From: Ryuthela nishihirai
Taxonomy: Eukaryota; Arthropoda; Arachnida; Araneae; Heptathelidae
Direction of reading: 5' to 3'
Assembly: GCA_038380435.1 (NCBI GenBank)
Contig: JAWZYU010000011.1
Location: 88,140,501-88,204,500, forward strand
DNA length: 64,000 nt
The notes beneath the pieces are model-generated. The model was not told the DNA's origin. It saw only the letters and a program-made list of their open reading frames with translations, and did no database searches. The position numbers and the translations under genes are program-made. Position 1 is the first letter of the stretch; every line of letters starts with the position of its first letter. This document shows, one piece after another, positions 1 through 64,000 of this stretch.

Positions 1-140
1 ATGTTTATTGAAATTATTATTATTTGAAATTTAAATATTATTTAAAATTTATTGAATTACTATTAAATGAAGATTAAGTTAACTTAACCTTCATTTAATT
101 CAGCACACTGTACATTTACCTTTGAATCTTCCTATATATA

Positions 141-757
141 CACTGAAGACCCAAAACATTATGATCACCTGCCTAATATGATGTTGGTCCTCCATTTGCT
201 GCCAAAACAGCTCTTACCCAGCGAGGCATGGATGCTATAAGATCTCTAAAGGTGTCTTGTGGTATCTGGTACCAACACATTACCAGCAGACCCTTTAACT
301 CTTGAAAGTTATGTGGTTGAGCTGCCACAGATTGGATATGCTCTTCCAACACAAACCACAGATGCTTGATTGGATTGATGTCTGGTGAATTTGGAGTCCA
401 GGGCAATACCTGGAAGTCTACATGTTCCATGTACCATTCTTGAACAATCCAGGCAGTGTGGCATAATGCATTATCCTGCTGAAAGAAGGCACTACTAGAA
501 GGGAATACCGTTGCCATGAAAGGATGTACCTGGTCTGCAATGATGTTTAGGAAGGTGGTGGACACCATAGTTTCCTGCACATGAATGATTGAACCCAAGG
601 TTTCCCAGCAGAACATTTCCCAAAGCATTACACTTCCCCAGGTAAACGACGCACATTTCCAACACATTACTAGCAGATCTTTTAATCTTGCAAGTTATGT
701 GGTTGAGCTGCCACAGATTGTATATGCTGTTCCAACACAAACCATGGCATTGTCATC
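141..757 (-). pseudogene. Tc1-type transposon remnant, transposase C-terminus
   Basis: A frame at 173-667 (164 aa) reads as the C-terminal half of a Tc1/mariner DDE transposase, which cuts and pastes the element at TA sites. Visible motifs are QQDNALCH (second catalytic Asp) and, about 34 residues on, PDINPIKHLWFVLEE (catalytic Glu), the DD34E spacing of Tc1. The left end begins CACTGAAGACCC directly after TA (139-140) and matches the end of the copy at 11046. The N-terminal half is missing. About 85 bp of the coding sequence (near 272-358) occurs again at 659-743, so the copy was rearranged before or at truncation. Confidence 0.8.
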
Positions 758-1233
758 ATTAGTTTGCAGACATCTTACATCTGTATCAGAGAGATAGGGA
801 GAATATTTGCTTGAGTAATACATTTTATAGATTCCTTTTGAGCAAAGCAGTTATCATGAAAGTTTAAAACATTATGCAAGTGATATGTACCTATATAACA
901 CTATCATTGAGGCTTTAAATTATCCACAAAGTCAGAATATCATTAGTCCACAACAATTCAGCAGTTTGACAAAATAAAGAGTCTTTAGCTACTAACGTAT
1001 GATGACATGAGCATGGGTGAAAAGAATATGACATATATTGCATTCTAAAGTCAGTTTAAAACATAAAAGAACATTTTTAATTGATTTCATAGTTCTTTTG
1101 AGAAGCATTGACAACAAACTATGTTTGCAGCAAATATGATACAACATTTCATAACTTACTCAAAGCACACCTATATATTAATGAACCAATCCTCAAATCC
1201 ACTAATAAAACTGTCACAACAAAATAGGATATA
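758..1233. other. No recognisable feature
   Basis: AT-rich sequence between two transposon copies. I see no coding signal and no clear repeat. Confidence 0.5.
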
Positions 1234-2693
1234 AAAGGTGTTTCAAAGTAAAAGGTGTTTCAAAACTGTCTGTACAAATTTCAATGGGAAATAGGAAACA
1301 CCAAGACAAACCTTTTTTGTCTGTGAATGTATGTCCGCTGACATAACCCTTCAGTGCTAGAGGACACTGACAGAAATATCGATAAAGCTGGTACATAAAT
1401 GAATGGAAACAAGCGTGAACAATATGTTTCTTTAAAGAAGGTGCTCAAAGTTGCGATGGTAACAGCATTGCATGCATGACATCATCGAAGCATTGACTGC
1501 CGTACATGTTGAAATATTCCTGGAATTTTGCGAACAGTTGCAGCAGTGACAGCGATTCTTGTGACGAAGTCTTCATCTGAGTCAATGGAAGTCTTGTACA
1601 TGAGGTTCTTCGTGTGTCCCCAGAGGAAGAAATCAATACATGTTAAATCAGGTATCTTGGTGGCCAGGTGATGGGTCCACCCCAGCCTATCCATTGGCCC
1701 CCAAAAGTGGTATTCAGATAATTCCACACATCATTGCTGAAGTGTGCAGGCACCCCATCATTTTGAAACCACATTCATCTGCGAATAGCCACAGGAACAT
1801 TTTCCAGCAGTCCTGGCAACGTTTCTTCAAGAAATACCCAATAACTCTGCCCATTGAGTCGAGGAGTCGGCAGGTATGGCTCAATCAAAATGTCATTGAC
1901 GATACCCACCCAAACATTGATGGCGAACCATTATTGATGACCATTTGCCATTGTGGTATGTGGATTTTCATGCTCCCAAACTTGAGAATTGTGCACGTTA
2001 AACACACCCTCACATGTGAAAGAGGCCTCATCTGAGAAGAAAACATGAGCCAGAAAATCAGGCTGCACCATGGTCTGCTGCAGAAACCAGTGCACAAATT
2101 CCACATGAAGAGGATAATCCTGAGTTTGCAATGTCTGGACTCTCTGACAATGAAATGGATATAACTGCTGCTCGTACGACACTCTCTGCATGAGGGCATG
2201 GTGACCAGGTGATGGGTCCACCCCAGCCTATCCATTCGCCCCCAAAGTGGATTGAATTATTAGCTTCGCGTATTTGGTTCACACCAAGTCTACATGCAAC
2301 AGCTCATGTGTGTGTGCTTGGATTGTCCATGGTTCTCTCCCGACCAGTGTCATGCATGTTTGCATGGAATGTTCCAGTTACTTGCAGTTGCTGGTGCAAA
2401 AGTGCAAATGTTTGGTAGTTTGGCACATGTCTGTTTGGGAAGCGCTGTCGGTACATGTTAGCCATCTCAGCAATCATGAAACACTCCATGTTGCTCGTAA
2501 TATGGCTGATTTACAAATGCCAACAGCAAACACAAGTCTGTTCTCCATTCTCACTTTACCCCTCTAGCCAATTGCAGCATGACCAAACAGTGCCCTCTAG
2601 CACCGAAGGGTTACATCAGTGGACATACATTCACAGATGAAAAAGTTCCCTATCTCCCATTGAAATTTGTACAGAGAGTTTCGAAACACCCTG
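1234..2693 (-). mobile_element. Mariner-like transposon with terminal inverted repeats, broken transposase
   Basis: Overlapping minus-strand frames between about 2490 and 1445 give pieces of one transposase: a SDEASFTCEGVFN segment around the first catalytic Asp near 2030, then WIGWGGP and a DLTCIDFFLWGH segment near 1650. These are hallmarks of a mariner-related group common in arthropods. Frameshifts separate the pieces, so it is dead. The ends are inverted repeats of about 45 bp; the right end reads inward from CAGGGTGTTTCGAAAC and ends at 2693 before TATA. The left tip is duplicated (AAAGGTGTTTCAAA at 1234 and 1251). A plus-strand relative lies at 26775-27863. Confidence 0.8.
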
Positions 2694-2782
2694 TATAATA
2701 AAAGTCACAAAACACGAAGCTAACATAACCACTTAAATAACTGTTGCCATCCTCTATTATCATACATTCTTTTCTTTTATAG
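2694..2782. other. Short unassigned spacer
   Basis: AT-rich sequence between the mariner-like element and the LINE tail; nothing recognised. Confidence 0.4.
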
Positions 2783-3290
2783 GCAGACAACAAATCTAAG
2801 TATGAGTTTTGTCACACCATTTTAACTGTCAAACATATTTAAAATCATTGTCCTATTTCAACTTTGAACAGCATCTGTATTTTAGCATTCGAGATTTTAT
2901 GTCCAAGCCTTTTACACTCAGACACCTTTTATCTTATGACTCGTTTTTGCCTCCTGCTTTTTGTCCATTTTTACATTTACTAGTTATTTTAACAGATTAT
3001 AATTTTATGGGTTTGGTTCTTTACCTTTTGCCTGACCAGGATCATTTACATCTGGGTTGGTTTACTTTTTTTGGGTATATACATCCAACTTGTTCTACAC
3101 CTTTTTATTGTTATTTATATTATTTCAATCTGTGGCTTTTGTCTTTTATATCTTTTCACGTTTGGTTTTAACATTGGATATGAGTTCTATGTCTTTTACC
3201 CCCTTTTTACCTCATTTTGTGCATTATAGCCATTATTGCTAATGCGACATAAAATTGCAAACAACTAACCAACCAACCAACCAACCAACC
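2783..3290 (+). mobile_element. 3' end fragment of the I-like LINE
   Basis: The stretch is a diverged copy of the 3' end of the LINE at 37912-44080, matching about 43629-44080. The match starts in the cysteine-rich C-terminal segment of ORF2 and runs through the 3' UTR. It ends in a tetranucleotide tail made of AACC repeats (about 3265-3290). The corresponding full-length copy ends in a shorter CCAACTAACC tail. Being 5' truncated with a simple-repeat tail is the normal outcome of LINE retrotransposition. Confidence 0.8.
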
Positions 3291-3297
3291 ACTGCCA

Positions 3298-3465
3298 TTG
3301 TGTGTGAGAGTTGGTAAAGCTTATAACAATTGATTTAGCATTCCAATTGGAGTTTGGCATAACTTCAATTTGTCTTGTTTTCTCTTTCATCTGGTTATTG
3401 ATTATATTATAAGGAATTCACTGCAAAGAAAAGATGTTTGCCTTAAATGGTCTAGAGTGTGCCAG
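3298..3465 (+). mobile_element. RTE-like LINE fragment (reverse transcriptase region)
   Basis: About 165 bp align by eye with 18455-18610 of the larger RTE-like LINE, covering the segment just before and after the SPFLF motif of the reverse transcriptase. It abuts the AACC tail of the previous LINE fragment. There is no open frame of useful length. Confidence 0.65.
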
Positions 3466-3473
3466 GCTCTAAA

Positions 3474-4147
3474 ATACTCCAAAAGATTGTTAAACTTCTT
3501 CTCTTTGAACCTTTTTGACTGATCCGAATTTAACTAAACTTTCCTGATAATATCGAATGCCAGGTAATATTAACTTGCCAAATAAAGTTAAATGAGGGTT
3601 TATTAAGAATATAGGCATTTACTTATTGAATAAGAAATCAAAAGATTGTCAAATTATTAAAGTTAAATCTTAATAAAAAAAAAAATCCATTGTTGTTGCT
3701 CAAGAGAAAAAATAGCAAAGTCAAAATATTTCATATAACAAAGTTTATTTCCAAAAAATTCAAGACTCACCAAATGTACTGATGAATACAAAAATGTGAG
3801 CATCCAAAAGCTACATCTGTAAATACAACTCCGAAATAACTGACTTCCTCTTACTGACATTTTCTGATTACTGACTCCATGACCTAATGTTACTTAGTAT
3901 ACATGCAGTGTGTGCACACTGGGAAAATATTTGCATAAACATTTGCAAAAAATAGGTTGCACACTCACGCTACCTATGATGCAAGAGGGGGCATGTTCTT
4001 ATATGTGCATTAGCCATCAATCAAATATTGGAGTTGCGAATGCACAACTCCTTTAACAGTTCAGAAGAGAGAAATGTGATAAGTCCAACTGAAGATAATG
4101 CCCAAAATGAGAAACATAACTTAAATAAAGTGAATGTATGGTACAAC
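3474..4147 (-). repeat. Gypsy LTR plus leader and gag start
   Basis: This block resembles 7550-8256 along most of its length. Reading the minus strand, it starts TGTACCATACATTCAC just after the purine tract. It ends within sequence that matches the leader and the first gag codons of the other copy. The exact LTR/leader boundary could not be fixed. Confidence 0.7.
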
Positions 4148-5434
4148 TCCCCCTCCCAAAGGGAGTTAAAATTTGACCTAACAGATTTTGATGAGCAATT
4201 TTCAATAAAAGGACACTTCCTACGTCATTTACATATCGCTGAACATAAATAAAGTACTAAGTATACATACACAAATTTCAACAAGATGATCTACTCTCAC
4301 TTCAACACAATTTTCCATCACAACCAAAGATACCTCCTCCCATTCTTCCTAATATTGTATGCCAATTGCATACCAATGGCTGTGGTAGTTAGCTACATAC
4401 TAGCCGCTAACGGTCTAACTAGTTCACATTCTGATACAATTCCAAAAGTTGCATACTATAACTTGTACAAAGCTTGTTAAATTGCTCCTATCCTGCTTAA
4501 CTGCTAAAAAGGTTAAAGAGAAAAAATGATAAAATGCATGAAATTCTGCTCTTTCACAGAATATAAATACAAGTGCATCAAGCAGGGTACATAACATTTG
4601 CTTCTTCTCCTAACAACAATCAAATACACGAAATCTAGTCTTCTTTCATGCCTGCCATACATAAAAAAATGGGTATTGGTGCTCGTTAAATCCTCCTAAC
4701 TACAATCAAATACGCGAAGCTAATAATTTCATTTTACAAACAAGCAGGAGTGTAATCATCCACTAAAACTTCACCTAAACACAATAAATCATGAGCTAGC
4801 TGAAATAAAAAAAAGCATAAATATCTCCCCTCATCGAGCTTTATGTCCCCCTCCCAAAGGACTTTTGCTAATACCACCTCAGTCAAACTAGACTTTGTCG
4901 TTAGGGACAGCTCAAAGAAGGTACAAAAACTTTGACATCATGGTCAGCTCATATATGTGCAAACAAAATTACGCATCATTGACACATCAATATCACTGAT
5001 GACATTGAACAGATTTAAACACATATACATCAGTCTAAGTGTAAAGGAAAGCTGTATCAATAATTTATCATATACAATGCTAACATTTTCATTCAATACA
5101 ATTCCATCTACATTTTACACGAAAAAACACTTTGCATAAAAAAATTCACTTCAAAATACAACTTATATAAACACTGTATACTAAGTCCTCTTTTATTCTC
5201 ATCCATAATCATTTTATAATTCCTAAATTTCTAAACTTAGCACACTCAATTCAGCTTTCAGTCACCTGAAACGAAAAAATCTACAATAGTTCATAAATAC
5301 CCTTGAAATCACATTAATACATTATATAACTATTTATGGTTCAACTAGAACTTCAGATGAACCAGAATACATAAAAAAAAATTTTAATCACTTCACATTG
5401 TAAACTCAAACTATAAACCTTGAATATTGGTTTT
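4148..5434. other. Unassigned internal part of the Gypsy element
   Basis: AT-rich sequence lying between the purine tract and the palindrome cluster. A second purine tract of the same type occurs near 4848-4860 (minus strand). I see no convincing coding region; short frames at 4286-4480 and 4957-5139 look spurious. Confidence 0.4.
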
Positions 5435-5610
5435 CAATAAAAAATACTTATGATGATTTTTATTTGTTAAATAAAAATCATCATAAGTATTTTTATTGTA
5501 TATATAATATCCAAATCAATATATTATTGAAAATTATATTTGGATATTATATATAATATGTATATATAATATCCAAACCAATTTCAATATTTGAATATTG
5601 AAATTGATTA
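5435..5610. repeat. Cluster of near-perfect palindromes
   Basis: Three inverted repeats lie side by side. Arms 5435-5465 and 5469-5498 are about 30 bp, differ by one A and have a 3 nt loop. Arms 5499-5516 and 5538-5555 are 18 bp and perfect. A further pair of about 12 bp lies around 5583-5612 (AATTTCAATATT and its complement). All are AT-rich and would form hairpins or cruciforms. Confidence 0.85.
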
Positions 5611-6839
5611 ACTTTTCAAAAACCAAATATTGAAACTCCAAAGTTTCAACATGAAATTGAACAATTCAAAATGACTTCAATCATCCCCGTCTTCATCTAT
5701 TCCAGAAAAAAAAAACATCATACATAATTAGTGCCATAGTGAAAGAATAATAATATACTTAAATTTTCATTGTTGGCACTCCGTTGTGATAAATTATCAC
5801 CAGTCGTTTCCCAGTGACTTCATTTCCACTTCGATCAATAAACTAGGTATAGGCACTTCTGAAGATCTCATTGGTGACGTCATCTATTGCAAGTTGTGAA
5901 CTACATTGCCAGTTGTCACTCTGCAGGCTATCATCATCTCGTTGACATCTTGCTATGTGCTTGGCTTTGAAGAGCCTGGTTTTGTCTCTCCAGGTTTATT
6001 GCTGCCTGCTTCTAAATGACGCTTCAACAGTTGAAATTTTCTTTACTTGTTAGATTCATCGTGATTATTTACATTCAAAACAATTTCTGGGATGCTTGAC
6101 CTATTTTCATGTAATAATTCTTCATTTGCATTATTTTCCTTTAAAACTTCTGTTTCAACACTTTTCTCACTATCAACTTGTTTGTCTAAATTTTATTTAT
6201 TTAAACTAATAAGACATTTTACAACTTCTTCCTGAACATTCTACTTTGGACTACAAGATAAATTAGAAAGTCCACTGGACCATGGCAAAAATTTCAATTC
6301 ACAACTTTCATTAATATCATCTAAAATTTTCTCATGTATATGAAAGATCAGCTTCTTTATCATTGTGAGTTTATTAATTCAGTTTTTTTCATGACAAGGC
6401 TTCACAAAAGGTAATTCTATAACATTATGTGTACCAACAGTGGCAGGACTTAACTCATGAGAGGGTTTTTGAGGAATTTCGGCCTCTCACTTCAAAGATC
6501 CTAATTTAAGTTTCCTGAATTTCTGTTCTTTCTGTAGCAAATTTTGCTCTAGTCGGCCACAAAAATTACATCTGAAAGTCTTTTTATTCAAATTAATGAA
6601 TAGTAACCAAAAGTTTTTGGTCTAATTTCATTATTTGAAGCTTTACATAGAACATAAAACTCTGCGTCATTCGTTCTGCATTGTTGTAGCACAAATTCAG
6701 CACAAATTGTCAGGACTGTAGCTTCCAGTTATGTGGGAGTCATTTTGCAATACTCAACCTGATATCACTGCTTTGGCTAGGATTACATCCATTGTTGATT
6801 TAATGCCATTTTTACAGATTCTCTTCTTTCTATGTATTG
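5611..6839 (-). pseudogene. Decayed gag-pol continuation of the Gypsy element
   Basis: On the minus strand, sequence near 6580-6540 reads RCNFCGR, a partial zinc-knuckle-like motif as in Gypsy nucleocapsid domains, followed by charged, stop-interrupted sequence. It lies directly after the gag frame in the right orientation. The rest to 5611 is unrecognisable, so the pol assignment is an inference from position. Confidence 0.45.
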
Positions 6840-7640
6840 TTATGCCAATTTGACTAAAGTTGAAATTTAGTTTACATTTTGTACTTCTATGAATTCCCTA
6901 ATGGACAAAAACAATTGGGACAATATGCAGTTTATAATGTCAATTTCGGCGGTATCAGCATCGTACAGCTGGTATAACTCTACTGTATCCCAGATGAATT
7001 TTTCGATATCATCTCCTTTCCTTTGTCTTCGTGAAAACAGTTCTGTAGCTAGATCTGTAAAATCATCATAAGTTAGATAGATTTCCAAGAGTTCACTTTT
7101 AAAATCTTCCCAAAACTCTATTCCATGACAACATCCTTTATTATTCCACCATTGCTTAGCACATCCAATTAAACAAGATACTGCTAAAACTACCTTTTTG
7201 TTGCCTGGCACTTCATATAAATGGAAATGCTCTTCCATGGACTTGGCAAATGTCCATGATGACAGATGTTTCAAACCATCGAACCTTATCTCTGGTAAAG
7301 GCCAATTAACATAAGGACTGCAGTTAATAAATGGATTGGCAACTTGTCATTGAGGCAGTTAGTAATATTCTGTTCTATCATTTTCTTCTGATGGAACAAA
7401 AAATGGAACCTTACATATACATTCATGAACTAACGTAGCATTGTCATTAAATTTAGGGGTTGTTGTCATTCCCCTTTTCTCCCCCAGGTGTGGGAGAAAT
7501 GATGTAGATATATACACAATTCCCGTGTTCAGTGCACCACTTTCTTTATTGGCTCTGTAATACTCCAAAAGATTGTTAAACTTCTTCTCTATTGACCTTT
7601 TTGACTGATCCAAATTTAACTAAACTTTCTGGATATCAGG
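6840..7640 (-). pseudogene. Gypsy-type gag (capsid) remnant
   Basis: Two minus-strand frames, 7613-7359 and 7274-6867, together read as the N-terminal and capsid parts of a retrotransposon gag protein, which would package element RNA in the cytoplasm. The second has the typical capsid core: LSSWTFAKSMEEHF, then AKQWWNN, FWEDFKSELLE and a region of charged helices ending IREFIE. A stop and frame change near 7350 separate the pieces. It follows the LTR leader with the spacing expected of gag. No intact pol follows. Confidence 0.75.
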
Positions 7641-7659
7641 TTCCAGGCAATATTAACTT

Positions 7660-8256
7660 GCCAAATAAAGTTAAAGGAGGGTTCGCTACATGTATGGCTG
7701 TTACTTATGAGTAAGAAACCAAAAGGTTGTCAAATTATTAAAGTTAAATCTTAATAAAAAAAAATTCATTATTGTTGCTCAAGAGAAAAAATAGCAAAGT
7801 CAAAATATTTCATATAACAAAGTTTATTTCCAAAAAATTCAAGACTCACCAAATGTACTGATGAATACAAAAATGTGAGCATCTAAAAGCTCCATCTCTA
7901 AATACAACTCCAAAAAAACTGACTTCCTCTTACTGACATTTCCTCATTATTGACTCTGTGACCTAATGTCACTTAGTATACATGCAGCAAATGGATAAAC
8001 TGGTAAAAATATTTGCATAAACTTACAATTGCACGCTGTTGCACTAGCTATGACACAGGAGGGGGGGGGGGTATCCTTATGCACACATTAGCCACTATCA
8101 ATCAAAAGTCGGAGTTGCACATGTGCAACTCCTTTAGAGGCTCAGAAGAGAGAAATGTGATAAGTCCAACTGAAGATAATCCCAAAATGATAAATATAAT
8201 GTAAATAAAGTAAAACTGGTCAAGGAAAAGTAAAAATGAATGGATGGATCATCACA
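7660..8256 (-). repeat. Gypsy 5' LTR
   Basis: Minus-strand LTR starting TGTGATGATCC at 8256. The plus-strand relatives at 21400 and 24771 start TGTGATGGTCC. It carries a G tract of about 10 at 8061-8070. The element leader and gag follow at lower coordinates. Confidence 0.75.
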
Positions 8257-8321
8257 GCTCGTATTCTGAAGTGCCCAGTTTCTTGTTCCTGAGTTGAGAA
8301 TTTTCCTGTTCAGCCCTCAGT

Positions 8322-8566
8322 GAGAAAAGGACCACCATTGGATTTCAAAAGACAACTGTTTCCTTGGATGGGACATTAAGCCATAGTGTGTAGGAGAGTC
8401 ATACTCTGTGCATATTAAAGAACTTACTAGATGGTCTTTATGGGAGGCTTTCATCTGTCTCCTATGAACTGTTCAGTGTATCTCCTTCTCCAACTTTCTG
8501 TTAACTATTGGGTCCTTGTGACCTGGCCATTGAGCCCATTGTGTGCAAAAAAGTGCTGCTCAGAGG
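8322..8566 (+). mobile_element. SINE family A, 5'-truncated copy
   Basis: It matches the 3' two thirds of the full SINE at 39489-39876, from the segment before GATGGGAC through to GTGCAAAAAAGTGCTGCTCAG. The tRNA-like head is missing or unrecognisable. Confidence 0.75.
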
Positions 8567-8589
8567 TAATATTAAAATAGAGTCGCTTA

Positions 8590-8720
8590 GACACAAACTA
8601 GTGTGCCAAGGATGGGAGATGACTTATGTGGCTATATTAGTAGCTGTTCCTTCTGTATTTCGTCATATGTATTTCATTGTGAATTCATGCAAAATATTGA
8701 TTAATCGATTATTAACTCTT
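8590..8720 (+). repeat. Unclassified repeat, copy 1
   Basis: About 130 bp (including GGATGGGAGATGA and TTCATTGTGAATTCAT) recur with modest divergence at 13130-13255. No element type could be assigned. Confidence 0.7.
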
Positions 8721-9314
8721 AATGCATCAGAAGACACTATAGTTCCCACAGCCAAATTTAGTCTCACTCATGTCCAGTGGGAACTGTAGTTCCCAAGAGA
8801 ATATGCTTCAAGTTTCCATTCCCTCTCCCCATAGAAACTTGCCCACTTTAAGATTTTTTTTAATTAATCCTGAAACTTTGCGAATTAAACTTGATAATAA
8901 AAAAATACCTGATTATTTGGATGTTCTGTAAAGTTGTAAAAAAAGAAAAAATATATATTATGCTTCTGTGGCATCCATTTTTACAACCTCATTTCACACT
9001 GGAGTGTGTGTTGTTTTCTTCTTTATGGTAATGTTTCCAAACTAAAGTTTCATGCAGAACATTCTTTTTTAACTGATTCTTTTCAACTTCTTCTTAATCT
9101 TTTGGAATTGACTCAAAAGAAACCGGTAAAATGTATGTTTTTTAATGGAAGATATGTGCATCATTTCATAAGAATGCATATATCTAAGTGTTGCAATTTT
9201 TGTTATATTTCTGGTTTTTAAATTGTTTTACTGCTTGTTAAAATGTTTCAGAAAAATATTTATATATTATTATGTAGAATTAAATGTTCCTTTGTTTAAG
9301 ATATTACTTGTCAT
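8721..9314. other. No recognisable feature
   Basis: AT-rich sequence without coding signal or clear repeat. The small frame at 9006-9221 shows nothing recognisable. Confidence 0.4.
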
Positions 9315-9600
9315 ATTCTGGTCCAGACTCAAATCTGGAAAAAAATTGAGTGGGAGGGAAGTGGGGGGGGGGGGTCAGAAACACAGTTGAGCTGAAAAAA
9401 TGTAAAGAGGGGAGGCAAGAAATTTGATTTCCAATGCAATATAGCATTTTCCTCTCTGTTTTATGGGTTTTAAAAAAATGTTAGAAAATTCATGATATAT
9501 AAATAACTTTAATAAATTTTGCCCCTTTTACCCTTAAATTTTGAAAGGAACAGGGGCGTGGCCCCCTTGCCCCCTGGTTCCAGCTCTATTCTGGTCATTA
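9315..9600 (+). repeat. Unclassified interspersed repeat R, copy 1
   Basis: It shares order and wording with 53265-53535: an AAATCTGG(G)AAAAAATTG start, a block around GATTTCCAATGCA, then a GTGGCCCCCTTGCCCCC-type end. A partial inverted copy is at 54590-54740. The length and the short GC-rich ends would suit a non-autonomous DNA transposon, but no target duplication was seen. It contains a G12 tract near 9363-9374. Confidence 0.65.
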
Positions 9601-9959
9601 GTTGCTTCAGAATGAGATTTAAATCCAACAAAATTACTTTTTTTTCCATCATTTTCTTTTAAAAGAAAGTGCTAATAAAATTAATATGTTTGCTGTTTTT
9701 CTTAAATATTTTATTTTCTAAAAATTTACAATTAAATGCATTTTATTTTGGTATAGAACCCAACCAGTTACGTTTATTAATTAATTTGGGATAAGGTTTC
9801 AAAATTGTTCATTTTTTCTCCTGAAAAAAAGCAAAATTAACCCGGCCACCAGAATGAATTCTGATTTTCAATGCAGCATGTTAAGGCTAATTGACTATTC
9901 ATGTCTGTATGCAGGAGAGTCATACCTCTCTAGTTTATAGTTATAAACCAGATACATAT
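9601..9959. other. No recognisable feature
   Basis: AT-rich sequence with many short A and T runs; nothing assignable. Confidence 0.4.
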
Positions 9960-11040
9960 ACTTAAAGATATTTATTAAGAACATAACAGGGCATGATACA
10001 ACAACACATAGTTGAAGCTTACTTTGATTCTGATACTATATTGATATATATGTCATCTCCCTTTTTATGAACACTAAAAATTTCAATGTTAAGCAAATTG
10101 TTTAAAACTACCATAATATAACTATTCTAAAATTTACACAACATAGTCCTTTAGATTAGGGGTTCTCAATGTGAGGTATGCGTTCTCCTTGGGGGTACGT
10201 GGTAAAATTTTTGGGGGTACGCCGTGAGAGCTCAAAAGTCACTAGATCTAGTAACAAAGTAAAACTAACCATTGTTATACTATAACTATAGTTTTATCTA
10301 TCTATACAAGGAGTACACCAATTACATACATATTTCCAGGGGGTATGTGAAGCATAAAAGGTTGAGAACCTCTGCTTTAGATAACGACTGATTCTCAATA
10401 ATCATATTGGCATAAGCTTCAGTTTCATTGTCATAAAGATAAGTATTATCTTCAACAAAAGATCTAGATAAAGCATCAGCTAAATATAACTCTTTGCGTG
10501 GCTTATACACAATATTAAGTTCATGTGGCTGTAAACAAATATGCATATGTTGTAATCTTGCTGGACATTTATTTAAAGGTTTCTTAAAAATATGTTTCAA
10601 GGATTTATGATCACTTTCTACTACAAATATTTTTTTAAATATAAGCATTGATAAAATTTTTCGCATCCAAAAACTATAGCCAGTATTTCTTTCCTATCTG
10701 AGCATAATCTTTGTGTTTCATTTAAAGCTTTGGAAGCACATGCTACTGTTAAATTAATTTGAAAATCCTGCTTGTGAAGTATATACAGAAAGTACTACAG
10801 GAGTATTTGCATCAAAGTACTACAATACAGGTTTATCATTATCATTCTTTTTAACTCATTAAAAGCTTTATCATGGTTAAATCCCATTCCCCTAAAACAT
10901 TTTTCTTTAAAAGTTCTCTTAATGGTATGTTTTTAGTTCATTTCTGCCAACTCTGTTGCTTTATACATTTTTATACACTTTTCTAAAGTTAGATCTCTTT
11001 CTCTTAACAATCTATCTTTAAGGTTTTTATCTCAAATAAC
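9960..11040 (-). pseudogene. Gypsy-type pol fragment (RT end and RNase H)
   Basis: On the minus strand from about 10940, decayed sequence reads PLRELLKKN, the usual start of the RT-RNase H connection. It is followed by YAQIGKKYW and VVESDHKSLKHIFKKPLNK and ends KELYLADALSRS, the C-terminus of the LTR-retrotransposon RNase H domain. Several stops and frameshifts interrupt it. The hAT element at 10157-10374 is inserted just downstream of the RNase H. Whether it belongs to the same Gypsy family as 3474-8256 cannot be decided here. Confidence 0.75.
10157..10374. mobile_element. Non-autonomous hAT element, copy 1
   Basis: The 218 bp element is bounded by a perfect 8 bp target duplication CTTTAGAT (10149-10156 and 10375-10382). 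The ends are short inverted repeats of the GGTTCTCAA / TTGAGAACC type. There is no transposase. Two relatives lie at 19829-20039 and 55423-55711. The 8 bp duplication and the end sequence fit the hAT superfamily. Confidence 0.9.
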
Positions 11041-11045
11041 ACTTA

Positions 11046-11879
11046 CACCGAAGAGCCAAAACATTTTGACCACCTACCTCATGTGATGTTGGTCCTCCAT
11101 TTGCTGCCAAAACAGCTCTTACCCAGTGAGGCATGGTGCTACAAGATTTCTAAAGGTGTCTTGTGGTATCTGGTACCAACATGTTACCAGCAGATCTTTT
11201 AACTCTTGTAAGTTATGTGGTTGAGCTGCCACAGATCGGATATGCTGTTCCAACACAAACCACAGATGCTTGATTGGATTAATGTCTGGGGAATTTTGAA
11301 GCCAGAGCAATACCTGGAAGTCTTCCTCTTGTTCTGCGAACCATTCTCGAATAACCAGGCAGTGTGGCATGGTGCATTATCCTGCTGAAAAAAGGCACTA
11401 CTAGAAGGGAATACCGTTGCCATGAAAGGATGTACCTGGTCTGGAATAATGTTTAGGAAGGTGATGGACATCTTTCCTGCACATGAATGACTGAACCCAG
11501 GGTTTCCCAGCAAAACATTTTCCAAAGCATTACACTTCCCCATGTAAACAACACACAAGTACTCTGCCATTCACATGGTGCAATAGGAAATGAGATTCAT
11601 CATACCAGACACCTTCTTCCAATCATTCAAGGCCTAGTTTTGATGCTTGTGTTCCCATTGTAGGCACTTTCGATGGTGAACTGAGGTTGGCATGGGTATT
11701 CGGAGCATCCTGTGTTACACAGCCCCATTTTCAGCAGAGTTCAATGTAGTGTGTGTTGTAACGCTTTACTCCCGTCACCAGCATTCAAATTATGGGCAAG
11801 TTGTGCCACAATATCCCTTCTGTTGGCTTCTACAATAAGGGATAGTCTTTGCTTACCTCTAGCATTGATGAGTCGTGGT
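11046..11879 (-). pseudogene. Tc1-type transposon remnant, transposase
   Basis: The element starts CACCGAAGAGCC after TA (11044-11045) and carries most of a Tc1 transposase on the minus strand. An N-terminal piece near 11870-11700 has RLSLIVEANRRDIV. A central piece at 11570-11199 has QQDNAPCHTA. The C-terminal piece at 11370-11119 has NPIKHLWFVLEQHI. Frameshifts separate them. It is closely related to the copy at 141-757. The far end is lost where a SINE fragment begins. Confidence 0.8.
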
Positions 11880-12046
11880 ACCCAGTGCATATTAAAGAAC
11901 GTGCTGGATGGTCTTTAAGGAGGCTTTCATCTGCCTCAGCAATTATTCAAATGATCCCCTTCCCCAGCCATCTCTGAGCTCTTGGGGTCCTTGTGACCTG
12001 GTCGTTTAGCCGATTGTGTGAAAAAATTGCTGCTCAGAGGTAAAAC
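11880..12046 (+). mobile_element. SINE family A, 3' fragment
   Basis: It matches the last 170 bp or so of the family A SINE, from GTGCATATTAAAGAAC to CTGCTCAGAGGTAAAAC. The head is absent. Confidence 0.75.
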
Positions 12047-12884
12047 AATGTAAGGCTGTGGAGGTCCATTCAGACTGCCCAGATTAATTCTCCAAATATA
12101 GGGTTACCAGATTCCAAAAGCAGGACAAAAAAGATAGAAATGACGTCAAAGTACGACATGTTTTCAATTTGCAAAATAAAATAGAAAATTGCTTTTACTA
12201 AATCTCTTTGAAGTATCTACTAACAGTTCAGTCAGAAAAAGGCATAATACTTATTCAGTACACTTTAAAATATATGATGTACTGATCTTTATTTATACTT
12301 GATAAGCAGTCAAGATTTATTTTGCCTTAACTAATATAGTAGTTAGTTAGTTAGCTACTGTTTCAGCAGGTCAACTTTGTGTGTTTGTGCTAGCCCTAAT
12401 TGAGGTATTGGTTAGCAGTGACTTCAATTTCTTGTATGAGGAATCCTGTACAAACTAGGAGTAAAAAAATTCTCCTTTATGTTGCAAATTAAAAAAATTC
12501 CTGTCAACTTTCATATCACCATCTATCCATGGATGGTAGCAAAATTTCATGTATTTTTCTAAGGTGCACACTTTTTTTCGATCTGACATATGAATTGCTG
12601 ATATTGAGTGCTGCAGAAAGTAGTAACTTTTACAACATTAACAGAATGGCTTTAGCATTCAGGATTTGCATTTGTAGTGACTATTTGACAGCCATGTGTA
12701 GAAGTGATTTAAAAAGAAAAATACAAAAAATGCATACTTTAATTTTAGTTTAAAATATGTTCTTATAAATTAATACAAAATGGAGAGACATCTGTATGCT
12801 TTTCAAAATGCTAGGAGAACATAAATTTTGAGATATAAAGGAGGGCATGTCCTCCTTTTATAGGATTTATGGTAATTCTATCCA
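12047..12884. other. No recognisable feature
   Basis: AT-rich sequence. A short (TAGT)n-like run lies near 12338-12353. The frame at 12529-12753 shows no known motif. Confidence 0.4.
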
Positions 12885-13100
12885 AATATTTCTATCCTGA
12901 TCAAACAGCTGCTGCCTTTGGCCACTGCACACTAATTATAACAAGTTCCTTCTTGATACTGTCCGTCTTTCTGATTCTAAGTCTGACCCTTTTTATTAAG
13001 ACTTTTAGGCACATCATTCATAACTATTCACTAATATACAGTTTTGCATGTGGGCAACATGAGCATTTTGTTGTAGTTTGCTGCTTTTGTTATAGTGAAA
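12885..13100 (-). mobile_element. Possible RTE-like LINE fragment
   Basis: The stretch around TTTAGGCACATCATTCATAAC resembles the complement of the LINE near 19180-19290 and the inverted copy near 22200-22260. It is strongly diverged and has no usable frame. Confidence 0.4.
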
Positions 13101-13129
13101 ATTTATTACACAAAAAGGAGTGCTTGAAC

Positions 13130-13255
13130 ACTCAAACTAGCATGCAAGGATGGGAGATGATTCATATTGCATATATTAGTAGCTATTCCTTCTGTATTTC
13201 ATCACATGTATTTCATTGTGAATTCATATAAAATATTGATTATTCGATTATTAAC
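13130..13255 (+). repeat. Unclassified repeat, copy 2
   Basis: This is the partner of 8590-8720, with the same order of short words. Confidence 0.7.
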
Positions 13256-14203
13256 TGACTATCTTATCTATGTGTCAAATATTAAATACTAGCAGTTGAT
13301 TCAATTAATATAAAGGATGCATGCTGTGAGCCACCACTTCCCATGCAGCATTATAAGAAATCCCACTACCGGTGGACCAAGTACTTGTTCAAAAAAGTAC
13401 AAGGAGACTTAATAGCATTTTTTCTATTTGCCCTATACTGTAGTGTTAATTTTTGTAATATGTCGATTATTAATTCATAGATGATGCCTATTGATTGATT
13501 ATTATCAATTAATTTCAAGTTCAGTAATATAGTGTGCACATGCTGCAGACGGGTCACATGCCTGCTGCATTCATCACTTCCCATGTGGCATGGCAAGAGC
13601 CACCACTAGCCCAGCCCAGTCACTTTCTCAAAAAAAAAAGAGGAAAGGACAGAAGAGACGTTTTTTCTGTCTGACTTATAGTGTAATGTTAATTTAGGTA
13701 ATATATTGTATATTTATCACTCAATGATTGATTATTAATTATTTACTTTTAGCAAGAGTTCAATTTCAAAAATATCCCAGCATACACATGCAATGTACGA
13801 GCCATGCATGTGTCATGGTTTCTCACTTACAAGCATCAAACCATTTTGTATCAATCCAAAATTTGCCACCATGACCCATGTAAACCATTCAAAGTTCATC
13901 CATAATAACAGATGATCATTTCATAGCTCCTATAACAACAAGAATCCATCACTTAACATTCCATCAGATGAATAACCTGCTTTTCATATCCATTGTTGTC
14001 CCCTTTCTCACAAAGAGCAGAGCAGGAATTTAATGTAGCTAATTAACATACAGTGGGAGCATTTCTGAGCTGTAATTGGATCCTTAACCAAACAAAATAT
14101 AGTTGAACATACACAATATAGCATTATAAACAGAAACCAAAGCAGGGGTGGCTCATCCATTAGGTCCCCTGGGGCACTGTCCCATCAAAAATAATCAAAA
14201 ATA
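13256..14203. other. No recognisable feature
   Basis: AT-rich sequence with two loosely similar stretches (about 13325-13560 and 13560-13800, both around CATGCAGC/CATGTGGC and ATTGATTATT). They may be a degenerate duplication of about 235 bp. There is no coding signal. Confidence 0.4.
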
Positions 14204-15797
14204 CACTGAGATGCCAGTTTATTAGGATTGGGTTGTTTTACCTCTGAGCAGCACTTTTTTGCACACACAATGGGCTTTAATGGTGAGGTCACAAAGACCC
14301 AAAGGCTCAGAGAAGATTGGGGGAGGGAACCACTGGAACAGTTGTTGGGAGACAGATGGTAGATCAAGGCCATCCAGCATGTTCATTAAAATGCACTAGT
14401 GCAGTCACAATCAGGCAAATCATATCAGAATTAAATTATATGGCTCTCCCACACACTGGGCCATGGCTTAACGTCACATTCGATGAACAGCAGCCTTTCC
14501 AAGGCCATTGGTGTCCCCTACTGGCCATGGGCAGGGTGGGAGTTTTGCAGGGATAAATCTCAAAGCTGACCCAGCCAGAAATTGAACCTGGGAACAATTT
14601 CTATGGCTGCATGAGGACCAGTTTATTAGGTGCACCTAACAGCAGCATATATGCCTCTTTTGGCCTTAAGAACAGTCCGAATTCATCAGGTTAGAGAACT
14701 TACAAGATGCTGGATGCATCGTGCAGGAATGTTGTACCAAGCGGAAATGATTATGTTGCACAGTTGCTACGAATTGGACAGCAGCACAGTCTCGCTGCAA
14801 ACAGCCCTTATCACCTCATCGCAAAGATCCTCAATAGTGTTTAGATCTGGAGACTGTGCAGGCCAGTGAAGCAAGGAAAGCTCATCAGCATGTACCTGGA
14901 ACCATTGTGATAATATGTTCCTTGTGAGTAGATGAATTATCATGCTGAATGTGTCAATCTGAGTGAGGATAAACTGTAGCCATGAAGGGATGAATTTGAT
15001 CAGCAACGATGTCAAATACCCTGTGGCATTCAGATGTCCTTCGATGAGTAACAGGGGACCTAACATGTGCCAGAAAAACATTTCCCACACCATCACACCA
15101 CCATTGCCAGCCTGTATTGACACCAGACAAGATGGCTCCATGGCCTCATGTACCAAATTCTGATCTATCAGCATGATGCAAAAGTAACCTTGATTCAACC
15201 AGTCAGGCTACCTTTTTTCCGTCCTCAGTGATCTAGTGTTGATGTTCCTGTGCTCACTGGAGATGAGATTTCGTGTTCTTCACTGACAACATCGACACTC
15301 AACATGGTTGGCTGCTGTGTATCCCACTTGCGACAAGATCCGATACTTGATGCATTCAGAGATGACCTTCTGCACATTAATGTTTAATTCTGATATGATT
15401 TGCCTGGTTGTGACTCGTCTGTTCGCTTGCATGCTCGCCATTCTCGTTTGACCCCTCTGATCCATAAGCTGTTTCCACCCACAGGATCACTGGTAGTTTT
15501 TTGCTTTTTGCACCATTCTCAGTAAACCCTTGAAATGGTTGTGCATGAAAAGCCCAGGAGGACTCTGTTTGGGAGGTGCTAGAACTGGCACACTTAGCAC
15601 TGACATCATGCCACATACAAAGTTGCCCAGGTCCTTTGTTTTGTCCATTCTGATGCTCAATCCTACTCTAACTGATGCTTAAAGAGCTGGTCTGCCTTAT
15701 TTATACTGCACCCACCAACCTTTAAGTGATGTATTATGTGTTGGACTGAACCATTTATGTGATGAGGGATAGTGTACCTAATAAACTGGCATCTCTG
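14204..15797 (-). mobile_element. Tc1-type transposon with TA target site, broken transposase, SINE inside
   Basis: The ends are inverted repeats (GAGATGCCAGTTTATTAGG at left, its complement at right), each next to TA (14202-14203 and 15798-15799). Minus-strand frames encode a Tc1 transposase. The N-terminal part at 15616-15280 includes TTRQIISELN, a helix-turn-helix segment. The catalytic part at 15198-14767 has GGVMVWEMFFWHMLGPL, a degraded DD region and PAQSPDLNTIEDL. It is broken by frameshifts. A family A SINE at 14227-14617 sits just inside the left repeat. Confidence 0.85.
14227..14617 (-). mobile_element. SINE family A, full-length-type copy with target duplication
   Basis: A 391 bp insertion flanked by the 13 bp direct repeat CCAGTTTATTAGG (14214-14226 and 14618-14630). 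That repeat is part of the Tc1 inverted repeat it landed in. On the minus strand it runs from the tRNA-like head (AACCTGGG..., B-box region near 14595) to the tail GAGGTAAAACAACCCAATCC. It carries about 55 bp near 14395-14450 that resembles Tc1 transposase sequence at 15366-15415. Confidence 0.85.
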
Positions 15798-15889
15798 TAT
15801 AATTAATAAATGAATTTCAAATTTAGTATTCATTATTTGTCACATCTAAATCAACATAATATAATTTTTATATGGTACTAATGGTAGCT

Positions 15890-18800
15890 AGGTAGTCACT
15901 GGAAGGAGAGCTATGCACCAATCCCCTGTGATGATGCATAGAACTGGCCAGGCCTAGCACCTAATGTCCGACCCCACCTTCTCGTGGTGCAGACCGTTAG
16001 TAACTTTCAAAAGAGATACTCTCTTGTGGAAGTGAACGGAAGGGAGGGCTGCCAGATTAGTGTGGCCTACTGATCTGGACAACTATGGCTACTTTTCTTT
16101 TTTTTTCTACCCTGCTGAGGAGTGGTCAACCACACAGGATCCTGGTGCTGACCATATAAACCTACTGGACTGGACAGATATATGGCTCTGAGCTTGATTA
16201 TGGATCCTGATTTTGCTGCACTGGTGGGCTTCTTTCTGTGGAGGGGAAGATCTTACTTGTTTGTGGGTTGACAGCCCCAAGTGAATAGATTCACAGGATA
16301 TGTTTATCAGCTGGTGGATAATCCTGAGCAGAAGTCATCGCAGGCACCTGAACTCTTTGCCTCTATTGGCATCGTCAAATTCTACATTGGAGAAGGTCTT
16401 CCAGTGTAGATGGCTTCAGCCTTTAGTAGTGGGGGAACGGGTCTTTGCCCCATGTCTGCGATTAGGGGGCTGTTTGATATTGTCGGCATTCCCTCTCTCA
16501 ATAAACATAGTTTCTTTAAACATCCCACTAACCATTTTCTCTCCATAGGTAGTTGGAATGTGAGGACTCTGCACAGAGCTTTTTCTCTTGATGTCCTCAC
16601 ACAAGAATTCCACCGTTATAATTTAGATATTCTCGGCTTGCAAGAGACCAGATGGACAGATAAAGGTCAGATTCTTAAAAATAATCTTAAATTTCTCTTT
16701 TCAGGGAGGGACGACAATAAGCATCACCAAGGCGTGGGTCTGCTTCTCAGCAGACACGCTAGCGATGCTCTTCTAGGATATGAGTGCATTAATGAAAGGT
16801 TTCTTACAGCAAAATTTCAGACAAGCGTTAAAGACTTGAATGTTATCTGCTGTTATGCCCCCACTGAGGATGCCGATGAGGATGAGAAGGATAGCTTTTA
16901 TGAACAACTTCAGGATATTTTGAATTCTGTCAAGAAAGGAGATATTACCCTTGTTCTTGGTGACGTCAATGCCAAAGTTGATACTGACTCTGACCTTTGG
17001 GGAGGAGTAATAGGCCCTTTTGGTATTGGTAGCTGCAATGGCAATGGGCAACGTCTCCTACAGGTAAGTAAACTCAATGGATTCAGAATAACTAATACTT
17101 ATTACAAACACCGAGACATACATAAGTACACATGGTTTCACCTGATGGGCTGCATAAGAATATGATTGATTACATATTAATTAACAGCAAATGGGCTAGT
17201 TCTGTTAGGAATACCAGGGCATATAGGGGAGCTGAAATTGGATCGGACCATTACGTTGTTAAAAGTGTGTTGCAACTTAAACTTAAAAAGTGTTGTGCTA
17301 GGGTTAAAAAATTTACTTTTAATACTGAAGCTCTGAAAGACCCAGTTATAGCCAAAGCTTACCATGATAGGTTAATTAGTCATTATGACATTCATGGTTT
17401 GCTTACTACTGAAGTTGAGGAAGATTGAGGCCATTTTAAATAGGCTGTTTTGGAAACTAACAGTACTCTTTGAGGAAAAAAAGGAGTAGAGGAGTCAGAA
17501 TTATTTGAGTGATAACACACTTGAGCTTATTTCAGAAAGAAAGAATTTCAGGAATGTCCTTAATCAGTACCCTACTAGTCCTCACAGAGAGCTTAATAAA
17601 TGTCTAAAGGATCAGTTAGCTGCTGACAAGAATCTTTGGCTTGATGGTTTGGCTGACAAAGCCGAGGAAGCAGTTAGACAGCACAACAGCAGAGAGCTGT
17701 AACAGATAGTTAATGTTTCGTGTGGTAGAAAACGGACAGGTATACATGGATTGAAGGATAAACAAGGTAAAGTTATAGAAGGTGAGGATTCTGTCATGGC
17801 TAGGTGGACTGAGTATTTCAGTGATGTTCTAAACAATGTGGTTAGTTCTAATCCCATTGTTTGTAATGATGATAGATGCATTGGTGGCTTTAATGTTGGC
17901 CCTATAACACAATCTGAAGTTATTTTGGCTGTTTCTAAACTTAAACTTCATAAATCCCCAGGGGTAGATGAAATTACTACGGAAATGCTTAGAGCTGGGA
18001 ATGTTTCGGTTACCACTTGGATGACTGAAATTTTGAATATCTTTTATGATGAAGGCATGGTTCCTAAGGATTTTACCAGAGCTATTATTATCCCTATTTT
18101 CAAAAAAGGTGATCGCAGTTCTTGTGATAACTATAGGGGTATCAGCCTACTCTCTGTTCCAGGTAAAGTTCTTTCCATGATTGTGCTTTATAGAATTAAG
18201 AATCGGGTTGACAGTCAATTGCATGATGAGCAAGGTGGATTCAGAAGTGGTAGGGGATGTGTGGATCAGATATTTTCACTTAGGCAGATTCTTGAGAAAT
18301 GTTTAGAGTTTCAGAAACCTTTGGTTGCTAGCTTTGTTGATTTCAAAAAAGCTTTCAACTCTGTTGATCGTCATAATTTGTGGTTTATTGTGAAATCATA
18401 TGGTATACCAGAAAAGTTAGTTAAGGTAATGATAGCTCTCTATAATAACACTGAGTCGTGTGTGAGAGTTGGTAAGGCTTGTAGCAAGTGGTTTAGCATT
18501 ACTTCTGATGTTTGACAAGGGTGCATTTTGTCTCCTTTTCTCTTTATTTTGGTTATTGATTATGTCATGCGAAATTCACTTCAAGGGGTAGATTTTGGTC
18601 TTAAATGGGGTGGAGATACTAAAATGTTTGACTTAGATGATGCTGATGATTTAGCCCTGTTGGCAAATGATGTTGATGCGATGAACTCTTTCATTCAAAC
18701 TGTTGATGAAACTGGTAGTAGAGTAGGTTTGGTTATAAGCAGAGAGAAAACTAAAGTGATTAAAATTGGTCATGCAGGCTGTGATCTGAATGGTTGCAGT

Positions 18801-19790
18801 CTCGAGCAGGTGTCACAGTTTAATTATCTTAGGAGCTATGTAACAGATACTGGTGATGTGCGGCATGAGATTAACAGACGAATAGGGATTGCTGCTGGGA
18901 CTTTTAAGAATCTATGGAGAGTGTGGAGAAATAGATGTATACACCTAAAGACTAAAATTAGACTGTATTATAGTTTGATTCTTTCTAGGGTTAGTTATGG
19001 TAGTGAAACTTGGACACTTTGTAAACAAGATAACACGAAACTAGATGTTTTTGGTTCTAGATGCTTACACAACATCTTGGGCATCAGGTGGTTCAACTTT
19101 GTAACTAATGATGAGGTGAGGCAAAAGAGTTGGCAACCTCCTTTAAGCAGCATATTGTGCAGAGAGGAACTCTGTTGGTTTAGCCTGTATGAATAATTAT
19201 AGATCGTTGAATAGGGTTATGAACAGTGTGCCTAAAGGCCTTAGAAAGAGGTGGATACCTGGGATGCGGTGGGGAAACTATATCAAACAGGACCTTATTA
19301 GAATTAATTGGTCGGGTTGCATGGGGGGCGGGGGGGGGGGGGGGGGGGGGGGGGGCTCAGTCGGTAGCGTGCCAGGCTCGTAATCTGTAGTTCCCAGGTT
19401 CGAGTCCCAGCTGGGTCAGCGTTGAGATTTATCTCCGCAAAATTCCCCGCCCTCCCACAGTCAGTAGGGGACACCAATGGGCTTGGAAAGGCCGCCGTTC
19501 ATCGGATGGGACTTTAAGCCGTGGCCCCGTGTGCGGGAGAACCATACCCTGTGCACGTTAAAGAACACCCTGGATGGCCTTGCGGGAGGCTACCACCTGT
19601 CTCCCAACAGCTGTTCCAGTGGGTCCCCTCCCCCAACCTTCTCTGAGCCTTCGGGGTCCACATGACCTGTCCATTTAGCCCATGGTGTGCAAAAAAGTGC
19701 TGCTCAGAGGTAAAACATCCCAACCCAACCTGGTTTCATGGTCATTTTGGACCTCTCTGTAGCTCATGGCTGCTTGAGGATGATGATGAT
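15890..19790 (+). pseudogene. RTE-like non-LTR retrotransposon (APE endonuclease and reverse transcriptase), broken
   Basis: One degenerate polyprotein runs through 16410-19300. An AP-endonuclease domain lies at about 16545-17330 (GSWNVRTL, LGLQETRW, CCYAPTEDAD, LVLGDVNAKV, IGSDHYVV). A reverse transcriptase follows at 17751-19000 (AIIIPIFKKGD, NYRGISLLSVPGKV, DEQGGFRSGRGC, DFKKAFNSVDR, QGCILSPFLF and a degraded active site DLDDADDLALLA). Breaks are a frameshift near 17140, TGA at 17426-17428 with loss of frame to 17505, TAA at 17700-17702, TGA at 18513-18515 and a frameshift near 19190. The GC-richer 15890-16400 is probably its 5' UTR. The 3' end resumes after the SINE at 19723-19790 and ends in GATGAT repeats. 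Confidence 0.85.
19323..19722 (+). mobile_element. SINE family A with 26-nt G tract at its head
   Basis: This is a full-length-type family A copy inserted near the 3' end of the RTE-like LINE. The tRNA-like head (GGCTCAGTCGGTAGC, then GGTTCGAGTCCC) follows a run of 26 G (19330-19355) in place of the usual short G stretch. It ends CAACCCAACC. No clean target duplication was found, and roughly 90 bp of LINE sequence appear lost at the site when compared with 28340-28470. Confidence 0.85.
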
Positions 19791-19828
19791 GATTCATTCT
19801 GTAATCATCATTTGCTGTTTATCTAGAC

Positions 19829-20039
19829 CAGTGGTTCTCAACCTTTTAGACTTCACATACCCCCTGGAAATGTGTATGTAACTGACTTACCCCTTGTATA
19901 GATAGATAAAACTGTAGTAATGGTATAACAATAGGTATAAAATAAAACATATATATATATAACATATATCTAGCGACTTTGCAGCTCTCATGGCATACCC
20001 AAAAATATTTTACCGCATACCCCACGTTGAGAAACCTTA
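19829..20039. mobile_element. Non-autonomous hAT element, copy 2
   Basis: A 211 bp element in opposite orientation to copies 1 and 3. It is flanked by the perfect 8 bp duplication ATCTAGAC (19821-19828 and 20040-20047). It begins CAGTGGTTCTCAACC. It has no coding capacity. Confidence 0.9.
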
Positions 20040-20244
20040 ATCTAGACAATCACAACAATTTAAGCCCTGTCTAATAGTTAGCATACCTGACTTACTAAGA
20101 CCATCAGGCATGTCCATGTGTAAGTGTTTATGTTGTATAAGAAATCAAGACAAGCCTAATAGCTTCTAGATTATCTCTGTCCTTTGTATAAGGAAACATC
20201 TTCCTTTTCTAATGATTTCTAAAAAAAATACTTTGCGAATCAAG

Positions 20245-20970
20245 GCTACGTTGGCTGCTTTCATGTTGTCAATATGAATTGTGCAAGCTAGGGCGAATGG
20301 CTCGTGTCTCATGGGGACTCAGAAGCGAAGTCCTCAAAGAAATTTATCTGAGGGGAACGGAGCGGATCCTAACTTATGGTGCGGGTGCCTGGTGGTGCCC
20401 AACGGACCACTCCATAATGTGTAGAAAGCTGATTGCAGCCCAACAACCAGCTTTACTGCGTATCACCAGGACTTATAGGACGACATATATACGGATGCCC
20501 TCCAGTTTGCCCAAATACCTGGAGTGGTTTAAGATCGCTACCCACAGCTATTGCGGCTGCTGGGCTCCAGATGCGGATGTCGGGCACTACATCCTCATTT
20601 GTCCGATTACGGAAGGGTTCGCTAACGAACTCAGGGACTCCCAAGCGATCAATGAGGTAGCAGGCGAGCTGGGCACAGTGTCCATTGAGAGTGCCCGTGT
20701 CAGGGCACACTTGAGGGACATAGGCTGGCTTGTCTGCCAGCTCAGGAATTCTCTCCTTTGAGACCAGGAGCTGCTATCGCTCTTTAACTCATGTTCCTAT
20801 TTTTCACCCGGGCTGCACTCTGCACCCCCTTTAACACCACCCATACTCCAAGTCCCTACTGGTCTCCTCTGAGACAAACCTTATCTTCTACTTCTAGGCT
20901 CTCTTGCCAAGCACATATAGTGTCGTGAGACGGAGCATGTGCTTTCCCCATGGGGGGGTCCTTCGGGGGA

Positions 20971-20999
<29 letters not shown>
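20245..20999 (+). pseudogene. R1-like LINE, C-terminal ORF2 fragment and tail
   Basis: An open frame at 20279-20761 (160 aa) reads as the end of an R1/jockey-group ORF2. It has WGLRSEVLKEIYLRGTERIL followed by YGAGAWW, a segment around RKLIAAQQPALLRITRTYRTT, and a short cysteine/histidine cluster near CGCWAPDADVGHYILICP, as in the C-terminal zinc-binding region. It is GC-rich, unlike its surroundings. The reverse transcriptase itself is missing (5' truncation). A short 3' UTR follows and ends in GGGGGTCCTTCGGGGGACC and 29 C (20971-20999). Confidence 0.75.
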
Positions 21000-21001
<2 letters not shown>

Positions 21002-21399
21002 ATAAAGAGAGGTGTTGCTCATTTGGCATTGATAAATCAATAAATATTCAGTGGAAAAAATTTTCACTGACTTACAGGATTTGAACCCACATTTCCCCAG
21101 ATACATGCCCAAGTATTCTTCCAGTTGAACTAATGCCAGCTCGTCTTTTTTCCACTTATTTTAAGACGTAACTCTATCACAGAGTTTTTTTTTTTTTTTT
21201 CGTGCCAACCATTGGCGCCATCTATGATCTCCAGTGGCAGTTATTACCTTAATATTGCACAGAGTGAGTTTTTCCGCTGAATATTTATCTTTATCATCAT
21301 CATCCTCAAGCTGCCATGGGCTACAAAGGTCCAACCAGATAGTTCAAATTAGTTCTCCAAACACATCTGCCTTAGCTACATCTGCTGCATCTGGCCATT
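21000..21399. other. No recognisable gene
   Basis: It includes a T run near 21185-21200 and a tRNA-like-looking GATTTGAACCCACA word near 21079. I could not extend that into a tRNA fold. Nothing else is assignable. Confidence 0.4.
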
Positions 21400-22165
21400 T
21401 GTGATGGTCCACCATTCACTTTACTTTTTCTTAACCAGTTTTACTTTATTTACCTTATATTTATTATTTTAGGGCTTTTATTTTCAGTTGGCATTATCAT
21501 TTTTCCTCACCCAAGTCAGCAACTCTGACTTTTGATTGATAGCTGCTAATGCACACATAAGGACACTTCCCTCTTACGTCATAGCTATTGTGATTGTAAG
21601 TTTATGCAAATGTACTTCCCAACATGCAAAACACACATGTCAGTTGCACACCATGTGTATAGTAAGTGACATTAGGTCATGGAAGTAGTTGAGACGATGT
21701 TAATAGAGAGAAGTTTTTAAGTTAGTTGAGATGATGTAAGAAGGTGTGTGGAGAAAAAGAATGTTAGTTGAGAAGTTTGTCAATTTTGGAGATGTTGGTG
21801 GAGTGAGCCCATAGTTGCTCAGAATATTTTGTTTAAAAGTTTACTTGGTGAGTCTTGATTTTTTGGAAATAAATTTTGTTTATTTTATGAAATATTTTGA
21901 CTTTTCTATTTTTTTTTACTTCAGCAGGATAATTGATTTTGATTAGATTTAAACTTTAATAATTTGACAGTCTATTTGAATTAAATTCTTTGTGACTAAG
22001 TGACACATAATATACTTAGCAAACACTTATTTAACTTTATTTCTCAAGATTAATTGCCTGGGCCTGAAGCTATCCAGTAATTTGTATAATTTGGATCAGT
22101 CACAAGGTCCAAAGTGAAGAAGTTTAACATACATTTGGAGCATTGCATACACAATTCTAATGAAG
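21400..22165 (+). repeat. Gypsy LTR with leader, plus strand
   Basis: It starts TGTGATGGTCC and follows the same order as the LTRs at 24771 and, inverted, 7660-8256. Shared words include TTTTGATTGATAGC, a GGAAATAAA segment and a leader ending in a GGATCA...GGTCC segment that corresponds to the first gag codons. No gag continues after it, because an inverted LINE follows. Confidence 0.7.
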
Positions 22166-23790
22166 TTTTGTTTGACATTGTCTGCCCACTGCCATCCTAG
22201 GTTTCCACCTCTTTCTGAGGCCTTTAAGCACACTGTTCATAACCATATTTGCATAATCTATTAATTATGCATACAGGCAACATGACCAAACCAATGGAGC
22301 CTCTCTCGACACATTTATGCTGCTCAAAGGAGGTTACTCACCAGTTTTCATCACTTCAGTTTTCTTTTGTTTATCCCAAACCTACTCTACTACACTTGCA
22401 TCAACAGCTCAAATGAAAGAGTTCATCTCATCAACATCAATTGTCAAAAGGCTAATCATCAGCATTATCTAAATCAGAAATTTTCAGATCTCTAGACCAT
22501 TTAAGCCCAAAATCTTTCCCTTGAGTGAATTTTTCATAACATGATTAATAACCAAACTAAAGAGAAAAGCACCCTTGTCTAACTTCACTAGCAATGTTAA
22601 ACCAATCGTACAAGCATTACCAACTCTCATGCATGACTCAGAGTTATTATAGAGAGCTTTCATTATGCTAACCAACTTGTCAGGTATTCCATATAATTTA
22701 ACAATCAACTACAAATTATGTCGATCAATAGAGTCAAAAGCCTTTTCAAAATTTATAATGCTAGTAACCACATGCTTCTGAAACTCTAAACATTTCTTGA
22801 GAATCTTTCTAAATGAAAATATATGAACTATACATCCCCTACCACTTCCTAATCCACACTTGATAACTCCTTGGTAACTGATCCAAATGCACTCTTTTCT
22901 AACTCCACTAGCAATCCCTAACCTACTGCTAGTGGAGTTAGACAAGGGGGCATCACAGTTGTTACAACTAAATTCTTAATTCTGTTAAGCATAATCATGC
23001 AAAGAGCTTTAACTGGAACAGAGGTAAACTAATTCCACTATAATTATCATAAGAACTATGATAACCTTTTTCAAAAAATAGAGATCATAATAGCTTTAGT
23101 AAGATTCTTAAGAATGCCTTAACAAAGGAAATATTCAAAATTTCAGTCAGCCATCTGGCAGCACAAATGTTTCCTGCTTTAAGCATTTCAGTGGTGATTT
23201 CATCCAGCCCTGGGGATTTATGAAGTTTTAACATAGGGAAAGCCAAACGACTTCAGAATGTTGTATGAGGCCAATATTAAAGCCAGTGATGAGGCCAATA
23301 TTAAAGCCAGTGTATCCTCATTACAAACAATGAGAGTAAAACTTACCACATTGTTTAGGACATCACTGAAATGCTCAGCCCACCTAGCCATGTCAGAATC
23401 CTCACCTTCAATAAACTTGTTTATCCTTCAATCCCTGTACACATGTCCGTTTTTTACCACACAAAACATTAACTATCTGGTACAACTCCCTGTTGTTATG
23501 CTGTCTAACTGCTTCCTCGGATTTGTCAGCCAAGCCATCAAGCCAAAGATTCTTCTCCACTGCTAACTGATCCTTTACACATTTATTAAGCTCTTTGTAA
23601 TATTTTCTATTAGGACTAGTAGGATATTGATTCAAGTTATTCCTTCTTTCAGAAATTAGCTCCATAGTGTTATCATTCAAATGACTTTGCCTCCTCTGCT
23701 CTTTTTTACCCAGAAGTATACTGTTAGCTACAATAAAAGCCGGTTTAAACTGATCCCATTCTTTCTAAACTTCAGAAGTAATGAAACTAT
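22166..23790 (-). pseudogene. RTE-like LINE, inverted degenerate copy
   Basis: Minus-strand pieces correspond to the LINE at 15890-19790. The piece at 23680-23408 matches its 17505-17740 segment (ELNKCVKDQLA, KNLWLDGLADKSEEAVRQHN). The piece at 22945-22709 matches the reverse transcriptase segment with GSGRGC and FEKAFDSIDRHNL. The piece at 22708-22484 follows (YGIPDKLVSIMKALYNN, SCMRVG). The 3' part reaches about 22170. Frameshifts and deletions separate them. Confidence 0.8.
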
Positions 23791-23929
23791 GATTGTCATA
23801 ATGATTAGGTAGCCTATCATGGTATATTTTGACTCATTTTTTTTAGTAAAATTATTTATTGAATTATATGTCAATATATACCATGATAGGTCAATATATA
23901 CCACACATATATGTCAATATATACCACAA

Positions 23930-24132
23930 AGAAAAAGAAATAAAAATAATCCCCAAAATGATAAATATAACATAAATAAAGTAAAACTGGTTAAGGAAAA
24001 GTAAAAGTGAATGGATGGACCATCACAAAAGTAAAAGTGATGGTCCATCCATTCACTTTTACTTTTCCTTAACCAGTTTTACTTTATTTATGTTATATTT
24101 ATCATTTTGGGGATTATTTTTATTTCTCTTTC
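23930..24132. repeat. Head-to-head Gypsy LTR palindrome
   Basis: Arms 23930-24026 and 24037-24132 (about 96 bp each) are near-perfect complements around a 10 nt centre. Each arm is the first part of the Gypsy LTR seen at 24771 (GATGGTCCATCCATTCAC, then CCTTAACCAGTTTTAC), so two LTR starts face each other. Confidence 0.9.
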
Positions 24133-24770
24133 AGAGTTTCGATGTTAAAGGAAGAAGAAAATAGCAGCAGGATGAAATAGTTATTTGATAGTTTAGTGGT
24201 GAAAATAACCCAGCATGTAGCTGAAATATGTGGGTACAAGTCCCTCCCAGCATGTAACTGAGATATGTGTTAAGTCCCACTCATCAGTGAAACTCATTTT
24301 TTTTAGTAAAATTATTTATTGAATTATATGTCAATAGGTATTCTCTGCATTTATAATAGATTAATTCCACCTCATCACCATCCTGCATGGAAACTCTCAT
24401 TTCAAAGGATAAGTGTGATGGTCCATCCATTCACTTTTACTTTATTTATGTTATATTATCATTTTGGGGATTATTTTTATTTCTCTTTCAGAGTTTCGAT
24501 GTTAAAGGAAGAAGAAAATAGCAGCAGGATGAAATAGTTATTTGATAGTTTAGTGGTGAAAATAACCCAGCATGTAGCTGAAATATGTGGGTACAAGTCC
24601 CTCCCAGCATGTAACTGAGATATGTGTTAAGTCCCACTCATCAGTGAAACTCATTTTTTTTAGTAAAATTATTTATTGAATTATATGTCAATAGGTATTC
24701 TCTGCATTTATAATAGATTAATTCCACCTCATCACCATCCTGCATGGAAACTCTCATTTCAAAGGATAAG
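24037..24770 (+). repeat. Tandem duplication containing LTR starts
   Basis: Two units of 377 and 357 bp (24037-24413 and 24414-24770) are nearly identical. Each holds a partial LTR start followed by about 260 bp of unique sequence (GAGTTTCGATGTTAAAGG at 24134 and 24491) ending AAAGGATAAG. A third LTR start follows at 24771. This fits repeated recombination or template switching inside an LTR element. Confidence 0.9.
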
Positions 24771-25690
24771 TGTGATGGTCCATCCATTCACTTTTACTTT
24801 TCCTTAACCAGTTTTACTTTATTTATGTTATATTTATCATTTTGGGGATTATTTTTATTTCTTTTTCTTTTTCTTTTTTTTTTGGGGGGGGGGGGGGACT
24901 GATTACATACAATTCTGTCTTCCGAGCCATAGGAGTAGCACATGCGCAACTTCGACTTTTGATTGTCAGCCATTAATGTGCGCGGGTAGGGCACATTAAT
25001 GGCTGACAATCAAAAGCTCTTGTGTCATAGCTAGCACAGTCGTCAGATTATGAAAATGTTTTCCCGGCATGCAACAGACACATGCCGGATTTGTATGCAG
25101 AATATTATAACTAAGTGAAGTTTTGTCAGAAATAGTAGAGATGTAGAGTTAGTGGAGAGTCAGTATTGTGAGTAGTGTAGTCAAAAATAGTTGAGATGTA
25201 GAATTGGAATTGTTAGTAGATTGTTAGAAGGAGCGGAAATATATTAAATCAGTATGTGTTGTGAACATACTATTTAAACAGCACTTATAGAAAGAGTTGT
25301 TAGTAGAGATTTAGATAGATGTGAGTTTTTAGTACTCCAACTTTTGTATTCATCAATTGAGGGTGAGTTTTTGAATTTTTTTGGAAATAAACTTTGTTTT
25401 AGAAACTTTTGAATTTTTGCTATTTTTCTCTTGAGCAACGTAAGTTGATTTTTTGATTAGATTTAAACTTTAATTAAACTTGACAATTCTTTTTGAATTC
25501 TTACTTGATAAGTAACTGTAGATAAATATCTAACAAACCCTATTTCAACTTTAATTGGCAAGTTAAAATTGCTTGGCGTCCAACAAAGCTATCCGAAATT
25601 TTGAATAAATTTGGATCAAAGAAAAGGTCCAACTTGAAAAGTTAATAATCTTTGGAGCGTTACATAAGGATTGATGAATTGTCGCATTAA
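24771..25690 (+). repeat. Gypsy LTR with leader, plus strand
   Basis: It starts TGTGATGGTCC and continues through the LTR to a leader with TTGGCGTCCAACAA near 25575, then sequence equivalent to the first gag codons (TTGGATCAAAGAAAAGG). It carries a G14 tract (24884-24897) and a perfect 26 bp palindrome (24956-25016). No gag body follows. Confidence 0.75.
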
Positions 25691-26559
25691 ATGTCGCATG
25701 TCAATTTAAGCATGACTTAACTCTATTTAAAATGCAGTTAATAAAAACAAATATACTATTGTATTAGCTATGTAATCACCCTTAATTGCAACTATTGAAA
25801 GTTATACCATCGTTAATCCCCTGTTTGTCTCACGTTATTTGGACTTTCCATACTCAAGGACTTGAAACTTCTTCATTGTGCAAAATCCATCTCAATCTAC
25901 AAAGTAACTTAATACATATTGAAACTGTAGTAATTTTTGAAATAATGTAAAGGTTTGTTTGAAAAAAAATTCTAAATAAATTTTGAGAATGTTTTTGCTT
26001 AGTAAAATAGATGTATAAATTACCCACAATCTAATTTTGAATGAAATATAAACTTTTGATTTACAGCACTAGTTTCTTCAGTTCGCATTGTGTATGTTCT
26101 CCCAGTAGCAGTGCATGGTTAAACTTCAAACATTTGTCCTGTGTGCTAATAAGGTATCGGTTTTGTTTTTAACAATTAGATAGACCAAGGGGAAGTGTAA
26201 GAATTTGTCCCCAGTTTTGTTTTGTTCAACAGTTCTGTCAACTGCTACATGGCAGTTAACAGTGGATAAAACAAGGCCTCCAGAGAATCCTCTTGCAGAA
26301 GGGATTTGTAACCATCATTATTTTCTGTGATAGCACTAGCAATTACTAAAGCACATACTGTATTTTTATAACATATTCATCAGCTGATGGACAATATGGG
26401 GACGAAACATAAATGGGAATCCTACTAACATGAGAAGAAACTTTTATTACTGCTATTACTTATTGCACTTTAAGTAATTACTTAATAAAATCCCTGAGTT
26501 TCATAGTGTAGGTTGAATGGTTCCTCACAATCCTTCTATGATATCCACCAATCCATATG
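25691..26559. other. No recognisable feature
   Basis: AT-rich unique-looking sequence. I see no coding region or repeat. Confidence 0.4.
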
Positions 26560-26630
26560 CAAGAGATCCATGTCCTGTGCATATTAAAGGGAAAGCCATA
26601 CCCTGTGCAAGTTACAGAAATGCTGGATTT
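26560..26630 (+). mobile_element. Possible SINE family A fragment
   Basis: Two short words typical of the SINE body (CCTGTGCATATTAAAG and GCCATACCCTGTGCA) occur here in an odd order, so this may be a scrambled remnant. Confidence 0.35.
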
Positions 26631-26774
26631 AGCTGCTTTCCTCCTTTTTTATTAGTAGATAATAGGTATATACATTTAACGCTTCCAGTATCCAGCTTGA
26701 AAAACATTTCATCCAAAGGCCCATCTATTTTCTCCCTCTTCTCGACCAAAAAAATTTAACTTTAGAACTTTTTT

Positions 26775-27863
26775 TGCCATATAACTAACCAAACCACCAA
26801 ACGTTTGCACTGGCAACTGTGAAAAACTGGAACATTCGATGCAAACATGCATATGGCAGTGGTCAGGAGAGAACCCTGACATGGAAGAAAAATCCTATGG
26901 TGGATTGAGGATAATCCAGGCACAAGCATGCGAGGTGTTGCTCTTAGCCTCTGTGTGAACCACACCCTCGTGTGGAGAATGTTGCACGAGCAGCAATTAC
27001 ATCTGTTTCATCATCAGAGAGTCCAGACATTACAACCTCAGGACTACCCTCTTCGTGTGGAATTCGTGCCCTGGTTTCTGCAGCAGACCGCAGTGCAACC
27101 TGATTTGCCGGCTCATGTGCTCTTCTCAGATGAGGCCTCTTTCACATGTGAGGGTGTGTTTAATGTGCACAATTCTCACATTTGGGCGCATGAAAATCCA
27201 CATGCCACAATGGCACATGGTCATCAATAACGATTCGTAGTCAATGTATGGGCAGGTATCATCCATGACATTTTGATTGGGCCATACCTGCTGCCTCCCT
27301 GACTCAATGGGCAGAGTTATCAGGTATTTCTTGAAGAAATGTTGCTGGAACTTCTGGAAGATGTTCCTGCAGCTATTCACAGATGAATGTGGTTTCAACA
27401 TGGTGAGGTGCCTGCACACTTCAGCAATGATGTGCGGGATTATCTGAACACCACTTTTGGACCTGTCACCTGGCCACCAAGATCACCCAATTTAACATGT
27501 ATCAATTTCTTCCTCTGGGGACACATGAAGAACCTCGTGTATGAGACTCTCATTGACTCAGATGAAGACCTTGTCGCAAGAATCGTTGTCGCCGTTACAA
27601 TTGTTTGCAAAATTCTGGGAATCTTTCAACATGTATGGCAATCAATACTTTGACGCTGTCATGCATGCAGTGCTGCTGCTGTTTGCAACTTTGAGCACAT
27701 TCTTTAAATAAACATGTTGTTCACACTTGTTTCCATTCATTTATGTACCAGCTTCACCGACATTTCTGTCAGCGGACATACATTCATAGACGAAAAAGGT
27801 TTGTCTTGGTGTTCCCTATCTCCCATTGAAATTTGTAGAGAGAGTTTTGAAACACCCTGTATA
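26775..27863 (+). pseudogene. Mariner-like transposon remnant, transposase
   Basis: Plus-strand frames give most of a transposase related to 1234-2693. A frame at 26928-27230 has a helix-rich segment and FSDEASFTCEGVFNVHNS (catalytic Asp region). A second at 27387-27653 has PPRSPNLTCINFFLWGHMKN, in which the usual catalytic Asp before FFLWG is Asn. The right inverted repeat ends at about 27863 (GAAACACCCTG before TATA). The left end is missing. The Asn and the frame breaks make it inactive. Confidence 0.8.
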
Positions 27864-28002
27864 TATAAGAAAATTTTCAAATGGCAATTTTTATTTTTTT
27901 TAAAATCGAATTTTTTTGTTGTACTAAAATTGGATACAGATGTCTTCGACTTCTCTTTTTGAATTCTATTAATGTATACATATGACCTGAACACGGGGAG
28001 GG

Positions 28003-28470
28003 TTAAAGACTAAAATTAGGTTATATAATAGTTTGGTCCTTTCTAAAGTTCGTTATGGTCATGAAACTTGGACCCTTTGTAAGCAAGATAACAGGAAACT
28101 TGATGCCTTTGATTATAGATGGTTACGCAGTATTGTGTTAGCAGGTACTTTAACTCTAAGTTAATGAGGTTAGGTGAAGGAGTCTGCAACCACCTCTGAG
28201 CAGCATATTATACAGAGAGATGCAGCATGGTATGACCATACTGCCCATATGCATAACTAGTTTAGTGGATAGAGTTATGAACAATGTGCCTAAAGTCCAT
28301 AGAAAAATACGGTATACCTAGGATGCAGTGGGTAGACAATGTCAAAGAAGACCTTGTTAGAATTGGCTCACAGTGGTCAAAAACAGTTGCTATAGCTCAG
28401 GACAGACATGTTTGGAAAACTAAATTGCACAGTCTGGTTGGTCCTCTGTTTCCCATGGCTGCTTGAAAAT
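28003..28470 (+). pseudogene. RTE-like LINE, 3' fragment
   Basis: It matches about 18945-19300 of the larger LINE, starting at AAGACTAAAATTAG. It continues further, showing the ORF end (RIGSQWSKTVAIAQDRHVW) and the CCATGGCTGCTTGA segment just before the 3' end. It therefore shows what the SINE-disrupted copy lost. It is frameshifted several times. Confidence 0.75.
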
Positions 28471-29306
28471 TATTTGTGTATGTTTAGAGCCACAAAGACT
28501 TTTTTCACATCCCTTGTTACTTTTCTGCTTCTTTCTGCACTTAGTTTCTACCAAGTCTTGGAATGCTTTTTCATGCAGATTAATGAATCCATAAAGAACT
28601 GAGTTCTTTTATTACTTTTTCTTAGTTGTCACCTTCATCTGAAAGGTTCTCAATAAGTTTCAGTTCCTTGTTAAGCTGCGTTGATTACTCATTGCTCGTC
28701 TACTCATGTTCTTTTATCTAGTTTTTCTATCATCTACATTCACTTCTTCAAATCATGCTTCTTTTGCCAAGTGAAACTTTTGAAATTGTAGTAGTCCATC
28801 TGGGAGAAGTGAAAACGAATATTGAATTAGCCCCAGTTCAGACCCTTGAATCTGAGCATTAAAATTTAACTAATTTCATCTTTCTAATGTAATTAGGTCT
28901 AGAGATACTGTTTCTTGAATAAAAGGTAATTGAGAGCAATTTGCTAGTTTTTGCATTTTTCGAATTTTTTTCTCATAATACATTTGCCATAAAAAGCTGA
29001 AATTTAGGGTATAAGAGTTTTCCAACAAGTAGAACAAATATACTAAATTTAATTAAAATCAAAAAACTTTTTTTTTAATGTTGATTTGGCATTTAATAAT
29101 TATTTACTGTGAGTTTTCTGCAACACATTGCAATTCTTGTTAATTAATCATCATCCACTCCCTAGAAATTTGCACTGATATTTACCCACTTTTCACCCTC
29201 TATATTTATTTAACCTTATGCTTAATATGTGTTTATAATTTTGTTATATATATGTTTTTTGTTAGTAATTCTGTATGCTGTATGATTTTTTTCTATCAAA
29301 TTTCAG
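28471..29306. other. Sequence upstream of the VPS18 exon, probably intronic
   Basis: AT-rich with no coding signal. The last bases (TTTTTTTCTATCAAATTTCAG) form a good pyrimidine tract and acceptor for the exon that follows. Confidence 0.5.
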
Positions 29307-29365
29307 TCTGAGCTTGATGATTTGGTGGCATCTGAATGTCTCTTCTGTGGTGATATTATGATCAG
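29307..29365 (+). CDS. VPS18: VPS18 penultimate exon (partial gene)
   Basis: A 59 nt exon with an AG acceptor after a pyrimidine tract and a GT donor at 29366. It encodes SELDDLVASECLFCGDIMI plus two bases of a split codon. From knowledge of the family, this is the last part of the VPS18 RING-type zinc domain, with the C-x2-C pair ECxxCGxxMIR. VPS18 is a core subunit of the HOPS and CORVET tethering complexes at endosomes and lysosomes. The split codon joins in frame to 36689. Earlier exons, which hold most of a protein of nearly 1000 residues, were not found in the window. Confidence 0.8.
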
Positions 29366-31074
29366 GTTTGTGCAATTAAATTTTTTTCTTTATATCGCAA
29401 TAATTGTTTATCATTGTTCATATACAAAGTAAATTTGTATAACTGCTCTTGATATTAAATAAAAAGTTCATAATTCCAGTTATCAGTGACATATCCTGGA
29501 GATACAACAAGACATGCAAGAAAAAGCATGCTAACTTCAGTATACCACATACCTGAAACAGCTGTACCAGCATTAGTTACAAGTTCTCGTTCCAGAAGTT
29601 GGAACAGAATACAATAGTATATTGCCAATTTCAAGGTTATGTTCCTGAGATTGCCACAAACAGCAAAACCATCAAGAACTAAAGGCTTTTGGTAAATGTG
29701 AGTTAAGTACATATTGTTACAACAGATGAATGAGCAATAATGAAACCGTGGTGTGATGTATCGTCTTGTCTTGATGCTCACATGAACTACAACATGAGAA
29801 TTACATAACTAACCACTATGAATGAACAACTTAAAATATAATAAAGAATATGTTGTTGTAATTAGGAAGATTTTGTGTGAAGGAAAATGTAGTTTGTTTT
29901 AGTCTGTGCAGTGTAAATGTTTTTATTTGTGTTCGTGGGAGGTTAAATAAGTTTATTAGTGTTGATCCTGTTAGCAGACTGGTAAGAAAAAGAAGGGTGC
30001 TTAGGACAATTAAAGATGTGGCTGAGGAGGTTATATGTTAGTCGAACAAGCAGAACTAATCTCAACTTCTCTGTAAGAAGGTTTATCAATTGATGCATAG
30101 TTATATTTCATTTGTTTCGGAATTGGTAAGGTTATTCTTTATAGATTGCAGGTTTGTTCACAGATATGATTGTGCCACTTATCGACTATTGCGAAAAAAC
30201 TTATTTTTTCTTTATAGGAATACAAAAAGGTGCTTGTGTAGGGTAAAAAAGGTGATTTCTTCTGAAGGTTTATTTTTATATTGATGAAGATTTGTGTTGG
30301 TTGACTTTAGTTTATATATATGTTTTTATTCATGCTTTTGTAATAGATTACATTATTTTAAAATTATAATTGTTAAATACTATTTTTGAACTCACGCTCA
30401 GTTTCCATCCGTTTAATTTATAACAGTATTTTAAATGCATTAGAATAGGACATGTGAAATCCTTGCATACTTTTCACAGTGAAATTCGAAATCTTCGGGA
30501 ACCTTTTTTAAAAAATAAAAATGCTGTTTGTGTCAAGCTCCAGAGAAACTCTGTGTAATAAATATTTCTTTCAACACCTATCCTTCTACTGCACTCAAAT
30601 TATTTTAAGCTTTGATTAAAAAAATTTCATTATTAACATTATTGTTTAAGAATATGCTGAGCAGAAGCGATTGTTGGATTTCATAAATATCATATCTTTT
30701 TTCTATATATTATTTATATATAATTTTGACTTAACAGATAATATGAAGCACCTTCCCTATGCACCAAATACCCACCATGTCCAGTGGCAAAGTGTGACTT
30801 TTTGAACAGGGGAACCAATTACCAAAAGCATTGCCCATATTACAATAGAACTCTGTTCCAGTACTTTTATTTCCAAATCATTAAATCAGAACACCTTTTC
30901 AGTACTTATTTCCAAATCATTGAAACAACATTGTTCTGATATTTGCTGCTTCTATTTCATAGATTGGAATGCATTCCAGTTCTTGAAGCATTGAGTTTGA
31001 GTGTTGTTTTTGAAGCACTGAGTGCAGATAGTTCTATATATATTTTTAAAGAAACTTTTTCTGCAATATTAAAA
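29366..31074. other. VPS18 intron, unassigned part
   Basis: AT-rich intronic sequence. A minus-strand frame at 29781-29455 (108 aa) shows no motif I recognise and could be chance. No repeat was identified. Confidence 0.5.
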
Positions 31075-31272
31075 AAAATGCCCATTCAAACAGCTGTTTG
31101 CCACAGAGCGTCTGACAGGAGCATGTCAGTTTATACACCATAGTGAAATAGGTCTGTTAGGATGGCTGGACTGCAGCAGAAAGACAACACAAAGATCCAT
31201 GCCTTACCTGGGGCTCGAGCCCAGGTCCCCTCTGATCAGTAGCCAAGCACACTAACCACTCGATCATTGGAC
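31075..31272 (-). mobile_element. SINE family B copy
   Basis: On the minus strand it begins with a tRNA-like head (GAGTGGTTAGTGTGCTTGG, then GGGCTCGAGCCCC). It continues through a body ending CTGTGGCAAACAGCTG. It matches 52335-52542 and 45113-45310. It is more diverged than those two. Confidence 0.8.
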
Positions 31273-31299
31273 TGCTATTAGCATTATATATAAATATAT

Positions 31300-31800
31300 A
31301 CAATGAGTTGGCTTTGCATTAGTAGTAACACCTACCTAATACTTGTGAGGCCATCTTTTACCCATTATGTAGCCCATAAAATGTTGGGGCATGGACTCCA
31401 CAAGGTGTTTCAAAGTGTCCCGTAATAGTGCTACCTATGCATTCCACAGTGTGTCCTGTAATACCTTCACATTGCCAAGTGAAGGGTCAGAGCATTGAGT
31501 TGCCGTTTCTGGTAGGTCCCAAACATGCTCAGTTGGTCCAGTGAGTTGGGCAGCCATGGGTTGACAGAGAATTCATTGTCGTGTTCCTGAAATCAGTTTG
31601 CGACTTGCTGGGCTGTGTGACACAGTGTGTTATCTTGTTGATAGATGCCAGAGTTATCTGGTACACTGTCATCACGAAGGAGAGTATTTGGTCAGCAACA
31701 ATAGAAAGATAGGCAGTTATGTCAAGCCACTGATTCACTGTGATCAGTGGACCCAGGGCATACCATGGATGAAGAAATCAAATGTGAAAAAGAAAATGTT
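31300..31800 (-). pseudogene. Tc1-type transposase remnant
   Basis: A minus-strand frame at 31738-31529 reads ITAYLSIVADQILSFVMTVY, the stretch that precedes the second catalytic Asp in Tc1 transposases. A degraded DNxxxxCV segment follows. No ends could be placed. It belongs to a different subfamily from 141-757. Confidence 0.65.
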
Positions 31801-32119
31801 TCATGAAGGAGAAGGAAAACAGCATTCCAACCCCTATTTAGAGGTTTTTATCCAAAAAAGATAATACTGGAGCTTTGACAACATCAATGTACCGAAAGCC
31901 TATCTATATAGGAATTTCATATGTGTCGATCATGTCCCCCCCTCCCCATTGATGGGTGTACAAAATTTCAGCTTTCTATTCTCTCACTGCATCATCAGAC
32001 AGGTTTCTGCTTAAAACAGAAATTTAAAACGTTCAATCCAGTGCTGCATCTTATGGTTTCCACCCAAAAACAGTAGAATAGCTAATCAATAAATATAGAA
32101 ACGATGACAGAAGAGATTT
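31801..32119. other. VPS18 intron, unassigned
   Basis: No feature recognised. Confidence 0.4.
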
Positions 32120-32218
32120 GGCTCTCCTCCCAATCACCAACTCTGAGCCAGCACCTGGCGATTTAGCCCATTGTGTGCAAAAAAAGTACTGCTCAGAAGT
32201 AAAACAACCCAACCTAGG
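32120..32218 (+). mobile_element. SINE family A, 3' fragment
   Basis: About 100 bp matching the SINE 3' end: GATTTAGCCCATTGTGTGCA, then CTGCTCAGAAGTAAAACAAC and CCAACC. Confidence 0.7.
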
Positions 32219-33235
32219 TAATGAATGGCATTCCAATCTAATAATTTGGAAATGCAAGTACCGGAACTATGTTTCAGTTCAGTGATTTACGAAACAAATA
32301 GCATTCTAATGTAATTTGAGCAGTGCTTTTGGTAGTCGCTTCTCCTATTCAAAAAGTCGCACTTCAGTGCTGATTTGTGTTTTTTCCGAGTTGAAATGTG
32401 CATTTTTCGGCTGTATCTCGATTCATATTATTTTCTTTTTCAAAGCATTGATACCTGAATAAGTCAAAAAATAATTTTTTTAACATTTTTAGTAATCACA
32501 AATATTCAGCAATGTCAAAAAAATAGATGTTTCAGAATAAATCTGCTTTGAGATTGTGAACAACATAAAATTCCAGCTCCTCCTCCTAAGAACTTCGAAA
32601 GCAAACTTTCAAGCTATTTAAATAATTTTGGGTTGCAAGAGGGTAGAAGACCAATTTCATTCTTATATATTCTCATGACCAGGTACATATCCAAGGAGGT
32701 GTGCTTGGGGGGGGGGGGGGGGGTGCTAAAGCACCCTCATAACTATTTGAAAGCTCAAAATTAAAAACTGATAAAACTATTTACAAGCATAGTTCAAAGC
32801 CTTGGGGAAAATGACATGTTAAGCGAATTAAATAAAAAGATACTAAAGCACTTGCAAATTGACAGTGCAGGGGCATAGTGAAGGGACTATGCTTTGGAGG
32901 GAAATAACGAAAATTATGCCAACTGAGAATATAATTACTTATACATATATTTAATCATGTCTCTATTACAACAGCATAAATTATTAATGTAATAGTAAAA
33001 TATAAGAATTAATTTATATAAATTTATTATCGTTAATAATTTAACTTTCATAATTATTAATATTTTAATTAATATCAAGTTTAATAATTTGATATAAATT
33101 TTATTTTTATTATACAGACATCCTTTGATGTGTGAAGCCTGAATTTAAGAATTTTTGCTAATATAAAACTCAATAAATTTATAAAATTCTAAATTAAAAA
33201 GCCAAAAATCTGTTATAGCAGAGTTTTTATTCAGA
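32219..33235. other. VPS18 intron, unassigned, with G17 tract
   Basis: AT-rich sequence with a run of 17 G at 32707-32723 and very AT-rich sequence at 32940-33120. No coding signal. Confidence 0.5.
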
Positions 33236-34500
33236 ATTACACTGCTCGACATTGAAAGTGCCCCACTCAGAAGGACATGTCGTACAAACATGCAAATAGA
33301 AGGGTGAGTGTGCACAGTTGAGATATGCAAATGATGATAATCTGGAGCTAATGACCTGTGTGGCTCAAGTGATAAAGGTGCAAGAAGGAACAGGGATGGT
33401 ATTGTGTTTATGCAGGTGGAAGTCATGCGAATGGTTGAGATTAGGTGGTTCCACTTGGAAATTGTTCATCAAAATCTGAAAATGCCTGGTACACGCCATC
33501 AGCAGGTTTATCGTCATTTGGATGATTTTAAGAGAGGAAGAATTATAGACCTGTGTAAAGCTGGATGGACTACATGTCTTGTCACTGCCCATGTTCATTG
33601 GGATTCATGAGCTGTTGGCAACAGTGGCGAAATGAAGGTTCTAGTGTGCGTTGCAGAGGGAGTGGTGCCATCTGACAGACGTCAGCATGGCTTGATAGAC
33701 GCATTGTTCATCACAGAACACTGCAGGCAATATTTGGCAGGCCGCGTCAGCAATATGGACGTCCCCATAACAACCTGAACAGTAAACTAAAGGTTGCATG
33801 AGGTACACCTGCACTCTAGGCAACTGTTACGTTGACTGCAAATCATCGCAGCGTGCGTCTGGCTTGGTGCTGAAGTCATGCAAACTGGGGTCACGAGTGG
33901 AACACTGTTGTGTTTAGTGATGAATCCTGTTTCTGTCTGGGTGTTGACGATCGACAGGTCCGTGTATGATAACAACCTGGCGAGAGGATGAATCCAGCTT
34001 TTTTTCACGACCTGCACACTGCCTGTCATCCAGGCATAATGGTATAAGGTGCTGTTGGATATGACAGCAGATCGGCTCTTGTCCACATCATGGGAACACT
34101 GCAGCTGCACTATATGTTAGCATGGTTCTGCAGCTCATTTCATTACCCTTCCTGGGAGGCATGCAGCAGCCCATTTTCCATTACAATAAAAATGTACACA
34201 CTGTACTAGGGTCTCCTGACAATGCAACATGTTCAAGTATTGCCATGGCCAACATGATCTCGTTTTATCCCCAATAGAAAATCTATGGGACTACATTAGA
34301 CAATGTGTGCAATCCTCTCACTGGCTGGCACGGAATCTCGATGAATTATGGGACATTTAATTATGGATTCCTCAGGACATGATTTCTGACTTGTCCACTT
34401 TTCACTTGAACAACCCCTTTACTATTCTCTATATATTAAATGTGAGATTCACAATAGTACATAATCAAATTTTTTCCACATTAGGCAAATAAATGACATT
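33236..34500 (+). pseudogene. Tc1-type transposon remnant, strongly decayed
   Basis: Plus-strand pieces of a Tc1 transposase: an N-terminal helix-turn-helix-like segment near 33515-33600 (FKRGRIIDLCKAG), scattered catalytic-domain words (VMNPVSVWVLT near 33918) and a C-terminal IENLWDYIRQCVQ near 34275, followed by WIPQDMI. Stops and frameshifts occur throughout. The left end may start near CTGCTCGACATTGAAAG. Confidence 0.65.
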
Positions 34501-34518
34501 TATTAAAGAATATATATA

Positions 34519-36433
34519 CAGGGTAATTTAGTTAATCATGTACAAACTTCTGGGAGTGGTAGGTTGCACAAAGATGAATCAGAATCATATAGCAATGCAG
34601 GGTCGGTAACGGCATCAGCATGTGCTAGTGTATAGAGAGGACATGGATGAAAGAGCAGCACGTAAGTGAACAAAATGCTTTTTATTGATCACAATAGGTA
34701 CATTTGCAAAATGCACAGAGTTCACAGAAGGTGTTCGAAGTTGCGACCACGGGCTGTAACACAGGCCTGACATCAATGGCACATGGAATCATGTACATTC
34801 TGGAAAATTCCTGGCGTGTCTCGGATTTCCAAGGCAGCTATGGTGATGCGTGCGACAAGGTCCTCAGCACTTTCAACGGGGGTGTCGAACACCAGTCCTT
34901 GGATGTAACCCCAGAAGAAGTAATCAAGGCATGATAGGTCCGGCGATCTTGCAGGCCAGTGAACAGGACCACCACGCCCCAGCCACATTTGTCCAAATGT
35001 CACGTTTAAGTGTTGACGAACTTCATGGCTGAAATTGGCGGGGGGGGGGGGGGGCATCGTGCTGGAACCACATTGCATGGCACAGCAACTGAGGGACCTG
35101 TTGCTCATCCAAAAGTTCTGGCAAGATGTCCTCCAGAAATATCCGGTAATTCCTTCCATCCAGATGAACAGGCATGAGGTTTGGGCCTATTAAGCGGTCC
35201 CCGACAATGCCAGAACACACATTTACAGCAAAACGATTTTGTGCTGCATGTGTTCATGTAGCATGGGGGTTCTCCACCGCCCATGCATGCGTATTATGTG
35301 CATTGAAGTTACCTTATCATGTAAAGCATGCCTCTTCTGTGAACAGCACAGAAGCAGGAAATTGGAGTTCTGCCGCACTCTTCTGCAGGTACCATTGCGC
35401 AAATGCAATGCACTGTGGTTACCCGCATCACATTGTTCCTCAGGCTTCAGTGTTTGGACACGCTGCACATGATATGGATGCAATTGGTTATCATGCATAA
35501 CCTCCATACGGTGGATTGGGAAAGACCGACCCGGTGGGCGATTGCTCGAGTACTGGCACTTGGAGTGTCTTCTGTATGACGTAGCACATTCTCCTCATGT
35601 CAGGGGTCCGTGCCCATCGTTCCCGACTCCTGGCAGGTCTCTGGAAGGAACCAGTGTCACATAACCTCTGATGCAGCCGTGCAAACATCTGATGGTTGGG
35701 AGGGGCGGGGGTGGCTCAGTCGGTAGCACGCCAGACTCGTAATCTGTAGTTCCCAGGTTCGAGTCCCAGCTGGGTCAGCGTTGAGATTTATCTCCGCAAA
35801 ATTCCCCGCCATGCCCACGGTCAGTAGGGTACACCGATGGGCTTGAAAAGGCCGCCGTCCGTCGGATGGGACGTTAAGCCGTGGCCCCGTGTGCGGGAGA
35901 GACATACCCTGTGCACGTTAAAGAACACGCTGGATGGCCTTGATGGGAGGCTACCATCTGTCTCCCAACAGCTGTTCCAGTGGGTCCCTTCCCCCAACCT
36001 TCTCTGAGCCTTCGGGGTCCATGTGACGTGGCCATTTAGCCCATGGTGTGCAAAAAAGTGCCGCTCAGAGGTAAAACAACAACAACAACAACTCTGATGG
36101 TTGGGAGTACGCCTCATCAGGTACTGTTCCTGGTACACGCACACAGCAGCTCACCTGTTGCAGTCCGCAGCCCCATATACGATATGCATATCGGCCAACT
36201 CCGCGTTTGTTTAATCGACCATCCTACTATCTCTGTGGGTGGTTCGCGAATGATGGTTACCTGCGAGGACGTTGTGCAGTCCCGCGGCCGTACAGTGCCA
36301 TTTACCGCGTCGAACAACGCCATCTACTGCGTGAAGATGCCGTTACCAACCCTGCATTGCTATATGATTCCGATTTGACTTTGTGCAACCTACCCCTCCC
36401 AGAAGTTTGTACACGCTTAACTGAATCACCCTG
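34519..36433 (-). mobile_element. Mariner-like transposon with ~100 bp terminal inverted repeats, SINE inside
   Basis: The element begins CAGGGTAATT at 34519 and ends AATCACCCTG at 36433, each end next to TA. The two ends are about 100 bp inverted repeats that differ at scattered sites. Minus-strand frames encode a transposase. The first catalytic region near 35390-35330 is degraded and frameshifted. A piece at 35159-34773 has GRGGPVHWPARSPDLSCLDY and FFWGYIQGLVFDTP. A G15 tract at 35040-35054 interrupts the coding sequence. The family A SINE at 35703-36092 is inserted in the N-terminal part. Confidence 0.85.
35703..36092 (+). mobile_element. SINE family A, complete, with 15 bp target duplication
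   Basis: Flanked by TCTGATGGTTGGGAG at 35688-35702 and 36093-36107, an exact direct repeat. The head has the internal promoter boxes TGGCTCAGTCGG and GGTTCGAGTCCC. The tail ends in AAC repeats. Insertion into the mariner-like element shows this SINE is the younger of the two. Confidence 0.92.
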
Positions 36434-36688
36434 TATAATCAAATCTGTGATCAAAAGTGTCTCTTGTAGAAGGAGAGTTTGAGATTTCGAGGAAGCTAAA
36501 TTGCACTTTTATGCACGGTATATTTAGAAAGTTAAAGAAAGTTATATTTTTCAATACTGAATATTTTTCACTGTGGTATGGAATGTACGCTTTTTATTTG
36601 TTACTTGATGTTTTTTTATTTAACAAAGTGAGCATATTTAATTGTGTTTTAATATTAAATTTTGTTCATTTTGAATTTTTTTCCCCAG

Positions 36689-36752
36689 GAGCATTGATGT
36701 ACCATTTATAAGCTATGAGCAATATCCGTCAGTTATGCGAAGTTGGGAGTGA
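36689..36752 (+). CDS. VPS18: VPS18 terminal exon
   Basis: After a pyrimidine-rich acceptor (TTTTTTTCCCCAG) one base completes the Arg codon begun at 29364. The frame then reads SIDVPFISYEQYPSVMRSWE and stops at TGA 36750-36752. The SIDxPFI segment after MIR is the expected C-terminus of VPS18. Splice phase, strand and reading frame all agree with the exon 7.3 kb upstream. Nothing in the two exons suggests inactivation. The intron between them holds at least two SINEs, two Tc1 remnants and a mariner-like element. Confidence 0.82.
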
Positions 36753-36860
36753 TGACTGCCTATTATTGGATTTTGAAATTCGTCAATGTATTATGTATTT
36801 CTAGATCTATATATATAGTTCAATATATTTCTGAATAAATTCTGTAAAAAATGAATCATA
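36753..36860 (+). promoter_or_regulatory. VPS18: VPS18 3' UTR with polyadenylation signal
   Basis: An AATAAA hexamer lies at 36834-36839, about 80 nt after the stop codon, in AT-rich sequence. The cleavage site is not determined. Confidence 0.7.
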
Positions 36861-37064
36861 GGATCCTGTTTGATTGCCTTACAATCACCCTGACCGAATA
36901 GTAAAAATCCAAACTAACTCAAACTTTAGTCATTTATTGCAACCATCTTCAGACTTATACAATGGCAAATAATTTTCTCATTAGAAGATTCAAGCACTTA
37001 TCTAGAATATATATGTATATTTTTTTTTTGGGGGGGGGGGGTTCTAAACCTAAGATTTTCTCTC
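36861..37064. other. No recognisable feature
   Basis: Short intergenic stretch with a T/G homopolymer boundary near 37021-37040. Confidence 0.4.
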
Positions 37065-37142
37065 CATGGATCTTCTGCTATGGCAATATAAACTGTCAGA
37101 CCTCTGTGGCAACCAGCTGCTTGAGGGGATATTTTATTATTT
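37065..37142 (+). mobile_element. SINE family B, 3' fragment
   Basis: It matches the last 80 bp of family B (TATGGCAATATAAACTG, CAGACCTCTGTGGCAA, GCTGCTTGAGGGG). The head is absent. Confidence 0.75.
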
Positions 37143-37387
37143 AACCTCGCAAAATATTCTAAGTACGCCATATACACTTCACACAACCAAAATATCCTTA
37201 ATATAACTAGAAGAGTACTAATGGATATCTTTAGTTATCTTAGATATATTGTGGTTGTGTGGGATAGAGTTACAACAATTCTGTGGAAGCAGGAAATTGT
37301 TACAGATAATTTTAAAGAACTAAATTAAGTGTAAGATATATGCTGTTAGCAAACAAAACCAAAACTTTTTCCCAATAGAGCTCCTAC

Positions 37388-37690
37388 ATTACCCCTCGGT
37401 GCTAGCTGCTGTCCATGGCGAGACGACCACTTTGTAAAGGTTCCTGTGGTTCAGATATCTTCACAAGGTTCTAAACGGTCACCTGCATATTTGCTGTGCA
37501 CACTGATCCTTGTACATGGAAAGGAGGGTCCTTTTCTCAGCTCGTGATTAGTAGGTCCCCTTTGGCCATCTTTGGAGTTTTCACGGAACTGTGCAGCGAT
37601 TTCAAGGGACACTGCTTGAGCCTCCATTTCAGGTAATTGGAGGATCAAGTGGCTGGTGGGCTGGACCTGCTAGGTCCAATTATGCATGTA
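37388..37690 (+). mobile_element. I-like LINE, 5' end fragment
   Basis: A diverged copy of the start of the LINE at 37912-38290, beginning CCCCTCGGTGC. It lies about 520 bp upstream of that LINE in the same orientation, so it may be an older insertion or a duplicated leader. Confidence 0.75.
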
Positions 37691-37911
37691 GAATTTTCAC
37701 AGTGCAAACAATGCTAGTATTAAATACATTATATGTCTGTTTACCATAAAAACAGAATTTATTTTTCTTTTTTATGTCGTGTCTTGTCACACTAGAACTT
37801 GCTGCTTTAATGGAATAGAATTGTACAGAATTTAATGGAATGGAATTGACTTCCTAAGAGTCAATGGAACGGACTTACTATTTTTCAGTAGCAGGACAAC
37901 AATTCTTGTTT
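37691..37911. other. Spacer between the two LINE 5' ends
   Basis: AT-rich; contains the repeated words GGAATAGAATTG and GGAATGGAATTG. Nothing else seen. Confidence 0.4.
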
Positions 37912-38482
37912 GTTCCACATTGGTCAGCCCCTCGGTGCGAGCTCCTGTCCATGGTTAGGGGACCACCCTGTGAAGGTTCCACTGTCTCCGTTGCCTTCAC
38001 AGGGTCCTAAACGATCGCCCACGTGTTTGCCGTGCACGGTGACCCGTGCCCCTGGAAAGGATCCTGGCAGTTGCTCGGGGATCCCTCTTCTCTACCTGGC
38101 TCATGACTGGTGGAGTTCCCTTTCACCGTTTTGCCATTGGGGAGCTTGTTGCGGGGCTGGGCAGTGACTTCGGGGCCACTGCTATACACTGCTTTGTCCT
38201 CTGCTTCAGGTAAACGGGAGGTTCTGGGGTGGGCCCCTTCAGGATCAATCAACTGGTGGGCAGGTCCTGCTAGGGTCAACTATGCAGATCAGTGAGTAAC
38301 CTTACCCACATCTGGGTAACGGTTTGCGAGTTTCCCCACACGTCGACTAATTTTTTAGTTTTCCTTCCTTTGTGAGAACGAGATGTTTCTCACTTTTCCT
38401 ATTTTTGCTACATTTTTCTTTTGTGAGTCGTCAGGTGAGATTCTCACATTTCTCCTTTATTTTTGTTGTGAGGGCTTGACTC

Positions 38483-40200
38483 ACTTGCTGTGTGGGTATG
38501 GTGCCCGGACAGCCCTGGTGCCCAATTGGGCATCCCCTTGTTGGACTCTGTGGTTGGTGGGGACAACAGGCACTGAATCCCAATCAACAACCATTAGTCC
38601 CAAAAAAGAAAATTCACCGGAGAATGGCGCAAAAAGAGCTTGGCATGAGTCTTGATTGTCATCGTTGTCTTCGTGGCTTCCTTCGTTCCCGAGATTCCTG
38701 GTGATCCACTCTACAGGTGATCAGGTTCTAGGGGACATGTCCCCCTTTTTTATCAACAAGGGTTTGAAAGGTCTTACGGTAGAACCGAAATCTGTCAAGT
38801 GCCTAAAATCTGATGACTTGCAGGTCGAGATTGTATGCTCCAAGCATTCGGAGCTTCTGTTGAACGTTACAGAGATTGGTGGAGTGGCAGTCGAAGTCAC
38901 TCCACAGGCGTGATCTCCAAGTGGGACCTCATCAAGGTTTCTGAGGAGGAAATCCTCTCGGAGCTTTCAGCTCATGGGGTGATAGCAGTCCACTGGGTTT
39001 TGACATGCCATGATGGAAAGTTAGTACCCAGCCGGGTACTAATCCTAACTTTCAATACGCCACACCTGCCTACTTTCATCAAGGCAGGGTACTTATAATG
39101 CAAGGTATGGCGATTTATACCAAACCCTCTGTGTTGTTTTCAATGCCAGACGTTTGGCCATGTCTGCACTGCAAGCCCACCTGTGCCCGTTGTGGCAGTC
39201 AGGATCATCTTGAACCTGGCTGCACAGCACAAAAGGCATGCTTTGTAAACTACCATGGTAAAACATCCAGCGACGACTGTCCAAAGTGGCTGGAGGAGAA
39301 AGAGGTATAGCGCCTAAAGACCCTCCATAACAGTTATCCAGAGGCAAGGAAGCTCGCTGCACTGCCTGCCCCACCTGTCAAGGTCTCCTATGTTGGTGTG
39401 ATCATTGGAAAGCACATCGTTAAGATGTCTTCCTTGGCAGTGCATACTGATATCAGCGTCCCACCAGCTGAATCTTCCTTGCCTGTTGGGGCGGGGGTGG
39501 CTCAGTCGGTAGCGCGCCAGGCTCGTAATCTGTAGTTCCCACGTTCGAGTCCCAGCTGGGTCAGCGTTGAGATTTATCTCCGCAAAATTCCCCGCCCTGC
39601 CCACGGTCAGTAGGGGACACCGATGGGTTTGGAAAGGCCGCCGTCCGTCGGATGGGACGTTAAGCCGTGGCCCCCTGTGCGGGAGAGACATACCCTGTGC
39701 ACGTTAAAGAACACGCTGGATGGCCTTGACGGGAAGCTACCATCTGTCTCCCAACAGCTGTTCCAGTGGGTCCCCTCCCCCAACCTTCTCTGAGCCTTCG
39801 GGGTCCATGTGACCTGGCCATTTAGCCCATGGTGTGCAAAAAAGTGCTGCTCAGAGGTAAAACAACCCAACCCAAATCCTTGCCTGTTGCCAAATACCTC
39901 GACGCAGGTGAAGCCTACGTTGGTGTCGATCTCGACATCGACTCCAGTTTCCATTCCACATCTGTGCCTTCCACTTCCACCTCTGGAAGGCCTCCTCCAC
40001 CCCGCCCACAGACAGTAAGACCTTCCAAACCCAAAGGGCCCCCACCAGGGCCCAAAAAGAGAATTTTAACACCTCATGCAGCGGTCTCTGATCTGTCACT
40101 CAGACAACTCCGAGGACATGGACACAGACTGCACCATTTTTCCGAAACCGTCGCTGGCGACAGTTAAATTGTAAGTGGTCCACCACTACTTCTAAGACCT
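38483..40200 (+). pseudogene. LINE ORF1, gag-like protein with zinc knuckles
   Basis: Frames at 38656-38913, 38835-39098 and 39098-39310 overlap into one degraded ORF1. An N-terminal segment has SPFFINKGLKGL and PKSVKCLKSDDLQVEIV. A middle segment has GVISKWDLIKVSEEEIL. A cysteine-rich end has CARCGSQDHLEPGC, a CCHC-type RNA-binding knuckle. Such proteins coat LINE RNA. The C-terminal tail was split by the SINE at 39489 and resumes at 39890. At least two frameshifts are present. Confidence 0.75.
39489..39876 (+). mobile_element. SINE family A, complete, with 13 bp target duplication
   Basis: Flanked by TCCTTGCCTGTTG at 39476-39488 and 39877-39889. The head (GGCTCAGTCGGTAGCGC) and B box resemble a tRNA. 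The anticodon-loop position reads CTCGTAA, as in a tRNA with anticodon CGT (Thr). A conserved body of about 280 bp and an ACAACCCAACCC tail follow. This is the best reference copy in the window. Confidence 0.93.
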
Positions 40201-40220
40201 GAGATGGCCAAACTCTTACA

Positions 40221-40780
40221 ATGGACTGTCGTGGATTCCAGAGGAATATTGACGATATCAAGGCCCTCCTGAGGGCACACGAACCCATCTGTGTGTGCCT
40301 ACAGGAGACATATTTGCAGACAGCCAATGATCCCACTATTCGGAACTTCTCATTCACTGGGACAGGAATGGAGATGGTCCAGCAGATGGTCACCATCCTT
40401 GTGAGCAACCATTCTCCATTCCAGGTCATACCACTCACCACTGACATAGAAGCAGTTGCCATCTGCCTCTTTGTGGGATTTTCGTTGACTGTCTATTCTG
40501 TCTATCTACCACTCGAAAACATCGTTTTCTGGGATGACCTTGATTGTCTTCATCTCGCAGCTGCCATCCTCATCATGGGGACTTCAACGCAAACAGTTCA
40601 CTTTGGGGCAGTGCTAACACCAATGGGAGGGGCAGGGTCCTGGAGCAGTGGCTCCTGGATCCCTCACTCTCCCTGTTGAACACCGGTGTTAGTAGATAAT
40701 TTCAGTCCCCAACCCGCACATTTACTGCCATTGATCTCACCATCTGCTCCTCCTCGATCCTTCCACTCTGTAAATGGTAG
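40221..40780 (+). pseudogene. LINE ORF2, endonuclease domain
   Basis: The frame at 40221-40679 begins with an NCRGFxxN-like segment (MDCRGFQRNIDDIKALL) followed by EPICVCLQETYL, the start of an AP-type endonuclease that nicks target DNA. The middle keeps YSVYLP, and a frame change precedes the AILIMGTSTQT segment (usually a GDFN-like motif). The final SDHFP-like segment is readable near 40790 in another frame. Dead through frameshifts. Confidence 0.75.
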
Positions 40781-40980
40781 ATCGAGGACAACCCGTATGG
40801 AAGCGATTACTTTCCTGTGGTGTGCAGCCCTTCACGTGTATCCTGGTGGAAACTTGATTAGGCTCACGGGTGAGTTCCATGAGCACTCTGTCAGCCAGGA
40901 GCCAATCAAAGTTGCAGTGGCAGAGATGACGTACTGCATCATCCATGCAGCTGTCTCCACTATTCCTCAGACTTCGACTC

Positions 40981-41202
40981 GGGGGGGGGGGGACTCAGTA
41001 GCATGCCAGGCTCATCTGTAGTTCCCAGGTTCGAGTCCCAGCTGGGTCAACGTTCAGATTTATCTCCATAAAAACTCCATGCCCTGCCCACGATCAGTAG
41101 GAGACATCGATGAGCTTGGAAAGGCCACCGTCCGTCGAACGGGACGTTAAGCAGTGGTCCCGTGTGTGAGAGAGCCATACCCTGTGCACGTTAAAGAACA
41201 TG
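40981..41202 (+). mobile_element. SINE family A, 3'-truncated copy at the missing RT core
   Basis: It contains the head (with 12 G at 40981-40992 and a damaged A box), the B box GGTTCGAGTCCC and the first part of the body, then stops at TTAAAGAACATG. Downstream LINE sequence resumes beyond the polymerase core, so insertion and a deletion of LINE sequence coincide here. Confidence 0.8.
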
Positions 41203-41214
41203 TATAACGCCCGG

Positions 41215-42179
41215 GATTCGCTGGTGAAGGTGCTGAACCCTCTACTCCATCAGGCCCTCCATGTTTGCATGGAGGTCTTCTGCACTTCACCGATCCAGAG
41301 TCTCTATGTGGAGACCGACGAACCATCGTTATCTATTCACCATCAGCAGTTGTCCCTAGAGTATGCAGCAAAATTGTGATCCTTGCCAGGCCATCCCACT
41401 TGGGACTGCATTTTCAGTCCCCAGTGGGAAATGTTATACCAGAATCGGCCAACTGTCATTCGTCCTTTTGGTTTGCATGTCCAAGGTTACCTGTGAGACA
41501 TTAACACCAGTCTCGATAGCATTGCACAATCGACAGCCGATCCTCTTCCACCTTGGCTCGCTGTTTTCCCTTCCTGCGATTTTTCCCTGTGCAGGATGGG
41601 AAAGGCCTTTACACCTGACTGTGTGTATCAGCAACTCTTTGCCAGCCATCGTGCTGCATACCCGGAATTCTTGCCTGTTTTCACAGATGGCTCGAAGTCT
41701 GCTACATTTGTGGGATCAGCCATGGTCTGCTGTGATGTAATCATTGCAAACCAGATCCCACAGCAGTGTTCCATCTTCACTACTGAGTTGCATGCTATCA
41801 GTCTTGCCTTGGACCACATAGCAGCTAAGCATCATCGTTGGTGTGTTCTTTACACTGACTCAGCTCGCTATAGGCTTTGATCTCTGTGAGGCATCAGCCT
41901 TACCCTATTATCTCCAAGATCCGCCAGCAGCTCCATCTTCTGGCATCCACCACCAAAGTTCTCTTCTGTTGGATTGCCCAGTCATATCGGGATCAGGAGC
42001 AATGACTTGGCAGATTCTGCTGCCAAGTCAGCCACACCCTTGTCCAATTCTCTGCTGCTGGTTTCATACTTGGACTTCTGGCAGTGTTTTTCCATGAAGC
42101 TCCAGACACAGTGGCAGATATCTTGGTCTGAACAAGTTGCTAACAAGCTTTTCGAGATGAAGCCCATTGTCAAACCGTG
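41215..42179 (+). pseudogene. LINE ORF2, RT end and RNase H domain
   Basis: Decayed thumb-region sequence leads to an RNase H domain near 41675-42010: FTDGSKS (first Asp), TELHAISLALDHI (Glu), LYTDSA (Asp) and SHIGIRSNDLADSAAKSA (late Asp/His region). RNase H removes RNA from the cDNA hybrid. The last codons before the insertion read NKLFEMKPIVKP, and the frame resumes at 43537. A frameshift separates the YTDS and SHIGI parts. Confidence 0.8.
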
Positions 42180-43524
42180 CCCCTCCCCCGAGGGGGACCA
42201 CTTTGTTGTGGTAGGGGCACCTACGGTGCCTCTGAGAAGTTGGTTTCAGATCGTTGGCTCTCTGGAGTTCAGATGTCTTGTGGCCCCCGTGGAGGGGACC
42301 GGACTAGGGTCTGCGGACTAGTTTGAATGGGGGGCTGGTCCAGTGGACTCGTTGACTTGTCCCCCGAGAAGCTGGGGGTTGCAGCCCTGATTGAGGGGCC
42401 GTTCTCGGGGAGTACTGCGGATTGAGCTGCACACCTTCTTCATGCACTCATCTTGTGGGTTTCTCGATGCGGTCTCAGTGATAGTGGGATCAGAGTGCTG
42501 TTTGCTGGGGGCTTCGGCCCGTTCACAATGGAGAGGACGAAGTTGGAGGCTTGCGACTGGGTGGTACTCTCACCGCCACCCTGGTTGGCGGGCTTATCAA
42601 TGGAACAGCCAAACTAAGAGTCCCCAGCAACTTTTTTGGCAGCCAAGATTAGGTTACTGACAAGACATGGTGGAGGATCTGAAGGTGCCTCTGTGAAACT
42701 GGGTGCCAGCTCGTTCGTGTTTCTGGCGTGCCTTGCAGCCTCGATGGAGGGCTGGCTGGGGGTCTGCCGACTGGGACTGAAGTCCCGAGTCACGTGGACT
42801 TATCGTCCGGCCCCTGCGAAGTCCTAGGACGTCTTGGTTTCCCGATGGAGAGGCTTTACTGCGGGCCTGCCGACTGGAAGGATCCCTAGTTGAGTGGGTT
42901 CCTTTATCGCCCCAGAGAAGTCTGGGGTGTCATGGAGTGGCCTTGTGGGGGCCTGCAGGCCGGGATTGGAGTCCGCAGTCATGTGGGTCATCTGCTCGGT
43001 TGCTGAGAAGTATGGCTCGAGGTATTGCTGGGGAGGCCGCCGGTTGGTGTCCTGGTGGAGAGGACAAAGTTGAAGGACATGCCGAATGGGAGCGCGGCAC
43101 TACTAAGTGTGACTTATCGATGGGAGAGCCTGAAGACTCTCCATCATGATAGCTTCCCCAAGCAAAAAGTTAGGTCATCTTATGAAATTTAGGCATCTAA
43201 ATTCAAAAGTAACATCTTATCTGTATTGGCAATTATGTGGTCTAAATCCAGTGAGTTATATTTTGGTCTTATTAGGCATGAAAAGATTTTCAAAATTCAA
43301 AAAGCCCACTCACTGCACCTCAATGATTAGCTCATCAGACAGACTTGTCTCTAAAAGTAAGATCTCTCTCTTCAAACAGGTCTTCTCCTGCAGTTAGGAA
43401 TGTTAAATGAAGGTCGTGTATAGAATGTTCTCTAGATGGTTGATGTGGTTTCATGGCAACTCCCTCAAGGTGATATGCAGTCTCTGAACTGCAGTGCACC
43501 GGGATTGCTGCATACATTATTACG
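42180..43524. mobile_element. Unclassified GC-rich insertion with 12 bp target duplication
   Basis: The insertion is bounded by exact copies of TGTCAAACCGTG (42168-42179 and 43525-43536), and removing it restores LINE sequence continuity. The first 970 bp are GC-rich with recurring modules (GGAGAGGACGAAGTTGGAGG near 42530, GGAGAGGACAAAGTTGAAGG near 43060). The last 380 bp are AT-rich. There are no terminal inverted repeats, no poly(A) tail and no credible protein. A related copy lies at 62390-63070 on the minus strand. Confidence 0.75.
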
Positions 43525-43536
43525 TGTCAAACCGTG

Positions 43537-44080
43537 GCAGTCTTGTTTTCGCAGGAATCACGAGGAGGAAGTTGTATTTGACTGGCTCTGCTTAGGTCAT
43601 TTGTTTCTCACGCATTCATTTCTTCTTAAGGCGAACAATGAACCTAAGTGTGAGTTTTGTGACACCATTTTAACCATTAAACATATTTTAATCATTTGTC
43701 CTGCTTTTAATCTTGAACGACGTTTATATTTTACCTTTCACGATTTTACGTCCCTTACACTCGGACAACTTTTATCAGATCATTGCTTTTTGTCGTCAGT
43801 TTTTTTCTTTTTAAAACATTGTGGTTGTTTTACTAGAATTTGATTTTTACCTTGTATTTTCTATATATCACCCAGGTCTCTTACACCTGTGATTATTTTA
43901 TTCTGTTCCTCCAGTTGTTTTAAATTGTACACTTGTTCTTTGTTGTTTTACATTGTAGCGTTATGATTTTAAATTTGGTTGCTGGTATGCACGACTTTTA
44001 TCTATTATATTGTCATTTGTTTGGCGCATTTTGGCCTAGTAGCCAATGCGCCATAAAAACAATAAAAAACCAACTAACCA
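43537..44080 (+). pseudogene. LINE ORF2 C-terminus and 3' UTR
   Basis: The frame continues with a basic/acidic segment (RRNHEEEVV), then HLFLTHSFLLKANNEPKCEFCD, TIKHILIICPAF and NLERR, the cysteine-histidine motif found after RNase H in this LINE group. Stop near 43842. The 3' UTR to 44080 matches 2870-3290. Confidence 0.8.
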
Positions 44081-44093
44081 CATCGGTCGATGT

Positions 44094-44156
44094 ACATCCG
44101 GGTGTTATGATCAGGGAAAGTCCTTTGAACTTTTCCTGATCTTAACACTCGGATGT
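44094..44156. repeat. Hairpin at the 3' side of the Penelope-like element
   Basis: Arms 44094-44121 and 44129-44156 are 28 nt with 3 mismatches and a 7 nt loop. It lies just outside the LINE tail and downstream of the Penelope-like coding region. Penelope elements can carry hammerhead ribozymes, but I do not see the conserved CTGATGA...GAAA core here. Confidence 0.85.
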
Positions 44157-45112
44157 GAATAAGATAAATGACAAAAAGTTAAAAGGTTCAAAAATATTCT
44201 TATATGGCATGAAAAGTTAAAAACTTTTAATGCTCTGACTCGAGTTTCGCGACCACGTCGTCGCTTTTCAAGGGCATGTCTAAATGCCAAAGCGTTTATT
44301 GCATCCCAAATGCACTATGGGATCGTTCACTACGAGGAAGAGGGGTTCGTTCTGTGGGCTGTTGGGCTATCATCTTTTTTACGCCATGTTATGTTTTCAT
44401 CCAGCAGTAAGCGCCATGGTGGTGGTAGTAAATTTCTTCATTGATACATTTGTCTCTGTTGTGGTATATATCAATTTGCTCAAGAATATCTAGTTCCGAT
44501 TGTGTTGGGAGGACATATTAAATTTTGGCCCCACCAATGTCCGGTATTTTTTCGAGTTCGTTCTTTATTTTCACCAATTCGGCATTAATGTTGCCATTGC
44601 TTATATCATTTTGATGTTCCTTCAGCCTTATTTCAAAAGTCTGCTTGTTCTACCTATAGTAGTCAAGTACTTCAGCATGTTGGTTGATGGTGTCTTTCAC
44701 AGGTAAATTTTCTATACGCCACCAGTGGGGTGTATTAGTCACGATCGTTTTTTACTTTTGCTAGGATTGAGTGGTGGAGTGTATTTTTATGTTATATGGG
44801 CTGCCTCCATTATTCACACACCCATGGAATATTTGGTATAGGGGATGTATAAATATACACATGCCCTATTCTGCGCCACAGGTGTTTCGGTGCCTTTTAG
44901 GCTTTGAAGTCGCACCTCCTCTCAACAGCTCTGATCCAATTTTTGGGATAACCTGCTTTGGTGGCGACATCATATAGTCTTTTTCTTTATGTTTCAAAGG
45001 CGGAGGTTATTGTTGCATATCTTTGATTCCGCAGAAATGTATGCATAGCAGCTTTCTTATGTTTCATGGAGTTTACTATATACTGAAAATACGAACTTTT
45101 AATTTTTTGTGA

Positions 45113-45310
45113 TTTGGTTAGCACGCTTGGCTACTGATCTAAGGGACCTGGGTTCGAGCCCCGGGTAAGGCATGGATGTACGTGTCATTTTTCTGATGAG
45201 GTCCTGCTATCCTCTCAGACCTTCTACTATGGCATATAAACTGACAGGCTCCTGTCAGACCTCTGTGGCAAGCAGCTGCTTGAGGGGGTATTTATTTTAT
45301 TTTATTTAAT
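45113..45310 (+). mobile_element. SINE family B copy
   Basis: The head reads GGTTAGCACGCTTGGCTACT, then GGGTTCGAGCCCCGG (a good B box). The body ends CTGTGGCAAGCAGCTGCTTG and the tail is ATTTT repeats. The first 15-20 bases of the head are missing relative to 52542. Inserted within the Penelope-like element. Confidence 0.85.
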
Positions 45311-45779
45311 AGGTCTAAGAATGGTAGCTGGCGTTCTTAGACTTATTAATACCCTTTATACCTTATTAATACCCTTTATATGTTCCCCTGTTTGTTTCGT
45401 TATAAGTATGTCGTTAATATATCTCATCCAAAGTAGACGTGGAGCTCTGTATTTAATTAAGCACCTTATCTTCAATATGCGAACGGCTATATCGCTGAGT
45501 AGTCCAGAAAGTGGTGATCCCATCAGTACTCCAAATATTTGGTGGTAGATAACTCCGTTGCTCTGAAAGTATGTATTCTGTGTGACGAACTTGGGTTCAC
45601 ATGGGATACTGCATACTTCCATAGTATTTCCACAGCTCGCCACTTTTCTGAAGCACCTCTTCAATAAAGTGGTGTACAACTTTAAGAGGCATGTTGGGGT
45701 AGAGTGACGTTATGTCAAATGATAGCTTAATTTTTATATATAAAATTTAAGTACGTGATGCTTATAAAAATAAAGTATA

Positions 45780-46218
45780 ATGTATCACAGTTATCTAACT
45801 AGTTTAACGCCTGGACAAAAACAAAAATTGAAGAGTGCATTTGTAAATAAGAATCCTATAACTTTAAGTATTGATCCACAAAAGAAAGGTAACGATACTT
45901 TGAAACTGACGAAGAGACAAATCATTAAAACTGAAAAAATCTAAAACGCCAGTTCGACTTCGTTTCAGCAAAACACATCTAGGTGGATTTCTGCCGTTCT
46001 TAATACCTGCACTCGTAGCATTGGGAAAAGCAGCTGCAGTTGGAGCTGCGGGATATGCTGGTACTAAGCTTGCACAAAAAGTTCTAGGAAAGGGGTTATA
46101 TGTTCCTGGAAAGCAAAGAGCAGCTGGCTTATCTAAAAATAAAAGAAAAGGAAAAGGTTTGTACATTCCAGGAAAACAAATAGCTCAGGGATTTAAAAAA
46201 AAAAGAGCCAGTAAGTAA
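45780..46218 (+). pseudogene. pX/pVI-like basic core or minor capsid protein
   Basis: Starts at ATG 45780, four bases after TAAAG. Residues 1-53 carry a helical start with LTPGQKQKLK and a DTLKLTKRQI motif. A frameshift in an A6 run (45934-45939) then shifts the frame, which continues with GGFLPFLIPAL, an alanine/glycine-rich membrane-active-type stretch and a Lys/Arg-rich tail with two GKGLYVPGK-like repeats ending at the stop 46216-46218. This architecture (basic, GGFLP hydrophobic core, GLY-rich tail) is typical of adenovirus pX/pVI-like proteins of Polintons and adintoviruses. It would bind DNA and the inside of the capsid. Confidence 0.72.
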
Positions 46219-46236
46219 CTCAGATATCGAAAAAAA

Positions 46237-46632
46237 ATGAAAAACGAAAATGGATTCCGTGGTGTATACTCTATCGATTCTTTGCCAACAAAAATATTTA
46301 AGAACGAAAATGGTATAGTGAACTTTGACGTTTTCCGTGGTTCAGGAACTCATTGGGTAGCTTATTTTAATGATGCGAAGTTATCTTCGCATCATTGAAT
46401 CTGATCCATTCGGTTTATCGCCACCAGAAGAAAACACTATTTACTTTCATCTTTAAAGCCGATCATGTATAACTCTTCACAAATTCAAGCAAATTATTCT
46501 GTAAAATGCGGTTACTATTGCATCTATTACATTAAACGAAGGAATAATAACATAAGCCCATATGATGTATTGTATCAGTTTGAACAAACTCCTAACGATC
46601 GGAATGAATTGTTGGTAACAACTAGCATATAA
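46237..46632 (+). pseudogene. Adenain-like maturation cysteine protease, broken by a palindrome
   Basis: Begins at ATG 46237, 18 nt after the core gene. The N-terminal part shows the family's GFRGVYSIDSLP start and a GSGTHWVAY segment holding the catalytic His. A 12 bp perfect inverted duplication (46369-46380 and 46385-46396) then interrupts the frame, and TGA 46396-46398 ends it. The remaining part, in another frame, has a DPFGLSPP segment (acidic residue) and KCGYYCIYY (catalytic Cys), ending at 46632. Such proteases process virion proteins in adenoviruses, Polintons and adintoviruses. All three catalytic regions are present but not in one frame. Confidence 0.82.
46369..46396. repeat. Perfect 12 bp palindrome inside the protease gene
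   Basis: AATGATGCGAAG, TTAT, then the exact complement. It looks like a short inverted duplication created after insertion, and it is one of the disabling lesions. Confidence 0.95.
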
Positions 46633-46664
46633 GTACTACATAGTACTACACTATATTAATAAAG

Positions 46665-47375
46665 ATGGTACTCATAACTATCAATTCCTCTACTATTAGA
46701 GCATACAACCCCGAAGATTTGGAAATTAATTATGAAACGCCGATCACACTCAATTGTGAATACGAGATAGCACTGATCGGTAGCAATATGTGATATTCCT
46801 GGTACAACATCAGTGATAAATATAACAATAACACTCTGAAATACTTCAATGGAAGGCAATGGAATAAAATAACTTTCCCGAATGGAATGTACGATATAGA
46901 CGGATTTAATGACTTTTTGAAAAATGTCTTTGGGGATCATAACCCTATAATACTAGAAAGCAACCTCCCCACATTAAGATTTGTTTTTCGTTTGGCAAGA
47001 GGATATAAAATAGATTTTTCTGAAGGAAAGTTGCGAGAAATACTAGGGTTCGATTCGAAAATTATCGATGCAGCAAAAAACGAGGGAAAGTTCCCACCCA
47101 ACAAAACGAGAGGGGTCGATCGCATTCTAATTCATTGCTCTATTGTCGAATCTTCCTATCTCAATAACTAGAAGAGCGACGTGTTGTACAGTTTCGTACC
47201 TCAAACACCGCTTGTCAGTTTAATCGACACACATCCTTTCTTCCTCATATATTTACCGCTGAATAAAACTGATTACATTTACAATGTTAGAATGAAAGTA
47301 ACCGATCAGAACAATAAAATAATTGACTTAAACAAGGAAAACGTGACTTATATGTTACACATCAGATCCAACTAA
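46665..47375 (+). pseudogene. Penton-like (single jelly-roll) protein with two nonsense codons
   Basis: ATG 46665 directly follows TAAAG. One frame runs 236 codons to TAA 47373-47375, interrupted only by TGA at 46791-46793 (next to a WYN segment) and TAG at 47169-47171. The N-terminal half has a beta-rich ITLNCEYEIALIGSNM stretch, then YSWYNISDKYNNNTLKY. The C-terminal half has DRILIHCSIVESS, LYSFVPQTPL and an IRVKVTDQN-like strand pattern (VRMKVTDQNNKIIDL). This order resembles the penton of Polintons/adintoviruses, which forms the capsid vertices. Position between protease and hexon supports it. Confidence 0.72.
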
Positions 47376-47377
47376 AG

Positions 47378-47518
47378 ATGAAGATACTGAGAAAACGAAT
47401 TAAAATATTTTATACAAATCCATCGCCTATAGTTCGAAAAAACGAGAAAATATCCTCTAAGAGCAGAAATATTCTTAATCAGTTAATATACGGAAATGGC
47501 CTAAAAATCATAAAGTAA
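47378..47518 (+). CDS. Small basic frame of the viral module, unknown function
   Basis: A 46-residue frame whose ATG (47378) overlaps a TAAAG word formed partly by the penton stop codon. It ends 7 nt before the hexon ATG. It is rich in Lys/Arg (KILRKRIKIFY at the start) and has no recognised domain. Intact as read. Tight spacing argues that it belongs to the viral gene cluster, but the length makes chance possible. Confidence 0.45.
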   Translation: MKILRKRIKIFYTNPSPIVRKNEKISSKSRNILNQLIYGNGLKIIK

Positions 47519-47525
47519 GTATAGG

Positions 47526-48873
47526 ATGAACGTTGAAGCTACTTACTGGAATTTGTTCGAAGATCCAATAGACGATAATTCAACGACAAAATACGAGTAC
47601 TTGGAATATCGAGAAATCAATTTGAATGTTAAAAATCTCGAAAAATACGAAATATTTACCAAAGACGTTTTTCTACATCCGCACAATAGTTATGTTTCAC
47701 GTCAAAGGCAAAATACTGAAATTATATGGGTCTGATATCGGCGGCAATGATGTACTTACGATGGTCAATAACGGGTACAACATTTTTAAGACTGCTCAAT
47801 ATTGTATAGAAAACAAAGAATTGGAAGATATTGAATTGCCAGGAGTGACGATCGCGATTCACAATTTAATTGATTTTACGGAAGACTTTTCACACACTGC
47901 TGCCACAAGTATGATGTGGTTCAAAGATACCGCAGACAGTTCGAAAATGAATAAGTATTTGTACGATGGAGGCGAAGATAAACTGGACACGAATAATAAA
48001 ATAGAGGATTTTGCACAAACGTTGAAGAAAAATCCTGAATTCAATCAAGGATTCTCGGACAGATATGAAATTACAAAAAATAGTCAAAACGTAAGTTTAT
48101 TCTTACCACTGAATCGGCTGTTTAGATTCTGCCGAGACGTGGATAAAGTGTTTCGCGGTCATAAACATAGCATAAAACTAGAAAAAAGTGATGACAAAGA
48201 CATTATTCAGAGAGTTGGGACTACGTTGTATAAATTTGAAATATCTCACGTATCTTGGTTTATTCCAAAAGTGGAGCCATCACTACAAGTACTTGCAAAA
48301 CTAGAATCTCAGTTAGCAAGCAGCAATCCACATGAAATCTTTTGGGAATCGTGCAAACTGTACAAATCAGATACTCGAATTGACTCCTATGTCAGTTGGC
48401 GGGTTACTACAACTCAAAACAAACCTGTCCATCTTTATTTCGTCTTACAAAAGTCTAACCGATTAAGTAATCAAACCAGAAACTATATGGTGTTTGATCA
48501 CATGTTACTAGAACGCATTCAGATCAGAGTGAATAGCAAACAGTTTCCCGAACAAGAATTCGAGTGCAACTTTGAACCCAACACTTTAGACTATGCGCGA
48601 GTTTACAACAGCTTTTTAGCTGCAAAAAATATGGATATCGACTTGGGTACACAAGTCAGTTACCAAGATTTTATGAAACTGTATCCGATATTCCACTTCG
48701 ATGTCAGCAAATACGAATCACGTCTGTATGAATTATCAGCAACTGCTGATATCGAAATACGATTTAAATTAAATAGACTGCCAAACGAATTATATCACGT
48801 ATATTGCGTAATTGTCTTAGAACGAAAAGCAACTTTACAACCACTAGAGGGAAAACTATTAGTTGTTGGCTAA
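47526..48873 (+). pseudogene. Double-jelly-roll major capsid (hexon-like) protein, one frameshift
   Basis: Starts at ATG 47526. The first frame covers about 58 codons; near 47696-47700 a 1-2 nt change moves the frame, which then stays open for more than 380 codons to TAA 48871-48873. Total about 449 codons, within the range of Polinton/adintovirus capsid proteins. Family-like features are the short repeat of aromatic and acidic residues at the start, the SLFLPLNRLFRFCRDVDKVF segment near residue 200 and a following basic KHSIKLEKS strand. It resembles the Polinton-derived F54H12.2-like proteins of animal genomes. It would build the icosahedral shell. Confidence 0.85.
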
Positions 48874-49186
48874 AAAGCTATTTTAAATACAATCAAAATT
48901 TACATCTATTTGCACGTTTAAAAAATATGTATGTTTCCCTCTTCTAATTGAATCTGATGAAATGTTTTTAAGAGAAAATTTCAATTAATCCGTTCAAATA
49001 TTGTTGAAGATCCTAAAAATTCTGATCATTAAGATTGTTTAAGGATTTTTTTTTCACTTCAGGAGACATTCTTTTCAAACTTCTATCTGGACTAGAAAAA
49101 TTAACGGCCGACGCACCAACGGGCGACCAGCGATTCAACTAAGCAACTTAGAAAAAACATACAAAAATAACTACTTACTCTTCAGG
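48874..49186. other. Sequence after the hexon gene, unassigned
   Basis: AT-rich, no recognised gene. It may include the 3' untranslated region of the viral module. Confidence 0.4.
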
Positions 49187-49862
49187 AGGGGAAAGTCAAA
49201 GTGACTTGGAATCGCTTGAGACCTTCTTAAATACTCCACAGAACCAAAACTGAATCTTGGATTTCCGGTTTGGATAAAAATTATTATTTAGACTTTGCTA
49301 CTGAAACTTGAACATTGGTTTTGGATAAACATTTCGGTTTGACAGCAAAATTATTACTTGGACTTTGCTACTGAATCTTGAACTTTGGTTTTGGATAAAA
49401 AATATTACTTGGACTTTGCTACTGAATCTTATTAAACTTTGGTTTTTGGTAAAGATTATTACTTGGACTTTGCTATTGAATCTTGAACTTTGGTTTTGGA
49501 TAAACATTTCGGTTTGATAGCAAAATTATTACTTGGACTTTGCTACTGAATCCTCTGGTTTTGGATAAAAATTTCGGTTTGATAGCAAAATTATTACTTG
49601 GACTTTGCTACTGAATCTTGAACTTTGGTTTTGGATAAAAATTTCGGTATGATAGCAAAATTATTACTTGGACTTTGCTACTTAATCTTAAACCTTGATT
49701 TTGGATAAACATTTCGGTTTGATAGCAAAAATTATTACTTGGACTTTGCTATCAAACCGAATTTTTTTTATCCAAAACCAAAGTTCAAGATTCAGTTTTG
49801 GTTGTGTGGATTATTTAAGAAGATCTCAAGCGATTCCAAGTCACTTTGACTTTCCCCCTGCG
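49187..49862. repeat. 70 bp minisatellite flanked by ~95 bp inverted repeats
   Basis: Eight units share the ATTACTTGGACTTTGCTACT core (starts near 49281, 49351, 49400, 49456, 49525, 49591, 49661 and 49731). Full units are about 70 bp; two lack an ATTTCGGTTTGATAGC segment and are 49-56 bp. The array is bracketed by inverted repeats, about 49187-49281 and 49765-49862, which include GGGGAAAGTCAAAGTGACTT and its complement. Confidence 0.9.
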
Positions 49863-50600
49863 GTATAGAGTCCCAATCTAAGATAAGTAGGATTTAAATA
49901 GATTTAATTGTAAAGCTGGAACGGGAATTATTTTGTGGACTTTTATAAAAGTTTTAGTATTCTTATAGCAAAATTATTACTTGAACTTTGATTAGATAAA
50001 AATTTTCATATTCTTCTATGATAAGAAATTTATTGAGTTTTGGTTTTAAATTTCGGTTGAGTATTTAAGAAAGATTTCAAGCGATTCGAAGTCAGTTTGA
50101 GTTCCCCCTTCGGTATAGAGTCCCAATCTAAGATAAGTACGATTTAAATACATTTAATTGTAAAGCTTTAATTGTAAAGCTGGAAAACGGGAATTATTAC
50201 GTGGACTTTAGTTAGATAAAGTTTTAATATTCTTGTAGCAAAATTATTACTTGAACATTGATTAGATTAAAATTTTAATATTCTTCTATGTTAAATTATC
50301 ATATACTTCAGAAAATTTCGGTTTGGTAACAGAATTATTACTTTGGACTTTTATTAGATAAATGTTTTAATATTATGCAAAATTATTACTTTAACGTTGC
50401 TTAGATAAATGTTTTTAATATTCTTGTAGCAAAATAATCACTTTGGACTTTGATTAAAAGTTTTAATATTTTTTCTATGATAAGAAATTTATTCACTTTT
50501 GGATAAAACTTTTAATATTCTTCTTTGATCAGATTTTGATATTCTTCTTTGAACAGAATTAATACTTTAGACTTTGCTTAGAAAGTTTTGATTCTGTTGT
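49863..50600. repeat. Degenerate continuation of the minisatellite
   Basis: The block TATAGAGTCCCAATCTAAG occurs at about 49864 and 50114, so a unit of about 250 bp (49800-50050 and 50050-50300) is duplicated. It is followed by repeats built on AGCAAAATTATTACTTGAAC and TTTTAATATTCTTCT. Confidence 0.8.
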
Positions 50601-51000
50601 ATCCAGTGAAGTGTATGATAACTTAACAAAACACATCATTTTTTTTATCTCATACACACACACTTCATTTCAACCTAATTCATTTTTTATCTCATACACA
50701 CACACCCCATTTCAACCTAATTTATTTAAACTAATTCACAAATTAGTTTAAACCTAGTCTTTAAAAAAAAAACTTAAATTAGTTTTTCACATGCTAAAAA
50801 CCCCCGTTTTTTTTCTAATTTTCACACATATTTTCACAAAAACCACAAGAAACATACTTTTGCCCTCATCCCCCATAACTTTTCCCATGGATTTTCATAG
50901 AATTCTCGAGTCCCTTTTACTGTGCCAGAACTCTCATTTATGCTACTACTGCTCATAAAGTTTCTTTCTAATAATCCTACTGTGCCCCTTCTATATTATA
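50601..51000. other. Non-coding, short tandem duplication
   Basis: Two copies of a 46 bp unit (TTTTTTATCTCATACACACAC) at about 50637-50723. The rest is AT-rich with T and A runs. Confidence 0.6.
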
Positions 51001-52640
51001 GTAAGTCAATGCCGCTGGCTATACCAGAAGTGTACTTTACTCGAGCCTCTCTTTGCATCGCTCTGCTCCCTTGACCTCCCAAAGGCGAACCGAAAGTCAG
51101 GCTGGTTGGTGGCTAACTTCGGTGCCTTCAGTGCACCAAAGGTTCGCGGGCTGTCTTCATCGGTGACATTGACATTTGCAAGCATGCCTTTGCTCACCAA
51201 CACCTCACTCAAGAATGCCAAATTTCTATCTAAGTTACTCTTAGCAGCACTAATTAAATCTCTTCTTGTCTGCTAACTCCATTTACAGCTGAATTTTCAG
51301 AACTGCAATTTCCCTTACACTTTTGCATCTCATTACATGACTTACCACTATTTTCTGTGTTGAAGTTCACCAAACTTGTATTTTGTGTCACATCCCCTGT
51401 CACAGCTGAACTCATACTTTGATTCTTAGATCCAAACTCGACCTTGGCAGTTTCCTTAAAATTTTTAATTTCTCTAAATTCCTCTATTCTGATTTCTTTC
51501 CCGATGCAAACATCACTAATAAACAATTAAATTTTCCGAATTTAATTCGGAATTAACTTAAATCGGAATTCAATAATTGAACCTTCAAGCTACATCCTTG
51601 CCCTTCTTGTTTATAATCTAAATTATTATCAGTAAGTCCATCCATATCTAGAAATAGCCAGCTTACCCTCATTATCATTCTTTTCGTCTTGTAATCGATT
51701 TCTTCACATTCACCAACACTAGCTTTATAATTTATAACATCCAATGAATTGCAAGATAAAGGCAATTCTATAACTGGATTCCTGCAACCTTTAATTTCGA
51801 AATCACTTTTCTTGCTCTTAAAACGTAAATTCTCTTTATTGTATATATTAATTTCTATCTCTCTAGCAGGCAAGTTATGTTTTCCAATCAAAATTCAGGA
51901 AAACGCTATCGGCAACTTCGTGTGGAGCCTTGCCCACAGTATGATCTCGTAGCTGGGAACATTCAGGCAGTTCATCCAATTCCCGGAATTCGGGGTAGCC
52001 AAAGCTGACAAATTGTCGAATGAGTCTAAGCTGCTTCGCCTCAATTGCAATCTAGCCAACTCCATTCACGAGTTCGTTCTAATTCCTCCTTCCTAATTCC
52101 CTTATTCTCTTTTCTTTCTCCTGTTCTCATCAAGTGACATGCATTCCCTACATTACTGGGTCTGTCACACCTTACCCCTGTACTCCGTCTTTCCATCTCT
52201 GTCCATCGTCCTAATTTTGTCTTCTAGTTCCCAAATCATCTCCTTGTGTTTTTGTATCTGCTGATCGCGCTTTTGTTTCTCGACCCTCTCTTCTTCTTTA
52301 CTGTGAATCTCCATTTTCCGCACCCTAGATTCTAAAAATACAAATAAATACCCCCTCAAGCAGCTGCTTGCCACAGAGGTCTGACGGGAGCCTGTCAGTT
52401 TATATGCCATAGTAGAAGGTCTGCGAGGATGGCAGGCGCTCAGCAGAAAAACGACACAAACAGCCATGCCTTATCCGGGGCTCAAACCCAGGTCCCTTAG
52501 ATCAGTAGCCAAGCATGCTAACCACTCGGCCATGGGACGGCTCCCTAGATTCTATAAGTTCTAATTCCAAAACTATTTCATTACACTCTTCACAATCAGC
52601 ATAATTAGAATTCGCATACCCATATTTTAGAGCTTCTCAA
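51001..52640 (-). pseudogene. Unrecognised multi-part coding remnant with coiled coil, split by a SINE
   Basis: Minus-strand frames at 51891-51553 (112 aa), 51526-51254 (90 aa) and 51221-51006 (71 aa) follow a charged, coiled-coil-like stretch at about 52330-52160 (VEKQKRDQQIQKHKEM, WELEDKIRTM). Upstream of the SINE at 52335-52542 the frame continues with ADCEECNEIVLELELIESR, so the SINE interrupted one reading frame. Serine/asparagine-rich and acidic segments follow. I do not recognise the family. A retrotransposon gag or an early gene of the neighbouring viral element are both possible. Confidence 0.4.
52335..52542 (-). mobile_element. SINE family B, complete, with 12 bp target duplication
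   Basis: Flanked by CCCTAGATTCTA at 52323-52334 and 52543-52554. On the minus strand the head reads GCCGTCCCATGGCCGAGTGG, then TTAGCATGCTTGG, and a B-box-like GGTTTGAGCCCCGG, as in a class II (Ser/Leu-like) tRNA. The body includes TGGCATATAAACTGACAGGC, and the tail is ATTTGTATTTTTA. This is the reference copy of family B. Confidence 0.92.
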
Positions 52641-53264
52641 ATACATAGTTTTTTTCTTCCTGGTAATATTTACTGATTCTCGGGAATGGCTGTATAAAAT
52701 TTGAAAAATCGACTGTTTATGTTTATACATTTAAAAATTAATCAATTTACAGGAAACAAAGAAAGATTACTTATTGTTTATTAGCTCCGTGAATTTTTGT
52801 TTCATACTGCATTCAATACGACTGAAGTTACTGTTGTTTTTTGCAAACTGGAATATGATACTAGGTGATTTTATAGGAATAATATAGTAGTAGGATTTTA
52901 AAATTATTAAGTGTTAATTATTAAGAGAGAAATTTAATAGAAATTGCATCTTAAGCAATTTCTGAGTTTTTTTTTAAATAAATATTATGTATGCTTCTTT
53001 TGTTCATTTCTTTAAGGACATAAATTTTTACTCATTAAATTTAATGAATTAATTTTTAATGGATTAATGAACTTTATAACCATTAATTAAAAGTTGTCAT
53101 TAGTTTGGTATATGGAAATATTGCACTGCAATGCATATATGATTCAGAGCATTCTGTTCTGTTATTACTCATGCAATTTAAGGATTTATTTATGTACCTC
53201 TGGAAAAAGTCTTGTAGTGTTCAAGAGATACTGTCTAGAGCGTCACTTGGGTTGGAAGAAGAGC
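52641..53264. other. No recognisable feature
   Basis: Very AT-rich sequence with no coding signal. Confidence 0.4.
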
Positions 53265-53540
53265 GGCACTTGGCTTCGAAGCAGGTCCGGATCTGGGAAA
53301 AAATTGGGTGGGCAAGAAACACAATCGAACGGAGAAAATGCAAGGGAGGGGGCAAAAAATTGGATTTCCAATGCAGTATAACAATTCCTCCCTCCTTCTT
53401 TTACAGGTCTTTAAAAAATGTCTTCAAAAAGGCATGAAATAAAAATTAGTTTCATAACTTTATGCATCTTTTACTATTATTAGCATTCTGAAAGAGGGTG
53501 CCATGGCCCGCTTGGCCCTCCCCTTTGGATTCGTCGTTGC
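53265..53540 (+). repeat. Unclassified interspersed repeat R, copy 2
   Basis: Matches 9315-9600 in order: CGGATCTGGGAAAAAATTGG, AAAATGCAAGGGAGGGGGC, GGATTTCCAATGCAGTATAA, then a CCCGCTTGGCCCTCCCCTT-like end. Possible plus-strand frames here (53094-53437) are shadows of the repeat. Confidence 0.7.
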
Positions 53541-53563
53541 TTCGAAGTATGCTTACTGATATA

Positions 53564-54314
53564 CACTATGTTGAAAAAAAGTATCCGGACACTTCCATAT
53601 TATGTGAATGGAAATCCACTTTCAAAGCTCCCCAACATTGAAAATAAACCTTTTACGCAAAAACTGTTGTTGGCGATAAATTGTAGAAATCACTCAAATC
53701 TCTCTAAATATATTTCCCGCAATATTCGTGCAATGTTTAAAAAATGAATGTAAGTTGAAGCATTTATCTCCAACTTTTGACACTTGTGAAAAAATAGTTC
53801 AATAGATAAAATACAACTGTTGTAACAATTTGTTCACTAGCATAAATTAAATATCTGAAGTTTGTAAGACGATTTTTTAAGATTTCATCAATTTGTCAAT
53901 TTCATCAATGTGCTGTTAAATAGTCCTGCTGCAATGGCTCTTTAAATATTGATCGTAGATTGTTGAAAATTGACACTGTCACATTGCCTTCAAATTGATG
54001 AAATCTTGAAAAATCGTCATACAAACTTCAGGTATTTATGTTAGTGAACAAATTGTTACAAGAGTTGTGTTTTATCTATTGAAATATTTTTTCACAAGTG
54101 TCAAAAGTTGAAGATAAATGCTTCAGCTTCCATTCATTCTTTAAATATTAAACGAATATTGCGGGAAATATATTTAGAGAGATTTGAATAACATCTACAA
54201 TTTATCGCCAATTTTTGCGTAAAAGGCTTATTTTCAATGTTAGGGAGCTTTGAAAGTGGCTTTCCATTCATATAATATGGAAGTGTCCAGACACTTTTCT
54301 TTTTCAACATAGTG
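53564..54314. mobile_element. Foldback DNA transposon with ~340 bp inverted repeats, no transposase
   Basis: The element starts CACTATGTTGAAAAAAAGTA after TA and ends with the complement. The two arms (about 53564-53910 and 53975-54314) are long near-complements and leave only a short central loop. No protein is encoded. TA-adjacent ends and the CACTATGTTG terminus suggest a Tc1/mariner-mobilised non-autonomous element. The right flank is CA rather than TA, so the target duplication is imperfect. Confidence 0.85.
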
Positions 54315-54430
54315 CAAGACATAATTGAATGAATATTCACAGGATCTCGAGTGCAAATGTACGAGATTTGTGACAGAAAATAATCATTGATTGTGAATCA
54401 GGTCAGGATCTAGGAGGTGGGGGATTCTAG

Positions 54431-54534
54431 CATTCTTATAAAGATCTACGATCAAAGTGGCCGGATCTGGGTAGAACCCCCAGGTTACCACCCAGATCCG
54501 GCCACTTTGATCGTAGATCATCTTTATAAGAATG
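54431..54534. repeat. Near-perfect hairpin, ~42-45 bp arms
   Basis: Arms 54431-54472 and 54490-54534 are complementary except for a 3 nt insertion in the second arm, with a 17 nt loop. The arms contain CGGATCTGGGT, resembling the start of repeat R. Confidence 0.95.
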
Positions 54535-54589
54535 GTAGAAAGGCTAATGGAGATCAAAAATCATTACACTTCTGCATATTCCCGCGTTT

Positions 54590-54740
54590 TTCTACAATAT
54601 TTTTAAAAAATTGGAAATGAAAGGGAAACTGTTACACTGCGATGGAAATCCAATTTCATTCCCCTCCCCACTTTTTACTGGCTTGATTGATTGATAAGTT
54701 CCCTGCAAACACCCCATTATTTTTTTTCTAGGTCCGGACC
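54590..54740 (-). repeat. Unclassified interspersed repeat R, partial inverted copy
   Basis: The complement reads GGTCCGGACCT...GGGGAATGAAATTGGATTTC, matching part of 53265-53400. Confidence 0.55.
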
Positions 54741-55422
54741 TCGTACGAACCATGGAATGCAAAAGTATTCTAAAAGTAACAGCTAGAAAAATAACCATCT
54801 CCTCTGGCAAATATCGTCTCTCCATTTAGATGTTCGTTTCCAAAGAGAAATGTTTCTTATTTTCCTCCTTTAGCACTCTAACAGTGGAAATCCGAACTAA
54901 CATATGAATGGGAAAATGCAAATAATAATAATAATGTGTAGTATCTGTACATCACTAAACAAATTTTTCTCTTAAAACCAAAAAATTGCATTTTTCTACC
55001 AACACCCTGAAGGTAAAGGGGCAAATCACTGCTGCCAATGTAATGTAAATTTCTTAACCATCACACTTTACTAGCAAATTTTCGAATCTTTAGCATTAAT
55101 GGATCTTTTTGCCATATTTGTTTAGTTTTGGCATTTTCCAAAATTTCCACTGCTAGAGGTATTATCAAAATTATTCAGTGATTGGGAAAATGTGAATGCT
55201 TATGGGAATTTTTTTTATTTCTAAAAACCAACAAAGTTGAATTTCTACAGCCCCCACCTTTTTTTTTGGGGGGGGGGGGGCATGATACTGATAAATGTAG
55301 TTCAAGATTCTTCTAAATTGTTTTATTCTCTAAGCATAGTTTATCAAGTTCAGTGTTAGAAATATGAGACAAAACTATGCAATTCTTTTAATCTAGTCCA
55401 GATAGCATCAGATTATCTAATG
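54741..55422. other. No recognisable feature
   Basis: AT-rich, with a T/G homopolymer boundary (G13 at 55268-55280). No coding signal. Confidence 0.5.
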
Positions 55423-55711
55423 CAGGGGTTCTCAACGCGGTAAATTTTTTTGGGGTACACCGTGAGAGTTCAAACGTCGCTAGATCTAGTAACAAAGTCT
55501 CTAAGTTAGCAACACTGCTGTGCAAAAATGTCATTTTTTGTGTTTATTGATATATGTAATTTATGAATAAAAAATTTAATGTATATATATATGTTTTATT
55601 TTATTCCCATTGTTATACTTAACTATAGTTTTATCTATCTATACACAGGGTACGCCAGTTACATACACATTTCCAGGGGGTATGTGAAGCATAAAAGGTT
55701 GAGAACCACTG
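55423..55711. mobile_element. Non-autonomous hAT element, copy 3
   Basis: A 289 bp element flanked by the exact 8 bp duplication ATCTAATG (55415-55422 and 55712-55719). It begins CAGGGGTTCTCAAC and ends GTTGAGAACCACTG. It is longer than copies 1 and 2. Confidence 0.92.
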
Positions 55712-55739
55712 ATCTAATGTATTAGATAATTAAACTTTC

Positions 55740-58720
55740 TCATTACTTCTCAGAACCCCATGTTCAGGATAAACAAAAGGCACCCATTGATGACCGTCAG
55801 AAAGCCTCTCACCGAGTGAAGATTGCTGGACTTGTTCCAGAGCATAGATTTCAGTCACATGATGTGGCAAAGAGAATATCAACGACAAGTGCCCAAGGCT
55901 TTAATGTAATTAGAAATTTTATTGGATTTTCCCGTAAGTTTCAAATCAAGTTTGTTTCTTATGAGCTTATGCTGTGGGGGTTTGAATCCTTATCCTTAGA
56001 AGCTTTTCCATATCATCGAATGAAGGTTTTTTGTAATAACATTGAAACCTTTACAGAGAATAAGCCCTTCACGCACATGCGCTTGATACCGTCAGTCTTG
56101 CATACTCCTGGTAGTTTCCTTTATTCAAGTGGCTGACTTCATGGCGAGTGTTTCTTGAAGACATTGGCTAGAGTTGCTCAATCGAAGGCTTTTATGCCGT
56201 GAAGTGATTACCACTGATCTTGCTTTTGTGAACAACAATCGTATGTGTGTGTGTGTGTGTGGGGGGGGGGGGGTCCCCGGACTGTGTAGGAATGGGGTGA
56301 GTAATTTAGATTATTTTAATAGGGCTAGGCATTCCTTAATCAAGATAGATGACACAAGCAATATTTGTCTTGCACGTTCGCTAGTGGTGTCGAAGGCAAA
56401 AGAACAATATTTAAAAAAAAATTACACCTCCAGCCTATGATCATGTATTAGATGGAAGAAATAAAACAGAAAAATGAAGTCATAGCTTTGCACAAAGCAG
56501 CTGGAGTGCCACTTGGTCTTTGTAGCATTCCCAAGATAAAACGCATTCAGGAATATACGAAATCCGACTGTCAAATTATCATCTAAAGATACTTGTTTCT
56601 GCTTTTTCAAGGGTCAAAAGTGTTTTAAGTTTCATGTGGAGAGAAATGTTTGTAAGGAGAAGCACAGATGCAATCAATGCTTAGGGTTTGATTGGATTTA
56701 GGGGTACAACCCCGCATTTGCAAACCCTTATTTCCTGAATTCATTAAACCCTCCCAACCTAAAACAGTTTCCTTCCATTTATTATGGTGTAGCGACAGTG
56801 GAAGATCATGATGTCGACTCGTTAAAGTGCTGTGCATCGCGATACAAAACTAATGATGGGTGAGTAATTGAAACGTTTATGAACGTTGATTTAATGATGG
56901 ATTAGTCGTACAAGACAAATTGTAGAGAAGGGTAAAATGAGCAGGTTGGTGGCTGCCCTACAGTTCTATGATGCAACTGTTTTGATACACAAGTTTAAAT
57001 CATTCAAAAGAATTTTTATTCTAAATTATTTATGTATACATTATCTGAAAACCATCTCATCTCCTCTGTGTTAATACCCTTCACTTTTTGTTATTAAAGA
57101 TGTTACGGGCTATTTCCTTACACTTTCTATAAGATAGATAATCTGGACTCTGTAGGGTCCATTCCGCAAAAAACATTTTTTCCAACCCCAATTTATGAAG
57201 GGAATAGATGCAGAAGAATTTGACGAATGGTTTGCCAGTGCACAGAAGAAAGACTGGAACTTGTGGGAGGAAATGGTCTTGTACTGCTGCTAGGATGTTT
57301 ATTATATTCTTCAGGTTGGTGTAGAATTTTTCTAAGAGGGGTTTCTATCTCTTACAGGCTGTTATCCCCTTATGGAGAGTGTCACTCTGACTGGTGCATG
57401 TCTGTTTGTTTAGACAGAAATATCTTAAGGAGAATGTCATACCTGCCTTGTGATACTCTGGGATTCGGCCAACAAAGTCTAGCAGCTGTTGCCTGGCTTA
57501 CGTACCAAAAACAGAGAACCAGGTAATATACTTGACTCTCTCTCTGCAGGTGAGGCACCATTTAAGATAGAAGGGGTTTGCTACGCAAATACAACATTAT
57601 ATTCTTATAACGGATGTTGGCATCACGCTTGCAACTATTGCTTTCCAGACTCCTCTCTCATCCACCTAACGTATGAAAGCCAATGGGCACTAAATTCCAG
57701 TTGGTACAAGGCAGAATTCGTTAAGAAGCAGCTTACAAACTCATCATATTTGGAACCATGAATTTCAAAATTTGATAAAGGGACCCTAGCCACTCGCATT
57801 TATGAGCAGATGCTGTCATGATAGAATATATGGTGGCAGGATAAATGGAAGCCTTTAGACTATATGCTTGTACCTTTCCTAATGTCACCCTGAAGTATGT
57901 GAACTTTTGCTCCTTGCACCTCCACATCTGCAGAGAAGGCAGATATCTACTGAGAGATCATCACTCTGTTAGTAATCTCCCAAAATTGTAATTGTGAGAA
58001 AGATGACTATTTTGGCATCATTAAAGCAACTGTTTTGGCACCCTGGCTCCCCATTAAGAGTCATGATTGTTTGCTCTTCCCTCTTTGCTTTTCTTGCTGT
58101 GGGGTTGTGTAAATTGCAAATGTACTCACCCCCCAGAACAGAGAATGCTTACAAGAGTGTGGACCACCATGGAATTTTACAGGGCTCTCGATCTGGAATA
58201 CGCACATAGAGCCATCTGCATGCATGATGTTATTCTCACTGGGAAGAGTAATAAAACCATACAGTCTAGTGGTTTGTTTACAGGATATAATATTCTGGCT
58301 TTTCAACTGGTGTAACATCTCATAACAAAAATATTATGATGATTTTTGTGAAGCAGAAGGGGTTTGGCTCAATCCAGATGGCATTGCCAAGAATCCTGTA
58401 AAACACCTAAGGGTGAAATTGGCGTACAACGTATTATTGGGAAAATTGGCACAGGATTCGAACAATAGCCAGTCATAGTGGATTCACCCCTGAAATACAT
58501 GAACCCCCCTGAATTCCCCTGAAAAAACCGTAGCAGATATTTGTGAAATCAATAGTGAACAACGGCTGGTTTCTTTCCATTGCAATCAAAATTTTATCCC
58601 TCGAAATAAAAGGGGAAATCTAATCATAACTGCTGAAAGTGGAAATTGCAACATCGCGAAGTGATGCATATTGCTGAAACTAACAAGGTGGAAGCTATGA
58701 AGGTAGATGTGTAAATGATC
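55740..58720 (+). pseudogene. Protein-primed family B DNA polymerase of Polinton/adintovirus type, decayed
   Basis: Scattered plus-strand segments in changing frames follow the order of Polinton polymerases. They are NICLARSLVVSKA (56355-56400), LHKAAGVPLGLC (56490-56530), an exonuclease-region MESVTLTGACLFV near 57375, FKIEGVCYANTTLYSYNGCW with HHACNYCFP (57560-57650), DYFGIIKATVLAP with a PLCF segment (58005-58095), RALDLEY (58176) and a polymerase-motif region, NPDGIAKNP to KLAYNVLLGKL (58370-58450). Stops and frameshifts are frequent, and the final active-site region is not recognisable before a Tc1 remnant begins. The N-terminal frame at 55816-56136 lacks a clear match. Decay is much heavier than in the structural module. 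Confidence 0.72.
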
Positions 58721-58770
58721 AAAATATGGAACATGAGAATGCAAGGTACTACCTGAGGTGAGCCTATTTA

Positions 58771-58827
58771 TGCACTGATGAATCTGCAATAAATGCACAT
58801 TGCATTTATTGCAGATTCATCTGTGCA
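58771..58827. repeat. Near-perfect 27 bp palindrome at the Tc1 boundary
   Basis: Arms 58771-58797 and 58801-58827 differ at one pair and have a 3 nt centre. One arm is the last part of the transposase coding sequence, so it is an inverted duplication of coding DNA. Confidence 0.95.
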
Positions 58828-59620
58828 TAGTAGACGTCTTGGCATTCCACCAATCAGATGGTTAATGGAGTCCTGAGGTATGGTGTTCCAAACAGCACCC
58901 AATCGGGCATGGTACTACTGTACCAAGTTTGCTGCCGGAGGAAGCTGGCAAAGGCAGTGACCCATAAAGTCCCACACATGCTCAACGGGCGGCAAGTCCG
59001 GGAATATAGTGGCCATGGGAGATTGTCCATCATTGCACATGTAGTGTGTCAAGTCGTATTGTCCTGCTGCAAAATCAGTCCAGGCAGGATGGTAAGGGTC
59101 GTGCCCCGAGAATAAAGATGTCATTGATGTAATGTCTCATCATCAGCACACCAGAAACATAGAGCAGAAGTGTCCAGCCACTATATGCCATTGTACCACA
59201 GGAGTCATATAGTGGCTAATGGACTCATGGCATTGATGATGCCAATGCCATGCGAATAAACAGCCATCTGGCATACCAAAACAGAATCTGGACTAGTCTG
59301 TATACAACACTCTCCATTCTGTAGTCCAATGTTGTCTCACTCGGCACCAGTGGAGATAGCATAACCATGATGTCACTGCAATGGCAAACTGGACGTCTTG
59401 CCCTCATTCTTGCAAACATTGTCTAATGGGTTGTGTGGAGAAGACAGTTCCCATAGTGGTCCGCAAATCACTCTACAGCACAATTGCTGTGATATGGCGT
59501 GCTATTCTCGTACCTGTTCCATTTGGTGATCCATGATGTGTAAGCTGCACTGGTGCACTGTGCTCACATTGCACTCCATGCTTGCAGCGATCGCTCAAAA
59601 GCTTAACCCTTCCCAGGCCC
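58771..59620 (-). pseudogene. Tc1-type transposon remnant, transposase
   Basis: Minus-strand pieces read as a Tc1 transposase. A middle segment near 59380-59220 (W..LYTD, RFCFG) covers the first catalytic Asp region. Near 59070 a QQDN segment follows, then PPVEHVWDFMGHCL (catalytic Glu) at 58995-58950, and a C-terminus with WNTIPQDSINHLIGGMPRR. Frameshifts separate them. The C-terminal end runs into a palindrome at 58771-58827. Confidence 0.72.
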
Positions 59621-60184
59621 AGCTATTTTTTCACTCTGATCAGGCAAAAAAAATTACCTTTGGAACTTTTTTTGACAAATAACTAGTGAAAGGAATTAGC
59701 ATGTTATATCCCGAATTAATCAGCATTTAATTCGATTTTCTGAAAGTAAAATATTTAACGAAAAAGATGACTAGTTTTATTTTAATAGGAATTTTTTTAG
59801 TCATGTAGTAAAAAAATGCATCTGGTAACACAAATAAAAATTTAGTTTAAAAACACTAATAGACAGAAATTATCATAATGCACATAAATAGAAAGGTTAT
59901 TTGTGAATAACGGAAAAAAAAATTCTTGTTTAAACATTTCTTCCGTTTTGTAATTTTTTTCTCTATACCATACTTGGTATAGCATGCTCCCCAACCTCAC
60001 TGTTAATCATGTTATGATATGAGCTCATGGGCACCTGATATTTATCTATGGCTTGGCTGGGTGTCACATGTCCATTCATTGCAGAACTTTGATCATTTGC
60101 ATATCTCTGATGGCCGATGGCCAATTGCCTCCTGCGATTTACATATCTCTACTTCCAATACTTCTTGGTGTTACGATTTCCACT
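59621..60184. other. No recognisable feature
   Basis: AT-rich, no coding signal. A few words near 59650-59700 resemble 26755-26800. Confidence 0.4.
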
Positions 60185-60590
60185 TTGAGCAGTGTATTTA
60201 AGTAAAACTGTGTAGTTTACAGTTGATATCTCAAAAACATTTGAATGGTTAAATGGTTTAATTCAGTGTTTGGAATCTGCTGATATTTAACTAAAATAAT
60301 GTGGTTTACAGTTCACATTTCAGAAATATTTAAGTGATTAGGTGATTTAATTCAGGTTCACATCTACTGATATTTAACTCAAATTATGCAGTTTATAGTT
60401 GGCATCTCAAAATATTTGAGTGGTTAAGTGATTTAATTTAGGGTAGACATATTAATATTTAACTGGTAAAAATTATGTGTATAAATTTGTCATCTCACTA
60501 ATATTTGAGTGGTTGATTTAATTCAGTGTTGACATTTACTCATATTTACCTGGTAATATTATGACATTTCATTAATGTTTAAAGAGCAGT
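60185..60590. repeat. 86 bp minisatellite, about five units
   Basis: The TGATATTTAACT word or a close variant recurs at about 60195, 60281, 60368, 60453 and 60541, spaced 85-88 bp. Each unit also carries AATATTTGAGTGGTTAAGTG-like and GATTTAATTCAG-like blocks. Confidence 0.85.
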
Positions 60591-61559
60591 TTTTGCTGTT
60601 TGCATTTGATTTTTTCTGATCAATTTTTTTTATCGTGGATTTGGTAGCGTCGAAAGTACTGGAGAATGTTCTGTATGAAATAGTATTAATGTTTAAGGAA
60701 ATTTTGTTGTAAACAAGTAAATTTGAAATTATGTTGTTGATATAACTAAAGTGAAGGTAATAAATTACACATTACTTTGTGTACATCAGTATATAAGTCT
60801 TCAGTTTAATACTCAGAGCAAATCTAATGTTATATAAGTGTTTAACAAACTGCAAGAGTGAAAGATGTCAAAATAGGGCATTGTTCAATTGTGATAAATC
60901 CGTGTATTCTTTAGGAAACTATGAAATAATTATTTTCAACACCATTGTGAATTTTATTCCAAAAATTGATAATCGCTGTGAATTACATTCCCAAAATGCT
61001 ATGATTGTTTTCTCCTTTTTCTGCATGTGATAAATTCTGCATGTGATTTTTCTGCATGTGATTGTTAAATAAAAGGTGTTTTTTTTAATTTGTTTATTAT
61101 TTCACACGTTAAAATCACTTTATTCTTTGTTATGTCAGGTCGTGGTGGGACAGATTTCAGAGGACATAAAAATGCTTTTAATAGATGATTAATACTTTTT
61201 TCCTTATTTTACTAGCACTTTTTGCAATAAGACAAACCCGAATGAAAAATTCGTTACAATTATACAATTACATTCATAGTCAATAAATATTGTTGGAACT
61301 AATATTTTTCATCAAAGTTTGATTCTGCAAAAATGGAATATTTCAAGTAGAAAAGTTACTCTGACAATATATGGAATTTTTAGCAATTAATTTTTATTAT
61401 ATTCAAATTCGATAATCCACATATTACTGCTAGCACAAAGTTATCTGTTTATACTTCTAACATTTCAACATAAAAAAATAAATAGGGAGGAGAAACATTT
61501 AGTTTTCATGACTTTCCAAGCGATTTATAATCTGCTGCAGCATATATATTTTCATATGC
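60591..61559. other. No recognisable feature
   Basis: AT-rich with a short triplication of TCTGCATGTGAT near 61018-61062. The frame at 60827-61030 has no known motif. Confidence 0.4.
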
Positions 61560-62150
61560 TGCAGCAGAAACCAGAGCATCTTTTCTCTACATCTAAAACA
61601 CTGATGTGGTCATGTGACATCTGGCCTTCTCTGTAAAGAGGCTTTGCCTTACCTGAAAAAAATGACTATAAATGGCCAATATTAAACCATCATTGTTTTG
61701 CCCAAAATGGTTAAGGAAATGAAGGAGCAGTGTCCAACAACAGGCATGTCTAGGGTTCTCCTTCTTCATGATAATGCCAATGCTCACAAAACACAGCAAG
61801 TTATGGCCTATTTGAGGAAAAAAATCAAACAGCTACCCCAACCTGCATATTCATCTGATTTTGTACCATGTGATTTTTGCTTTCCAAAAATTAAAAAGGA
61901 ACTTATTGGGAAGTTTTTTTCAAAGGTGCAAAACCTTGCAAAATGCATTCATTCAAAGTTGCAGAGTATTCCCCAACAAGAGTATCATTAAGCATTCCAG
62001 AATTGGTGTAGATGTCTGCAACTTTGTATAGATGCTGGAGGAGAGCACTTTGGACAGGAAATATAATTCCATGACCACCCCCAAACGTTCCACTATTCTG
62101 GATAGTACTACATTATACAGTGGGCGCCACAACTGACCCATATACTGTCT
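61560..62150 (+). pseudogene. Mariner transposase, C-terminal half
   Basis: The plus-strand frame at 61698-61991 (97 aa) has RVLLLHDNANAHKTQ (second catalytic Asp), then LPQPAYSSDFVPCDFCFPKI, in which the final Asp is that of the DD34D mariner triad (PCD). The C-terminal KLQSIPQQEYH continues to FQNWCRCLQLCIDAGGEHF in another frame. The N-terminal half is absent. Confidence 0.8.
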
Positions 62151-62389
62151 ATGCATACCTTCACTTAAAAAATATCATTGCCGCAGAGAAAGGACCTGTT
62201 ATGAGCACGACATTTAAACAGATAGAATCAGTTTCGTCTGATTGTCTAATCATTGAGACATCAGTAGTGTGACTTTTCGAATTTTGCGCATTGCCTAAAC
62301 ATAAAAGCCAAACATATCAGTGAAAATTCCTTCTAATATAAAATGCCAAACATATACAGAACCTGAACTTTGATGGTTAATTTTTTGAA

Positions 62390-63070
62390 TTTAGAATGCC
62401 AATCTTTGAATAAACATACCTAACTTTTTGAACTGGGGGAGCTACCATGGTGGAGACTCCCAGAGGCTTTTCCATCGACGAGCCAGCCGAATAGGGGATC
62501 CCATTCCCGTTCAGCATGGCCCTCGACTTTTCCATCAGGGCTGCGTTTACCCATGACACCCCAGCATTACCAATCAGTTGGGACCCACAACTTCTCAGAG
62601 GCTGCATCGATGAGGTCGCTTGACCGGGGCACCAATTCCAGTCAGCAGAACCCTCAACTACAAACCTCTCCACTGGGGCTGCAAACCTTCCATGGCACAT
62701 CAGGCATGCCAATCGATCCAGGACCCCAACTTCGCAAAGGCACCCTAGGCTCCTCCACCACGTCAATCACTATATAAAACATTCAATACTAGAATTGCCT
62801 AAAGGTTCTCATGCGGAGACTCTTAGTTTGGCTTTTCCATTGATAAGCCTGTCAACCAGGGATCCCACTCCCAGTCGCAAGCCCTCAACTTCGTCCTCTC
62901 CATTAGGGCCATGAACCTGCAGCCCCCAGCAACAGTATGCCTACCCACGAACTTCGTCGGGGCTGCAGACCCGCAATTTCTCAGAAATCAGGATGAGCCT
63001 GCTGAACTGGGGACCCAAACCAGTCAGCAAGACCCCCCACTTCAGACTTCTCCATCCAGACCAGTTTAAC
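62390..63070 (-). repeat. Unclassified GC-rich repeat, copy 2
   Basis: The complement aligns by eye with about 42480-43215 inside the LINE insertion (TGGAGAGGACGAAGTTGAGG, GGCTTATCAATGGAAAAGCC, AAACTAAGAGTC, CAAAAAGTTAGG). It ends abruptly at 63070 against a mariner remnant. Frames on either strand are not credible proteins. Confidence 0.75.
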
Positions 63071-63073
63071 AGC

Positions 63074-63780
63074 TCATAGTGGATGATACCCCTGCAATCT
63101 CACCAACAATAGAGATTCCGGTTTTGCTGTAGCCTGGGATGATTCTCCTGCTTGATACCATGATATTTTTCGGGTAACATTATCAAAAACAATCCACTTT
63201 TCATCCCCTGCAATCATTCTGTCAAGAAAACCAGCAGTCTTTTGCCAAGCAAGCAATCAAGCACATGTAGTGTAGCAAGCCACTATGTTCTGTGTGACAA
63301 CTGATGTGAGATCCAGGTATACAGTTTTGACAAATAACCCAGCTTTTGCAGATGTCGAACAATGGAGGACTGATTGGTGTTCACTAAGATGTAGAAATTC
63401 ACAAAATATCTATGTGGATTTTCATTCAGCAGTACCTTTAAAAGCCATTGTTCAACTCTGCCTGATGGGCTGCTTCAAGGTTCGTTTCCAAGCTGAAAGC
63501 CACCTGACTGGAACTTGTCATACCACTGATAACATGTGCTATTAGAGATGACTTTGTTCCCATGAGCTTTGCCCAGTTTACTCAAACACTCTTGGGCATC
63601 AACACCATTTGTGAATTCATAAAGCATGATGGAATGAATATACACATCTTGAATTGCCATTGTAAAATGCCTGTTGCCACTTGTAAGGACTAAATATAGG
63701 TACAGAACTTCATTAGATACCTGAGCTATACCTGTGTTTTCTTTTACGTTTACAAGACTGCTGCACATTTTCCGATAACT
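63074..63780 (-). pseudogene. Mariner transposase, N-terminal and central part
   Basis: Minus-strand pieces: the frame at 63768-63475 has LYEFTNGVDAQECLSKL and NSTCYQWYDKFQSGGF, the N-terminal DNA-binding domain typical of SETMAR-like mariners. The frame at 63256-63074 has LDRMIAGDEKWIVFDNV, which holds the first catalytic Asp, then RKISWYQAGE. Frameshifts separate them. The remainder is cut off by the GC-rich repeat. Confidence 0.8.
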
Positions 63781-64000
63781 ACAAATATGGGGTTCACGTT
63801 TTTTCCCATTACTTTTGCATCAACACAATATTTGGGCACAGTTGATAAAAATGCCTGAACCGTACTCAAGGGATATCACAGGGAAATATTAGGAGAGAGA
63901 GTAATTTCCTTTTTAGTCATGTGTAGTATAATTATTTGGTTCATTGGATTTTTTTTAAATAAATTTTTATTTGCCTCTCCAGATCCTTTTTATTACTATA
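63781..64000. other. Window end, no recognisable feature
   Basis: AT-rich sequence beyond the mariner remnant. Confidence 0.4.

What the first reader, a model, noticed from the sequence alone, without database searches (positions are those of the whole stretch)
45780..48873. Compact endogenous Polinton/adintovirus structural module with five consecutive frames
Seen: five same-strand frames separated by 2-32 nt, reading as core protein, adenain-like protease, penton-like, small basic frame and hexon-like protein. Known: this gene set defines the virion module of Polintons and adintoviruses. Inference: a virus-like element entered this host lineage. The low number of lesions (one or two per recognisable gene) suggests fairly recent inactivation, and better copies may exist elsewhere in the genome.
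Basis: partly seen in the sequence, partly recalled or inferred. Interest (0 to 1): 0.88.

Follow-up and report, generated by a model that had tools for sequence, protein, structure and literature searches.

The report
Broken fragment of a Polinton element
A decayed, shortened copy of a virus-like jumping element (a Polinton, also called Maverick) that still carries recognisable virus-shell genes and has many sister copies in the same large genome; a familiar kind of element, in a family not named here.

Summary
The hexon frame matches the double-jelly-roll profile. The protease frame has 8 relatives, 7 of which match the adenovirus endoprotease profile. The penton frame has a homologue beside protease and hexon in a viral contig. 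But the module is only the right-hand part, about 45,725-50,950, of a Polinton/Maverick copy. 101 hexon places, this one included, were scored in the 3.11-Gb genome. Sister copies show opposite-strand integrase with chromodomain, inverted terminal repeats, (AGT)n...(ACT)n ends, exact 6-bp target duplications in 4 of 6 two-ended copies, and spans of 14.6-16.5 kb in the largest three. The integrase lies beside the module in 16 of 20 other copies but is missing here. PolB and ATPase were read by eye only. Four of five genes are broken. Most lesions look private, but the hexon frame change is shared by 6 of 17 evaluable copies, so a hexon-broken lineage may have multiplied. New member of a known kind; modest interest.

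The parts
45725..50950 (+). Polinton/Maverick fragment: left-truncated element ending at its right terminus
   Evidence: similarity to 6 of 10 sister copies with fetched flanks stops at 45,725 and to a seventh at 45,735; 9 of 10 share the right end at 50,950, and the 40 bases printed beyond it differ between copies
45780..46218 (+). core protein gene (adenovirus pX/mu-like), one frame change
   Evidence: pieces 45774-45944 and 45910-46218; PF05829 Adeno_PX E=0.0034, 17.7 bits, below the cut-off of 25, so a weak match
46237..46632 (+). adenain-like cysteine protease gene, two frame changes
   Evidence: 8 relatives at 41-55% identity; 7 of 8 relatives match Peptidase_C5; the relatives' profile matches S273R and adenain in the PDB; the model of one relative matches them by fold
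46665..47375 (+). penton-like (minor capsid) gene, two in-frame stops
   Evidence: tblastn with the 247-aa L001 homologue covers 46758-47366, E=3e-26; lies one small gene upstream of the hexon, the commoner Polinton place (PMC4028283, passages); fold not tested
47378..47518 (+). small basic frame, 46 aa, open
   Evidence: found in 20 of 20 other copies examined; function unknown
47526..48873 (+). [quoted passage not shown]
   Evidence: PF21738 E=7.1e-16; full-length homologues align over 47526-48867 with one change of frame; low-confidence model matches DJR capsid proteins
48874..50950 (+). non-coding right arm with tandem and inverted repeats
   Evidence: repeat arrays 49178-50727; shared with sister copies; right arms of the window and 9 others run from 816 to 2475 bp
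50601..50950 (-). right terminal inverted repeat (part that matches the left TIR of full-size copies), ending ACTACT
   Evidence: left ends of three full-size copies match about 50,680-50,950 in reverse at 84-90%, with further pieces to 50,601; terminus

Best explanation
The module is the virion-gene half of one copy of a multi-copy Polinton/Maverick (adintovirus-like) family integrated in a large eukaryotic, probably animal, genome (host not named; animal is my inference from the repeats). Shown: the family has 14.6-16.5 kb copies with inverted terminal repeats, (AGT)n/(ACT)n ends and 6-bp target duplications; a right-hand virion module (core, protease, penton-like, small basic, hexon) on one strand; and a retroviral-type integrase with a C-terminal chromodomain on the other strand. 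Read by eye only: an FtsK/HerA-type ATPase and a protein-primed PolB in the same opposite-strand block. Inferred from established Polinton biology: PolB copied the element using its terminal repeats, the virion genes built an icosahedral DJR capsid matured by the adenain-like protease and packed by the ATPase, and the integrase inserted new copies with a 6-bp staggered cut. The window copy lost everything left of 45,725 (INT, ATPase, PolB, left repeat), by deletion or rearrangement (mechanism inferred), and carries stops and frame changes. It cannot act on its own. Part of the family, this copy's lineage included, may have multiplied while carrying a broken hexon, in which case capsid came from sister copies.
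For: Hexon: PF21738, 46 homologues by profile, DJR capsid proteins by fold. Protease. Penton homologue next to protease and hexon in L001. 101 hexon places scored, the window's own included. Integrase core (best 3dlr_A, E=2.9e-7; entries named PFV integrase from 6.9e-7) plus chromodomain (E=1.1e-6) in sister copy c29; integrase on the opposite strand within 3.6 kb in 16 of 20 other copies, c29 itself among them. TIRs of about 254-968 bp, 89.6-98.0% identical, in 5 of 6 two-ended copies, broken up in the sixth. TSD exact in 4 of 6, 5 of 6 bases in one, none in one. Published Maverick end motifs and 6-bp TSDs (PMC8097293, passages). Synonymous share of single-change hexon codons 171 of 416 against 0.238 expected without constraint, which fits purifying selection while the family spread (the 7 comparisons all share the window copy and are not independent).
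Against: PolB and ATPase pieces were named by motif only; three PDB searches with two PolB pieces and one ATPase piece gave no match to a relative, and the PF03175 search of the genome did not complete. The core match is below its curated cut-off. The hexon model is of low confidence (mean pLDDT 60.5). One of six two-ended copies has no TSD. One of ten sister copies (c11) does not share the right end. No left end was found for 4 of 10 (c11, c14, c17, c212), though for c17 a further 8 kb was searched. 4 of 20 other copies have no integrase where it is expected.
Confidence: 0.95

Rival explanations
1. A different DJR virus (polinton-like virus, or a chimera with another replicase) that merely shares adintovirus-like virion genes.
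For: The virion module alone cannot tell: adintovirus-like virion genes occur with other replicases (PMC11071296, passages), and the viral contig L001 carries protease, penton homologue and hexon together with DNA methylase and glycosyltransferase matches. PolB is not confirmed by profile.
Against: Sister copies carry a chromodomain RVE integrase, TIRs with Maverick end motifs and 6-bp TSDs.
Confidence: 0.03
2. A stand-alone virion-only element or genome segment that multiplies without its own integrase and PolB.
For: No INT, ATPase or PolB was found in the window, and a 4.2-kb copy (c25) with TIRs and an exact TSD contains the hexon but no integrase within 3.6 kb.
Against: 16 of 20 other copies have the integrase next to the module, and no left TIR was found in the window. 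Short copies are more simply internal deletions.
Confidence: 0.04
3. Capsid genes kept by the host for a function of its own.
For: The hexon frame is open for 415 codons, and hexon comparisons show a synonymous excess.
Against: Four of five genes are broken; other copies are broken at different places; 101 places were scored. Selection while the element spread explains the synonymous excess.
Confidence: 0.01
4. Assembly chimera or contamination.
For: Viral-type genes in a cellular contig, four of them broken.
Against: Interspersed repeats lie on both sides in the window (SINE-like copies at 45115-45310 and 52335-52524), and copies lie in dozens of contigs of up to 155 Mb, with target duplications where both ends were seen.
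Confidence: 0.01

Closest known systems
Polinton/Maverick elements of animals (PMC4028283; PMC8097293; passages)
   Same: DJR hexon, penton-like gene one gene upstream of it, adenain-like protease, RVE integrase, TIRs, (AGT)2/(ACT)2 end motif, 6-bp TSD, 14.6-16.5 kb span in the three largest copies
   Different: This copy is truncated; the family has right arms of 0.8-2.5 kb with repeat arrays, and TIR-to-TIR copies of 4.2, 8.0 and 8.6 kb; PolB and ATPase not confirmed by profile
Adintoviruses (as defined in PMC11071296, passages)
   Same: Integrase with C-terminal chromodomain; hexon, penton-like and adenain-like genes; a pX-like core (weak match)
   Different: OTU-like PolB N-terminus and BLASTp recognition against reference hexons could not be tested; decayed and endogenous
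IMG/VR contig IMGVR_UViG_3300044246_000721 (L001/L002)
   Same: Protease, penton homologue and hexon together
   Different: Hexon 23% identical (BLASTP E=1.3e-25; no Pfam match of its own); penton homologue on the opposite strand; DNA methylase and glycosyltransferase matches; no Pfam match to integrase or PolB among the 10 of its 19 listed ORFs that were scanned

Membership tests
[quoted passage not shown]
   PF21738 E=7.1e-16; folds
Polinton/Maverick | minor capsid (penton), single jelly-roll, next to or one gene from the MCP | tested here: inconclusive
   homologue and position met; single-jelly-roll fold not tested; no relevant PDB match
Polinton/Maverick | adenovirus-like cysteine protease | tested here: met
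   through relatives of the frame:
Polinton/Maverick | RVE integrase | tested here: met
   in sister copies; next to the module in 16 of 20; not found in the window
Polinton/Maverick | protein-primed PolB | tested here: inconclusive
   pieces incl. a DTDS motif read by eye in sister copies; no relevant PDB match; PF03175 search of the genome unanswered
Polinton/Maverick | FtsK-like packaging ATPase | tested here: inconclusive
   Walker-like motifs read by eye; no relevant PDB match
Polinton/Maverick | terminal inverted repeats | tested here: met
   left end found for 6 of 10 copies with fetched flanks; window copy has the right one only
Polinton/Maverick | 6-bp target site duplication | tested here: met
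   exact in 4 of 6, 5 of 6 bases in one, none in one
Adintovirus | integrase with C-terminal chromodomain | tested here: met
   chromodomain at residues 305-348, E=1.1e-6, in sister copy c29
Adintovirus | PolB with N-terminal OTU-like domain | not tested
Adintovirus | hexon recognisable by BLASTp against adintovirus hexons | not testable with these tools
   no reference sequences at hand; Starrett 2021 not held
Polinton-like virus (PLV) | mostly no pPolB and no RVE integrase (PMC11071308, passages) | tested here: not met
   RVE integrase present in sister copies

The most novel reading that the evidence does not exclude
A sub-lineage of this Polinton family multiplied with the same broken hexon, riding on capsids or enzymes from other sisters, together with short TIR-to-TIR derivatives. 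That would be a capsid-defective, trans-complemented Polinton lineage inside one genome. (A regulated frameshift at the hexon N-terminus, of the sort proposed for some adintovirus capsid genes in PMC11071296, is a less likely reading of the same data.)
Probability: 0.3. Interest if true: 0.55.

Novelty: new member of a known kind. Interest (0 to 1): 0.35.

Why it matters
Polintons are taken for endogenous viruses, but their particles had not been observed (PMC8097293, start of abstract in the listing). A large single-genome family with full-size, truncated and TIR-bounded short copies, and with a lesion shared among copies, offers material to ask by computation whether Polintons spread through their own capsids (selection on the hexon) or also as passengers. 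Beyond that it is one more Polinton family.

Tried and rejected
Six-frame Pfam scans in 5000-aa pieces missed the hexon itself, so their silence means little. With 1000-aa pieces the hexon control was found (E=2.7e-15) and no INT, PolB or ATPase profile appeared at E<=1 in six frames of 42,774-45,775 and 48,874-54,875; one of six frames of 39,774-42,773 was scanned too. 138 protein pieces from the upstream parts of five sister copies gave 32 hits in the window; I take all 32 for other repeats inserted in those copies, because they come from stretches that the other copies do not share or hit many places; none is the c29 INT, ATPase or PolB piece.

Eight scans of viral contigs gave one contig, twice (L001, L002). 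One scan of genome contigs gave none. PDB by sequence gave nothing for the hexon ORF, one irrelevant row for the hexon profile A2 (E=0.45), and nothing relevant for the penton piece or its homologue.

The inverted pair 45115-45310 / 52329-52524 looked like terminal repeats but is an interspersed SINE-like repeat with two further copies in the window. I read 45359-45709 (-) as a Penelope-like reverse transcriptase; Pfam and PDB do not support it. In VIA-align, 1 of 50 rows shown (SIX6, a fungal protein) is not a viral capsid or scaffold protein.

The lesion test asks only whether the net frame offset to the window changes across a stretch, not whether the same base is changed. For the hexon it gave 6 of 17 shared. 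By tblastn (11 copies evaluable) the two hexon pieces were out of frame in 3: L043 and L044, which one search also calls shared, and L036, which one search does not. For the second protease frame change the two methods disagree: 12 of 17 shared by DNA alignment, but the flanking pieces in one frame in 12 of 16 by tblastn; I draw nothing from it. Counting shared hexon frame changes from match starts was dropped, because some low-identity rows that begin at residue 1 proved not to share it. More than 101 places is likely (3327 first-look candidates) but not counted.

Full report
Observation. The five frames exist at the stated coordinates, on the + strand, 18, 32, 2 and 7 nt apart. The largest, 47626-48873, is 415 codons long and matches Pfam PF21738 (double jelly roll-like) at E=7.1e-16, 58.7 bits over a cut-off of 27. 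Its true start lies upstream at 47526 in another frame: full-length homologues align first to 47526-47696 and then to about 47695-48867. The hexon gene is therefore complete but for one frame change.

Where it sits. The window is bases 88,140,501-88,204,500 of contig C11 of a 3.11-Gb assembly in 1680 contigs. It holds ordinary eukaryotic repeats: Mos1-type and DDE transposase pieces, endonuclease and reverse transcriptase of the non-LTR kind, a weak gag match and four copies of a SINE-like repeat.

The family. The hexon ORF was scored at 101 places in the same genome, its own included (101 scored of 3327 first-look candidates, so a lower bound); the other 100 are 75-91% identical in amino acids. 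11 of the 101 rows, the window's own among them, have no stop in the matched stretch; frame changes are not counted there. I fetched about 9 kb on each side of 10 other copies, chosen among the best-scoring rows, 8 kb further out for 4 of them, and 3.9 kb at the 5' side of 10 low-ranking copies.

Ends of the element. On the right, 9 of 10 other copies align to the window down to 50,950 (c11 does not), and the 40 bases printed beyond that point differ between copies. The element ends ...CTACTACT. The reverse complement of this end is found at the left of 6 of the 10 copies, 5 of which begin AGTAGT and one with a variant. Six-base flanks are identical on both sides in 4 of these 6 (c29, c28, c32, c25), differ by one base in c1 and do not match in c7. 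TIR identity is 89.6-98.0% over about 254-968 bp in five copies and broken up in c1. PMC8097293 (passages) gives (AGT)2//(ACT)2 ends and 6-bp target duplications for vertebrate Mavericks. Spans from end to end are 14.6, 15.7 and 16.5 kb in three copies and 4.2, 8.0 and 8.6 kb in the other three. On the left, the window copy loses similarity to 6 copies at 45,725 and to a seventh at 45,735, while sister copies go on matching each other further upstream.

What is missing here. Upstream of the module, on the opposite strand, sister copies carry an integrase (349 aa in c29; best PDB match 2.9e-7 to an integrase, chromodomain match 1.1e-6). Read by eye, with motif names recalled, they also carry an ATPase-like piece with Walker motifs, collagen-like repeats, a PLA2-like piece (in c7), and PolB-like exonuclease and DTDS-palm pieces. 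PDB searches with the ATPase and PolB pieces gave no match to a relative. The integrase lies within 3.6 kb of the module, on the opposite strand, in 16 of 20 other copies, c29 itself among them; it is missing there in c212, c25, L036 and L037. None of it was found in the window.

Decay and age. Hexon DNA of the window copy differs from 7 other copies by K2P 0.056-0.069, and TIR pairs of 5 copies by 0.020-0.068. No host rate is known, so no years are given. Of single-change codons in the hexon, 171 of 416 are synonymous against 0.238 expected without constraint; the 7 comparisons share the window copy and are not independent. This fits selection on the capsid while the family spread, as reported for cyprinid Mavericks (PMC8097293, passages). 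Lesions of the window copy in evaluable others: first penton stop in 0 of 19, second in 2 of 19, core frame change in 1 of 15, first protease frame change in 1 of 16, hexon frame change in 6 of 17 (second protease change unclear, see Tried and rejected). Most lesions therefore look private, but the hexon one may predate some insertions. The test compares net frame offset, not the base changed, so independent changes are not excluded.

How it most likely works. Established Polinton biology supplies the mechanism: PolB copying from terminal repeats, an adenovirus-like capsid, integrase insertion with a 6-bp stagger. The 6-bp duplication, the inverted ends, the integrase and the virion genes are shown here for the family; replication and virion formation are inferred. 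The window copy is a dead fragment.

Known or new. It meets the tested defining features of Polintons and one of adintoviruses (chromodomain integrase), with PolB, ATPase and penton fold unconfirmed. High copy numbers of defective Mavericks have been reported in other genomes (PMC8097293, passages), and adintovirus integrase insertions are abundant in Ixodes ticks (PMC10675110, passages). It is a new member of a known kind. The open point of some interest is whether a hexon-broken lineage multiplied.

Literature seen. PMC11071296: first two of eight parts, and passages. PMC11071308, PMC8363768, PMC10675110, PMC4028283, PMC2836005, PMC8097293: passages only. Starrett 2021 is not held and was seen only as cited. 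Five paper searches were run, none for this family by host, so I make no claim that it is unpublished.

Noticed in passing
48874-50950: The right arm of the element carries nested tandem repeats (51, 70 and 270 bp units) and inverted repeats; arm length varies from 816 to 2475 bp between copies.
   Followed up: partly
L007/L017/L018 (copy c25): A 4.2-kb copy with both terminal repeats and an exact 6-bp target duplication holds the hexon but no integrase within 3.6 kb; two others span 8.0 and 8.6 kb. Possible non-autonomous Polintons.
   Followed up: partly
L019 (5' flank of copy c29) and L027 (5' flank of copy c7): Read by eye: collagen-like repeats between the ATPase-like and PolB-like pieces, and in c7 a PLA2-like piece between integrase and core.
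   Followed up: no
L001 (IMGVR_UViG_3300044246_000721): Viral contig with protease, penton homologue and hexon of this broad family together with matches to DNA methylase and to TET-associated and family 25 glycosyltransferases.
   Followed up: partly
P0010: A hexon relative whose cluster holds 705 member sequences, with a longest contig of 1.19 Mb: possibly another heavily multiplied Polinton family.
   Followed up: no
24077-24800: Tandem duplication of a 357-bp unit, 2.0 copies, 99% matches.
   Followed up: no
45115-45310, 52335-52524, 31070-31258, 37069-37142: Four copies of a SINE-like interspersed repeat; two flank the element in opposite orientations and mimic terminal repeats.
   Followed up: yes
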